From assembly GCA_949358305.1 (NCBI GenBank), contig OX442318.1, positions 13,994,517 through 14,058,516 of the forward strand: DNA of 64,000 nt. Reading direction: 5' to 3'. A program made the translations under genes and the position numbers. Source of the stretch: Strigamia acuminata (lineage: Eukaryota > Arthropoda > Chilopoda > Geophilomorpha > Linotaeniidae). The notes below the pieces were generated by a model. It ran no database searches, had not been told where the DNA came from, and saw only the letters and a program-made list of their open reading frames with translations. This document shows, in pieces, positions 1 through 64,000 of the stretch (the first letter of the stretch is position 1; each line of letters opens with the position of its first letter).

Positions 1-3000
1 GTTAAAGCTAAATCAAAGATAAATGAATGCCAAATTAATAGTTAACAAATGTGATACTCACTAACCAGCTGGAAATCAACGAGGCAATTATTATATTGAA
101 ACTCACTCATTTTAATTTTGTTGAAAATCTAACAGGTCTGAGTGCCTAAAAATGCATACAGAAATGGAACAAAGTCCTAGAGATGTCAACGTTTACTGAC
201 TATTGCATGAACTTTGTGGAATCTTTTTTGTGTGTTTTCATTGTGCTTTTACCTGATTGTGTGAATCAGACCTGTGTACTTTTTTCGGATTTATTTTTTT
301 ATATACCATTTCCACAAAATTAATCTTTTTTTTAAGCTTATACTTTGGGGAATGAATTGAAAGAAAAACATTGTTTTGGTAGAAGAAACCGTATTGTGGA
401 ACAAAATTTAAAATAAAAATAGGTCTTCAAACCACTACGTTAATGGATTGTATGACTTGCAGAAAAATTTTAAAACATAAATCTTCTTTGCAGTTATATG
501 AAAAATAATATGAAGCAAATGAGTACATTATTGCATGCAAAAACTAATGGCAACAGTCAAAAAAAAAAAAAATGCAATTTAATCATTCTTGGATTTTGTT
601 AAAAAAAAGATAGATGGTTTTTATATTTATTTAAAGAAAAAATGTTTATGCAAAAAAAAATCAATTCTATGCAGTAAAAAATATATAAATATTCAAGGGA
701 AATGAAGTGTTATGTAGTTAAAAACATACAACAAATACCCACTTGCCCATCACATGCTTATCAAATGTGTACCATAATGCTGTAATTATTCATACATTCA
801 TTATATGTGCAAGATGTGCACGTGATATCATGGTGTGTATCGTAAAATAAATGCATAAATTGCCATTTTTCCGGAAACATAGCCGATTTATGCATTTATT
901 TTACAAATTTATGCATTTACCGGTATGCATTTATGGAAATTTTGGGCATTTTATCCAATAAAATTGTTTTCTATGCATTTATGCATTTATAAATTTATGC
1001 ATTTATGCATTTATAAATTTATGCATTTATGCAGTTATGCATTTATCCGGTCTCTATTTTATGATTATTTTCTTCTTCTATTTGGTTGTTTTATAAGCAC
1101 TTTGATTTTGAGAATATTTACATGTTTAATAGTGATTTAATTTCAAAATGCAGCAAAATAAACATCGTTTATTTTAAAATAATCAAAAATTAATGCCCAC
1201 GTGTTGAAAAAATTAGCATACACAATCAAATCAAAACTCACATTGCCCCCATTTGCACCCATCATCATAATGTGATGATAAAGTAATCAAGTGTGGTTGG
1301 TATTTAGAAAACCTGATACAATCAGTTAATTGAAAACAAATTAAAATAAATTACAAAGTGCAATACTATAAATCAGAAGTTAACGAATTAATCTTTTAAT
1401 GCATAACAAGAGCGATATGCGTAGGCGCGACGTCTTGAATCGCACCTACGCGCACATTTTGGTTTAAACAATATGAGTGAGTGCGACATCAAATTTTACA
1501 GGTTTATTGTTAACGCAGGAGCGTGACGCGACACACTATTCCATTTGCGACATACGCGTAGGCGCGACAGAGAAGCCAGACAGAGGGGACCCGGATTAAG
1601 TTCAACTACGTATAACTTAATTGGAGGATCTGTACTATTGGTACCGTATGTATATATTGAATATACCATACTCTGAACAGAAAGAACGCAAATTATTGAT
1701 TTTACAGTGTGACTCTCGGGCACGGTACTTTGACCCCTGCCCTCAGTCCACTTCCCTACTTGTAAGGGGTTTACGGATTGTCTCCCGTAAACTTCAATTG
1801 TTCGCCATCTTGTTTGACCTGTAATAAATCAGTCTTTCGCTGTTTTCTAACATGCACGTACGTAACTTACTCACATACATATTACTCTTTAAATGCTCCC
1901 CTGAACCCAAAACTGCATCGCCGCTAATTTTCGTAATGGTTTGAATTGGATTACATCAGTTAGGCCTAACGTTAGGGGATGTAGATGTTTTACTTGTTTC
2001 TACCGGCAGCATTCACAAAATTCAATAAAAAAATCTATTAAAATAAAAATCAAAAAAAAAATCAAAACAAAATTGTATTTGCATGAACGACGTCGCGGGT
2101 AGGCGAAGACTGTTTTCGCTCGCAATGGACATGCGCACAACATTTAAACAACAAAACAAGTTTAACTGAAAGTTAACTGCACTTTTTAATGTGAAATTAC
2201 TATTTCATGGTGTGGCCAAACAGCGTACCAAACTTTGCGTTATTTCAATTCCAAGCATCTGAATGTATGCCCTGGTTTCAATGTGCACAGAAACTCTCAC
2301 CAAACCAATTCAAGGCTCAGTGTGCTTTTGATCGTTCACTTCTAAATACTAAACACTACACGAAGTTCCATAAAAAAAACTGTAACCTGCTATGCAGTAA
2401 GTTTATGGTATTAGCAGACTCTTAGAATGGTTTGGGTCTCGGAGTTTTGCCTGGTCAAGAGGGAATTCACTTAAAGCCATCTTTAAACAACACATTTAAA
2501 CGGCTTAACAAAGGGTTGCCATGTTTTCATTTTCTTTACACTATCTTTGGCGTGCAAACCAACTATTTTGGCGCCATCTTGGATTGTCGCTTCAATTTTT
2601 AATGTCGGTATTACATCTGCAGAATCTAGTATTCTGAAAACAACAATCTAATTGTTGCATATTTTTCATGTGCTAATTTATCTACACGTGAAATTTATTT
2701 TTAAACTCAAAATTGGGTCGTTTAACTTGACATTTACAAGTTGTTCAGCGCAAATGACTTTTCGAATGTATCTAATACTGGTAAATGAAACTGTCGACAG
2801 AAAAGAAAGAAATTCCCCTAAAACTTAAAGAAAAGTGTGAAAAAAATAATAATTTGAGGGAGATTCTTATGGGGACTGCTAGTTTACTCTATAACCACAC
2901 TGGGTTTCCCACCAGTTGTTTCCACTTGTCCATCACTAACTACTGGAGCAGGAAAAAGAAGGGTGGATAAAAAGTACGATCCTGCCAGAATAAATAAACT

Positions 3001-3481
3001 GAAATCAGGGTATATTACAAAGCAAGTATATACCAACAAACAGTGTAATCAATAAAATTCATGACTTCTTCATAAAAAACAAGAAATAAATTTTATTGTA
3101 TAATTTAAACTTGTGCACCGTGTGCAGGGATTTATTTTCACAACCTTCCCAGGCACCAGATCTTATCTGCTATTTTTATTCTGAATATGTGTCTGCTGTG
3201 ATTGACTGTTTGCTAACTTCTAGCTGCTGCTTGTGTGGACTGATGTGAACATACTAGCATTACTGCCTGCATTTTCTGCATCACCTTCTTTACTTTTACT
3301 GTTAGTGCTAGTGTGAACACAAGTGTGAAACTTAAGTCAGATCTAAGAAGAGACTGTGCTGCAAACACACAACTACCAAATCAAATAGCCCAACGATAAA
3401 ACAAATAAAAAATAAAATGCAAACACATTGCCCAGTCAAGAAAAATGGATGAAAACATTTATTACTCTTTAAACAAAAAGG
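1..3481. other. AT-rich intergenic DNA, no gene seen
   Basis: No open frame here has recognisable protein similarity or convincing splice structure; the short ORFs are AT-rich chance frames. Contents seen: an ATGCATTT-rich patch (about 842-1048), and a GC-richer patch (about 1415-1570) with three copies of GCGTAGG[C/T]GCGA, two facing each other (1419-1430 and 1440-1451) and one direct (1556-1567). I see no gene. Confidence 0.6.
842..904. repeat. 19-bp perfect inverted repeat
   Basis: The arm at 842-860 (GTAAAATAAATGCATAAAT) is the exact reverse complement of 886-904, with a 25-nt spacer. Further ATGCATTT units follow to about 1048. It is probably a small foldback or MITE remnant; I cannot assign a family. 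Confidence 0.6.
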
Positions 3482-3782
3482 ACATTAGGTGCATTCAAAT
3501 TGGTTTTAAAAAATACTTAAAAGTTTGCTTACAATAAATAAAAGTAAATGAAATAAGTGGAATAAATGACTTTGAAACTGCATATTTTTGCAATTAAATG
3601 CCAATAACTCGAAAACTAATAGAAATTTTCAAAATACACTTGGATTTTCCGATTCCCCACACTCAAATTAACCTACTAACAAATTTTTAGCCCTAACAAA
3701 AAGGTGCGAAAAGTGAAAACGAGGTTACCAACCAAAAACATTTAAGCCGATTTATGTCAACCAATTTGAACGCACCTAATGT
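3482..3782. mobile_element. MITE-like element with 24-bp terminal inverted repeats
   Basis: The terminal repeats at 3482-3505 and 3759-3782 are complementary over 24 bp with one mismatch; they begin ACATTAGGTGC. The 301-bp interior is non-coding and AT-rich. Size and structure fit a miniature DNA transposon. I could not define a clear target duplication, so the superfamily is unassigned. Confidence 0.6.
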
Positions 3783-5510
3783 AAAGCACCAACGTTCTGT
3801 AATCCAAAAACAATAATTCATTTTTTTCAATATTTCAGTTGGCTGAAAACTTGCAAGAAAAAAGTGAAGTTTGAAGTTTGAAAAAAGAAAGCAGAAGGAT
3901 TGTAAGAAGGAAAAGAAATAAGTGCTATACATTTTAATTTCACGGTTTGGTAAGCTTCAAGATCTACACTGCTCCTTCTTTCACTTTACTGATGCTTCTC
4001 CATAAATATCTTTTCCCAGATAAATCCATCACATAAAATAAATTCAAATCAAACTGGTCTAATCCTCTTTCAAATGTAGCATTACAAGTTAAATTTAAAA
4101 AGTGTGTTGATTTAGAGAACTCCATAAATAGCAGAAATTTGAAATTCAAACTTGCCAGCATTGCACGGTCCTCCTGAGAATTTCCAATCTGCAATAACTT
4201 AAACTGACATTTCCAGGACATGTCACATGCTGGCTAGTAATTGCTCATTTGAGCCCAATTCATAGAAATGTCTCCTTAGAAATTCGCTTTGAGGGGTGAA
4301 AATCCTAGTCCAGTAAACAGTAATTAAAGCTAAGTGACCACATGCAGAACTAACATTTTTCTATGGCGGAATACCTTCGGAATTGTGACAGAAGGGGGCG
4401 CTTTGGCACAGTGGTTCAAGTGCTTGGTCAAATACCCTAATCAATAAAAACTGTTTATACATTTATAAATCAGGTGTGGATCTGTATGTTTTAGTATTTT
4501 GTAGTAGTGAAAACAATATCTGGCCACAGAAGGAGGGAAACCTAGAGAGAAGGTCGTGACACATGATAGGGACGAAATGGAACAGTCTAACTAGCTAAAA
4601 TGGCCAGAAAAGCCCTGAAGGACTTCCTGTGACTGATAGAAAAGGAAGAGATAAGTGTTGCAACCAAGTGGCATTCATTGCTGGACAAATTGACAAACCA
4701 AACTATTTTTATTATTTTGTAATTTGAAAATTTCCCACACACAATGAGAGGATTTACGGTAATAAATTTTAAGTTTGCTTCTCAATTGCCCCAAATGTTT
4801 CAGTATTTGTTTGTATCATAATTTTAAAGAAATTTCAACTTTCTACATCACAAACAAGAAATCTTGTAATTCTAAATACAGTTGTATACATTAAATGCAT
4901 AAATTAAATCAAACGAGGATAAACGGAGAACAAATTGTTTTAAATCCAACACATTACACAGAAATAATGAAAAAATGATGTCAATCTTATTTTGTAGTGG
5001 ACATCTTTTAATATGCTTTTAATAACCGTACAGACCAAACACTGTCAAGAAACGCCCTTGCTAAATGAGTACACATGCTTCTCGATCACGTTCACCCAAT
5101 TAGAAAGCTTATCTACTTATAACAGAATAGGAAACTTTTTTTTCAGAAAAGTCATCATGTATAGTCTCATGTGGATACATCATACCAAACACCGGTGATT
5201 GATTAGAGGAGTTGTTGCTTGAAGTTGTCGCCAGGCTTCACTGCAAACCACACTAGGCTAAAGGTGACATGCAGCAAAGCCGCAGTTACCGTAGTTCATA
5301 TTAGCATAGCAACTTTTGTGTTGAGATTCCAATAATTACCAACTAAAAACCATATTTAACTGTAATTAAAACCAAAAATAGTAAAAATACAGCCATTATT
5401 CATGAGGTTATATTGCCGCATGTGAATTATTTGTCAACAGTTGGTTAGCATTGTTCTTCCAATCTCGTGCTCTTGCAATAAAATCAACTAATGCAAACAA
5501 ATTTACACCT
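3783..5510. other. AT-rich intergenic DNA, no gene seen
   Basis: I see no coding region, RNA gene or clear transposon. The last four bases (ACCT, 5507-5510) are the left target-site copy of element O. Confidence 0.6.
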
Positions 5511-5787
5511 TGTTGTGATCTCAAATGTTCCTTTTATTTGGAATATTTGGAGTATAAGAAATTAATAATTTAATCTATTTAATGTGTTAAATAAATTGTT
5601 TTACAGTCCCTTTAATTATTTAGAAATAGTAGAAATTGGTAATTTAAGGAATCAATTTATTTTAGTGTTTTTAATAAATTATTTGTTAAAATAATTACAT
5701 ATTTTTTGCTTGCTTGTGCAAATAAAATACTCATTTTATTTGCAATTGCCAAGTGCTTTCGGCTGTTAAACAGAAGCCGTTAGGACT

Positions 5788-5940
5788 GCCATGGCAACCT
5801 AACTGCCAAATTGGGGGGTTGCTATGGCCAGCTCCTAATTTGCACCGTTGCTGGGCACGAAGTGTGCCAGGTGCATGCCACGCATGCGCACTCGGCCGAT
5901 TTTCCGGCCAAAGTTTGAGTAATAAATTCGTTTATTACTC
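5788..5940 (+). repeat. Hairpin cluster in the element O LTR
   Basis: Three strong stem-loops are visible. The first is GCCATGGCAACC (5788-5799) with 5817-5828, 12 pairs including one G-U. The second is TGCACC (5841-5846) with GGTGCA (5870-5875), enclosing a second internal stem. The third is a perfect 10-bp stem GAGTAATAAA (5917-5926) with 5931-5940, closed by a TTCG tetraloop. The same structures recur in the 3' LTR, the last at 24745-24768. Confidence 0.75.
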
Positions 5941-6066
5941 ACTCTTTGCCTCCTCCTCACACCGTTCACACCGACACAGCTTTGTTCAAACCAAAAACAC
6001 TGTTTTGTCCGTGATCCGTGAGATATTGCAAAGATTCAACTGATTTGCTTGATGCCCATCCGCATC

Positions 6067-6070
6067 AAGT
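6067..6070. repeat. Target-site duplication AAGT of element I, left copy
   Basis: AAGT at 6067-6070 recurs at 18939-18942, immediately beyond the other LTR of element I. The uninterrupted LTR of element O has a single AAGT at 24895-24898, which proves a 4-bp duplication. Confidence 0.95.
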
Positions 6071-6890
6071 TGTCGCGTCCTACTTGGTATAGGTTTAAAT
6101 AGCGCTAACGTGTAATACTTTACCTGTGATCAATTATGTAAATACCCAAATGAATACCAAATGTATGTAAATAAACAGGTAATTTATTCACCAGGCTTTA
6201 TGCCTTTAAAATACACTCAGTAATAATTCTAGAGTCGACGTGGTCAGCGTCGAACAAAGGATTTCTCAAGATGGCGTCGTCGATTCCGCGTGGTCGGCGG
6301 AACAAAGGCGGCGTCTCGAGTTGTCGTTAATTCGTCACGGATTCGTCTTCACGGACGCGGTGGAATGCTCTTTCGAGTCTTCTATCCGTGCCTGTTGTCT
6401 AGGGTTTGTTTAGCGTCGCAGAGGCCTCGTCTAGGAACTTTGGGGTTCCCTACAAAGCACTCGGACACTTACTTCGGCGAATAATCGTCTGGGCGATTAT
6501 TCTGGGTGATTTCACAAGGGCTATTCTCGTGCTTTCGCAGGAATAGCTCGCAAGTGACTTCGTGAGAGTTACAGTTTGCACTTTACTCAGCGATCCTCGA
6601 TCAATCCTAACTTGTAGTTGAAGTTGGCCTGACGGTGAGGTAGTTGCTGTGTTCTTGGTGTCGTTTGTGTAAGTTCTGACTTTAGGCGGGAAACACAGCC
6701 TTTTATGCAGTGGGGTGAAGGGCCGGCGATCAACCAATGGGGGCTGACCATCAGCCGCTTCCTCCCCCTCGGGGCACACACCTGCCATGGGGAGGTGGAG
6801 CCAACTCGGGGGGGAACGACTCTTCAATCACAGTGACTCAGAGGACAAGCATCCGCCCTGGGGGGACACTTATCCAACTGGGTCACCACA
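6071..6890 (-). repeat. Element I 3' LTR
   Basis: On the reverse strand it begins TGTGGTGACC and ends GCGACA. A CATAAAAGGC TATA-like box (6698-6707) and a reverse-strand AATAAA (6183-6188) are plausible promoter and polyadenylation signals. If so, most of the LTR from about 6675 down to 6071 is transcribed as R-U5. That transcribed part is hairpin-rich (6235-6546). Confidence 0.92.
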
Positions 6891-6934
6891 CGTCCCTCCT
6901 CCAGCTTCGATCTCGGATCGGAGCGATCTCAATT

Positions 6935-9900
6935 TTATCGCTCTCCTCTGCGAAGAGCCGGCAGCACTCCTCTGCATGGGCGGAGGATCACTGGTGGCAC
7001 TGCCGGGGGCGGCGGTGGTAAATCCGGGGGCAGAGAGGTTGTCAGATCCGCAGGATTCTGTCGCTCGTTGATGAAGTACTGCGGGTGACCGCCGACCGGC
7101 TCGCCAATCAGTCCCGTACGTTCGTGGATCCAAATCCGGGTGGATGCCGGGAATCGGTCGGGAACGAGCCGGATCCTTCGCGACTCGGCGCTCGATCCGG
7201 GTTTCCGGTGGGCTCGCAAGATTCGGCGATGGAAGACGGCGTCCATGGTAGATCGGGCCTCTCTGTTCAGCCATTTGAGGACCGACTCGCCGTGATCATC
7301 GGAGTCAATGATGCGTTGTCGCGTGAACTCCGACATCTGAAGGAAGGGGTATTCCACTCCCAGCCTCAAATAAAGCTGCGCTGCTGGGGGCGGCGGAGGC
7401 GATGGAGGAAGTGGAATCTCCATTGGACTCTCCAACGGTGGCGTAGCCGGCTCTGTTGTAAGAGCGGCCAGCTCTGCCGCTGGTGGCGAAGGAGAGGGCA
7501 GCGGAGGAGTTCGCGGTCCTCGGTTGGAGCGCTTCGGAATCAATTTGGGTCGATTCGCATACCGCTTCTCCTTTGGGAATACCGGCTTTGGGGTCGGTAT
7601 GTATGGTTGGACCGCCGCCTCTGGGGGGGCGGTCTCGATGGCCTGTGGGAGGCTCGCTGTCGTTCCCGGTATCTCCGGAGCCTCCCGAATTGTTCGCAAC
7701 AAGGAAGGGTGGACTCCGGGGTTCCGGTAGCGGAATGCCAACGAACGCATCTTCGAAAACTGCAGGCCTGGGTTCTCCGTATTCCTGGCCAGGTCGAAGC
7801 GCAGCGAGGCGGGCTCAGGAGTCCATCCGGCCCATACCTGGTACAACGCCCGAGGAAGGTGAACTCCCTCACGGTCGACGATTGTCCAGGCCGCCATAGC
7901 CTGCCGACTGTCCAAGAAGACGCCCAGGGACAGCAGCTGGGCCATGACGTTCGTCACTGCCAAATTCAAACTGCTCCGATGGCAGGGGTGAGCGCGGTCC
8001 GGATTGCCACTGAATTGTTGTGACAGCGTCCGCATCTGTTCGATCGCCCAATTGATGTGGTGGGTTTGGGCGGCGTCGGCCTGTCGTATGGCCAACTCGG
8101 CAATCGCGGGGTTCTCGTATTCGGCCAGATATTCTTGTAGCTCGCTGAGTGGGGGATAGGCCGCTTCACGCCGGCATCGAGCGTCCATCTCTCGCTGGGC
8201 GCACCATTCGGCGTTGCGATAAGGTCGACACACTCGTGGCGTTGGGGGTGACGGTGGACGGCCCAGCCCGGGTAGATTATCGTATCTGACCCGCTTCGGA
8301 GCTGGATCCCCCACCGGAATCATCCGGGGAGGGGTCCAAGCGGTCACGGCTGGGTTTGTACCCTCGAGGAGTGGCGGCCATCGCGATTGCACTTGTGGGG
8401 GCACAAGCGCGGTGGGCACAGCCGGTGTTGAGCCCGACGGCCGGTTGGCCGCGTATCCTCGGAAGGCGTTCTTCAATGCTACGGCCAGATCCTGTTTTGT
8501 AACCGGCCCATCTTTGTCCGACTCATCTGGGGACATTTGCTCTTCCGTCAACTCTCCCAAATCAATCTCTGCTTGGCGCCTGGACGGTCCAGCCGTGGGT
8601 CCGAGACTCTGGGGTTCGGACCGTTTCGCGGCGGCCATCTCTCGCTCCTTCTCTAATCCCTTAGCTATCAGGGATTGTGCTCGCAACTTCTGACGTACTT
8701 TGCGCTTTCGATTCCTCCGGGTGCTGGCTGCGACGGATCTTCGTTGGGCCGTCCTCTGGGGGACGTCCGTCGGAGAATTCGGTCTCTGGTGTGATGAGAC
8801 GGTTCGTCGCGACGAGGATTGATCTGACGACTGTGTGGTAATCGCCATGAACAACGAGGATCTTTTCTTTCCTCGATCTTGGTGTGTCTCGGTCCTCGCA
8901 GCCCAGTGGGCGGAAGATTCGACTGTTCGCTCAGCCCGCGCGTCGTCTGGCGAGGCAGGCTCGAGCGTTACTACTCGGCGACACTCCGAGCGCACGACAA
9001 CTCGAGTTCGGGAACTGGAGCTGCTCGAGCGGCTGCGGTAGTCGCGGCTCGTTGACGGGCCGGCCTCTATTGGGGAGACGGCCTGTCTTCTTCGTGCGGG
9101 TCCGCGTGGGGCGGACTCCGCCGGACGCTTCGATCTTCTGTGATGGCGGCGACTTCCCAGGATACCAGCGTGGTATAACTGCCACATCTCAGACTGCGTG
9201 GCCGTAAAATTCGCCGGCGGTATCCATCTGGGTGTCAGATGATCTTCTTCGATGTCGCGAAGCCATCTACGGATTTCTTCGGGGGAGAAACCGTTTCTCT
9301 CGAGAACTCGGGTTACTCCGTGAGTCTCGGTGCGCTTTAAGCGTTTGATCTCGTCGTCCACTATTCTCTGGCGGGCTGCCAAGGTCGGGGCCTCGCTCCA
9401 CCTATGGGAGGTGTGCAGCTCGGCCACCGTGCCTGGGTAAGCCTCTTCCAGGTACCCGGAGTAAACGGGGCTCGGCGGATCCGCATCGGGTGGGATCCGC
9501 GGCCCCACTCGCTCCCTCATCTCCTTCGTCATGCACTTGACCAGCGTTTTTGATCGCTCGAATTTTTCCTCGAGGGTCCTGGAATACATCAATCGGATTT
9601 TCCAGGCGCTGGTCTCTGCAGGATAGGCCTGCCGCAGGTAAATCGGCAGGGCTCCGCGAAAGATGTTGTTGGCGGTTGACGCCGTCGGAGGCAGGGCGTC
9701 CCACGATTCTAGCGGGTCGACCTGAATAATTTTAGATCACAAGATTAATATAATAAATCCCAGTTAACGATGGGGATCAGAAATATGCTCAAGATCGACG
9801 GTGGCAGCAACTCCTTTCTTTTGTTGCGGCCGTCGGTCTTATTTTCTTGTTTCGCAGTTCTGCGATGATCTCCGCCGTCGTAGCGCTGATCCAACACTAC

Positions 9901-10400
9901 TTTTGAACTCAGGTGATCCGCTTTTTTGGAAGGGGTCGCAGGCAAAACCGATCGTTAAATTTTAATTTCTTACGTTAAACTTTTTTATTTTAACTCTAAT
10001 CGTATTTTAATTTATTACGATGTTTAAATTTAAAAGAAAGAAAAACCTTTAGTTTTGGTTTTGGTTTGCCACGACGCCATTCCGCGAACACTTCCTTTGT
10101 TCTAGTTTTTTGGCGGCCTTGACTCCGAGGTGAATCTGGGTCCACTCTCGGGTTTTTAGCCAGCCTTAAATCAACAATAAAACAGAAAGAAATATATCAG
10201 TCACAAGTCACGCTCCAATCTGGGTTGGATGCAACAGATTCAAAGAATTATGTGATTTCTCTGGGGAAATCACACTAATTTACCTGCAACGGCGGTTGTT
10301 CGTCCCAATTCTCATCTTCTTCTGCATTTACGATTAGGCCGTCGCTCTCGTCTCTCGACGATGCGCTCGGCTCTAATCGTGGGTTGCGTCGATCGGCCAT
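6935..10400 (-). CDS. Element I ORF3: spliced, non-envelope accessory protein (967 aa)
   Basis: Two exons on the reverse strand: 10400-10284 (39 codons from an ATG, ending CAG|GTAAAT) and 9721-6935 (after a TTATTCAG acceptor), joined in phase 0 across a 562-bp intron. The product starts acidic, then has a helical domain rich in Arg and Glu. Next comes an Arg/Ser-rich stretch with basic clusters that look like nuclear signals, a second helical region, and a Pro-rich tail ending near a W-I-H-E-x-T motif. There is no signal peptide, furin site or membrane helix, so it is not a typical Env despite occupying the env position. The helical domain (RW[IV]P...SEM.QL) matches ORF3 of element C, and the C-terminus matches the element O protein. 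Function is unknown; a nuclear or RNA-binding role is inference. Confidence 0.75.
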
Positions 10401-10605
10401 TTCAGTTTAGGAAAATGAAGTTTTGTTTGAGAGGTCTTTGTCTTTCTCTTTGGGGGAGAAGCAAAAACACGTCTCGTCGTGTTAAAAACAGTCGGAAACT
10501 GGGCCTATCGACGCTGAGAATTGTGGGTCTCGAACGCGTCTCGTATTTTGCGAGATCCGCCGTGCTGGCAATGACGCTACGGGGTCGACCGCGTGGTTTC
10601 GTTGT

Positions 10606-10627
10606 CACGTGGTCGCCCGCTACGTCA
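10606..10627 (-). promoter_or_regulatory. Possible internal promoter elements for ORF3 of element I
   Basis: Between the pol stop and the ORF3 ATG there is an E-box CACGTG (10606-10611) and a CRE-like TGACGTAG on the reverse strand (10620-10627), with another TGACG nearby (10572-10576). Similar but stronger motifs stand at the same place in element C. Promoter function is inference. Confidence 0.35.
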
Positions 10628-10780
10628 TAACTTCTCGTCTGTTAGTGGTGACTGCGACAATTCGTTGCGAAGTTTGGACTTAGCCAAATTTTCGCGTCTC
10701 AACATGTGCAGCAGCTCTCGTAAGTAAATCTTTTTATTTTACAAGGCCTCCGCTCCATGTTATCACATTTTCTTTTATTT

Positions 10781-13700
10781 TTAGTTCTTCCCCACGACTT
10801 TGCCGTCCCGAATGAACGGATTATTGCTTCGTCGTGGTCGAAGGTTGATTTTCGACGTGCTCGTAGATCGTGACTCTACTTGCTCGTTCATCTCCGATGT
10901 GTTGGCATTTTTCTCATTACTAATTTTTTTATTTTCCATTTCAGAAGTACTTTCTTCTGCTTCCTCCCTCTCCGAAATTGCTTGCTCCGGCTGTGCTGGA
11001 GCCTCGTCGGCCGGAGATTCGGCGTCGAAGAATTCATCCTCGTCCTCCGCTATATTTTCAGCTTCATTTGTTTTTTGGAACGTGTCGACCACGGTGCCCC
11101 CTTGGCCGCTGTGTGTCTGACCTTCCAGCCAGATTTCTTGGGGAAACTCTGGCAGATATGGCCTTAAATCTCGGCCATGTATCGACTGAAAATTTTTGTT
11201 GTCCTCTAAGCGGCGTAGTTGGTATGCGTTGCCGCCGTGTTCGGCCACAATTACATAGGGACCGTCCCTCTTGTCGGCTAAACCTGCGGCGATGCCCCTC
11301 GCTGCATTGGACAACGTGTGTGCCTCCTTCCACACTAGATCATTCACTTTAAAGTTCGCGAAAGCGAGATCGCCTTCTTTATCTGCGATTCTTTCTCTCA
11401 TGTTGAAAATATGCGCCATCATATGCTGGTATGTGTCGGATATAGTCTGTTCCAACCGGCACACGTACTCGTGTGGGCTCGATGGGTCTAATACGTTAAC
11501 AGCTTCGGCAACGCGTGGGTCCCATGGCATCCTTAATTCGCGGGCGAAGTTGAGGTACGCCGGTGAGAATTCGCGTGTTCTTGACACGGTTGAGCGAATG
11601 CTGAAAGCGATTTCTCGCAGGTATTCGTCCCATCGATTGTGAATATCGGTGAATACTGTCAGCGCATATTTTATGTCTTTATTTAATCTCTCGACTGGGT
11701 TTGTCTGAGGATTATACGTGGAGGTGTTTGATGCATCCATTTTAAATTTTCTACAGAAGTCCTTATATATTCTCGATCGGAATTGGGGGCCGTTATCCGA
11801 AATGAGTTTTCTGGGAAACCCAAATCGCATTGCCACGTCGTAAAGGCACTCGACTATGTTTTCAGCCGAGGGCTTCGCGAGGGCGTACAGCTCCGGCCAT
11901 CGGGTGGCCACGTCCATAATTACGAGAATATACATGTTCTTGTTTCCCGTTGTGGGCTTGGGGCCCATCAAGTCTATGCTTAAGCAGTCAAACGGTGCGT
12001 AGGGTCCGAGAGACATGGCGTTTCTGGCCACTTTATCTCGCGGTCTGCACGCTTGGCACCGGGGGCAGTGTCGGATAAATTTCGTTATCTTTTGCCGCGC
12101 GCCCGGCCAGAAGAAAAGTTGTTTTACTCGATAAAGGGTCCTCGCCACGCCAGAATGGCTGGCGAGCGGGTGTCCGTGCATCAGCCACAACAGTCGGGTG
12201 TGCAGCGATGCCGGCACGACCACTTTAACCGAGTTTCCCGCTCCGCTGAGGTCATCTTGAAACGTCGGGTGGTATTTTACCAGGAGTTCATCATCTATGA
12301 GGTAGCTTGTTGCTTCTTTGACGAACTGTTTCCGGCGGTGTGGGTTTGTCATCCCTTCCGGAAATTCGCCGTTCAGCAAATATTGCGTTATAATTTGACA
12401 TTTTGTGTCTGCTGCCTGGTGTTCGACGAACTCACGTCTCGTGGGTGGAGCGTATTGTGTTTTTTCTTCAATTTTTGCTGTGAAGGCGCGTAGTAGTGTT
12501 TTGTGGGTTTCTCCGGGGGGCGGAGATTGAATTTCGGATGTTGAATTGTTTGTCCCAGCTGGCTGGTATGTTCGAGTCCAAAAACCACAAAACGTTCTAT
12601 CTTCAGGCTCCATCACTGGTAGCTCGTTCGCCTTTCGCAAACGCCATATTCTCCGTGGAGTCGGGCAGTACAAGAGGTGGGTGTCGTCCTCGCCGTCGTC
12701 GTCTGGTCCCTGGGGGTCAGAGGCTGGGGCTCTCGAGAGGGCGTCGGCCACATGATTGTACTTCCCGGGGCGGTACGTAATTGTTATATCGCACGCCATT
12801 AACTCCAGTTGCCATCGTGCGAGTCGGCCGGAGGGTTCCTTGAGCTTCATCAACCAGCTTAGTGCCTGGTGATCTGTCTGAACCTCGAAGTTCGTGTACT
12901 CCAGATAGTCGCGAAATTTCCGAACTGCCCAAATTACGGCTAGGCATTCTAGTTCCGTTGCCGTATAATTTTTCTCCGCGCCCTGTATTTTTCTGCTTAT
13001 AAACATACAGGGTACTTCTTGCGAGATTCCGTTGTACACGTGGGTCTGCAGAAGGGCTGCACCCAGTCCGATTTTACTCGCGTCGGTGTGCAACACGAAC
13101 GGTCGGTTTAGGTCCGGCAATGGCATCTTTTCGACGTCAGCCAGCATTTGCTTGATAGTGCTAAATGCGGCCTCGCACTGGACCGTCCACTCAAACTCTT
13201 TATCCGTTCGTAAGAGATCCGTTATAGGCGCGGCCACTTCAGCCAGACCAGAGAGTAGTCGGCCGAAGAAATTGACCATGCCCATGAATCTCTGGACACC
13301 TTTTATATCTTCGGGGGCGGGGAATCCGTTTATTGCTTTGACTTTTTCGGGGTCAATCGCGATTCCCTCGACTCCTATTCGATATCCTAGGAAGGCAAGC
13401 TCTTTCCTGCAAAACTTGCTCTTCCCTGGATGGATGTGGAGTCCTGCCTTGGCTAGGCGAGAGACCACTCTATCGATGTGGTCTATATGTTCTTCGAATG
13501 TGTCCGACGTTATTATGATGTCGTCGAGATACGCCCACACGAAGTCGTGCAGCATATCTCCCAACACGCTTTCGATCAGTTTCTGGAACGTGCTCGGGGC
13601 GTTTACAAGCCCGAACGGCATCACGTTGAACATTAGTCTTCCTATCGGGGAGTAGAAAGCCGTTTTCAGTTTGTCTTCGGGTTTTAGCTCCACTTGCCAA

Positions 13701-14911
13701 TACCCCTTTGACAGGTCCATGGTGGTTACCCACTTGAACGGGCTCAGTTCCCGGAGGATCGAGTCTATAGACGGCATCTGAATCGGGTCTATAACCGTTA
13801 TCGCGTTCAGGGGGCGATAATCAATGCATAGTCGAGGTTCCGAGCCTGGACGCATCACCAGGACGATCCGCATGGCGTATTCGCCCAGGGCTTGCGTTAC
13901 TATGCCCTTGTCGAGCATGTCTTGGCACATTTGCGTCACGATGTCTCTTTTCTGGGGGTTCATCCCCTTGTAAGGCACTCGAATCGGCTTGTCTGTGGTT
14001 AAGACTATTTCGTGTGTTGCTTCCGTCGTTCGACCAGGTGTCTTGGTCAGAATTCTTTCATGCTTTCGAAGCACTCGCCTTAGTAGCGATGCCTCGTTAA
14101 CACGCAGTGCTGCCTCCTCGACCAGGGTGTCCACGACGTTACTCCTCTGTAATTCCAGAGTGAAGGCTGCGAAATCGTAATCTTGGACGAATTTTCGCAA
14201 TCCTCTTCCGTATTCCTCTTTGTCCTTGGCTTCGTCCAGTAATTTTTGGGGAACTACGGGGACTGACCGTTCTCCCTCGGGACTTATCCAGTTCCATGAA
14301 CGGGTTATCGGGTTTGGCTGAATTTTCAGTTTCGCCATGATGTCCATCCCTAGGAGGAATACTTTGTCGTGGGATGGCAAGACTATGAAGGGGTGGGACA
14401 GGTTCCCCCCCGTCCAGTCGATCATGATGCGAACTACGCCCTTCGGCTTGACGTAGCCGTTGGCGGTGAGCAATTCTACGTTCGCGTTCACTTGTGCCAC
14501 CTTCTTTCCAATATCCAAGTCTTTTACTATATCTTCGGATATGAATGAACGATCCGCTCCTGAATCCAGTAGACCGAACAATTTTTGGTTTTCTATCTCC
14601 ACTGGCAGCATACACAGAGTTTCGCAATGTGCTTTCGTGACATTGCAGTGAAATACGCGTAATGTCTGGGGCTCAACCTCCAGATTGAACGGAAGGTCCG
14701 TCCAATCCATGTCGACCTCCGGTTTCGTTCTCACTTGCATACTCGTTAACGTCACTTTTTCCTCCTTCTTCGGAACGATCTGTATGCGGTCTTTGATCTG
14801 TGCCTCTGCCAAGGCATGACCTGCGGGTCCAGTGTGATATTTCTTCTTTTTAATTTCCGCGGCTGGCGCAGACGAAGCTGAATTTATTTCGGCGACGCCT
14901 GCGCTTGGAAG
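10781..14911 (-). CDS. pol: Element I Pol: protease, reverse transcriptase, RNase H, integrase
   Basis: The frame is open from the gag slippery site (14917-14911) to a stop at 10781. It has no ATG near its start, consistent with synthesis as a Gag-Pol fusion. Counting from codon 14812-14810, domains in order are: aspartic protease with DSGA (about 83-86); RT with LCIDYRPLN, DLSKGYW, MPFGLVNAPSTFQ and the catalytic YLDD (about 428-431); RNase H with HTDAS and TDHQAL; integrase with an H-H-C-C zinc domain (HGHP...CPRCQAC), a D-D-E core (SIDL, SDNGPQF, NPVERLN) and a GPY/F-type tail (RDGPYVI). All catalytic residues I can see are intact. The acidic C-terminal tail of about 100 residues is outside the usual domains. 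Confidence 0.95.
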   Translation of the reverse strand, partial: LPSAGVAEINSASSAPAAEIKKKKYHTGPAGHALAEAQIKDRIQIVPKKEEKVTLTSMQVRTKPEVDMDWTDLPFNLEVEPQTLRVFHCNVTKAHCETLCMLPVEIENQKLFGLLDSGADRSFISEDIVKDLDIGKKVAQVNANVELLTANGYVKPKGVVRIMIDWTGGNLSHPFIVLPSHDKVFLLGMDIMAKLKIQPNPITRSWNWISPEGERSVPVVPQKLLDEAKDKEEYGRGLRKFVQDYDFAAFTLELQRSNVVDTLVEEAALRVNEASLLRRVLRKHERILTKTPGRTTEATHEIVLTTDKPIRVPYKGMNPQKRDIVTQMCQDMLDKGIVTQALGEYAMRIVLVMRPGSEPRLCIDYRPLNAITVIDPIQMPSIDSILRELSPFKWVTTMDLSKGYWQVELKPEDKLKTAFYSPIGRLMFNVMPFGLVNAPSTFQKLIESVLGDMLHDFVWAYLDDIIITSDTFEEHIDHIDRVVSRLAKAGLHIHPGKSKFCRKELAFLGYRIGVEGIAIDPEKVKAINGFPAPEDIKGVQRFMGMVNFFGRLLSGLAEVAAPITDLLRTDKEFEWTVQCEAAFSTIKQMLADVEKMPLPDLNRPFVLHTDASKIGLGAALLQTHVYNGISQEVPCMFISRKIQGAEKNYTATELECLAVIWAVRKFRDYLEYTNFEVQTDHQALSWLMKLKEPSGRLARWQLELMACDITITYRPGKYNHVADALSRAPASDPQGPDDDGEDDTHLLYCPTPRRIWRLRKANELPVMEPEDRTFCGFWTRTYQPAGTNNSTSEIQSPPPGETHKTLLRAFTAKIEEKTQYAPPTRREFVEHQAADTKCQIITQYLLNGEFPEGMTNPHRRKQFVKEATSYLIDDELLVKYHPTFQDDLSGAGNSVKVVVPASLHTRLLWLMHGHPLASHSGVARTLYRVKQLFFWPGARQKITKFIRHCPRCQACRPRDKVARNAMSLGPYAPFDCLSIDLMGPKPTTGNKNMYILVIMDVATRWPELYALAKPSAENIVECLYDVAMRFGFPRKLISDNGPQFRSRIYKDFCRKFKMDASNTSTYNPQTNPVERLNKDIKYALTVFTDIHNRWDEYLREIAFSIRSTVSRTREFSPAYLNFARELRMPWDPRVAEAVNVLDPSSPHEYVCRLEQTISDTYQHMMAHIFNMRERIADKEGDLAFANFKVNDLVWKEAHTLSNAARGIAAGLADKRDGPYVIVAEHGGNAYQLRRLEDNKNFQSIHGRDLRPYLPEFPQEIWLEGQTHSGQGGTVVDTFQKTNEAENIAEDEDEFFDAESPADEAPAQPEQAISEREEAEESTSEMENKKISNEKNANTSEMNEQVESRSTSTSKINLRPRRSNNPFIRDGKVVGKN

Positions 14912-14917
14912 TTTTTT
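14866..14917 (-). promoter_or_regulatory. -1 ribosomal frameshift signal at the gag/pol junction of element I
   Basis: On the reverse strand the gag codons GCA AAA AAC form the canonical A AAA AAC heptamer (14917-14911), eight codons before the gag stop (14886-14884). Six bases downstream begins a GC-only stem except for one A-U pair: GCGCAG (14904-14899) pairs with CTGCGC (14871-14866). Slipping by -1 enters exactly the pol frame. Confidence 0.85.
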
Positions 14918-17900
14918 GCCAGATCAGTTCTTAACTCCATCATCATTTTCATCATGGTTTGCATGATGTCCTTTTCTTTGACGGTTTTCTCACATTTATC
15001 TGAGTAGTGGCCGTATTCTCCACAGCTGTAACATTTGATGTTACTTTTATCCCCTGTGGGAGTGAATCCCGGTTTTTTCGGGACGAAGGGCGTCGGGAAT
15101 CGTCTTTTTCCTCCCAATGCTCCTCTCGCTTTTGTTGCTTGCACGTGTGCTCTGAATTGTGTGATTGCCAAGGCCCGGTGTGCATGGTGCAAATAGGGAC
15201 CTTGATCGTCGCATCCCGTCGATAAGTTTTCGAGGTGCTCATTTAGGGCTTCCTCGTCGCTCGATGCTGGCTCCTCTTCTTTAGCCGTGGCGAGAGGTGT
15301 TGTCTCTTCGACTTTCTCCATCTGGGTGGAGTCCGTCGAGGTCACCTGCATCGCCGTCGCTGCCGGTGCTTTCTTTGGGGCAGCTATCGGGTTGGCTGGA
15401 AGAATACTGCCTGCTTTAGGCGTCAGCATTCGTCCGAAGGATGCTTCGGTGAGACTCATTATGCCGCTCAAATATTCACTTGGCCTCATTAATTTTTCTG
15501 AGGTCTTGTGGCGTTCGGCGCTCGTCTGCAACCGCTTCTCGTGCGCGTCAGCTTCTTCCGGGGGCAGAGTGGCGTAATACCGCTGTTCTATTTCTAACGT
15601 GTTTGTTAGAAGATAGTTACTGACATCTTGGTAATCGCCAGTGCGGGGTGCACGCATGTCTAGCAGAATTCTTTGCGAGTGGGCCGATAATCCTCCGTAA
15701 AAGATCATCGTAAAACCAGCGGGGTTTATTTCGTACGGCGCTCTTGCAAACAGGAGTTTCGCTCGGGCGTCGTAGTCGGCTAATGTTTCTCCTGGGGCTT
15801 GTCGTAGACCACGTAATTTGTTACTGATCTCGTCTGGAGTCTCGCCGTATCGGAGATCGAAACGGACGAGAAAATCGTCCCAGGTTGGGTTTTTTAGTCC
15901 CTGGTACCATTCTCGAGCTGACCCCGTAGTTAGCTCCACTAGCCCGTGGGTTAGCATGTCGGCGACGGTGGCTTTTGTCGCTTTCTTGATACGCATTACT
16001 TCGTCCAGGAAGCGGTCTCCGGCCTTCCACGAACCGTCAAATCGCGTTTGAATATAGTGTTGCCAGCGGATGTTACCCGTGGCTTCACTGCTTGGTTCGT
16101 TTCGTACGCCATATTTGCGCTTAACCCTCTCTCCAGCGCGATTATGTTCGTCGCCTGGATGGCCTAGATCGATTCCTTCTCTTCTGAAAGAGTTCAGCAG
16201 GGCTCGGCCTAGCTCAGACATCGTGTAATGTCGGCCAGATGAGTCCTGAAAGTTCCCTTCCTCTGAACGAGGGTTGGAGCTCCGGGAAGAGCGGTCTGAA
16301 GCATTCGGCCGGTTCGACCGGTGCCCATCGCTGCCTTCTTGACTCCTTCCTGTAGACGGTCGACTCGGATGGTCGTCGTCCGACGAATCGGAGGGCTCGG
16401 AGGGATCTCCTTGGGGGTGAAACCTCGGCCCTCTCGGTGGGGTCTCTCCGCCAGCCTTCTTCTGTTTCGAGCCTTCGGATGGCGGCGGCTCCCCTCCGTC
16501 GTTGTTCTCGCAAAAAGAATGCCATCTGTTTTCCTCGCTCTCGGGGCGTTCCCGATTTTTATTTGCGTTTTTCTTTTCGAGTAACGCGTCGATGGCTGCT
16601 CCCGTCTCGGATCTTTTTGAGGGGTGACGGTCCTTTGTTTTTGGGACCGATCCGTCTCTCTTTTGAGATTTCCCCCTTTTTGCCGTTTTTGCCGGCTTTG
16701 CTGCATCTTCTCCTGTGTCGGTATCAGAGCCGCTTGGGGGTTCTGACTTCCGTTTCGGGTTTTCTTCCCTTTTCTTCCTGCCCGAGACACCTTGTTCGTA
16801 CTCTTTTTGGAACTTTTCTGTTTCTTTCTCCCAGTTTTCGGCTTCCCATCTTGTTTGCTCATCTATTATGGCTTGTTTCTTTGCTTTGTACTCTTCGGTC
16901 CATCTGACTCGGTCCCATTCCTCTTTCTCTTTCAGGAACTGTTCCTTTTCTTTTCTGGCTTCCTCTTCTCTCAACCTCTCGCGATGTTGTTCTTCCCATT
17001 TTTGGTGTTGTAAAATGGCTTCTTCTCGCAACATTTGTAGCTTTTCTGCTTTTCTTTGAGCTACGAGCGCTTGAAATTGGTCCTCGTACTCTTGAGCTTC
17101 TCGATGTCGCCCTTCCACCGTGGCGTTCCATTCTTTTCGAATTTTAGCTTCTCGTTCCTCCCTCATTTTTTGGACCAGTTTTTCTGTTCTCTCGGTGGTT
17201 CTTCTTTCGCGTTGCTCCCTTTCTTCCTCTTCCTTCCAGAGTTCTCGCCGCTCTGCGCTCAGTCTTCGTTGGCGATTAGTCGCTTCTTGTCTGGCTTCTT
17301 CGCGGGCCTTCTCTCTGGATTGGTGAAGTGCCCGGTTGGGGTCTGGCGCGAAACCTCCGGTGTCACTGGGCGTTACCTGGGGCATGGGCGTCTCCGCTGC
17401 TGGTCTTGCGACCGGCGTCGGGGCTTGTGCCGCGCAGATAGCGTCAGTGAGTAGAGTAATCGATTCCCAGACTGACGTTCCTACTGGAATGTCTATCATC
17501 GCTTTCAGTTGGGCAGCTTGCCGTGTCAACCGAATTAGGTGAGATACCTCGAAGGAAACAACCGCAGGACTCGCCGTAACTCGGGGGGTTATCGGGGTCC
17601 CGCCGTCGTTTTTTCGTGGGGTTTGCTCCACGGACGTCTGAGCCGTGGGTGGCGATGGGTTCGGGCCGACCGTGACCGTTATTTTCGGAGCTTCATTCGT
17701 CTCCTCGGTCATCAATATCGATACTCGTCCTGGCGATACGTCGCGAATTTCTTCTCGATTTTCTATGGCTTCCGGATCGGTATCCTCGAAGGGTTGCATA
17801 TTCAAGGGAACCCGCTCTCGCTCTGGCCCGTCTAGGGCCGCGAGCGATGCAGCTTGCTCCTCTTTCTGCGCCTTCGCTCTCCTTTTATTCGCTCGGGCTT

Positions 17901-18024
17901 TCGCCTTTGCGGACATTTCAGGGACGGGACCATCCGATCTCAGGTGGTAGTCGGAGGTCCTTTTTCCCTTCTCGGGCATTCTCTGCTCGGTTTCAGACGT
18001 GGATTGCTCGTCTTTGTCTGACAT
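14884..18024 (-). CDS. gag: Element I Gag (1046 aa, unusually long)
   Basis: Structural protein that would assemble the particle and bind the genomic RNA. It starts at an ATG 94 nt inside the 5' LTR. The N-terminal half is far longer than an ordinary Ty3/Gypsy Gag. It contains a charged Lys/Glu/Arg-rich coiled-coil region (about residues 235-420) and then a Ser/Arg/Pro-rich segment. A capsid-like region follows (from the IRWQHYIQTRFDG motif through EWYQGL and LRYGET), and a single CCHC zinc knuckle, CYSCGEYGHYSDKC, lies about 49 residues from the end. The end overlaps pol through the frameshift site. The frame is intact and matches the element C Gag in plan. Confidence 0.9.
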   Translation of the reverse strand: MSDKDEQSTSETEQRMPEKGKRTSDYHLRSDGPVPEMSAKAKARANKRRAKAQKEEQAASLAALDGPERERVPLNMQPFEDTDPEAIENREEIRDVSPGRVSILMTEETNEAPKITVTVGPNPSPPTAQTSVEQTPRKNDGGTPITPRVTASPAVVSFEVSHLIRLTRQAAQLKAMIDIPVGTSVWESITLLTDAICAAQAPTPVARPAAETPMPQVTPSDTGGFAPDPNRALHQSREKAREEARQEATNRQRRLSAERRELWKEEEEREQRERRTTERTEKLVQKMREEREAKIRKEWNATVEGRHREAQEYEDQFQALVAQRKAEKLQMLREEAILQHQKWEEQHRERLREEEARKEKEQFLKEKEEWDRVRWTEEYKAKKQAIIDEQTRWEAENWEKETEKFQKEYEQGVSGRKKREENPKRKSEPPSGSDTDTGEDAAKPAKTAKRGKSQKRDGSVPKTKDRHPSKRSETGAAIDALLEKKNANKNRERPESEENRWHSFCENNDGGEPPPSEGSKQKKAGGETPPRGPRFHPQGDPSEPSDSSDDDHPSRPSTGRSQEGSDGHRSNRPNASDRSSRSSNPRSEEGNFQDSSGRHYTMSELGRALLNSFRREGIDLGHPGDEHNRAGERVKRKYGVRNEPSSEATGNIRWQHYIQTRFDGSWKAGDRFLDEVMRIKKATKATVADMLTHGLVELTTGSAREWYQGLKNPTWDDFLVRFDLRYGETPDEISNKLRGLRQAPGETLADYDARAKLLFARAPYEINPAGFTMIFYGGLSAHSQRILLDMRAPRTGDYQDVSNYLLTNTLEIEQRYYATLPPEEADAHEKRLQTSAERHKTSEKLMRPSEYLSGIMSLTEASFGRMLTPKAGSILPANPIAAPKKAPAATAMQVTSTDSTQMEKVEETTPLATAKEEEPASSDEEALNEHLENLSTGCDDQGPYLHHAHRALAITQFRAHVQATKARGALGGKRRFPTPFVPKKPGFTPTGDKSNIKCYSCGEYGHYSDKCEKTVKEKDIMQTMMKMMMELRTDLAKNFQAQASPK

Positions 18025-18098
18025 TTTCTTTCGGTAATTCTACGATTTGGGTTATCTTATTGAGAGATCACAAGTTCAGATTTGAGATTTATTTCTAA

Positions 18099-18116
18099 AT
18101 CCCGGACGGGCCCCCA
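18099..18116 (-). other. Primer-binding site of element I
   Basis: Reverse strand TGGGGGCCCGTCCGGGAT, two bases inside the 5' LTR. It equals the element C site and differs by one base from the classical proline-tRNA site of murine gammaretroviruses as I recall it, so a tRNA-Pro primer is likely. Confidence 0.85.
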
Positions 18117-18118
18117 CG

Positions 18119-18938
18119 TGTCGCGTCCTACTTGGTATAGGTTTAAATAGCGCTAACGTGTAATACTTTACCTGTGATCAATTATGTAAATACCCAAATG
18201 AATACCAAATGTATGTAAATAAACAGGTAATTTATTCACCAGGCTTTATGCCTTTAAAATACACTCAGTAATAATTCTAGAGTCGACGTGGTCAGCGTCG
18301 AACAAAGGATTTCTCAAGATGGCGTCGTCGATTCCGCGTGGTCGGCGGAACAAAGGCGGCGTCTCGAGTTGTCGTTAATTCGTCACGGATTCGTCTTCAC
18401 GGACGCGGTGGAATGCTCTTTCGAGTCTTCTATCCGTGCCTGTTGTCTAGGGTTTGTTTAGCGTCGCAGAGGCCTCGTCTAGGAACTTTGGGGTTCCCTA
18501 CAAAGCACTCGGACACTTACTTCGGCGAATAATCGTCTGGGCGATTATTCTGGGTGATTTCACAAGGGCTATTCTCGTGCTTTCGCAGGAATAGCTCGCA
18601 AGTGACTTCGTGAGAGTTACAGTTTGCACTTTACTCAGCGATCCTCGATCAATCCTAACTTGTAGTTGAAGTTGGCCTGACGGTGAGGTAGTTGCTGTGT
18701 TCTTGGTGTCGTTTGTGTAAGTTCTGACTTTAGGCGGGAAACACAGCCTTTTATGCAGTGGGGTGAAGGGCCGGCGATCAACCAATGGGGGCTGACCATC
18801 AGCCGCTTCCTCCCCCTCGGGGCACACACCTGCCATGGGGAGGTGGAGCCAACTCGGGGGGGAACGACTCTTCAATCACAGTGACTCAGAGGACAAGCAT
18901 CCGCCCTGGGGGGACACTTATCCAACTGGGTCACCACA
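18119..18938 (-). repeat. Element I 5' LTR
   Basis: Same length as the 3' LTR (820 bp); no differences found by eye. The TATA-like box is at 18746-18755. Transcription would run toward lower coordinates. The flanking AAGT at 18939-18942 is the right target-site copy. Confidence 0.93.
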
Positions 18939-18942
18939 AAGT

Positions 18943-19867
18943 GACTCCTTCCCGGACGACGAAGTCGACGTGCAACGGACCGAGCAACCGTTGTTTCCGC
19001 CGCCGCCCGAAGATAAACGTACACACGCCATCGTAGACCGACGCCTGGAAGACGCCAAGCTGACGAGGGACGACGCGCGCCAAGCCGACGAAACCTCGAC
19101 GCTAGCCACCGACGACGGTAATTCGATCAACATACGTTGAAGATCGACGCCAGCCAGCCGCCGAGTTGACGAGGGACGACGCGCGAAAGCCGACGAAACC
19201 TCGACGCTCGACCTGCCGACGACGATAATTTGCCGAGAAGAAACGGACCTGAAAACCGAATTCGACAGTGCGAACTACGCCAGTTGGACTCGTGAGTTTT
19301 CAACAGAGAATTTCCCGTTTCGACTCGAGGGTTCACACCTCGTATTCTCCACCCCGGCCTGGCTATTTAGCTGGCCACGATTCTGGCTCCACAGCCGAAT
19401 CACATCGCGAAATCTCACGATTCCGCGCCCGTTTGTGTGCATTTGCACCAATTTTCACGGCGATTCGTTGCCGCCATTTTCTCAACCTATTGTTTCCGCG
19501 CGCGCGAACAATTCCATTGTTCTCGCGCCTTTCTCTTCTTTCCTTGTTTAACTTTAGCAATATTCACTTAATTATTTATTTATCCCTTGTATTCATATTA
19601 CTCCTTAATTTTAACATTAATAAAACTGTTTATCCTTTTTTAAATTACTTGTTATTATTGCATTTGCTACCAAAAGAACCCCTAGACACAAAACCAACAG
19701 CCAAAAAACCCCTAGACACCAACTTAACTGCCAAACCCGATAGAAGACCTTTTACGGCATTCAACTGCTTTCCACAGGTTGAATACCGGGACCTTTTGCA
19801 TTGAATTAGATTAATATTCTGTGCAATTATTATTATTATAATTTTGGGAACATCCAGGAACGCAACA
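18943..19867 (+). repeat. Element O 5' LTR, second piece
   Basis: It resumes exactly where 6070 stopped and is colinear with 24899-25823. Two substitutions relative to the 3' LTR were noticed. It includes a diverged direct repeat of about 66 bp matching the 25015-25187 repeat of the other LTR. Confidence 0.92.
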
Positions 19868-19869
19868 CT

Positions 19870-19887
19870 TGGGGGCCTGGCCGGGAT
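19870..19887 (+). other. Primer-binding site of element O
   Basis: TGGGGGCCTGGCCGGGAT, two bases (CT) after the LTR end. It differs at three central positions from the site of elements I and C. It may prime from a variant proline tRNA, or have drifted. Confidence 0.75.
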
Positions 19888-20018
19888 AATCCCAATTTTT
19901 AGAATTTAAAGTAAGATTAAAAAATTAAAAAAATCTTGTTTTTCCCCATTTAGTATTTTTCCCCATTTTTCTAACTTTCCTATCATCTTTCTTCTCTTTT
20001 TCTATCATTCTTGCCATC

Positions 20019-23000
20019 ATGCCTAATTTACATGATGAAGTCCCTTCGCCAATTGAGGGAAGGACGTATAGTCGTCCAAGAGTCGGGTTTACCTGCCCAC
20101 AAGGTGCCCAAACTCGGCGCAGTAGTTTTCCAAAGGTAGTAACGGCTAAACGCTCAGCCGAAACTCGATTAGAAATCGCCGAAGCCGAGATGTCGGCTGA
20201 AATTTCACTTGATGCGAAAAAACGTTCATTGCAAAAATTCAAAAATGTTTCAACGGATCGTGAAATGGATGCTGAAACAAAAAGAAGTATTGACAAAGTA
20301 AATGATCGTACTCAACCACGCACCTCGACTCCAAAACAAAGATATGAATTTCCTCAGCGGTCACCAGAGTTTGAAGCGCTCGTTGCCGAAGTTCTCCCTG
20401 TAGATCCGGACGCGCATGACGAAATCCGCCTAGCCATGATCAAGTTTGAAACCGAACAGTTTGTCGAGGAAATGGGCTATCAAATAGAGACATTAGCCTT
20501 CGAAATGCGACTAACTCGAAACCGATTAGATATATCCCAAGCTAAACTCGTTTTAAATAAACATTGTGCGGCCGAGGAAAATGCAAATGAGAATGCCGAA
20601 ATTGAAGAATTGGAAAGAACAAGCAGAGAGCTTGATGAAACTAAACAAGCTCTAGACAAAGAAATTTGTAATAGAATTAAAGCCTGTGAATTGGAACTGC
20701 AAGAGATAGCTAACTTGCAACAGAAGCGTACAAAGAATTTATCCCACCGTGAGGACGAATCCTTCACCTTACAACCACAACAATGGTTAGATGCGGATCG
20801 AAAATGGAAAAAGTCACATGAAATTCGTGAAACACCATCATCACCATGCAGACAATTTCACAAAACCGATTGGGCGGCAAAATTTGCCGAAATACGAAAA
20901 TCTCAGGAAGAGATAGACGAACTTTTGAAGAAGATTCAATCAGCCGAGTTTGCGGCTGAACAACCGAATCCGCCGGATGTCACGGCGTTCAAACCTAAAG
21001 TGACTAATCTTGCAACATTTGACACTAATCGTTCGTTCTGTGCGTCCAGTAATGACAAACGAAAATTTCAAACGAAAAGAAGTTCAACGATGGAAGCTTC
21101 TGACTGTAAAAAATGGAACACTTCAAGTGATGAAATGTTTAATAATAGCCATGCATTATTGAATATAATAGACTCAAAAAATTGTGAACAAAGTGCGAAA
21201 TTACCTACTTGTAGCAACTTCTGCAAAAATTCAGATCTCAGAAATAATTTCAATGACTCTCAATCACATTACAGTTCACCAACATGTATTAATCCACCAA
21301 AGAGGGAATGCGAAAAAAGTAGTGATTGTTCTCCGCCATATCAATCAAGACGTGAAAATTCCGCTTTCAGCCGTGAACAGTCAACGCGTTCACCTAAGGT
21401 GGGGGGACAACAAAGTCGTCCTCAAACATGTGCATCTTCACCATCAGATTGGACCCCAATTTACAAGACGACTGAAGAGATTGAAAAAACATTTGAACAC
21501 CGAGAACGAACTTCTGAGAGATCAAGTGCAACTACATTTGCCGAGAAACCAGCAAAAAACATTAATCACGTGCAGAATCCTCATTGTTCTACAAAAACTT
21601 CTCATTCTCATACTCGACTTACTATTGTTGACTCGGCGAAAGAAATCAATCTCAAAGTTAAAATGAAAGCCGAAAGAGAAACCGGCTCAACAATTGGTAA
21701 TACCAATGTAGTGTTAGCTAAACACGTGGCTGAAGATAAATGTAAGCCTAAAAAGCTTTTTACAAAAAGGTCGTTTGATGCATCTAAAATAAATAAGGGT
21801 GCGCAACCAAAATTTACCTTTATTGATAAAAAAGACCATCCCAAATGTCAATCTGAAAGAAAAATTTGTGAATTTGGTGAGCTCACTAAACAACAACGAT
21901 ACGAAACGTCATATCACCAAGTTCCACAGCCTGATAAAAATTCCGATGAAAATTCTGATGAGCGGGATGAAGACGTAGAAGTGTGTGAGCCACATGGAAC
22001 AATTGCAAAGGAAAAGCCTCTCAGCAAAGCAGAGAAACGATGGGACGCAGAGACTGACACATCACCACCGGCAGAAATTTATGCCTCAGCCTGTGATGCG
22101 CCGATCTCCGCCACTCCAACACCAATCGTCTCGTTGGAAAATATTAATTCCGTGCCAACAGCGGCAAAAATCAAAAAAGATTATCCCTTGGAATTGTCAC
22201 AGACAGCCGACCAAACGGCTATGGATTGGGCCACACAAGTTGAGAATTGGGAAAAGTCAATTATCAATTTTACCCCAGTGTTAATGCAAGTTGAAAATTG
22301 GGAAAAGACAATTATCAATTCAACCCCAGTGTTAATGCAAGTTGAAAATTTGGAGAAACCAATTACCCATTTGACCCCAGTGTTAACACGCCCGAATGCA
22401 CAAGAAGTATCTATTGCTAGTAAATCCATCACAACCTCTGTGTATCCAAAACCAAGCACTCCAAAATCTCAATTTCCGGCTGAGAAATTTGAAACAGTTT
22501 CTTTGACTCAAAGCCGATTGTTTGACCAAAATTATGACGTGACGAAGTCCAGTTTTGAAGTATTGCCTCGTGACACACAAGATATTTTGATGGAAGACCT
22601 GAATGAGTATCAAAGGACTCAAATTGGCAAAACCATTCAAAATTGGCAGCGTATAATCAGTCATCTGCGCGACATGGAGCCAACCAATGCCCTGGACATT
22701 CAACTCTCCGCTTTACAACAATTATTGGTCGCGGGACTTTGCAGCATTTTAACTCGGAGCACCGCCACAAGCAATCGAATTGCCCTCGCAGACGCAATAT
22801 GTCTCTGGACACCCCCGATGAATACTGGTAACCAAGATAATTTTTTAGACTACTGGAGGTCCATTCTCCTAGATTCGTCGACCATACAGCAAGAACTTGT
22901 ACTTGTTAGTAACAAACACTTGGCCGAATCGGCCATCCAACTTCACAAGAAGCGGAAGCCACGGAAGATCGCTCACAAGCATGTACTCCCAGCGATTCAA

Positions 23001-24002
23001 TCAGTAGAGACACCAGTTTCGCCAACGCTAAAAAAGAAGTCTCCACCAGCTTCGATTTCCAAACATTCGGCCGAGTTGGTCAAACTGCTGAATGAACGAG
23101 ATGAACGAGGAGATACCTACCAAACGGAGCTCGAATCAGTTCAACCAGAAGAAATGCCGGTCTCCCTGGTCAAGAAGAAAACGAGACCTTCATCAACATT
23201 GAATCCTGCTGCTGGTGTTGCTGTAAAAGCGACCAAAAAGGCTATAAAGACCTCAGGACAATTTACGACAATACAGCCCGTCAACTCGTCGATTTCAACG
23301 TCAAGACCCAATTCCAGCGGGCCCATCCTACGGACTGTCGATTATGCCAGCTCAGGCGCCAGGCCAAAAACATTTCTTCAGCGGAAAAATCGCTTGGTCA
23401 CCCGACTAGTGCATGATGCACAAGGCGCATTGGCGACAAGACCAATCAGTGAAACATGTGCCTTCGCACCTCCCGTGACTCGACAGTCTACAAAAAAGAG
23501 ACGTCCATCACGGACAAAACCGCCGTCACCGGCGAAACCTTGTTCAATTCCCTCAAAACAGTTGGAAGATCAAGAAGAATTGACAATTTACCGCCAATTA
23601 CGAAAAACCTACTCAAGACTGCAACCACACATGAGGATGCTGCAAGAAAATTCAGTTAATCTCGGGTACGAAGATCAAGAGCGCTCAGAACGCCACATCG
23701 AGGCAAAGCAGCCGTGGATTCATTATCAGCGGCTAACAAAAGTTAGAAAAAAGCCGAAAATGCCCCGAGAAAATAACGAAATAACGTTTGAAGATAACGT
23801 CAACTTTTGCTCAATTAGAAGTGAGTGGTTGCACGACAACACAGATTTAATTTTTGGGCCGTATACCGGCCGTCCGTTTGAACTTGTCCTCGAGAGGGAA
23901 AACCTTCGAGACAAGACAACAGACATGAGCTTACCTCGATTGCCGACTCCTTTAACCCCAGAGTTACCAATCGGCATCATTTATTGGATTCAATGCCACT
24001 AA
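20019..24002 (+). CDS. Element O protein: apparent Gag-N/ORF3-C fusion (1327 aa)
   Basis: One uninterrupted frame from an ATG 131 nt after the primer-binding site. The N-terminal third is a predicted coiled coil (about residues 110-250). It weakly resembles the N-terminal part of the element C Gag (shared patterns EI..AMI, a TK..L.. run and REDE.F). The middle is Ser/Thr/Lys-rich and carries three tandem 17-residue repeats (22236-22388). The C-terminal part has a helical segment and ends near W-L-H-D-x-T-x-L-I-x-x-P-x-x-G-x-P, six residues, ERxN. This matches the C-terminus of element I ORF3. There is no zinc knuckle and no protease, RT or integrase motif. I infer an internal deletion derivative that kept both ends of the coding region in one frame. 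Role unknown; it may help copying or packaging in trans. Confidence 0.7.
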   Translation: MPNLHDEVPSPIEGRTYSRPRVGFTCPQGAQTRRSSFPKVVTAKRSAETRLEIAEAEMSAEISLDAKKRSLQKFKNVSTDREMDAETKRSIDKVNDRTQPRTSTPKQRYEFPQRSPEFEALVAEVLPVDPDAHDEIRLAMIKFETEQFVEEMGYQIETLAFEMRLTRNRLDISQAKLVLNKHCAAEENANENAEIEELERTSRELDETKQALDKEICNRIKACELELQEIANLQQKRTKNLSHREDESFTLQPQQWLDADRKWKKSHEIRETPSSPCRQFHKTDWAAKFAEIRKSQEEIDELLKKIQSAEFAAEQPNPPDVTAFKPKVTNLATFDTNRSFCASSNDKRKFQTKRSSTMEASDCKKWNTSSDEMFNNSHALLNIIDSKNCEQSAKLPTCSNFCKNSDLRNNFNDSQSHYSSPTCINPPKRECEKSSDCSPPYQSRRENSAFSREQSTRSPKVGGQQSRPQTCASSPSDWTPIYKTTEEIEKTFEHRERTSERSSATTFAEKPAKNINHVQNPHCSTKTSHSHTRLTIVDSAKEINLKVKMKAERETGSTIGNTNVVLAKHVAEDKCKPKKLFTKRSFDASKINKGAQPKFTFIDKKDHPKCQSERKICEFGELTKQQRYETSYHQVPQPDKNSDENSDERDEDVEVCEPHGTIAKEKPLSKAEKRWDAETDTSPPAEIYASACDAPISATPTPIVSLENINSVPTAAKIKKDYPLELSQTADQTAMDWATQVENWEKSIINFTPVLMQVENWEKTIINSTPVLMQVENLEKPITHLTPVLTRPNAQEVSIASKSITTSVYPKPSTPKSQFPAEKFETVSLTQSRLFDQNYDVTKSSFEVLPRDTQDILMEDLNEYQRTQIGKTIQNWQRIISHLRDMEPTNALDIQLSALQQLLVAGLCSILTRSTATSNRIALADAICLWTPPMNTGNQDNFLDYWRSILLDSSTIQQELVLVSNKHLAESAIQLHKKRKPRKIAHKHVLPAIQSVETPVSPTLKKKSPPASISKHSAELVKLLNERDERGDTYQTELESVQPEEMPVSLVKKKTRPSSTLNPAAGVAVKATKKAIKTSGQFTTIQPVNSSISTSRPNSSGPILRTVDYASSGARPKTFLQRKNRLVTRLVHDAQGALATRPISETCAFAPPVTRQSTKKRRPSRTKPPSPAKPCSIPSKQLEDQEELTIYRQLRKTYSRLQPHMRMLQENSVNLGYEDQERSERHIEAKQPWIHYQRLTKVRKKPKMPRENNEITFEDNVNFCSIRSEWLHDNTDLIFGPYTGRPFELVLERENLRDKTTDMSLPRLPTPLTPELPIGIIYWIQCH
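22236..22388 (+). repeat. Three tandem 51-bp coding repeats
   Basis: Units at 22236-22286, 22287-22337 and 22338-22388 each encode a 17-residue unit of the form QVEN[WL]EK.I....TPVL, keeping the frame. The first two are nearly identical and the third more diverged. Confidence 0.85.
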
Positions 24003-24327
24003 ATAACTTTTTATGTTAAAATTTTTAATATCATTGTTTTTTACGTATTTAATCGTTTGCATAACTTTTTCTTGAAAATCAAATTGTTATTCGAATTATT
24101 TAATGCACTACTGTAGTGACTACCAATAATTTTAGTTGAAATTCAGTTTTAGCCTAGAAAATAACTAATTCTTCACTACTAAATTATTTTATTCCATGTT
24201 CTAACCTCCATTTGCAAATTTGTAAATCCTATTACTATCAAATTTGTTAATAATTTAATTATTTGAACAATTTGTGATTAGGACCCACTTTATTCCATCC
24301 TTTTAAATTAAAAATGTTTGATTTTAA

Positions 24328-24338
24328 TTGGGGGGAAG
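24328..24338 (+). other. Polypurine tract of element O
   Basis: TTGGGGGGAAG lies directly against the 3' LTR, as expected for the plus-strand primer. Confidence 0.75.
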
Positions 24339-25823
24339 TGTTGTGATCTCAAATGTTCCTTTTATTTGGAATATTTGGAGTATAAGAAATTAATAATTTA
24401 ATCTATTTAATGTGTTAAATAAATTGTTTTACAGTCCCTTTAATTATTTAGAAATAGTAGAAATTGGTAATTTAAGGAATCAATTTATTTTAGTGTTTTT
24501 AATAAATTATTTGTTAAAATAATTACATATTTTTTGCTTGCTTGTGCAAATAAAATACTCATTTTATTTGCAATTGCCAAGTGCTTTCGGCTGTTAAACA
24601 GAAGCCGTTAGGACTGCCATGGCAACCTAACTGCCAAATTGGGGGGTTGCTATGGCCAGCTCCTAATTTGCACCGTTGCTGGGCACGAAGTGTGCCAGGT
24701 GCATGCCACGCATGCGCACTCGGCCGATTTTCCGGCCAAAGTTTGAGTAATAAATTCGTTTATTACTCACTCTTTGCCTCCTCCTCACACCGTTCACACC
24801 GACACAGCTTTGTTCAAACCAAAAACACTGTTTTGTCCGTGATCCGTGAGATATTGCAAAGATTCAACTGATTTGCTTGATGCCCATCCGCATCAAGTGA
24901 CTCCTTCCCGGACGACGAAGTCGACGTGCAACGGACCGAGCAACCGTTGTTTCCGCCGCCGCCCGAAGATAAACGTACACACGCCATCGTAGACCGACGC
25001 CTGGAAGACGCCAAGCTGACGAGGGACGACGCGCGCCAAGCCGACGAAACCTCGACGCTAGCCACCGACGACGGTAATTCGATCAACATACGTTGAAGAT
25101 CGACGCCAGCCAGCCGCCGAGTTGACGAGGGACGACGCGCGAAAGCCGACGAAACCTCAACGCTCGACCTGCCGACGACGATAATTTGCCGAGAAGAAAC
25201 GGACCTGAAAACCGAATTCGACAGTGCGAACTACGCCAGTTGGACTCGTGAGTTTTCAACGGAGAATTTCCCGTTTCGACTCGAGGGTTCACACCTCGTA
25301 TTCTCCACCCCGGCCTGGCTATTTAGCTGGCCACGATTCTGGCTCCACAGCCGAATCACATCGCGAAATCTCACGATTCCGCGCCCGTTTGTGTGCATTT
25401 GCACCAATTTTCACGGCGATTCGTTGCCGCCATTTTCTCAACCTATTGTTTCCGCGCGCGCGAACAATTCCATTGTTCTCGCGCCTTTCTCTTCTTTCCT
25501 TGTTTAACTTTAGCAATATTCACTTAATTATTTATTTATCCCTTGTATTCATATTACTCCTTAATTTTAACATTAATAAAACTGTTTATCCTTTTTTAAA
25601 TTACTTGTTATTATTGCATTTGCTACCAAAAGAACCCCTAGACACAAAACCAACAGCCAAAAAACCCCTAGACACCAACTTAACTGCCAAACCCGATAGA
25701 AGACCTTTTACGGCATTCAACTGCTTTCCACAGGTTGAATACCGGGACCTTTTGCATTGAATTAGATTAATATTCTGTGCAATTATTATTATTATAATTT
25801 TGGGAACATCCAGGAACGCAACA
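24339..25823 (+). repeat. Element O 3' LTR (intact, 1485 bp)
   Basis: Uninterrupted copy from TGTTGTGATC to CGCAACA. It preserves the empty target of element I (AAGT, 24895-24898), the TTCG-capped hairpin (24745-24768) and a diverged direct repeat (about 25015-25080 and 25121-25187). Confidence 0.93.
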
Positions 25824-26216
25824 ACCTTTTGAGAAAAGGTATAAGGAAACCATTGATGCCTATGTTATGGGCTAAGTAATCAAAGCACGAATTTCAATAG
25901 GACACTTGGGAAATGGATTTTTCCCATCCACATCCCTCATAAAACGATTGAAAGTGCGTACATTTTATTGCAAAATCCGCACCATTCCTTCCACACACAC
26001 GATCGTTGAACCGAAAATCCCATGGAAACATAAGGGCAAATTGATTTATTCCCATGCATTGACAAATGCTATTTTTCTAATATTAGACACTTGGAAAGAA
26101 CCAAATATCCGATTTTTGGCCCACAATGTTGGATTTGGCCAACACCTATAGATTTTACAATATATTGCTTTTCACTTAATGCATTCATAATTTAATTGAA
26201 AAAAAGCATTTGAAAA
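25824..26216. other. Intergenic DNA, no gene seen
   Basis: It starts with the right ACCT target copy of element O. One short ORF is present without recognisable similarity. Confidence 0.6.
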
Positions 26217-27108
26217 TACAGGGTGTTTGCGATTTCCAAATGAATCCAGCGTCGCGAGTGAAAAGGCGATAGTTAAAATAACATAACAATTTTACTTCTT
26301 TAGTGGTTAAAATGAGACGCGTGCGCGTGGCAAGCACGCGGATTTTCATGAATTTCTAACACATACGTATTCAGGGTCCACTTACGGTCAGCAGGGACCT
26401 TGTTGGCGCACAATTTGCATACAAGAGGGCACTTAAAACGACCGTCGAGCAATATAAAAACGAAACAAATGACAAAACTCAATCTAAAAAACACACGATT
26501 GAAATAAAATACTTAATCGAAATAAAATACTTAATCGAAATAAAATACTTAATCGAAATAAAATACTTAATCGAAATAAAATACTTAATCGAAATAAAAT
26601 ACTTAATCGAAATAAAATACTTAATCGAAATAAAATACTTAATTGAAATAAAATACTTAATCGAAATAAAATACTTAATCGAAATAAAATACTTAATCGA
26701 AATAAAACACTTAATCGAAATAAAACACTTAATCGAAATAGAACACACAATTGCAACAAAATAAACGAAAACACACATAAACACATTAAATCATTTAGAT
26801 TTTACAGTTCACAAAGGCTTTAGACAATTTTAATAAATTTTACACGTAAACATTAGGTGGAAACAAAATAATTTTTTTTTTGCATATTACTAAGCTATTA
26901 TTAAAGTTTTTATTCATGTTATGTTTCTAATTTTGGAGATCAATTAAGACATAAAAATAATTTAGAAAGGAAAGTATACAGAAACGGCTGCTCCATAATA
27001 AACAACAATTCACAAAGTTCTCCATAAGAATCTGAGGTAGCCCAATTCCCTGGTCACCTCGTTCCTCAGACGTAACACCCCTGGACTTCTTCTTGCGAAC
27101 ACCCTGTA
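26217..27108. mobile_element. TA-flanked mariner-like non-autonomous element
   Basis: Ends read TA-CAGGGTGTTTGCGA (from 26217) and, inverted, TA-CAGGGTGTTCGCAA (ending 27108). Ends starting CAGGGTGT next to a TA dinucleotide are typical of Tc1/mariner-type elements. The interior of about 0.9 kb encodes no transposase that I recognise and holds an 18-bp minisatellite. Confidence 0.55.
26493..26752. repeat. 18-bp minisatellite, about 14 copies
   Basis: The unit CTTAATCGAAATAAAATA is repeated head to tail with few substitutions, mainly in the last copies. Long reverse-strand frames through it (FISIKY-like repeats) are by-products of an 18-bp period and not genes. Confidence 0.9.
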
Positions 27109-27136
27109 CATTCGTATTTGACAAATGTAGTATTAG

Positions 27137-27165
27137 GAAAGGCATTCCTAATAGGAATGCCTTTC
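27137..27165. repeat. 29-nt near-perfect palindrome
   Basis: GAAAGGCATTCCTA (27137-27150) and its exact complement 27152-27165 are separated by one base. It could be a site of cruciform formation or a transposon scar. Confidence 0.7.
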
Positions 27166-30100
27166 ATAACACATTTTACAAAATATATTACCATTTGCAA
27201 ACCAATAGCATGCAAAAATGTATTACAAAATGCATTCTCGTGAAACCCAATGCGTTTCAAAATACAGTGCAATACATTGCAATATAATTTCAATGTATTT
27301 TTGAACCTATTGGGGCTACTCAATCTCCCTTATAAATTTCCTCGTGCGTCAAAAGTCGCTATTAAGTAAGCCGGTAAGAATTTTGCTTCTCCTCCATGCA
27401 GTTTCGTGCGGCTGCATTTTGTCGTTGACCCGCGAAATCAGTCGAAGCGTGAAGAGCACATTTTGCGAATAAACACTGCACAACTGCACTAGTTATGAGA
27501 ATGCTTGTTTGAGCTTCAAATGTCTACACTCAACTTGAAAAACATTTGCATGTCAAATAGTGGACAAACAAAATTGTCTTTTATAGTTTCCAGCAATTGT
27601 ACTAATCTGGCAAATGGATAAACTGAGTGGCCAAGTGTTTTGGTCGATGATTAAATAAATTCTGCGCCAGTCAGGAGTTTCAGCGGTCCAAGAGCAAATA
27701 ATAAAGGGATAAAAATCTTAGAAAAGCTCAATGTTTGTGTTTGCTACCATTTTGCTTCCAGTTTTATATTCGCATAAAATATGGGAAGAAATTGTAATAA
27801 TCAATCAAGCAGATTTACATTGCTGATTCAAATTTAAGTGAAAAAGCTTGTTTGCCCTTCAAGCTAATGGAGATATATTGATATTCTTTAAAACCTACGA
27901 ATAAAAAAACTATATGATAATCTATAAATTGTCTAATGCTTGCATCACCTTAAAGCAATACACTTTTTCATTAAAAATAAAAATTCGTTTCAAAATGTGT
28001 AAATTTAAAAATTAAAATGAGCGAAATGACAACTGAAAATTAAAAAAAAGTTTAGTAATTAAAGTTGTAATTAAAACTGACACAAGAGGAATTGATTTTT
28101 TGCTTCTGTCAACACTCTTGTGTCTGCAACCAATACATACAGCACATCATGGTTTCCAAACTTTTTTGGTTTATGGCGCACTATACTATTACGAGTATGT
28201 AATGCCCGAGTTGCTTTGCAATTCTTACTTACTAACCTCGCTCAGACGTTATATAAACAATAAACAGTTGCCTGTAAAATCTTTTGCCTCTCTCTACATT
28301 TGGCGTCAGAGTTTCTATTGGGGTAATGTAAATAGTTAATATATAATTTTACTCCATCAGAGTGCTAGTAGTTAAATAAATAAACCCCACATCTAACTGC
28401 AATCACAAAACAGTCTTTTGGTAACCAAATATTAAATTACCAAACATTGATTAATGCATTCCATAAATTTACACTACACTGTATTTTGAATAGTATAAAT
28501 TCACAGAATAACATGGAATTTATTTTCACTGGACTTTAGTCGTGTCCTTTCGCAGTTGTGCTCCGTTCTCCGTTTATCCGATGTTGTGCGTTTTGCACAG
28601 CGATCGACAGATTTGTTTGCCCGGGCTTCAACGATAAATTTCCCTCGCCGCACTCAATGCGTCGCAACTCTGAATTTTTGTGAGAACAAGGCTTTAGAAT
28701 GATTTATTAATTAAAAGAGCTGTTAGAAAAAGTAGAGCAAACAAGTGTTTGCAACTTAATTTCATTGTAAAACTTGAAACCCATGAATAAGAGATGTTTG
28801 CTAGGTAAGACCTGGGAAAGACCTGGGAAAGCTTTCAAAGTGAAACTTAAAAAAGACATCACAAATAATAGCTGTTGCTCCGCAAACAAACAAACAGCCC
28901 CTTGGAATTAGTTTTAATGAACATCTTCTTTGTTCTGGTGAGAAAGAAACAGCTCAACTGACACTAATTAGAGATGATTACTTTTGCAACAAACTGGGTT
29001 GTTCCGCTCATTTCCCTCGCACTGCAAGCAATTATTTCAAAAGTAAACTCAAAAATCATTTACCCAGAATCTAATCCTTTGCTCTGCACTTCATACTGTT
29101 CTGAAGATAAAAAGACAGACGTTATTGCAGTGTACTGACACACAAAACACTCGATACTTTCCTTTTTCATTCCATATTGCAATTTTGGGCAAATCTGGCA
29201 AATGTACTCGATCCAAAACCAATCTGAATGACATTAATTACATGGGATTAAGAGACAAGAAAATTAAAGCTTTTTTAATTAAAGTAAAAAAAAATAAAAT
29301 AAAAAAACCAGTAAATCCTCTTAGGCAGATAATTAATTTTTTTATTTTGATCAAGATGTGGGACTAATAACTTGCAATCAAAAGTTTTGATTCATGGTAT
29401 GCAAATGAAAAAAAAAATTAAAACCACTAAAACTTTGTAATGTTTACTTAAAATAAACATGATAAAAAAATGTTTTTCACCAGTGGAACAAAAAAAAAAT
29501 GCTAAAGATGTAAAAAAGTGATTAATTCCCCACTATACACTAATATGTGATTGTCAAATGTCGACACGGTTGCCCTAATTTAACGAGCAGATTATTCAAA
29601 ATTTGAAGGATCACATCAATGGGTGACTGCTCACGCTTAATTAACCCATTTTTACAACCCACTTCACCATAAAACAGGAGCTCTTTAATCAAACCCAAGC
29701 ACTGGTTTTGTTTGCCAAAAGAAATCAGTCAAGCATTCCCAATTTTGTCATTTCACTTTCGAAAAAATGCGTCGTTTCAACACTCACATTTTCTTGTTGG
29801 GTGAAGAAATTGAAGTTTGTCCATATACTACAGCATACTGCACCACCTGTTACTCATTAAGCAACTTTTCACTAGTACAAAAGTTATAAAAGCACTTTTA
29901 AGGATCTAGAAGAGTTCTTGTTGACAAGAGAAGTGGCCTTCAATATGTGCCAATGATTGCATTCCATGAATACCATTGGAAATGGAGATTGGTTTGAGGA
30001 AACAGATGTAAAAGCATCTGGAACAGCTGCAACTACACCAATTGCATTTTTCCCACTTCCAATTCTATTTCACTTTGTGAACTATGTGATTTGATTTCAG

Positions 30101-32091
30101 TCGTTCGTTTGTTCCTTTCCTACATCTCTTGCGGCAAATTGTGTTGCAGCGAACTGACTTAAAGGCAGTTACACCACAGTCTTTTAAACTTGTTTGTGTT
30201 TTTTAAGCAGTCTAAATGTAAAATTTTGCTGAATAATCCAGAATTTATGGGGTTTTCAACCAACAAACATAAAGTTGTATTTTATTACGCGTGTTTCTAT
30301 AATTATCGATTTCCTATATTTTCATTTACAATTTTATCCAAAAAGCTATAAACGGAGGAAAAAACTGTTGAAAAGAAAAAAAAAATGTCGATATTGAACA
30401 TCCGCCGTCGTCAGCTCATTAATTTAAATCTTTGTGTGTACAAAAGTTCTTCTTAGCAACCTCTGCAACGGAATTGTGGTTTTACATTGAAACAGGGAAT
30501 ATATTCAAACAAAACAGAAAACATGAAGGAAATTGACTGTTTATTGTGCATAGATTTTGAGGGAATAAATCATTTATTACGCTGAATTGACATGCGAAGA
30601 AATGAATAAGTTAGTGCAACAAAGCGCTCTGAAAATTCCAAAACTTTAGATTCAATTCCTGTACTTCAGAACTTTGTACGTTGATAACTCCTTTATTTAT
30701 TGCACTTCAATATAGTAGGCGCATTCAATAACTCATAAACAGTCGTTTAAACAAACTTTTAAAAGTTTTAAAGGGCTGAAAATAAACGACCTAAATAGGT
30801 CATTTAAATCTCCGTGCAACGAGTTTTCTCGTTCAAATCGAACATTTTGGCCGCCATCTTGGGTATTGGCTGTAAACTCACTGACTGTACAGAAGGAAAT
30901 GGAATATTTGGACAGTTTATTCTTTATGAACTTTCTAGGTCGAACATGTTTCCTATGTAGAATTTTACCCGCTTTCTATTGGTGGCAATAATTTGGAACA
31001 AAGTTCACGTCTTTTTTCCATTTGTCAAAAAACCATCTCATTTTTACACTTTTTGGCCAAGATCGGTTAGAAATATTAGAAATGTTCAAAACCTCACCAG
31101 ACTTTTGAATTCCTCGGGTATTTTTACGCTGAGTCTCAAGAAATCTTGCAGCAATATTCAAAGAATAAATTTTTATGGCAAATAATGCATTTTTTTATCA
31201 TTCTGTAAGTTTGACTTTTCACATTTTAACATCTTGGGATTCAAGTTTGGACTTTCTAAACCTGATTCTGAAAATAGGTGAAATTGCATTATAATTTTTC
31301 AAAATGGCCACTGATTACAATGCTGAAACGCCATCACGCTTTAATTTAGCACACAGCATGCAGGAGTAGAAGACTTTTCTCAACCCAGCAGGTACCTGAG
31401 TATAACATAAATTATTGTATGCACCCTATATTAATATTACTATTAAGTTAATAAATGCAATAATAAAACTCCATTTATAACAACCTAAATCATAGATAAA
31501 CTTGACATCTGCAAAACCTGACTACATGAAATCACATTTTTTAAGTTGTCCTATACTTGTTCAACTATTAAAATCCTCAGTTGCATCCATTTAAGATTTA
31601 ACAATGGAATGGACTTTACAGCCTTAAATAAAATTGGCAATAGATTTCCGTTTTCTTGGATCTGCCATATTCGTTCCAATCAAACAATCAGTAGTGGGAA
31701 GCGTCGTAAAAGATCTCCCATTCGCTACACCAGTGAACAAGAAACGATAAATCCACACGATACAACTCAGGCGCATTCACGTGGAAGTCAGTTGCACTTT
31801 ACACTTTATTAGCACTGTTTTTGGACCCGTGACAAGACGGTGCGTCAACGACGTGCTGCTGGTGCCAAACAAGTTTCCCATTGTCCCGGCAGGCGAACAT
31901 CCAAGTGGGCTTCACAAAGGTCAACCTGTTCATTATCCTTCAAAGCCTGATGGCAGATTGCACGTCTTAAATTACATCCAACGTCACTTAATCAAAATGA
32001 GTTAATCTTTCTTTTTGAGACTCACAAAATTGAGGAAAACTATTGAAGAAAAAAGGAATTAAAGTTGGGTTGTATCTTGCGAAACACTACA
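27166..32091. other. Gene-poor AT-rich intergenic DNA
   Basis: I see no supported gene. Near 28148 is a CATGGTTTCCAAACTTTTTTGG-like sequence resembling hAT transposon ends, but no partner end was found. Several short ORFs lack similarity or codon structure. Confidence 0.5.
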
Positions 32092-32208
32092 CAGTCGAGC
32101 CTCGTTATAACGATAATTCGTTATGTCAAAACTGTTTAATACAGTATGGTGTTCTACAAAATGTTACAATATGTTACAACAAAAATTCGTTGTGATGAGG
32201 TTCGACTG
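32092..32208. mobile_element. Pogo-like MITE (117 bp)
   Basis: Ends CAGTCGAGCCTCGTTATAACG and, inverted, a diverged CAGTCGAACCTC sequence. The right end is followed by TA; the left flank reads CA, perhaps a mutated TA. Terminal sequence and TA preference resemble pogo/Tigger-type elements. Confidence 0.5.
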
Positions 32209-33829
32209 TATGACTATCCGCCCTGAGAATCCACTAATTCTCATTGGATGGCTGCTGTGCCAGTGTGTTGATACAAAGGAAATGATCAGCTGATAATCCC
32301 AGCCAATCAAATCACAACACATGTTAGAAAATGAGTCGGCATGGCATTTCCGCAATGAACATGGTATTGGACATTTCCGCTCAAAGTGAATTAATTGTTC
32401 TTTGGAGCGCTCTTAATGTGATCAGTGCCTTCTTTCAATGTGAACAAGTTGTCCGAACTTTTTCTGATGCGTGAGGAAGCCTGTAGTTATTTGCCCGCTT
32501 ATCAATGAGAATTACCGTAGTGGATTCTTCGGGTGGATAGACTTTGGTTAGGTAGTAAGTGCTCTAACAATTCAAAACCACGCAGTATTTGCCAACCATC
32601 GTTCAGAAATTTTGTTTGGATGCCGTTTTCAGGCAGCCATAACATTGACAGGAAGTGAAAAAGAATTTAGTGTTGTCACTTCCTGTAAGCATACGCTTCT
32701 TACCTACAATCCCTCAGTGAGCAGTCGAGTAGTATTTATGTCTGTGGTTCAAGTTAGCGAACGCTCCTTAATAAAATACTGTCGGACTTGGGGGTCGGAT
32801 ATTCACAGTGTCCACAGTCGCCTTTTCAACAACAAATTTGCGGATTCGTTGTCTCTTTTCCAGTGGTTGAAGTCGCACCCGTGACAAGTTAAACAACCCA
32901 TGACCCCAAAATACCAGTTCTCATTATGGCACAAATTCTGTCAGCAATTGATTGAAGAATTAATGTTTTTTGAATATTGTTTGGAAACGAGCAAAACCAT
33001 GCAGAAAAAAAAATTAATGTGTACACTTACCTTTTCAAAATTTTCATTCTTTTTGTGCAACTGCATGTTCAATGTCATCATTCATGGAGTCTCACGGCTG
33101 AAATAAAAAAGTTAATTATAATCAAAAACAACATTTTTTTTCCTGTTCTTATCAAATGTAAATATCAGAAAATTAAATATTAGAAAATTAAAATTGACAA
33201 GAAGAAAAAAAAATCACCAAAAAATGTGTCAACAGAACATTTAATTTTGATTTTGCAATAAAAGCAAGGAAGGGTCTACAGGAAATGAAATTGGCTTCAA
33301 ACTGTTTTAATTAAAACAGTAATTAAAACTTGTATATAATTCCTCTCCCCATACAAACAAAATAAAAAAAAATTCTCATCAAAAATAGAAACCCACCCGT
33401 TGACTCCCACATTGTATCGAACGACAAGACAAAATCCCCATAAAGGAACAAGTGATATCCGTTCCAGTAATCGGGTAAATACCCAATCCAATAACACATT
33501 CATCCTCTCCTTTACATCTTCGCCCTTACACGCCTCAACCAAATCGATATTCCTTTTTGATTCTCTCCGATGAAAAAAAAATTAAAAATAACAGCTCATT
33601 AATTTATTTCATTTCATTCTTAAAAAAAATAATTACTCATTGACATGCTCTTCAGTGTTGCATTCCTCATTAGAAATCTGCTGAATGTCGCTCCCAACAG
33701 AAGATGTAATTTGATGTGTATGTCAAACTTATCTATTTTGTACTTTTTAAACGGTTGAAGATACAGCAAAATTTCCAATTACAAAGTTGTAGAACATTAT
33801 AGAATCTGGTACACTTTAGCGATCACGTT
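32209..33829. other. Intergenic DNA, no gene seen
   Basis: Short ORFs (for example 32612-32884) have no recognisable domain and no convincing splice context. Confidence 0.5.
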
Positions 33830-33929
33830 TTAGCGTCGTCGTGTCGTTTCACCTACGACTGCCCACTTTAGCGATTGGGTTGTTTTAGCGCCATCAAACT
33901 CGCTAAAGTGGGTGGTCGCTAAAGTGGGC
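33830..33929. repeat. CACTTTAGCG-type inverted repeat cluster
   Basis: GCCCACTTTAGCGA (33861-33874) is the exact complement of 33916-33929. A second inverted copy overlaps 33900-33912, and looser copies lie just upstream (about 33830-33850). A small foldback element is likely. Confidence 0.55.
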
Positions 33930-36900
33930 CCTTTAATTTATGTTGTAAAAAATAAAAAATGGAAAAAAATTCAACAACAGCAAATATACAATTAATCTTT
34001 CCCCTCTACGAGCCAACGTAAGGTGGTATCCAAACTTTTGACTCGCCCTGTAGTAATAACAGCCTGACCACAAGAATTAAACTAGCATCTCTTTTCTTAT
34101 CCACAACCCACGGGCGAGAACTAAACTAACATATCCGGCTAAAAATAATTCAAACTTGATGATACACTCCGTCCCTCGAGACCACATCATTAGGCTGAGA
34201 AATTCGCTGCTAATCATATTCATACCAATCCCAACCGGAGACTATTATCTTTATTTTATGATAAATTCATGCAAAAATAATTACATCATCCATTCTCTAA
34301 ACTTATCTCTGGGGTGGGTATGAAATGAGTATAAGCAAACCCACCGGCAGCAGAGTCGTGTTCAACATTTTTTGAACTAGTTCCAACATCTGTTAGGTCG
34401 TCTTCATCTTCACTCGTGTCATTTTCCGAATCTGCTGTCACTCATCCTGCATCTAATTAAAAAAGTTATAACAACAAACTTGGGCTTGTCTAATTTTAAC
34501 ACATGACTTACCCATCAGTTTGATCGTATTGTTGAATAAAAAAGATTTTTTTTCTTCAAAATTTTAAACTTTCTTTGTGCTTTTCAGTATTCATTACCCA
34601 ATTCATTAAAAACTTGACACGTTCCTTTGAGGGTATTAAAGACATTGTGACAATTCACATTCCACAACTCATATTAATTAGAAAATTTATTCCAATGTAA
34701 GTTCCAATTCCAACCGAAAAAAAATCTATTTTTTATTATTAACTTTATGGCACCTGTTAAAACTCCGGCTTACAATTCTCCCATTTTTTGCTTTCGCTTG
34801 AATAAAAAACAAAACTAAATAAAACACACGCACATCAACCAATTATATGCACATTCATAAAACACAAAACCCCCCTTAATAATAGCTCTCCTAATTACAC
34901 CGACAAAGAGTTTTTTTTATTTTATATTAAATGCAAAACTGTTTTTGCAAAACAAAACTTAACCCATTATGCAAATTAAATAAAACTACGATAAGTTGGC
35001 TCAAAAAAATTTAATGTGATTGAATTTTGTGGTTATTTATAGCAAAATGTCAAGTGAAATAATATGCGGACCAATGGTGGTACCAGGTAACAGCCTAGAC
35101 GTTTATTTAGTCTCCAAAAAGTTTAGAATATTCTCTTTTTTGTAGAATATTCCAAATTAATCTAGTGCTGTGGCATAGGGATTTTGTATTGTATAAAACT
35201 GTGTCACGTCAAATGTCTTAACGTAGGCAATTTTACAAAAAAGGTTTTTTTTTTTTTAATTTCATGCATTTTTGTTTGGTAAAAAAAATTCCATTATGAA
35301 TTCTTTTGGATGTAATTCATTTTATCCTGTCTCATTCAACCCCTGTAGTTTCCAACCCGCTAACAAATTTCCAGCTATCCATTTTACGACCGATTATCTT
35401 CTCAATGATAAAAACTCTAGCTCATTTACCAATAAAATTACATGCAAAAAAAAGCTTTAGAAATGCAAACAAAGCTGGCTCATTATAAACTTTTCCCATT
35501 AAACCAATAATTTTTTCTCCAATGCCTTTGAAAATCTTGAAAATGTTTCCATAACAATTTTTTCTCTAGGGAAAAAGATTTGAAGCTTTAATTATATTCA
35601 GTTTCCAACAACACATGCACAAGTGCCAAACTTTACATCCTTATCTAATCAAAGTGCAAAGTTATATGAAAGCCATTGTTACAAAATAAAATGTATGAGT
35701 GTTAAAAATGTTAGCAAACAAGTTGAGAGCTTTTGATAAATGATTCGAGCCGTCTCAGGAGTCCATTTAAGAGAAAATTCAGGTCAACACACAAATCATG
35801 CATGAAATCACCTGCATAATAAACTTGTGTCTAATTGAACAAGTTTTCAGAATTATTAAATATTTTCTCCCTATTATGTGAAGGCATTCAATTAAGGCTT
35901 GCTCTGACTGAATTATGGTGTTTTGAGTGCTTGTTGAGTGCAATTATCTAAACTCTATCTCTCCAGGGAATTAACTACTCAATGACTGCGGCACCAGAAA
36001 AACCTGTAATTGATTAAAAATTGTATTTGAAACTAAAACCATCATACAGAGATTTGAATGCCATTTTTACATCTGGAAATAAAATTACGGTATCCCTGCA
36101 CGCGGGTGACGGGATTCTCCAACCCCTAGACAAACGTATTTAAGGCCAACAACCAACAATATGGAGTCTCTTGTCATTATTTACGTGAGTATGCGTCCCA
36201 AACCAGGATAACCAGTCCCCAGATTACCTCGGCAAAGACCACACCAAGTCACACTATGGCTACTAAAATGGCACCAGTTGAGGTATTGCTTCCCTAAAAT
36301 AATCACTATTTTAATTAGAATCATGGCTGAGAAATAAGCATTTGAAAATCATCAAGTCTTTCCGGCTGACCAAGGAAGGCATATCATGCTAATGGATAAC
36401 AAAATACTGTAAATCAGAAGTTTCATTCCTCAAAAACTACTTATATCCTTAGTAAAACTTGCTTGCATTTTGAGAATATTGGAAGAATCTGACCCAATCC
36501 TCCCTACACTTCCCTAAAGGTCAAACCAAGGTTATCACAAAGGCCATGAAGCTATATCTACTGGACTTCTTTCTACAATGTTATCTTTTTAATTAAAAAA
36601 TAACTCTTGACTATTAAAAGTCAATACTTTGCCAATATGCTAATCCCACATGGTCAGACAACAGTCAACTATAAAGATTGCAATCAACAAACAATGAGTA
36701 AAGGCTGTTCTCTAACTGGTTGTAGATGCCGTAAGATTAAACGCATAAAGTTAATTTCCAAATTTTATTCTACTATAAATCAGCCTGCAGTGCTGCTTAG
36801 AGAAATTGATGTAATCATTTGTCACCATTCATTGTTTCATTCTTGCTGCCATAAATTATCAACTCATTACAGTCAGAATGTGCCAATTTGTGGAAAAAGC

Positions 36901-39900
36901 AGTAACATGCATGTAACACACGTGTAAGTTGCAGTTCATCAAAATTCACCAAATCAGTTCCCGCTTCAACAGATTTATGACAAAACAAACAAAGGCAAAT
37001 TAATTACTCTCTTCACTTACAAGTGAGGTGATGAAGATGGATGATTTCTGGTGAAACATCGTCTACAATAAATTCCACCAGTGACTGATACAGCAGATTA
37101 AACAAGTTGAGTGCAATTAAATTAGCACATATGCAGCCGAATGGGCATTATCTGATTTTAGCGACGTGCATCGAGGCATTCTTCAAGGCGATGAATAATA
37201 GTTAAGTACATTTCAAGTTGGAAAATGCATTTTTAGTTATGAAATTTCATTTTTTAGCTGGGAACGTGCAGTATCCCTTTAACTGACAGGCCATTGATGT
37301 GAAAATTGTTAACCTTTGCTCCTCTCTTCACAAGTTTAATGTCTGCTCAAGGCAGTGAAAGAAATCTTTATCGCATTTCCCGCCACCCAAAGGCTTTTAT
37401 TACGTTAACATTTTTGTATTATTATGTTACTTGGAATTCAAAGCATGCAACACTTCTACAGTAGCATAACTGAGGAAATGAAATGAGTAAAGTTAGTAGA
37501 CTTTATACCTTTTATAACTTTGTAACACCTTGTTCGCACCGAACGAAGCCCTAACTTAGGCTAGCCTTCATTTAGGTGGGATAATTTTGCACCATGAATT
37601 AAAAAGCACACATCCAGGCTAGCAAGTAGACAACAAATCAACTGACGGATTTTTACTGCCCTTTGTACAAGTACAAGCACAAATTACACAGCTTTTCTAA
37701 ATCAGAATCGCTGTTCCCGTATGCTATCTGGCTAAAGAGAAAATTATGGATGTTGTATGGTGACATTTGTGATTGTATTCCTTCCGAAATGCAATGCTAT
37801 CACTATAGATATAAATGTGTCAATTTCTTCACCATCTAGTACATACAACTGGCTTTGCAGTATCTGGTTTAAGCGTGTTTAAACTAAGTTGTATCTATTC
37901 CCTTGGAGTGCTCTTAAATAAATAAATAAATAAATTAGTTTAATAAAATTTAATTTAATAAATTATTTATTAACATGCAGTCTTCACCAATATTGAGAAC
38001 TAGCTGCAAGTGTTAGGCTACCTTCAAATCACATGTTTGCAAACAACAAAAGTGTTTTTTAAAATCATTTCTACGTACTTACATGTATGAGTGCACAAAC
38101 GACGCCAATCTGGTCTGTATGTTGCTCCAACTTCCAATGCATTTTTCTACAATTTGGACCGATATGGGTTGTAGGATCCACTGAGAGCAAGAATGGCTCC
38201 ACTAGTACAAGCAGTTTGCTCAAAGGGCCAATTTCGTTCGGCCAAAAACGATTCACTCCTAAATTGATTAATTAAACCAAAAAGAAAGAACAAATTGAGT
38301 TGGTATTTGCTGTAATGCAATTCTTTTGTAATATCATTGCTTTACTGACAAATTTACCAACTATATAGTTACTCAATGTCATTAATTAGTTAATAAATAT
38401 TTGTTTCGATCTCTTTTGTACCTGTCTTCTGGCATTTAATGTAGAAACGCAAGATTGAGATTGCATCAAAAAGCAAGTAAAGCTGACATTGTAAGTTAGG
38501 TTTAATCTCCCTTCGCTTAGAAATTGAGACACGCACGTGATTGGCATTCATTCACTCCCAATCTTTGGTTTAATCAACAGTCTTCATTCATATTATATTA
38601 AGCAACAAAAACCACACCCGTTTGGGAAAATGCAAGTTTGCACTTGGCTCCAAACTGTGCTATTAAGCCAGCTTGCATTTACACGCTCCGATCAATCCGA
38701 GTTTGACTTTACCGGTTTGAAGTTTTGCATGCGACAACTCCGTCTTTCAACTCGGGATTGCAAAGCTTTTCAATTCTACCGGCTTTCTTGTATTTCCATC
38801 TCAACTGTTTATATTTATTGCAAAAGTTAATTTTTAAAAGGTTTATCTCAATGTGCTCAAACTAATTGGTTTAGGGTTAATTTTTGGTCCTCAACAGATG
38901 CACTCAAAGTGAGGGCGCAATAGTAAACCTATTGGGAAATCCGGCACTGAAATGAGGTCCAACTTAAGTACTAACTAAGATATACTTAATCAAAGTTGTA
39001 ATCAAGAATAAAAGCTCCAATCACAAATTACATCTAAGCTTTAAACAGCTTTAAAGTATTTCCCTTTTGGCTCCTTAGAATTGGAAATAATTAAAGTTGC
39101 CCAATCACAGATTACAACTTTTTGTAGATAACTATTGCAGATCATCTAACCAATATTAAAGGCCCACAATTAGTTAATTATTTTTTTTTATTCAAGTTTG
39201 GATTGGTGCCCAACAGCGGTAATCTCTCTAGAGAGTTTCTTACCAAAGTTTCCTGATTCCTTCCAATTATGATAAGTGAAATGATGAACTTGGAACCAGA
39301 TGACGTCATAATTCCTCTCTCCACTAACAAAAGTAGTATCAATTACCAAGTTGTGCAACTTTGATGTAAAAGAAAAATTCGGAATTGCAGATCCGTCTGT
39401 GAGAAAAAAACAAAGTAATCGTTTAAAATTATCCTAAAAATAGTTTAGTAAATAATACAATTAATTTTTACAATTTTTTTTTTTCATTGAACTGGGCGAT
39501 ATCCACAAGTGATCAATTCAGTATTTTTTAAAATGTGAAGATTTTTATTAGAACCTAACAAAATGTAATGTTATAACGCTTTAAAAATTAAATAATGGCC
39601 GTTTGTCTTTGACTTGTCCACTAATCTGTTTCAAGATGCAAAAAGAGAGCACAATTTAATTTTTGAGAATGATTTCTCCTCTGTCAATCCATACAAGTGG
39701 GGAATTTAAAGATTATTACTGGGAGATAAATGTTTATACTTACTTAGAGGCTGCCATTTTATTTTCCCACAATTCGTTGCATTTATGCTCCATCTAGTGG
39801 TCGAAATGTTCACTATTAAAATCAAGGCTCTTCAAAGAGAACAAAATATGTTTAATCAATTCATTAAATGATTTTAACAGAGAAAATGTTTTATTCTTTA

Positions 39901-41267
39901 CACATGAACACAATCAAGCGACATTGCAATATTTACATATGATAACTTATTTGTGGTAACTCCAAGTTATACTTCAACTGCTAAGCCTTATTATTCTGTA
40001 TGTCAACCAAATAACAAGATAGCAAAGACAACTCCAATAGTGGCTTTTTAACACAAAATAATGTTTTTTTTACACAAACATAACGTTTTTTTAACACAAA
40101 AATAACGTTTTTTTACACAAAAATAACTTTTTTTTTACACAAAAATAATGTTTTTTTACACAAAAATAACTTCCATTATCTAACACTAGAGGTTGCTCTT
40201 CTATCTAAGATAGTGGATGCATAATCTCAAACCCATAAATTTTGTGACTTTTCACACATGTCTTTTATCACACCTATTGGATTAAAATTCTCTCGAAGCG
40301 TCCAGCTGGGAAAATCCAGTGTTCTTGAATTAATTGTTGCACATTTTGTGTGCGTCGTGTGTGCGTTCTGTTTAATCGTAAGTACCGTTTGTTGAACGTT
40401 ATTGAAATATTGAATATAGGAAAGAATTGCACTGGCCCAAGCACTGAAGGTGAAGGGAAGAGAGGAGCAGGAGTGAGCTTTTCTAGCTTCTCACTTTATT
40501 AGCTATATTATTCTAGTTACCTTGATTTGCTAAGATCCTATGTGGACAGAGTAGAAGAGTCTGGCCACATGTCAACACAGGAGTGTTACCTGGTGACAAT
40601 GTGTGCAAACTGCACACGGTAAAGCCATCTGTTGACTAAATGTGCAACTGCACATGGGGATTTGATGGATAAATAATAAATATCACATTCACTTGTGAAT
40701 GGTATCATGTTTATTAGACACTAACAATAGAATAAATCACTTATACTAGCTAGTATAATAATTTATGGTTCCTAATTTTAATCTAACCAATGTTTTTGAT
40801 AATATTTTTTAATTAACACCAAGTGTTTTCTAAGATAATTTACAATTTTGTTATTTATTTATATAGTTTTCTTGACGCAAGTAGCGCCTGAATATCTTTT
40901 ATTCTTATATTAATTGATTAAGATTATGTGATGATCCCTGTAGGCCCGCCGCGGCGAACAGTTTGGGAACCACTGAAGTATACATTTGATTAATGATATC
41001 ATGATACATTTGTAACTCTGATAAGAAGTGAGATATATTTTATCTAACTATCGTTGTTAGCAAAGTAAAAACAGTCAAATTACATCAAGAAAAAACATTT
41101 TGTCCCAGCCAGAATTATTCAGAAATTATTCCCGGGGATAGGTATTATATCTTTTTTTCATGTTAACAAGCACACATTAATTAATTTGTCAATCATTTTC
41201 AATAGTATTAAACACTAACGTTTAATGTTCTAAGTCCAAGATTGAAAATAAACACCAACTATCAACC
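33930..41267. other. Gene-poor AT-rich intergenic DNA
   Basis: I see no supported gene. It contains a tandem array (about 40055-40170) of ACACAAAAATAA with T-runs, and a CAGTTTGGGAACCACTG sequence (40959-40975) resembling one hAT terminal repeat. It also has a reverse CTCF-like motif (39787-39800). Upstream of the Ly6 gene I cannot point to a definite promoter. Confidence 0.5.
40055..40170. repeat. Short tandem repeat, about five units
   Basis: Units of roughly 20-25 bp built from a T-run, ACACAAAAATAA and CGT/TGT. Unit length varies with the T-run. Confidence 0.7.
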
Positions 41268-42580
41268 ATGGTTTCGAATTTTTTTTTCATAATTTTTATC
41301 AGCTTGATATCAACAACAGGTAATTCCTATGCCACAGTTAAACATTGTAGATTGTAAATTGGAATTAATTTTTCCAATTATTACAGATGGGCTTCGCTGT
41401 TACAAATGTCCTTCAAGTCCAAGCCAGGTACCGGTAGGTGATTGTGAAAACAAGATCAAGTTAAGGTCACCAGAACAGACAATTGTCACTTGCAAACCAA
41501 ACCAAAACTATTGCACTATTCGTCGAAAGGAGCGCAACAGCATGAGAGGTCAGAAATAAATAACACCATTATCCACTGTTAAAATTAGGGTTTCTTGCAA
41601 TCATTATTTAGCCAAAAAATAACTATTACCATCTGTTACTGGTACTTTTCAGTGAGTCTAAATCAAAAAATTCAGGAGCTAGCCCCTTTTTCTCAGGAGC
41701 CAGCACATCTATTTTGTAAATACGAGCGAAGAAATAGATATAGATATAGATAGATAGATATAGATATAGATATAATTTTTCAGGTGCTAACGCGACCGGG
41801 CGTCCGGTATTTGACGACCCCCGTCAGTAGGGGGGTAAGCATTGTGCTCCTCCTGGGGGTCAAGTTCTGTATTTGGGGATTGTTCTGTATTTAAATCTTG
41901 TTTTCGTTTAAAAAAGTTAGTCTACTAATAGTTGGAACAATCAAACCTTAAGGTTGTCTAATCATTCTCAGAAAGGGGACTTACGTAAGTCATGCAAACT
42001 GCAATTGTTGGAACGACTTTCTTGAGGACCCAACCCTGCATTAACAACAAGAACTGTGACACTTCAAACACACTGTCTCGATCAGACAACAGGATGAGAA
42101 ATAACGGGGATGCCCAGCAGTACTGACCAGACCCAATACTGCTTAAATTTTGTGTTCTAATGGGATCATGTGCGATATTACTGGAGAACGTGAACAGTTC
42201 AATTTTCCAGTCTTTCTGATTAACTTACCATTAACAATGTACTTGTAACCAAACTTAATGCTAACATTTTTTTTATAGGTAAAGTTGAATCACTGTCCCG
42301 CAACTGTGAAATGCGCCCTCAAGAGATGGAGAAAATAATCAGTGATGATGAGTACATAACATACTTTGTTGCTTGTCAAGAAGATTTATGCAATGATGGC
42401 GATGGAACTACTCACACTCTAGATAAAGAACTTCACAGTGTACACAAACCACTTTTGCCACTTTACGAAGAATTAGTGAACATTGGCAAAAATGAACAAA
42501 ACAAGTGCATTCCTCGTGCACATCTTTTGGTGCTACCATTAATGATCATTATTTGGAAACATCTCATTTCGTATTTCTAA
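41268..42580 (+). CDS. Ly6/uPAR (three-finger) domain protein, GPI-anchored type, three exons (171 aa)
   Basis: Exons 41268-41319, 41387-41548 and 42279-42580, each intron GT-AG and phase 1 (67 and 730 bp). The ATG has a good context (caaccATGg). Exon 1 encodes a hydrophobic signal peptide. Exons 2-3 encode the three-finger domain: CYKC at the start, spaced cysteines including YC, RNC and AC, and the hallmark LCN at the end of the fold. A final hydrophobic run (LLVLPLMIII) after a hydrophilic linker fits a GPI-attachment signal. The mature product would sit outside the plasma membrane. Family members modulate receptors or channels; the partner here is unknown. It is the only host gene I can support in the window. 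Confidence 0.85.
41735..41775. repeat. GATA-type microsatellite in intron 2
   Basis: ATAGAT/ATAGATAG units in the second intron of the Ly6 gene. The rest of that intron has a GC-richer patch (about 41785-41870), possibly a transposon scrap. Confidence 0.75.
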
Positions 42581-42889
42581 ACTTGTAAAAAGTTTGATTA
42601 CATTAAAATTACCTCAAACAATTAAACAAATTATAACACCTGGGACATCTATTGCTACCAGACACGTATCACAATACTGCAATCGTTCTTTTGTGAATCA
42701 GATTAAATGTTCAATAACCGAGAATATTGAGAATCCGGTCATCATTGCCACAATCGATCCAATGTTGCACAGTAATTTTATAATGGGAACTGTCCGTGTC
42801 TCTTCAATTACTTCTCGAATGTTGTTAGCGATGCTGTACACAATGTATGTCTTGTTTTCAGCTGCAGTCATGAGTCTTATAGAAGGATT
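42581..42889. other. 3' flank of the Ly6 gene
   Basis: Likely 3' untranslated DNA. I see no AATAAA before element B; the nearest one is in its LTR (about 42981-42986), so the host transcript might end there. The open frame at 42594-42902 has no similarity and I treat it as chance. Confidence 0.45.
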
Positions 42890-43062
42890 TGTGATATTGT
42901 GATATTATAGTGTAAATATGAGCCACTAGATGGCAGTGTAATCGAGGCGACACCTGGCGCCTGGTGTTACCTTGTATGATTAATAAACCTGAGCGGTACA
43001 CTTTGTATCATGTCATGCTACTGAACAAATCTCCTTTATTATGCCTATTCCACGACACCACA
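42890..43062 (+). repeat. Element B 5' LTR (approximate left edge)
   Basis: The right edge (CACCACA, 43062) is fixed by the primer-binding site. The left edge is a TG at 42890 or 42898; without the partner LTR I cannot decide. It includes AATAAA (about 42981) and a perfect CTCF-consensus sequence (42923-42936). Confidence 0.6.
42923..42936 (+). promoter_or_regulatory. CTCF-like motif in the element B LTR
   Basis: CCACTAGATGGCAG matches all 14 positions of the bilaterian CTCF core CCASYAGRKGGCRS. Binding is untested. Confidence 0.4.
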
Positions 43063-43063
43063 T

Positions 43064-43076
43064 TGGCGACGAGGAT
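43064..43076 (+). other. Primer-binding site of element B
   Basis: TGGCGACGAGGAT directly after the LTR. It complements the 3' end expected for serine tRNAs whose acceptor stem begins GACGAGG. Confidence 0.65.
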
Positions 43077-43196
43077 AAAGAAATTAAATGGAATCCGTCG
43101 ATATCAACGCTGGAAATCCCCATCAAAGAACTTTGATTGTGTGGGTGCGTTGACTAATTGATTATACACCTGTGTTTAGTGTTATTAGTGCGGAAA

Positions 43197-44596
43197 ATGG
43201 CGGCAAACTCGAATTTACCACCCGTCGGACAATTTGTTATTCAAGAAAGAAATTTGAATCAACTCTGGAAAAAATGGAGTAAGAGTTTCACATATTTTCT
43301 AGTAGCGTCGAAAATTACCGATGCGGATCAAAAATTAGCCACATTACTGCATTTGGCTGGTCCTGCAGTGCAGGAAATATTCGAGACGTTTGAAGAAAAG
43401 GACACAAAAACCTACGATGTAGCGGTAACGGCGTTAGAGGCGTATTTCAACCCGCGAAAAAATTTGCGTTTTGAACGTCACATCTTTAGACAGCAGTGTC
43501 AGGAGGACAAGGAGTCGATGGACAGTTACGTGACGCGTCTGAAAAAATTTGCGAAGTCGTGCGAGTTCACAACACTCGAGGAGGATTTGATTGTGGACCA
43601 AGTGCTTGAAAAGGGACGCGATAAAGGGTTGCGGAGACGACTTTTACGCGAAACAACAGTAACACTGAGTTCGTTATTGACCATGGCGCGTTCGGCAGAA
43701 GCCAGCGAACAACACGCGACCGCAATGGAGCGAGACAGCGTGGAGAAGCCGAAGGAAAGCACCGTGAGTTCGATTAATGAAAATAAACATTTTAAGAGTC
43801 GTGGAAACCGAAGGGGGCGTGGCACGTTCCGGAAATTCAACTCGAAGCCACACAACGTGGACGACAGGCGAGAAAATAAGACCCAAGCGGCGAAGATGTG
43901 TTTCCGGTGCGGCCACAACGACCATTTGGCCAGCGAGTGCACGATCGCGAAAAACAAAGAATGCGGTTTTTGCCATAAACTGGGGCATTTTTCAAAAGTT
44001 TGTAGGGCGAAAAATGCTGACCGAGGGCGTGGAAACAAGGACCGTGTGCGATACGTAGGAGTCAACGAGTACGAACGTGAACACGACGGAAGCGACAGTG
44101 ACTATTCGTGGTGCGTGTCCGCAGGAAAGCCGACCGAGGACATTGTAGTGGAAATTGAAAAACAGAAAGTAAATGTATTGATTGATTCCGGGTCGACAGT
44201 GAATCTAGTCGATCAGAAGACGTGGAACACGTTGAAAAGTAAGGGAATCAAATTAATTCCAACTAACACACGTTTATTTGCATATGGTGTGAATGAGCCA
44301 TTGGTCGTAAGCGGAGAATTTCACGCGGAAGTGGGAACTGCGAAGAAGTCAGTCAACGCGAGGTTTTTGGTCGTTCCATCGGGAAAATGGCCATTATTGG
44401 GACGAGCAACGTCGAAACAACTCGGAATATTAAAATTGGAAGACGAGATAGTGAATGCGGTGGATGACAGCACGCTGTTTGACGAGACAGTCGGGAAACT
44501 CCGAGATGATTTAAGTATTCGAATTAAAAAATACAAAGAAGTATTTAATGGGATTGGCAGGTTGAAGGAATACGAACTCGAACTTCATGTCGATCC
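43197..44596 (+). pseudogene. gag: Element B gag-protease, 5' part of a split gag-pol
   Basis: The frame starts at the ATG encoding MAANSNLPP; the open frame runs further upstream but without the family-like start. A retrotransposon-type Gag (HIFRQQCQE, MDSYVTRL) is followed by two zinc knuckles, CFRCGHNDHLASEC and CGFCHKLGHFSKVC. An aspartic protease with LIDSGSTVN comes next. The frame is intact up to 44596, where the Copia LTR replaces the linker between protease and RT. A few Copia-LTR codons extend it to a chance stop at 44705. Gag and protease could still be made, but no Gag-Pol. Confidence 0.88.
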
Positions 44597-45066
44597 TGTT
44601 GTTTATCGATGCCAAACAGTCCTCCGTACTTGTTTTGCGCATTTCTTAATGTATTACGGCATTATGCAGCCTAGTGTATTTATTAGGATTTATTTCATTA
44701 TTTAACATTGGGCATAATGCTGCCTGCATCATGTTAGTATTAGTTTACTTTTTCCAACACCAGATGGTGTCACTTGTATGTTTTCTCTCAATCACAATGG
44801 CCGCTTGCATGCCAGCAAGCACTCATGTATTTTCTCCATCTAAATGGACCAAATTATGTAAGCATTTTCGTTTTTATTAAACATTTAGTTTATTTTACAT
44901 TGTGTTTGCTATATATGAGCACTTTAGAGTGCAGTGACTTCATTTTCCACCATTTTCAAGCGCTGGAGGTGCGCGCACGTCATTGCGCTCATGTTAGCCG
45001 TGTTTCGGCATTTAAACTCGCTTCCACACACAGTATTTTATACTGTGAGCGCACTCCTCTGCTACA
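44597..45066 (+). repeat. Copia 5' LTR
   Basis: Begins TGTTGTTTATCG and ends GCTACA. Near its 3' end is a perfect 8-bp hairpin CACAGTAT-TTT-ATACTGTG (45029-45047), and upstream the smaller GCACT-TTAG-AGTGC stem. Confidence 0.93.
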
Positions 45067-45068
45067 AG

Positions 45069-45086
45069 TGGTAGCAGAGGATGGTT
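45069..45086 (+). other. Copia primer-binding site (initiator methionine tRNA)
   Basis: TGGTAGCAGAGGATGGTT is complementary for 18 bases to the conserved 3' end of animal initiator tRNA-Met. Many Drosophila Copia elements instead use an internal fragment of that tRNA. Confidence 0.85.
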
Positions 45087-45939
45087 GGTATCCTTGTAGC
45101 ACGCCGAAACCGCTAATTTTATCGTTATTTTCGCGAAATTCGCGAATTTGCGATAAATTTTCTATTTGCAGATTGCGCCGATTTCCGCGACGATTTTCGT
45201 CTCTAGAACGTTCGAGACGACACGCCGACGTTCTCACGTAGTCTGCACGACCAGCTCTACAATTTTTCATTTAATTTCGTCCGAATTTCTGCGGGTTTCG
45301 CAATTTTCGAGACGAATTTCAATTTATTTTCAGGTTTTCGCCATTTTCCAACGAGATTCGACGTTGGAAACCCACTGGACGCAGTGTGAACGACGAATTG
45401 AGGAATATCCCGACCTCGTACACAGTGTACGGTCGTTGTATCGACGATTTTTCTCGAAGAAACGACGATTTTCGACGATTTTCGCATTTAAATGCGCAAC
45501 AACGCCATTTTCGATTCTCGAATATTGGCGCAACGTCTCATCACACTAATTAATACTTGCCTTTCAGTTGTCGTAATTAGCTTGTTAGTATTTAAGGTCG
45601 TATTAAGTTTTTGTGGGTCCTTTAGAATAGTTTTTGCTCTTCTGTTCCAGTCGGAACTACCGCATTAACTCATTCCTAGCCAGTGCTTACCGTGGCCAAC
45701 AGGTACTCCCGCGCCTCCAGGCAGGCGAACGGACCCCTGTGTGTTGGCTGGCTAGGGTTATCTGACCACTTCAGAAGTGGTCGCCCAATTCGATTGATAT
45801 CCGCTTTGACAGTGCTTCGATTAGTGCGCCGTATTTGTGTAGTGCTACGCGATATTGTGCACCGAGACCGTCAAGTGCTCCAATTGTACCATTTTCCATC
45901 CAGTGTGTTTTGCTACGGATTGTTTCGTAACTCCACGTC
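45087..45939 (+). other. Long Copia leader
   Basis: About 850 nt between primer-binding site and ORF. It is rich in CGAA/TTCG words, including two near-adjacent TTCGCGAA palindromes (about 45133-45150). No coding role is visible; it may carry packaging or splice signals. Confidence 0.5.
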
Positions 45940-48900
45940 ATGTCGAAGTCCGCAGACGGAAATCCAGGACGTCTTCCCATCCTTAGCGTAGGAAACTACG
46001 AGCTTTGGCAGCGCTCAATGCGAATGGTACTCCGAAGCGAGGAATTGTGGGAACACGTAACGGAAGAAGAGGAGGTGGAATTCCTTAAAACCGCCGGAGA
46101 TAAGGAGAAGAAGAAGTACAAACGTCGGAAAGCCAAAGCATTAGGTTTAATATACTGTTCTGTAAGCGAGGCGAAGAAGTCTGCGCTAGATGATTGTAAA
46201 ACCCCGAAGGAAGCATGGGACATCTTAGCCAACATTTATGCGCCATCATCTCGTGCGCGACAGGCAGCCATGCGCAGCGAATTTTTGAATTTGCGCCTGG
46301 AGCAGGGCGAAGATATGGCCGACTTCTTAGGACGCGTAGACTATCATGTCCGCCAAATGAAGGATATCGGAGAGATAACTACGCCTGATCATCACGCTTA
46401 CCAATACTTGGACTTATTACCTCGTGAATATTCACAAATTTCATTCACGACATATCACTTGCCCAAAGGAGAATTTACACCAAAGAAAGTGTCTGAACAG
46501 TTGCTCGCGGAACATATGCGACTCAAAGCTATGGATTCGCGTGACATAGACAATTCTAAATCTCCACGTGCCTATGCTGGTGAAAAACAGCAACGTGGGA
46601 GAAATCGTTCTCGTCCCTCTCGACCGTTATCTTCGGTGCAGTGTTTTAATTGCCAGGAATTTGGCCATTACGCAAATAAATGTCCTTTGCCATCGCGCCG
46701 AGATGACAAGAATCAACCGGCAGCTTCACTTCAAAGGAAGCCGAGGAGTTCAAGCCGTAAACGCAATAAGAACTCAAACCGAGATGATTCTAGACCAAGG
46801 GGGAATTCCAGCGCAAGACGGGAAACTAACTTTTTCGCCAGTGCGCTTCAACCAATGCCCACAATTCACTTCATGCAATCACATGAATGGATAGTGGATT
46901 GTGGGGCAACGGATCATGTGTGCCACGTCCAGGCTTGGTTTCAGGACTTTGTTAAAGTTGTGCCCTTTAACATAGCATTGGGTCAAGGACATTCCGAAGT
47001 TCTTGGAAAGGGCAAAGTCCAGATTGTCACAATGATCAACAATGTAGAATGTGTCGTAAATCTCCAAGATGTGTTGTATGCGCCAAAATTTGAGGCAAAT
47101 TTGATTTCAGTGTCAAAAATGGACAAAACTAAACATCACATCCATATTTGGAATGGAGACGTCTATGTCTACAAATCCGACATTAAGCATCCAATGCTTC
47201 GGGCCAAAGAAAAGGGCGGCCTTTACTATGTTGACGGCTTGTGCCCACCTTCAACGTTGATATCAACAGTGGATGTGCCTATTGCGCAGTCGACCGCTCC
47301 GACCCGAACATTAGTCACGACAGAAGAGGATTTCATCCAGTATCCAAGGGCAAAGAAAAAGTCGAAAGATCCTGAACTTTTTACTGATTTTCGGCTCGAA
47401 TTCCCTCCTTTGCCAAATGAAATTCCTCCACCTGTACCAATTAAAGTAATCCAGTCCAAGACACTTCCTGTACCTACTCCCACCAATCCGTTACCTCAAG
47501 TCCCATCCTTTGCCAAGACATTAAAGGCAAACCCACCGATCTCCCAACCGAGTTCAAATTCAAAACCGAATTCAAAGCCAACCAACGCAAAGAAGGTTGC
47601 AGCACCATCGGTTAAAAAGGATGCGACAGGGATATGGCACAGCAGATTGGGTCACCTTCATACCAATGCGATGAAACTTTTGGCCGGAAATGACCAAGTT
47701 TACGGGGTCACACCGGCAGAAGTAAACAAAGAACTTTCATGTAATCATTGTCGAATTGCGAAATCAACGCGCATTTCTCATAAACCTGATGAACATCCTA
47801 TTTCTACAAAGGCTTTAGATCTCCTACACATGGACGTGTGGGGAGCTTCAAGAACGACTTCCTACGGAGGCGCGCGTTATGTGTTAACGATTATCGATGA
47901 CGCCACGCGCTATGCCTGGATATTTCCGATGGCCCAAAAATCCCAAGTGTTTGGACTCTTTAAGGACTATGTCACACGAATTGAACGAGTGACGGGCAAA
48001 CGAGTCAAGGCCATCCGAACAGACCGAGGAGGGGAATTCTTATCAAACGAATTCGACCGCTATTTAAAGGAAACTGGGATTCAAGCCCAACGGACCAATC
48101 CACATAGTCCCGCTATGAATGGCACAGCGGAAAGAATAAACCGCACCATGGCGGATTACACGCGTGCCATACTAGATGAAACTGGACTTCCAAACGAACT
48201 TTGGGCGGAATTCGCAGTGACTTTCTCGTACATAAAGAACCGGTGTCCTCATTCTCGTCTCAAAAATGAGGTGCCCTATATCCTGTGGCGACGACGTGCC
48301 CTTTCGCTCCGACACCTCCGCAAGTTAGGCTCCAAGTGCTGGGTTCATCATACAGCGCCCGGCAGGGACAAATTGGATCCACGAGCTTGGGAGGGCTATT
48401 TAGTCGGATACGCCACGACAACGCGAGGTTATCGCGTCTGGAATCCAACAGATAACAAGGTTATCGAGTCCATTCACGTCAAAATAGATGAACGGCAGTC
48501 CTATAAACGCTCAAATCATTATCGAGGTCCACAGGAACCGTGGACAGGACCAGATTTGGACCAAACGCATCAAGCGTCGCAAATTTATGAACCATTGCGC
48601 ATTCCACAACCGCAAGTGAGATTTGACGACGGACTAGAATATACTGATTGGCCCAAATTTCCGGATTCGGAAGATGAATGCGATACAGACTATGACTCTG
48701 ACGATTCAGCTCCGCCAGGCGCTCAAGCCCGGACACCACCAGGGTCTCCAATTAGGATTCCAACACCTGTCCTATCTCCAATAATTTCTCCAGTGATATC
48801 TCGAGCACCAAGCCCACTTATCACACCAGGTAATACACCAACTCACACACCGCCAGGAACACCACCGGGTTCACCACCACGTTTTGTGAATGCTCGTCGA

Positions 48901-50778
48901 GGTTCTCGTGGCAATGCGCCACAAGCCCATCCAGCAGCGCACCACGGTCCACCTCCAACTGGAGCTGCAACTGCATATAAATGGCGTTACATTGGTGGAG
49001 ATACTGAGTGCAGACACTGGAAAAGGGAGGAACATTTGCGCAAAGTGCAGGAACCTGGCAAATTGAAAACAGATGTTTATTATTTCCCAGAAGCAGGACT
49101 CCGATTACGTTCTAGAGGTGAAGTTGAGGAATTCTGTCACATGAACAATATTCCTTATGATCCTGAACTATTTTATTTTGGCAATATGGAATATGAATTG
49201 GAGGATCTTCCACAACCACTTCCCAGAGTGCACCTTTGTCGTCGTGATCCCACTAGTTACGCAGAGGCTGTGAGATTTCCGGATGCGACCAAATGGCAGG
49301 AAGCCATTAATGAAGAGTTGGACACTTTTGCAAAAAGAGGAGTCTATGAAGAGGTCCCTAAACCGGAAAATACAACCATATTAGGGTGCAAGTGGCTCTT
49401 CAAACTGAAGGAAGATGCTCTAGGCAAACCAGCCAGATATCGCGCCAGATTAGTGGCACAGGGCTTTCGCCAAACTTTAGGTGTAGACTACGATGAAGTC
49501 TTTAGCCCTGTTGTCAACTTTGTTCTCATACGCCTATTCTTCTGCCTGCTAGTAGTGCTTAAAGGGTGGAAGGACGCGCATTTGGATGTGAAGTGCGCAT
49601 ACCTATACGGTGATCTTGCGCATAAGGTGTATATGCGCATTCCAGCTGGCGCGACATGTTCGAACCCAAATCATGTATGGCTTTTGATAAAGTCTCTCTA
49701 TGGACTCCATCAGTCCGGGCGCCAATGGTTTGAAAAACTGGATCAAACATTGCGCGATTTGGGATTTCGAAGATTACCAGGATGCAACTGTGTATACATA
49801 TACGGAACTTCCGCCGTGATGCTAATATACGTCGATGATATAGTTCTATTTTACGCGACGGATAACGTCCTGACGCAATTAATTGCTCTCATTAGCACCA
49901 AATTCGATGTCGTGAATTTAGGACCAATTACGAAACTCTTAGGTGTAGAGTTCATTCGTACTCCCAAGGGAATCTTCATCATCCAACGTGCATACATACA
50001 GAAGATTCTCAAGAAATTTGAAATTATCGCCGATAAACTCATCAAGGTCCCAGTAACACCAGGAACGACGCTCGTCAAAGGGTCGAAAGAGGACTTGCCA
50101 GAATTTCCTTATCGTTCGTTAATTGGCTCTCTTCTCTTCCTCGCATCGAGGACACGACCTGATATATTATTCTCAGTTATAATGTTGTCACAGTTCAATA
50201 ATTGCTACAACCACACTCACATCAAAGCGCTCATGCAGGTTGTGCGCTACGTAGGCAATACTTTGGATTACGCAATTGAACTGTCAAATTGTTCCAATGG
50301 ACAACTATGGGGATATACTGACGCGTCCTGGGCCACCGAAGCCAGTACTTCCTTGAGTTTCGGTGGGTATATAGCCTATATTGGAAACGTCCCCATCGGA
50401 TGGAGTTGTCGTAAACAAACCAGCGTGGCGTGCTCAACGATGGAGGCGGAGTTTGTCGCCCTCGTTGAGTGCGTCCGTGAGCTGTATTGGCTCGATTACG
50501 TCTACAGTTCCGTACCGATGCTGAATAGATCTTCACCACCTTTAGTGTTCTCCGATGCGCTTTCTTCCATCCAATTCACATCAAATGACGTGGAGAACAG
50601 TAAAACGAAACATATCCGAGTGAAATTTCATTGGATTCGGGAATGGTACACAGCAGGTGCATTCCAATTGCGCAAGGTCCCCGGATCAATGAACGTGGCA
50701 GACATCTTTACCAAATGGTTGGGCTCATCTCAACTGCGTCTCCTGATTTCCCGGATTTTCAATTTCAACCTATCGTGA
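45940..50778 (+). CDS. gag-pol: Copia Gag-Pol polyprotein (1612 aa)
   Basis: A single frame from ATG to stop. Order: Gag with the Copia-type start (YELWQRSMRMVL) and one CCHC knuckle, CFNCQEFGHYANKC (from about residue 234); protease (about 317) where the usual DSG reads DCG; integrase with a zinc domain (HSRLGHLH...CNHC) and a DDE core including RTDRGGEF (about 695); a Pro-rich linker; RT with WLFKLK, GVDYDEVFSPVV and the catalytic YVDD (about 1295); and RNase H with GYTDASWA (about 1458). No stops. The protease Ser-to-Cys change and the LDVKCAYLYGDL variant of the RT motif are departures from the family norm. The element is otherwise intact and young. Confidence 0.95.
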   Translation: MSKSADGNPGRLPILSVGNYELWQRSMRMVLRSEELWEHVTEEEEVEFLKTAGDKEKKKYKRRKAKALGLIYCSVSEAKKSALDDCKTPKEAWDILANIYAPSSRARQAAMRSEFLNLRLEQGEDMADFLGRVDYHVRQMKDIGEITTPDHHAYQYLDLLPREYSQISFTTYHLPKGEFTPKKVSEQLLAEHMRLKAMDSRDIDNSKSPRAYAGEKQQRGRNRSRPSRPLSSVQCFNCQEFGHYANKCPLPSRRDDKNQPAASLQRKPRSSSRKRNKNSNRDDSRPRGNSSARRETNFFASALQPMPTIHFMQSHEWIVDCGATDHVCHVQAWFQDFVKVVPFNIALGQGHSEVLGKGKVQIVTMINNVECVVNLQDVLYAPKFEANLISVSKMDKTKHHIHIWNGDVYVYKSDIKHPMLRAKEKGGLYYVDGLCPPSTLISTVDVPIAQSTAPTRTLVTTEEDFIQYPRAKKKSKDPELFTDFRLEFPPLPNEIPPPVPIKVIQSKTLPVPTPTNPLPQVPSFAKTLKANPPISQPSSNSKPNSKPTNAKKVAAPSVKKDATGIWHSRLGHLHTNAMKLLAGNDQVYGVTPAEVNKELSCNHCRIAKSTRISHKPDEHPISTKALDLLHMDVWGASRTTSYGGARYVLTIIDDATRYAWIFPMAQKSQVFGLFKDYVTRIERVTGKRVKAIRTDRGGEFLSNEFDRYLKETGIQAQRTNPHSPAMNGTAERINRTMADYTRAILDETGLPNELWAEFAVTFSYIKNRCPHSRLKNEVPYILWRRRALSLRHLRKLGSKCWVHHTAPGRDKLDPRAWEGYLVGYATTTRGYRVWNPTDNKVIESIHVKIDERQSYKRSNHYRGPQEPWTGPDLDQTHQASQIYEPLRIPQPQVRFDDGLEYTDWPKFPDSEDECDTDYDSDDSAPPGAQARTPPGSPIRIPTPVLSPIISPVISRAPSPLITPGNTPTHTPPGTPPGSPPRFVNARRGSRGNAPQAHPAAHHGPPPTGAATAYKWRYIGGDTECRHWKREEHLRKVQEPGKLKTDVYYFPEAGLRLRSRGEVEEFCHMNNIPYDPELFYFGNMEYELEDLPQPLPRVHLCRRDPTSYAEAVRFPDATKWQEAINEELDTFAKRGVYEEVPKPENTTILGCKWLFKLKEDALGKPARYRARLVAQGFRQTLGVDYDEVFSPVVNFVLIRLFFCLLVVLKGWKDAHLDVKCAYLYGDLAHKVYMRIPAGATCSNPNHVWLLIKSLYGLHQSGRQWFEKLDQTLRDLGFRRLPGCNCVYIYGTSAVMLIYVDDIVLFYATDNVLTQLIALISTKFDVVNLGPITKLLGVEFIRTPKGIFIIQRAYIQKILKKFEIIADKLIKVPVTPGTTLVKGSKEDLPEFPYRSLIGSLLFLASRTRPDILFSVIMLSQFNNCYNHTHIKALMQVVRYVGNTLDYAIELSNCSNGQLWGYTDASWATEASTSLSFGGYIAYIGNVPIGWSCRKQTSVACSTMEAEFVALVECVRELYWLDYVYSSVPMLNRSSPPLVFSDALSSIQFTSNDVENSKTKHIRVKFHWIREWYTAGAFQLRKVPGSMNVADIFTKWLGSSQLRLLISRIFNFNLS

Positions 50779-50986
50779 CATTCTTAATTTAGTTTTACCC
50801 GAATTTTGAGGATCATCGAGTTCCAGTGGGAATTTTCGGGCTTCCGTAGTGATTAATTTAACAGTACCCGGCTCGATGTTCCGAATTATTATTTCCATTA
50901 TTATTATTCTATGTAAAGTTACATTTAAAGTTTTTCCCTTAACTTGTTCTTTATTTTTGCGGCTATTTGCCATCGAAGGGGGAAAT

Positions 50987-51456
50987 TGTTGTTTATCGAT
51001 GCCAAACAGTCCTCCGTACTTGTTTTGCGCATTTCTTAATGTATTACGGCATTATGCAGCCTAGTGTATTTATTAGGATTTATTTCATTATTTAACATTG
51101 GGCATAATGCTGCCTGCATCATGTTAGTATTAGTTTACTTTTTCCAACACCAGATGGTGTCACTTGTATGTTTTCTCTCAATCACAATGGCCGCTTGCAT
51201 GCCAGCAAGCACTCATGTATTTTCTCCATCTAAATGGACCAAATTATGTAAGCATTTTTGTTTTTATTAAACATTTAGTTTATTTTACATTGTGTTTGCT
51301 ATATATGAGCACTTTAGAGTGCAGTGACTTCATTTTCCACCATTTTCAAGCGCTGGAGGTGCGCGCACGTCATTGCGCTCATGTTAGCCGTGTTTCGGCA
51401 TTTAAACTCGCTTCCACACACAGTATTTTATACTGTGAGCGCACTCCTCTGCTACA
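50987..51456 (+). repeat. Copia 3' LTR
   Basis: Preceded by the purine tract GAAGGGGGAAA (50975-50985). Nearly identical to 44597-45066. Confidence 0.93.
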
Positions 51457-53505
51457 GATCCGTTGGTGAGGCCAGTGGCGCAAATGGTGCGGAGAATACC
51501 GTTTCACATCCGCAAACAGGTGGATGCGGAAATTGATAACCTGCTGAAAGCAGACATCATCGAACCAGTCACCGGTGCCACTGAATGGGTTTCGCCGATG
51601 GTTCCGGTGCGAAAACCGGACGGAACAATCAGAATTTGCCTCGACATGCGCGCGGTGAATGAGGCCGTGAAGCGCAACCGCCACCCATTACCCACGATGG
51701 ATGAGGTCCTGGACGAAATCGACGAGGCCGAAATGATAACGAAATTAGATTGCAGGTGGGGATACTTGCAAATCCCCTTGCAAGAAAATTCCAGGAAATA
51801 TACAGTTTTCGTCACACACCGCGGACTTTTCCAGTATAAAAGACTATTTTTCGGGATCGCGAGTGCTCCAGAGGAGTATCAACAAATCGTCCAAAACATT
51901 TTGGCCGATTGCGAGGGAACGCGTAATAGTCTTGATGATATCGTCGTACATGGTCGAACGACGAAAGAACACGACGAAAGGCTAGAAAAGGTATTAGAAA
52001 CTTTAATGCGTAACGGATTAACGTTAAATTTGAAAAAGTGTGCGTTTGGCGTGACGAGATTGACATTTTTGGGCCATATCATCTCGAAGAAAGGCATTTC
52101 CGTGGCGGAACAAAAGGTTGAAGCGGTTCGAAACGCGACAGCCCCGAAGAACGAAACGGAAATTAGGAGCTTTCTGGGTCTGGTCAATTACTGCGCCAGA
52201 TATATACCAAACTTTGCGACCATTGCAGAACCGTTGAGAGTTATGGCGAGAAAGGACGTCGTATTTAGTTGGAAAAAACCACAGAACGATGCCTTCAACA
52301 AGCTAAAAGAGAGTTTGTGCAGCTCGGGAACGCTCGCCTTCTTTAAGAAGAACGTGGAGACGGAACTGATAGTCGACGCGTCGCCAGTCGGGTTAGGAGC
52401 GGTCCTCGTGCAACGGCAAGTCGACGGACTAAACCAGCCGATCGCATACGCCAGCAGGACGTTATCCGACGTGGAACGCCGATACTCCACCACTGAAAAA
52501 GAAGCTCTCGCAATCGTTTGGGGCTGCGAGAGGTTCCGACTTTACTTGATTGGAATGCCATTCAAACTAATAACTGACCACAAGGCATTAGAAATCATTT
52601 ACTCGGTGAAGTCGAAGCCCAGAGCCCGGATCGAGAGGTGGGTGCTGAGGCTGCAACCGTACGAAGTTACGATCAAACATCGGCCAGGAAGTTCAAACAT
52701 CGCAGATGCGCTGTCCAGACTACTTCCGGTTGGAGAAGGAAAGACGGTGATAAAGAAAACAGAAAGATATGTGCATTTCATTCTCGAAAATGCCATTCCG
52801 AAGGCAATGACTTTGAAACACGTAGAAGCTGCTTCCAGGGCCGATGGTCAGATCTGCACAATCGCCACGAGTCTGCAGAACGCGACGAAGTTTACGCAAG
52901 AATTACAAAAATTCGAACCGATTCGAAATGAATTAACGATGGCGGGAGGCGTATTACTTCGCGGCACGAGAATCGTGATGCCGACGGCGTTGAGGAAAAA
53001 GGTCATCGAATTGGCACACAGGGGTCACCAAGGCGTCGTACGTACGAAACAACGCCTACGAGAGAAGGTCTGGTGGCCGGGCCTTGACCACGACGTCGAG
53101 AGCGCAGTGCGACAGTGCAGAGCCTGTCAATTTAACAGCAGCGCGAAAGAGAAGCCGGAGCCGATAAAAAGCACTATTTTACCAAAAGGGCCGTGGCGGG
53201 ACTTAGCGCTGGACATCTGCGGGCCATTCAACGATGGACATTCGATCATCGTGCTGGTGGACTATTATTCCAGGTGGCCGGAAGCACGAATTTTAAAATC
53301 GACGAAAGCAGAAAAGATAATAAGTTGGTTACGCGGAACTTTCGAGTGTTGGGGACTTCCCGAGACGTTGACGTCCGACAACGGGCCGCAGTTCGTTTCG
53401 GAGCAGTTTCGTGACTTCATGGACGAATGTGGAACGCAGCACAGAAGGGTCACACCGTACTGGCCTCAGGCCAACGGTCAAGTCGAAAGGTTAAACAAAT
53501 CCTTT
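51457..53505 (+). pseudogene. pol: Element B RT-RNase H-integrase, 3' part of a split pol, truncated
   Basis: Without the Copia element and one GATCC copy, the frame would be continuous with the upstream half. RT motifs: RICLDMRAVN, KLDCRWGYLQIPL, FGIASAPEEYQ and SLDDIVVHG at the catalytic pair. RNase H: IVDASPVGLGAVL and TDHKAL. Integrase: zinc domain (HRGHQG...CRACQ), ALDICGPF, TSDNGPQF and the last catalytic Glu in GQVERLN. The element C LTR begins only a few codons later, so the integrase tail and everything after it are missing here. The frame's last residues, to 53574, are LTR sequence. Confidence 0.88.
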
Positions 53506-54643
53506 TGTGGTGACCTCAAATATTCCTATTTGAGTGCGCACCATATTTCCAAATTGTCTTATAAACATATTTAACAAGCTTATATGTTTTGTTTCAATGT
53601 AAATTGAAATAAAACATACATTAATAAAATATAAAACAAGACACAATATTGCCCAAATAATATTGTGTTTTGCAGCAAGTTTTGGCCCGGCAACAGCGTC
53701 AACCAATCACGTTACGGCGTGCATTGCTTTGATGATGCTGCTAGGCGTGTGCCTGGGCGGAGCATCCCTTCCCCTCGCGCGTGCCCGGCTCGATTGTTGC
53801 ACACGACCCGAAGGCGGCCGTGTGTGATCTTCATGCAACTCGTCATCTGCGCAGCTTTTCTGAGCAGATTTAGAAGTGAGCCAAACGGTTTTGGCCCACT
53901 CTTCCCGCACTCTTGATTCCACCTCCAAACTGTTCACAACCGTGTCAAACTTCTGCCAAAACTGCAAAGTGTGATCTGTGATTCTTGGACGAATTGAGTT
54001 TCATCGCTGGTCTGTACCCACTGTACGGAATAGCAACTTTCTAGCTTGAATTACTACACGTAATTTAAGCCATTTCTGTGTGTGAATTGACATTGAGCTT
54101 GCTCTGTCAATTTGTAGTTCTTTGTGTCGAGCTTGCTCCACAAAGAAATCTGTGTGAAACTAACATCGAGTTTACTCTGTTAGTTTGAAGGCTTTGTGTC
54201 GAGTTTAACTCCACAAAGCGAATTGTGTTAAGACGGATTGTTACGTCGAGCTTGCTCCGTAATAATCAAACCGCTGTGTGCAAGACGTATTCTCGTGTTG
54301 AGCTTGCTCCGCGAGGATTTTAGAATATTTAGCAACGTATTTTGGCGTTGAGTTTACTCCGCCAAAATCCCGCGCTCACACGACGCCATCGACGCCATCT
54401 TGGAGCCAACGGTCAACTGTGAGTGTAGATATTGAAGAAGAAGCCAGATCGACCCCAAACATTTTAAATAATACCTCCTTTGTATTTTGAACGATTAAAA
54501 CTATCTAATTTTTCCTTTACTCTGTGTAAAATCATTCCCCTAGACAAACATTTGGCCACAGAGTAGAAGTCCTGTACGGCATCTCTACGACGATTATTTG
54601 ATAAGTCTCCTCGATTTATTAAGTAAAAACCCGGATCGCCGCA
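53506..54643 (+). repeat. Element C 5' LTR (1138 bp)
   Basis: The left edge TGTGGTGACC is where the element B frame ends and matches the LTR starts of elements I and O. The right edge GCCGCA is set by the primer-binding site. Hairpins: CTCAAATA-TTCC-TATTTGAG (53515-53534); a 16-bp stem with GTAA loop (53583-53618); a 14-bp stem (53637-53672); then the seven-hairpin array at 54085-54368. Confidence 0.82.
54085..54368 (+). repeat. Array of seven hairpins with constant cap and co-varying stems
   Basis: Hairpins at 54085-54112, 54118-54147, 54157-54186, 54191-54219, 54236-54267, 54289-54318 and 54339-54368. Every one has 8-10 paired bases around a cap T[C/T]GAG[C/T]TT[G/A]CTC (the fourth has one extra A). 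The stems differ: AATTGACA, TTCTTTGTG, AAACTAACA, GCTTTGTG, GATTGTTACG, ATTCTCGTG and ATTTTGGCG. Only three pairs in all are G-U, and none is a mismatch. Within the cap, GAG/CTC adds three pairs closing a CTTG or TTTA tetraloop, leaving a 2-nt T[C/T] bulge on the 5' side. If transcription starts upstream in the LTR, the array lies in the 5' leader of the genomic RNA. I infer an RNA structural role such as packaging or protein binding. Confidence 0.9.
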
Positions 54644-54645
54644 CT

Positions 54646-54663
54646 TGGGGGCCCGTCCGGGAT
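54646..54663 (+). other. Primer-binding site of element C
   Basis: TGGGGGCCCGTCCGGGAT, identical to that of element I, two bases after the LTR. Proline-tRNA-like. Confidence 0.85.
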
Positions 54664-54735
54664 AGTTTTGATTGTTAAAATCCGATTTTTGCGAAAAAAT
54701 CCTTTATTTCCATTGTTCTTTTTCAATTTGACAAA

Positions 54736-57630
54736 ATGGCTACGCCAATGCAAATTGTGAAACGACAGCGAGGTCGACCAAGCACTCAGAAACGAGCAGC
54801 GACGGTTTTGCCGGCTCTCGAGCCTGAAATGCTTATGGAGAAAATTATTTCTGAAGAAATAACACCAGTTCCAGATCCGAAACAACTTAAGGATGCTGAA
54901 AATGAAGTTGCTAGAGCATTGAGCGCTTCAAGTGCGAGTTCTAACGAACAAGAACTCCCGCCACTTCCACTGGAGGAAGTGGAAAATACGTTACGTGAAA
55001 TGGAAAGTGAATCGTCTCATGAATCACCTCCTCGCATGACCATGTTGGATGCTTTGAGAAATCAAGCACGCCAGGATGGCGCCCAAATAACGGACGACAT
55101 GACGGTGGAAGAGATTCATCGCGCCATGATACGACTTCATACTGATCGTGCCGTTTCAAATTTACAATTTGAAATGGAACGAAAAGAAGCTGAGCTTCAA
55201 CAACAAAAAGCGGAGGTTGAGCTTCAACACATGGAACTCAATCGACAAAATGAGGAATTTCTAGCCCAAAAAGCTAGAGAATACAGATTAAAAGGTGAAG
55301 TGGAAGATCTTTCTAAAATGAATACTAGAAATGAACTTTCAATTCGCTCACACCAAGAGGCGCGAAGACAGCTCGAGCTTACCAAAAGTAAGCTGGAGCA
55401 GAAAAATAAAGAACTGATTGATTTGGCAGACCACTACCAACGCAATCATAATCAACTAGTGAGATATGCTGCTGAATTAGACACACGTGCTAAAACACAG
55501 CGTACTCGCGAAAGCAAAATAGCTAAGCGTGAAGACGAGATTTTCCACTCACTGGATCAACCCAGTACGAGCGGACAAGTCAAGTCTAGCGACCCTGCTA
55601 AGCGATTACAACCAGAAGAATCGCAAAATCAAATAAATGAGAATGAAATTCTCCGAGCTGATTTGTTGCGCGCTCAAGAAGAGCTTGCAGAAATGAAAGA
55701 TCGTTTGCAAGCAAGAAATTATACTGACCAATTGGTGCAACCAGAAATGGCTGCGCCAACTGTTCCTATTTTGACTCCCGAAACAATAACAATTTCTGTT
55801 GTTTCAGAGTTAAGTAGCCAATCTGGATTATCGAGTGATGACGACCAACGTTCGCGTCGCCGCCATCGCTCAAAAAGAAAACGTCCTTCAGATTCCGAGG
55901 AAAGGAGAGCTGATCGCAATCCACTTCCTGGTAATCGAAATCCTATTTTTCACAACAGTGACCGACTGTTGGGGATGGTAGACGATCGAAATAGACGGCA
56001 TGAAACTGGTATTCATGTTACTCGAACGATACCACTGGCTCAACAGCAAGACTCGTCAAAAAGAAGTCGACGAGACACGAATCCAGCACGCGAACCACCC
56101 GACGGACATGAAAGCCCGCCAGGTGGGGGTCAGTATAGAAGAAATCCACCAGATGGAGGAAATCCAGATGGACATGGAGATGGACCACCTGGAGGTGGAC
56201 GTCGACCGCCAGACGATGACGGCGACCCACCCGACCCACCTGAAACGCCACATTTTAACACGCCTTCAAATTCACAATCTGATTCAAGGTCGGATTCTGA
56301 TGCGAATGCGCAACAAGAACGCGATAATCGACATCGATCTCATCGACGTCGACATCGAGGCCACTCTTCACGGCGTAATACACATTATTACACTGCTGAA
56401 GAAATTGATCGATTATTAGCTGATCGTCGATCTTCCGATCGACCTGACGCTACTGCCGATAATGCTGACATTGCACTACGACAGAAAATTGCTCAATACA
56501 CTGCCAACAACTGGACGCACGATCTAGTTGATGAAAGAACTATTAGATGGGATCACATCAAACCCGCTTTATTCGACGGAGAATGGGAAGCTGGATCCAC
56601 TCTTCTAGACGAAGTTTTACGAATTTCAAGGTTGAATGGCATTGCATGTCACACTGCTTTGAAAAGAGTAGTACCAAAAGCTCTTATAGATCGAGCTGAG
56701 AAATGGTTTTATTCTAAACAATTTCAAAACTGGAATCACTTTGTAGAGGAATTCATGACTGAATATGGAGAGTCAAGTGAAGACTTACTACAAATGTGGG
56801 ATAATCTTTCTCAAAATAAAGGCGAAAGTCTTCGCTCTTATTTAAGAAGGACTGAGGATTTATTGGTCACTCTCCCTTATACGATGGGAGACGCAGCCAT
56901 TGATCGTCAATTCCGTCGTGGATTGACTGATTACTCAAAAAATGTTCTACTTTCTGTACGAGCACCTTATCCGGGTGGTTTCGCTGAATTAGCCAAATTT
57001 ATGCAAGCCAATCAGATAAGGATTGATGAAAATTATAAAGCTTATCTACCAGCTGATGAAAAAGTTGCGTACGCTAAGCGACAGCAACGGAGAAAGGAGT
57101 TGGCAAAAGACACACGTTTTGCTAATACCCCTCTTTTGCAACCCCCAAAACGAGGAGATTTTTTGGCAGAAACTGCTAAAGAATCAAAAAAGGGATCGGA
57201 TGGGAAAAATCCACATCCAACCCCTAAAGCTCACTTAGCCGAAGTGACAGATATGGAAGCTGCTTCTGAACCAGAGAAATCTGACTCGGAACCAGAAAGC
57301 GAGGCTGCAGCTGCTTTATTAGCCCGTAATAACGCAGTAGCTCGAAAATTTGGACCAAAGATGGCGCCTAAAAACGTTACTTTTGGTTCACCAAAGACAG
57401 ACGCGCTCAGTAGATCGAAGTCGCCGACCCCGAAAAAGGACGAAGCCAAACGCTCAAGTTCGCCTTCGCCAAAAGTCGCGAAATCGCCTGCTACTGACCC
57501 GTGTAATATTTGTAAAAAATTAGGACATTGGGCTAAAGAATGTCCTGACAGAAAATCGAGCAAAGACAAGATTATTGAGGAGTTCGAGAAATCGATGAAA
57601 TCAATCGGCGAACTTCTAAAAAACTTGTAA
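54736..57630 (+). CDS. gag: Element C Gag (964 aa)
   Basis: Starts at an ATG 72 nt after the primer-binding site. A long coiled coil lies at about residues 130-280, followed by an Arg/Ser-rich and Gly/Pro-rich middle. Then comes a capsid-like domain (IRWDHIKPALFDGEW, ...KWFYSKQFQNW, EYGESS) and one CCHC knuckle, CNICKKLGHWAKEC (about 923-936). The plan and the capsid segment match the element I Gag. The N-terminal coiled coil shares short patterns with the element O protein. The frame is intact and ends two codons after the slippery heptamer. Confidence 0.9.
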   Translation: MATPMQIVKRQRGRPSTQKRAATVLPALEPEMLMEKIISEEITPVPDPKQLKDAENEVARALSASSASSNEQELPPLPLEEVENTLREMESESSHESPPRMTMLDALRNQARQDGAQITDDMTVEEIHRAMIRLHTDRAVSNLQFEMERKEAELQQQKAEVELQHMELNRQNEEFLAQKAREYRLKGEVEDLSKMNTRNELSIRSHQEARRQLELTKSKLEQKNKELIDLADHYQRNHNQLVRYAAELDTRAKTQRTRESKIAKREDEIFHSLDQPSTSGQVKSSDPAKRLQPEESQNQINENEILRADLLRAQEELAEMKDRLQARNYTDQLVQPEMAAPTVPILTPETITISVVSELSSQSGLSSDDDQRSRRRHRSKRKRPSDSEERRADRNPLPGNRNPIFHNSDRLLGMVDDRNRRHETGIHVTRTIPLAQQQDSSKRSRRDTNPAREPPDGHESPPGGGQYRRNPPDGGNPDGHGDGPPGGGRRPPDDDGDPPDPPETPHFNTPSNSQSDSRSDSDANAQQERDNRHRSHRRRHRGHSSRRNTHYYTAEEIDRLLADRRSSDRPDATADNADIALRQKIAQYTANNWTHDLVDERTIRWDHIKPALFDGEWEAGSTLLDEVLRISRLNGIACHTALKRVVPKALIDRAEKWFYSKQFQNWNHFVEEFMTEYGESSEDLLQMWDNLSQNKGESLRSYLRRTEDLLVTLPYTMGDAAIDRQFRRGLTDYSKNVLLSVRAPYPGGFAELAKFMQANQIRIDENYKAYLPADEKVAYAKRQQRRKELAKDTRFANTPLLQPPKRGDFLAETAKESKKGSDGKNPHPTPKAHLAEVTDMEAASEPEKSDSEPESEAAAALLARNNAVARKFGPKMAPKNVTFGSPKTDALSRSKSPTPKKDEAKRSSSPSPKVAKSPATDPCNICKKLGHWAKECPDRKSSKDKIIEEFEKSMKSIGELLKNL

Positions 57631-57659
57631 GCGCGCATCCCGACGGTCTAGTGGATGCG
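57618..57659 (+). promoter_or_regulatory. -1 ribosomal frameshift signal of element C
   Basis: The A AAA AAC heptamer at 57618-57624 is in register with gag (CTA AAA AAC TTG TAA). After a 9-nt spacer, CGCATCC (57634-57640) pairs with GGATGCG (57653-57659) around a 12-nt loop. CGGT in that loop (57644-57647) could pair with ACCG (57666-57669) as a pseudoknot. A -1 slip enters the pol frame exactly. Confidence 0.88.
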
Positions 57660-58697
57660 ACGCCTACCGCCTCGGAAAATGAACTAACACCATCTCAAAT
57701 TTTGGATGAATTTTTGAATACTCAGATTAAATTAGAAATCGAAAATAATTTAATATTTCCAAAAATTGATGTTTCCAGTTTAAGGCTTGTGCTGCAAAAT
57801 GAAAACATCACTGAGGAATTTTTTAAAGAAAAAGTTCAACAAATAAAAGTTGATTGGGAATCTAAAATAAAAGATGCTGTTACTTTACTAGATGGAAAAG
57901 CTAGGCCCACACCTGAAATTGTTGAAAGGTCAGATAAAATTGTTTTACCTGGTCTTGATGAATGTATTGAAAAATTAATGGCTACAACGCTAGTCACTAA
58001 TGATTTATTGGACGAATTACCATTGGATCCGCCGATAGAAATTAAGCCACCGCGACGTTTTAAATGCAAGTACGCGGACATACCAAACAGCAATGATTTG
58101 CCGACGATTCGATTGCAGACGGCAAACGGTATGATAACAGGGATGTTAGACTCTGGAGCTAATCGAAGCTTCATGGCCTACTCCGTAGTAATTTCGCTGA
58201 AACTGGAAGATGAAATTCGACCAATAGGACCGGATGTGAGAGTCACGACTGCTTCCGAAGACGTAGTCCCTGAAGGAACTCTCCTACTTTCTTTTGCGTG
58301 GACACACGGGATGTTAAGTCATCCATTCATAATTTTAAGAAATAAATATCCTATTATTTTATTAGGATGTGATTTCATGAATCGACTCAATATTCAACCA
58401 AATCCTAAGACCATGTCTTGGAATTTTGTCAAAACTTTGAAAGAAGATTTACCTTTTGTTCCTCAAGCGATTCTTGATCGTTATCAAGAGTTCCTTGATC
58501 CACCCGAAGAAATCATGAGAAGCGACTTTATTAAAGCAAATCACATGAAAGCTGGCTCTGCCACTGCGTGTCAAGCTAAAGTTGCAAATGAAGAAAATAT
58601 AGTACAAAGACTTGTTAGCGACGCTAATTTGTCAATGGAAAATAATTTAATGCTTGAAAAAGTATTAAAGAAACATGAAAAGATTTTATCACGCTGA
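57624..58697 (+). CDS. pol: Element C Pol, protease part, ending at an in-frame TGA
   Basis: Continues from the frameshift; there is no ATG near the junction. An N-terminal spacer is followed by an aspartic protease with MLDSGANRSFMA and a downstream LLGCDFMNRL flap-to-end motif. A TGA at 58695-58697 stops the frame just before the conserved PGRT segment that introduces RT. The downstream frame stays in register, so this is one point change and not a frameshift. It could be a simple inactivating mutation or, less likely, a readthrough site. Confidence 0.85.
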   Translation, partial: LVSAHPDGLVDATPTASENELTPSQILDEFLNTQIKLEIENNLIFPKIDVSSLRLVLQNENITEEFFKEKVQQIKVDWESKIKDAVTLLDGKARPTPEIVERSDKIVLPGLDECIEKLMATTLVTNDLLDELPLDPPIEIKPPRRFKCKYADIPNSNDLPTIRLQTANGMITGMLDSGANRSFMAYSVVISLKLEDEIRPIGPDVRVTTASEDVVPEGTLLLSFAWTHGMLSHPFIILRNKYPIILLGCDFMNRLNIQPNPKTMSWNFVKTLKEDLPFVPQAILDRYQEFLDPPEEIMRSDFIKANHMKAGSATACQAKVANEENIVQRLVSDANLSMENNLMLEKVLKKHEKILSR

Positions 58698-61600
58698 CCA
58701 GGTAGAACACACCTCGTTAGGCATGAAATTAAACTGGACACTAAAGTTCCTATTAGAGTTCCGTTTAAAAGCGTAAATCCACAAAAACGTGAAATTATCC
58801 GTCAAATCTGTCAAGACATGTTGGATAATGGGTACGTTGAACAAGCCACTGGAGACTATGGAATGCGAATAGTTCTAGTGATGCGTCCGGATTGTGATCC
58901 GAGACTCTGCATTGATTTTAGACCACTCAATGCACATACATTATACGATCCTCCTCAAATGCCAAGCATTGAGGAAATCTTGCGAGAACTCGGAAGGTTT
59001 GAATGGGTCACAACGATAGATTTGTCAAAAGGCTATTGGCAGATAGAGGTTCATCCGAACGACCGTGCGAAAACTGCGTTTTGGAGCCCTTTGGGTCGAC
59101 TACAATTTCGAGTCATGCCCTTTGGCCTCGTAAATGCGCCGTCAACTTTTCAAAAGTTGATAGAAAAAATTTTGGGGGATGCCTATCAAAAATTCGCATG
59201 GGCATACCTCGATGATATAATTATTATATCAAAAAATTTTGAAGAACACATGATTCATCTGGAAGAAATTCTGAGTAAACTTGAAAATGCAAATCTTCAT
59301 GTTCATCCAGAAAAATCAAAATTTGGCAGAAAAGAATTAACTTTTCTTGGTTACAAGTTAAGTGTTCAAGGAGTTAGTGTCGACCCTAAAAAAGTCGCCG
59401 CCATTAAAGAAATGCCAGCCCCTTCAAATTTGAAAGAGTTGCAAAGATTTTTGGGAATGGTGAACTTTTTTCACCGATTACTCAAGAATCTTGCAGTCAT
59501 GACAGAACCTCTACGTCCTTTACTCAAAAAGGATGTGGAATTTATTTGGTCAGAAATTCATCAAGAAGCTTTTGATCAAATAAAAGATGCTTTAACGAAT
59601 GCAGAAACAATGGCCATGCCTGATTTGACAGAACCATTTATTGTGCATACCGACGCCAGCAGAAAAGGACTAGGCGCCGCGCTTATGCAAATGAGGGAAA
59701 TCGATGATCAAAATATCGAAGTGCCTTGTGTTTATGCCAGCAGAAGTTTGCAACCTGCTGAGATAAATTACAGCGCCACAGAATTGGAGTGCCTAGCGGT
59801 AATCTGGGCATTACGTAAATTTCGACATTATTTGGAATTTACCACATTCATAGTTAGGACTGACCATCAAGCACTAAAATGGTTGATGCAGTTAGACGAA
59901 CCTGCCGGAAGGTTAGCACGTTGGCAAATGGAGCTGATGCGCTACTCTTTCGAAATACAATATATTAAAGGTCCACTAAATGTTTTAGCGGATGCTTTAT
60001 CCAGATCGCCGATTGACAAACCGGAAAATCCTGAAGATGATGGAGATAATGACGAGTTATTATCTTACTGTCCATCACCTCAACGAAATTGGAAAATGGG
60101 AAAATTTCATGAACTTCCTGTCTCCACGCTGGAGGAAAAGGAAGATCACGAATTCGTCAATTATTGGACTAAAATTTATGACCCCTCTGAGGAATCAGAT
60201 GACGTCATAAGAGCGCAAATTTCAAGGAAATTCCAAGTTCCTTCGTCAAATATTTTAATAAAAGCATTTGTCGCCAAAATTGTAGAACGTCTTGATTGTG
60301 AACCTCCCACAAGGGAAGACATAATCAAGGCCCAAAAAGAAGATAAAGTTTGCCAATTGATGCGTAATTTTTTAAATTGTAATCAATTTCCGCCTGACGT
60401 CACAACGCGACTCCAGAGGAAACAATATAGAAAACACGCAACCACCTTCTTAATTGAAGATGACTTATTAATGCAATTTCATCCCACAATGTCTGATGAA
60501 TTGGGGGAGGATGGGAGAGCACTCAAAGTTTTTGTACCTCAGACATTGAAGTATAAAATTATTTGGCTGATGCATGGCCACCCACTTTCTGGCCACCCAG
60601 GAATTGCAAGGACTCTTTATCGAGCACGCCGAATTTATACCTGGAAAGGCATGAAATCGGACATTACGAGATTCATTCGACATTGCGAGCGTTGTCAAGC
60701 TTGCAAACCTCGAACGAAAGGACAAATTGAAGCAGCGCAAATGGGTCCTTACAGCCCATTTGACTGTCTAAGTGTTGATTTGACCGGCCCGAAACCTCGG
60801 ACGCGCAAAAACAACACACATATTTTAGTCATACTTGACGTGGCAACTCATTGGCCAGAATTATATCCAATGTGTAACCCCACTGCTGGAAAAGTAGCAA
60901 ATTGCATTTATCACCTTTCCATGAGCATGGGATTCCCTCGTAAAATTATTTCTGACAACGGCCCGCAATTTCGTGCCCAAGTCTTTAAAAAATTTTGTGA
61001 AAAGTTCAAGATGGTTCCAACACCAACTTCAACATATCACCCACAAGCTAACCCGGTTGAAAGGGTTAACCGTGACATCAAATATTTAGTTGCAATTTAT
61101 TCATCTGTTCATTCCAAATGGGACGAATATTTGCGTGAATTTGCATTTAGTTTGAGAACTACGGTGACGAGAGGAAGAGACTTCTCTCCCGCATTTCTAA
61201 ACTTTTTTCGCGAACTCAGAGTACCTTGGGATCCAAGAATACCTGAAGGAATTTTGGTCGTAGATCCAAAAAACCCACATTTATACGTGCAAAAATTAGA
61301 AGCCGTTATCGCCGAAACATATCAGCACATGATGTCACACGTGTTAGATTTGCGTAGACGAGTTAATCTTAAAAAAGAAGGTGAGAAGTTCTCCAATTTT
61401 AAATTAAACGATTTAGTTTGGAGAGATTCTCATGTTTTGTCAAGCGCCGCCCGCGGCATTGCAGCTGGCATCGCTGATAAAAGAACAGGACCATATGTAA
61501 TAACCAAAGTATTACAAGGAGGATCCGTAGAATTGAGAAAGCTAGAAAATAACGAAATATTTCCAGCTGTCCATTCGTCTGAATTAACTCCGTATTTCCC

Positions 61601-62099
61601 GAGTTTCGATCAGGAAGTATGGTTAGAAGGCGAAGAAGTCGGTCAAAAGACTGAAAATATAATTAATACGTTAGATGACGATGAATTAAAGAAAATACCT
61701 GTCGATAATTCATCCAAACCACAAATGGAGTCAGACCTCGTGAATAACGACGTTGAACTTCGTGACAGTTTCAAAAAGCTTGAAATTGCTAAAAAATTAA
61801 ATAAAAAGGTGTTTTTAGAAAAGAAACAAAAAACATCTGAAATAAAAGACTCATCTGACTCAGTCTCCGATGACAATGAAGACGGCGATTTAAATACAAT
61901 AAATCCCTCGCCGACAAAGAGATATAATCTTCGGACTCGTAAACCGAGAGGAAAAAACAACATGTGTCTTCTCCCCTCGATAACCTCGAGATCCAGGGAT
62001 CAGCCGTATGACGTAAGGAGCAATTCCCCAAGCCATACGCAAACCAATCAAACAATAAGATTGGATGACGTCACTAACCGCGACGTTACCCAAACGTAA
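58698..62099 (+). CDS. pol: Element C Pol, RT-RNase H-integrase part
   Basis: Same register as the protease part. RT: LCIDFRPLN, DLSKGYWQ, MPFGLVNAPSTFQ and YLDD (59205-59216). RNase H: VHTDASRKGLGAAL, TDHQAL. Integrase: HGHP...CERCQAC zinc domain; SVDLTGP, SDNGPQF and NPVERVN catalytic core; KRTGPYVI as the GPY/F module. An acidic tail as in element I follows. All catalytic residues are present, so only the upstream TGA blocks a full Pol. The first ATG of this part is at about 58818. The last codons overlap CRE- and CCAAT-like sequences. Confidence 0.92.
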   Translation, partial: PGRTHLVRHEIKLDTKVPIRVPFKSVNPQKREIIRQICQDMLDNGYVEQATGDYGMRIVLVMRPDCDPRLCIDFRPLNAHTLYDPPQMPSIEEILRELGRFEWVTTIDLSKGYWQIEVHPNDRAKTAFWSPLGRLQFRVMPFGLVNAPSTFQKLIEKILGDAYQKFAWAYLDDIIIISKNFEEHMIHLEEILSKLENANLHVHPEKSKFGRKELTFLGYKLSVQGVSVDPKKVAAIKEMPAPSNLKELQRFLGMVNFFHRLLKNLAVMTEPLRPLLKKDVEFIWSEIHQEAFDQIKDALTNAETMAMPDLTEPFIVHTDASRKGLGAALMQMREIDDQNIEVPCVYASRSLQPAEINYSATELECLAVIWALRKFRHYLEFTTFIVRTDHQALKWLMQLDEPAGRLARWQMELMRYSFEIQYIKGPLNVLADALSRSPIDKPENPEDDGDNDELLSYCPSPQRNWKMGKFHELPVSTLEEKEDHEFVNYWTKIYDPSEESDDVIRAQISRKFQVPSSNILIKAFVAKIVERLDCEPPTREDIIKAQKEDKVCQLMRNFLNCNQFPPDVTTRLQRKQYRKHATTFLIEDDLLMQFHPTMSDELGEDGRALKVFVPQTLKYKIIWLMHGHPLSGHPGIARTLYRARRIYTWKGMKSDITRFIRHCERCQACKPRTKGQIEAAQMGPYSPFDCLSVDLTGPKPRTRKNNTHILVILDVATHWPELYPMCNPTAGKVANCIYHLSMSMGFPRKIISDNGPQFRAQVFKKFCEKFKMVPTPTSTYHPQANPVERVNRDIKYLVAIYSSVHSKWDEYLREFAFSLRTTVTRGRDFSPAFLNFFRELRVPWDPRIPEGILVVDPKNPHLYVQKLEAVIAETYQHMMSHVLDLRRRVNLKKEGEKFSNFKLNDLVWRDSHVLSSAARGIAAGIADKRTGPYVITKVLQGGSVELRKLENNEIFPAVHSSELTPYFPSFDQEVWLEGEEVGQKTENIINTLDDDELKKIPVDNSSKPQMESDLVNNDVELRDSFKKLEIAKKLNKKVFLEKKQKTSEIKDSSDSVSDDNEDGDLNTINPSPTKRYNLRTRKPRGKNNMCLLPSITSRSRDQPYDVRSNSPSHTQTNQTIRLDDVTNRDVTQT

Positions 62100-62106
62100 C
62101 TTCCGG
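62009..62106 (+). promoter_or_regulatory. Candidate internal promoter for ORF3 of element C
   Basis: In under 100 bp: TGACGTAA (62009-62016), CCAAT (62044-62048), inverted CCAAT, that is ATTGG (62060-62064), a perfect CRE palindrome TGACGTCA (62066-62073) and the ETS-type ACTTCCGG (62099-62106). A leader exon with a GTAAGT donor follows. The cluster resembles a TATA-less animal promoter. Activity is inference. Confidence 0.5.
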
Positions 62107-62307
62107 TATTTGAACTGATCACTTCGCGTCTGAGTTCACTTCGATCTCACACGTGTGCTAAGTGCTCATCTCTGAAAAACCAAAAGCGAAACAACTGGAT
62201 AAATTCTCCCGAATCTTCAATTGTAAGTAGTTTTTTCTTTGGAATTTTCCAAAGAAAAACTAATAAATTAATTTTCGTTTTTCTTTCCATTTGGATTAGT
62301 CGTTCAA

Positions 62308-64000
62308 ATGGAAGGAGAGGAACCGAAAGAAGGAAGCGAAGCCGGCGCCAACAGCCTCGAATTAGAAACAAATTCGACGCTGCTTGGTTCCGCAAATACT
62401 TCGAATACATCCGTGGATGTCACCGAAGAGTCCGCCGAAGCGTCCGCCGAAGCTCAAGCCGCTCTGGCCGACGCTGCTGCCCGTTTGCCAGTCACGCCGC
62501 CCCGACCACAACTTCGAGGAGGCCTATTCGCCGATCCAAACGGCGAAACTCGTGCGCAGAGACACGACCGGGTAAATAAATTAAAATAAAATTACCTTTC
62601 AGTCATGAAAAGTAATTAAAAGTGCATTTTCACTCGGAAAAAGCGAAAAGTTCGTTGGTAACGCCTTCGCAAGAAGGCGCCGCCATTATTATCAGCAGAT
62701 GGCGCTGTGTCTCGTTTTTGAGGCGTTGCTACGGTAACGCTCCAAACATTGAAACATAGCCGTCGGAAACAACGTTTTTTACGATTTTTCAAATATTTTG
62801 AAAGATTTAATGAATCTAAACTGTCGAATGAAATCTCACCCGTGATTTTATTCACTGAAAATTCGGAAATAATTATTTTACACGAAAAAATGGATTTTAA
62901 TTATTTCTTCGAATATTTTACAGATCATCCAGCTTCGGGAGACGCATCTCGAACTGCACCCCGATGTTCCGACCGCTCCTGGAGTCTGGCGACATGCATT
63001 GCCGCCGGAAATCATCAAGTCCAAGGGACGATTGACGTTTTGGGCGGCCCGCCACAAATTCTCCAAAGCATTAAACAAGCGATGGGGAACGAAGTTTCGG
63101 ATCGCCTATTTAATCGATGGATTCGGTCATCGCGACGCCCTCGAGTGGGCAATGAAGCGCGATACCTTCGGACCACTGCGAAACGTGTTGCTTGACTTCG
63201 CCTTCACAGTGATCACTCAAGAAACGCGAGACCATCGCCGCTACTTCAACGCTCCTGCGTGGGAGCGTCGACAGATTCTAGAGGACATTTTCCAACGCTT
63301 GGACCAGACCAAGGCCGAGATTGTACGCCTCTACAACGAATCTTTCCGTGTAACGACGGACGGAAAGAAACGTTGGGTGCCGACATGCCAGTCGGAAATG
63401 CATCAACTTGCCATGGGTGGATGTTTCCATGCAGATTTCGTGCCAAACCCGTATCTAGAGCCTGAGCCCCGGGTACAGGTCGCTTCCACCATCCACGTGG
63501 TGCCACCGCGCTCCACGTCGAGGTCACGATCATCGAGGTCGCCCTACAGTGGTCGTCGCTCCTCCCCAACTCAGTCGTCGGGGGAAGGCGCCATTGGGGG
63601 ATTACCTCAACTTGAAAAGACTCGTCATCGCTCACATCACCGACGCGAGTTGACACCGCCAAAAAGACATTCGAAGTCCGTGTCGAGACCCACATCCCGA
63701 AGCCGACCTCGAGTGCAATCGCGCCAATCTTCCACGAGGAGTTCACTCTCGTCGCGTGAAGAAAAGTCCAGCGCTTCACAGCTTAGCGCTCCCTCCTCCG
63801 GCCGGATTGACTGGTCGGACGAGATAGCGAAAGAAGATCGACGCATCGCCGCATTGCAAGCCGGTCATGGAGACGTCAACACCTCTTTGCCGTTCGCTTG
63901 CCGTCCAGTCACCAGCGACATGCGACCAGACCTATCGGTGCCCGTGCCACAAGTGACATCGGTCATCCGTTTTGAGGGATACATCTCTCAAGAACCGTTC
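62308..64000 (+). CDS. Element C ORF3: spliced accessory protein, partial
   Basis: Exon 62308-62571 (88 codons from ATG, acidic, Ala/Glu/Ser-rich, ends CGG|GTAAAT) joins in phase 0 to an exon starting at 62924 (after TTTTACAG) that is open to the window edge. A leader intron (62223-62299, GTAAGT...TTAG) probably precedes the ATG. The second exon encodes a helical domain with RRQILEDIFQRL and RWVPTCQSEMHQL, matching element I ORF3, and then an Arg/Ser-rich region. There is no signal peptide or membrane segment in the visible part. Intron phase and place agree with element I. The C-terminal W-x-H motif would lie beyond the window. Function unknown. Confidence 0.72.

What the first reader, a model, noticed from the sequence alone, without database searches (positions are those of the whole stretch)
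54085..54368. Seven consecutive LTR hairpins: constant cap, different but fully paired stems
Reading the LTR of element C shows seven stem-loops in 284 bp. The apical sequence (T[C/T]GAG[C/T]TT[G/A]CTC) is nearly invariant while the 8-10 bp stems are unrelated in sequence, yet every stem pairs with only three G-U pairs in total and no mismatch. Independent stems around a constant cap are classic evidence of selection on folding. The cap can form GAG/CTC closing a CUUG or UUUA tetraloop above a 2-nt bulge, a geometry suited to protein recognition. I know of no described retroelement leader like this. Candidate roles are multivalent Gag or ORF3 binding for packaging, dimerisation, or translation control.
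Basis: seen in the sequence. Interest (0 to 1): 0.9.

Follow-up and report, generated by a model that had tools for sequence, protein, structure and literature searches.

The report
Tandem RNA docking hairpins in retrotransposon
A jumping element that copies itself through RNA carries several small RNA hairpins in a row whose tips stay the same while their stems change in matched pairs, which suggests repeated docking sites for a protein.

Summary
Seven hairpins lie at 54085-54368 in the 5' LTR (53506-54643) of a ~12.95 kb Ty3/Gypsy element: 62 stem pairs, 3 G-U, no mismatch. Other copies were used to test the folding. In hairpins 5-7 of 61 distinct copies 99.1% of cells pair; all 10 stem variants found in two or more copies keep pairing, while 10 of 17 private variants break it (P=0.003). 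One-sided changes go to G-U more than expected (22 of 31, expected 10.2). Selection on RNA folding is well supported. Correction: hairpins 1-2 and 3-4 are a tandem duplication, and 48 of 63 arrays show five hairpins. The cap (bulged U-Y, helix GAGY/RCUC, mostly UU loop) has the sequence features of an arginine sandwich motif, as in TAR and 7SK RNA. Best reading: multivalent docking sites for an arginine-rich RNA-binding protein, most likely the element's own Gag, for assembly or packaging. Binding, transcript ends and partner are untested. Rfam gave only chance-level matches, and my paper searches listed nothing like it.

The parts
53506..54643 (+). 5' LTR, TG...CA, flanked by target duplication CTTT
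   Evidence: 99.9% identical to the 3' LTR at L039:1436-2573; ends read by eye
54085..54112 (+). hairpin H1, cap GAGCTTGCTC, bulge TT
54118..54147 (+). hairpin H2, cap GAGCTTGCTC, bulge TC
54157..54186 (+). hairpin H3, cap GAGTTTACTC, bulge TC; tandem paralogue of H1
54191..54219 (+). hairpin H4, cap GAGTTTAACTC (3-nt loop), bulge TC; tandem paralogue of H2
54236..54267 (+). hairpin H5, cap GAGCTTGCTC, bulge TC, one G-U
54289..54318 (+). hairpin H6, cap GAGCTTGCTC, bulge TT, two G-U
54339..54368 (+). hairpin H7, cap GAGTTTACTC, bulge TT; two stem pairs change on both sides among copies
54494..54499 (+). ATTAAA, candidate polyadenylation signal downstream of the array
   Evidence: present in 59 of 59 LTR tails aligned, some of them partner LTRs of one insertion; use not shown
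54646..54663 (+). primer binding site TGGGGGCCCGTCCGGGAT (tRNA-Pro type, name recalled)
   Evidence: read
54679..57627 (+). gag frame (stop to stop; first ATG 54736): Retrotrans_gag, CCHC knuckle, arginine-rich stretch at residues 391-402 of the frame
57579..58694 (+). protease frame (aspartyl protease match below the curated cut-off, DSGA)
58698..62096 (+). reverse transcriptase, RNase H, integrase frame
62873..64000 (+). ORF3, no Pfam family in the part inside the window; continues beyond it (L039:1-1257)

Best explanation
The LTR encodes an array of mostly five to seven RNA hairpins that are under selection as RNA (shown by comparison of copies). Each presents nearly the same head on an exchangeable stem: a 2-nt bulge U-Y, a short helix GAGY/RCUC and a small, mostly UU loop (shown). 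The head has the sequence features of an arginine sandwich motif, in which a bulged pyrimidine forms a triple with the A-U pair two steps above the bulge and an arginine stacks between it and the paired base below (inferred). The array therefore works as a multivalent docking site for an arginine-rich RNA-binding protein, most likely the element's own Gag, which has a stretch RSRRRHRSKRKR and a zinc knuckle (inferred). Repetition raises avidity, so that Gag picks the full-length RNA for assembly (inferred).
For: Pairing held across 61 distinct copies of hairpins 5-7: 99.1% of cells against 97.9 shuffled, 45 cells changed on both sides against 17.1. Shared stem variants 10 preserving / 0 breaking; private 7 / 10. 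One-sided changes to G-U 22 of 31, expected 10.2, tree built without stem columns. 21 selected paralogues and orthologues: 99.2% paired, covariation score 0.76 against 0.29 shuffled. Head positions in the unfiltered alignment: A of the predicted triple 182 of 182, its U 182 of 183, bulge U 181 of 182, while bulge position 2 varies (C 118, U 63, A 1). In 328 hairpins found by a pairing-filtered finder, 327 have a purine-pyrimidine pair below the bulge, 327 bulge U, 327 A-U second pair; 315 have these three and the first G-C pair. Patterns with a C-G or T-A pair below the bulge occur at about chance genome-wide (13 against control 13; 21 against 13). Sandwich geometry from PMC6189040, passages only. 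The Gag stretch has 9 of 12 basic residues.
Against: No binding, structure or transcript data. The second loop base (U), the C of the third cap pair and the loop-closing pair are as invariant within hairpins as the sandwich positions, which a sandwich alone does not explain. In the cap, 6 of 7 variants break the pair and two of those are shared; over all hairpins cap changes went 10 to A-C and 5 to G-U. Some are G to A in the context TCGAG and may be CpG decay. The number of pairs with a two-sided change and of further pair types did not exceed shuffles. Retroviral packaging loops are described as purine-rich (PMC5086612, passages); these are U-rich. A host arginine-rich protein would fit as well. 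The Gag search found no relatives, so conservation of its basic stretch is untested; ORF3 also has an arginine-serine-rich tract.
Confidence: 0.45

Rival explanations
1. The hairpins bind a host factor, not Gag: for instance HEXIM/P-TEFb by mimicry of 7SK, an export factor, or a translation or stability factor.
For: The head has the features described for the 7SK and TAR bulges; an older LTR family in the same genome carries the same cap on other stems.
Against: No host partner identified; presence of 7SK or HEXIM in this host not tested; the older family may simply be related (local alignment of LTR tails 36 against a best of 30 in 300 shuffles for one locus, 23 against 27 for another).
Confidence: 0.25
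2. A Tat/TAR-like transcription switch: a protein on the nascent hairpins promotes elongation or export.
For: Head features as in TAR.
Against: If the start site lies near the CCAAT-like box at 53703 (read by eye, inferred), the array is some hundreds of nucleotides downstream, unlike TAR (recalled). Rfam search of 53500-54800 down to E 5 gave no TAR match. A small Tat-like frame was not looked for (one search listed frames of 200 aa or more).
Confidence: 0.12
3. The stems are kept perfect by mutation (template switching between arms), without function.
For: Template switching can create and repair hairpins (PMC8794818, abstract and start of introduction); two H7 pairs change on both sides together, 15 inferred events.
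Against: G-U pairs persist at high frequency (54, 46 and 30 of 61 at three pairs), which arm copying would remove; caps are conserved beyond pairing; private variants break pairs while shared ones do not.
Confidence: 0.08
4. DNA-level array of protein sites, as an insulator or promoter element.
For: Tandem sites in a gypsy leader are known for the gypsy insulator (recalled).
Against: A DNA site needs no covarying stems and would not favour G-T over A-C mismatches; stem changes from Watson-Crick pairs went 56 to G-U and 8 to A-C, still significant after correcting for the neighbouring mutation bias (P 0.012 and 0.0006).
Confidence: 0.06

Closest known systems
HIV TAR and 7SK stem-loop 1 arginine sandwich motifs
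   Same: Pyrimidine bulge, A-U pair at the second step above it in TAR and 7SK ASM3, paired base below it (PMC6189040 passages); TAR lies in the 5' leader (PMC7395439, abstract and start of introduction)
   Different: Several tandem copies; small U-rich loop; no trans-activator identified; different kind of element; no TAR match in Rfam
Retroviral packaging signals (psi stem-loops of MLV and HIV-1)
   Same: Several stem-loops at the 5' end of the RNA that bind nucleocapsid (PMC5086612 passages; PMC7395439, abstract and start of introduction)
   Different: Those loops are described as purine-rich; here one cap is repeated, and it lies in the LTR
Ty1 and Ty3 packaging determinants
   Same: LTR retrotransposon RNA bound by Gag or its zinc-knuckle nucleocapsid (PMC4974528 passages)
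   Different: No repeated hairpin array appears in the passages I saw
Drosophila gypsy insulator (tandem Su(Hw) sites; recalled)
   Same: Tandem short sites near the 5' end of a gypsy element
   Different: Sites act as DNA; no covarying stems (recalled)

Membership tests
Ty3/Gypsy (Metaviridae) LTR retrotransposon | LTR pair, gag with capsid and knuckle, RT-RNaseH-integrase order | tested here: met
Arginine sandwich motif (TAR/7SK type) | bulged pyrimidine able to form a triple with the A-U pair two steps above | tested here: met
   sequence features only: bulge U 181 of 182, A 182 of 182, partner U 182 of 183 in hairpins 5-7; definition from passages
Arginine sandwich motif (TAR/7SK type) | paired nucleotide below the bulge forms the sandwich base | tested here: met
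   sequence feature only: purine-pyrimidine pair in 327 of 328 hairpins of a pairing-filtered set
Arginine sandwich motif (TAR/7SK type) | arginine intercalation in a solved complex | not testable with these tools
   needs NMR or crystal structure
TAR (Rfam) | match to the curated model | tested here: not met
   no TAR match down to E 5 in 53500-54800; that Rfam holds a TAR-type model is recalled
TAR element | trans-activator encoded by the element | not tested
   small frames were not searched (one search used 200 aa); ORF3 matches no Pfam family in the part inside the window
Packaging signal | located in genomic RNA | tested here: inconclusive
   follows from LTR anatomy by reasoning; ATTAAA downstream in 59 of 59 tails; no transcript data
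Packaging signal | binds Gag and directs packaging | not tested
   needs binding and packaging assays

The most novel reading that the evidence does not exclude
A Ty3/Gypsy element has evolved a Tat/TAR-like RNA code independently: tandem arginine-sandwich hairpins, resembling 7SK and TAR, read by an arginine-rich region of its own Gag or by host HEXIM/P-TEFb. The number of hairpins (five or seven) would tune avidity.
Probability: 0.28. Interest if true: 0.88.

Novelty: new variant of a known kind. Interest (0 to 1): 0.72.

Why it matters
LTR retrotransposons outside yeast have few defined RNA signals (recalled). A repeated, covarying hairpin with a constant head gives a directly testable packaging or regulatory code, with natural copy-number variants (five and seven hairpins) in one genome. 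If the sandwich reading is right, the recognition used by lentiviral TAR and cellular 7SK also arose in a distant element, which would bear on how RNA-arginine recognition evolves.

Tried and rejected
Rfam search of 53500-54800 down to E 5: five matches, E 1 to 3.6, all far below the gathering scores. Gag against 5.8 billion proteins: none of 7990 candidates scored at E 0.001. Pol search: 4398 proteins, best 120 listed with identities 27-48%; no host identification. PDB sequence search: gag weak matches to Arc capsid (E 0.014) and nucleocapsid p10 (E 0.028-0.035); protease frame none. Naming the host through a COX1 search failed. The hairpin model could not be run on the whole genome. No match of the element's proteins in the 30 older-LTR loci. 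Alignment A2 held two misplaced rows and was replaced by A3 and A4. Counts that lean towards pairing: and the 328 hairpins use hairpins found with a filter (at most 2 mismatches in 8 pairs, and a cap pattern); A3 and A4 are selections of mine. The counts on A1 use no such filter. L007 was dropped from A1 because its array stops after two hairpins (61 of 62 rows used). One search aligns H1 with H3 in short arrays, so its two-sided events include paralogue exchange; avoids this. The 15 two-sided events lie in only two pairs of H7 and their number depends on the tree. AlphaFold was not used: no relatives of Gag for an alignment.

Full report
What is there. The finding lies in the 5' LTR of a Ty3/Gypsy element. 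Comparing the window with the stretch downstream gives a second LTR at L039:1436-2573, 99.9% identical over 1138 bases. The LTR is 53506-54643 by its TG...CA ends and a 4-base duplication CTTT of the target, which is the integrase frame of another gypsy element (read by eye). The arrays of the two LTRs are 11,813 bases apart, so the element is about 12.95 kb. Inside are gag (54679-57627; Retrotrans_gag and CCHC), a protease frame (57579-58694), RT-RNaseH-integrase (58698-62096) and a long ORF3 from 62873.

The observation. Seven hairpins occupy 54085-54368. Folded alone, all seven take the same stem-bulge-cap shape. Together they are more stable than 200 shuffles (z -4.28). The cap pattern occurs only there in the window: 6 exact matches, 0.39 expected; the seventh cap, H4, has one extra A. 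The stem count is right: 62 pairs, 3 G-U, no mismatch, with H1 counted as 8 bp.

Copies. The genome (237.5 Mb) has 1156 matches of TYGAGYTTRCTC against 494 for the reversed control, and 353 spaced cap pairs against 0. Of the 129 loci held when arrays were extracted, 90 gave an array, 63 distinct; some are the two LTRs of one insertion or overlapping fetches. Layouts among the 63, as the finder saw them: H1 H4 H5 H6 H7 27; H3-H7 11; all seven 10; H1 H2 H5 H6 H7 10; five other layouts once each. H1-H2 and H3-H4 are a tandem duplicate. So the usual state is five hairpins; whether seven is an expansion or the source of deletions is open.

Is the folding under selection? For H5-H7 I aligned 61 distinct copies without any pairing filter (A1). 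Over 38 pairs, caps included, 99.1% of 2313 cells pair, shuffled 97.9 +/- 0.1; 45 cells changed on both sides against 17.1; sliding the partners drops pairing to 35-59%. The number of pairs with a two-sided change (2) and of further pair types (18) did not exceed shuffles; the same two measures did not clearly exceed shuffles in the 21 selected hairpins either. Two pairs of H7 switch between A-U and G-C with both sides changed in 25 and 20 copies. On a tree built without stem columns, stems change 1.38 times per column against 2.46 in spacers, caps 0.56, loops 0.42, bulges 3.17. One-sided changes from Watson-Crick pairs: 22 to G-U, 6 to A-C, 3 other; 10.2 G-U expected from the spacer spectrum, none of 100,000 simulations as high. 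Over all seven hairpins the figures were 56 G-U, 8 A-C, 18 other; neighbouring sequence also shows an A-to-G excess, and after allowing for it the P values are 0.012 for A-T and 0.0006 for G-C pairs. The clearest test: stem variants of H5-H7 found in two or more copies are 10 pair-preserving and 0 breaking; private ones are 7 and 10 (Fisher P 0.003), while spacer variants are 42 shared and 21 private. Breaking changes arise but stay private. Against this, in the cap pairs 6 of 7 variants break the pair and two of them are shared, and cap changes in all hairpins went 10 to A-C and 5 to G-U; some are G-to-A in the context TCGAG, possibly CpG decay.

The head. In 21 selected paralogues and orthologues the two loop-closing positions covary (C-G 12, U-A 8, U-G 1), so the helix is probably GAGY/RCUC with a 2-nt loop, 3 nt in H4; the folding tool draws a 4-nt loop in the six others. 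In the unfiltered alignment the first bulge base is U in 181 of 182, the second varies between C and U, the A two steps up is invariant (182 of 182), its partner U 182 of 183. The pair below the bulge is purine-pyrimidine in 327 of 328 hairpins of the filtered set, and patterns with C-G or T-A there are at about chance in the genome; common descent of the hairpins could also explain that. This fits the arginine sandwich motif as described for TAR and 7SK: a bulge pyrimidine in a triple with a stem pair (U23 with A27-U38 in TAR; U40 with A43-U66 in 7SK) and the paired nucleotide before the bulge as base (PMC6189040, passages). It is a sequence-level fit, not a structure, and other head positions are as invariant.

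An older LTR family. One cap hit (L050) led to further loci (L080-L109). Some carry the same cap on a stem GAGTCCCG/CGGAACTC; 8 of the 10 hairpins I aligned have a C-A mismatch at the same pair. Their relation to this family is uncertain: LTR tails align above shuffles for one locus and not for another. In more diverged loci the head shortens, for example to GAC-TT-GTC.

Is it in the RNA? In an LTR element the start site must lie upstream of the polyadenylation site, or there is no R region. The RNA runs from the start site through the 5' LTR and, at the other end, from the 3' LTR start to the polyadenylation site, so every LTR base is in the RNA at one end at least. An ATTAAA lies downstream of the array in 59 of 59 aligned tails, some of them partner LTRs, which suggests the array is at the 3' end; whether it is also at the 5' end is not known.

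What it does. Repetition of one head on changing stems is what a multivalent docking site looks like. Gag is the favoured partner because it carries RSRRRHRSKRKR (9 of 12 basic) and a knuckle, and because Ty3 Gag associates with its RNA through knuckle and basic region (PMC4974528, passages). This step is inference. Host partners are the main rival.

Literature. Searches (listings only; 15 of 31, 0, 12 of 13, 9, 1 and 1 papers shown) listed no paper whose title or abstract start describes tandem constant-cap hairpins in an LTR retrotransposon; the library is open-access only. [quoted passage not shown]

Limits. One genome, host unnamed. Copies recombine, so tree-based counts are approximate. 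Counts of hairpins outside A1 depend on a finder that favours paired stems.

Noticed in passing
window 53585-53616 and 53637-53672: Two further long hairpins near the LTR start, AT-rich and without the cap (z -4.9 and -5.9 for the stretches folded).
   Followed up: partly
window 51439-53505 and L039 from 2574: The element sits inside the integrase frame of another gypsy element, with a CTTT duplication.
   Followed up: partly
window 44597-51286: A copia-type element with identical 300-base repeats at both ends; its frame also has an above-cutoff match to a methyl-CpG binding domain at residues 1030-1083.
   Followed up: no
window 10784-18039, - strand: Another gypsy element with protease, RT, RNase H and integrase.
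   Followed up: no
L080-L109: Older LTR family, some loci with the same cap and a recurrent C-A mismatch in the stem; head shortened in diverged loci.
   Followed up: partly
copies of the LTR array: Spacer and flank substitutions on the transcript strand favour A to G over T to C (56 against 21), as RNA editing might leave.
   Followed up: no
L006/L007: Chimeric LTR: two hairpins, then sequence that no longer matches the LTR.
   Followed up: no
G000:C1 27-41 Mb: Many of the array copies listed lie in this stretch of contig C1 (the listing stops at its first 100 places, so this may be an effect of the cut).
   Followed up: no
window 62873 to L039:1257: ORF3, a long frame after pol with an arginine-serine-rich tract and no convincing Pfam family.
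   Followed up: partly
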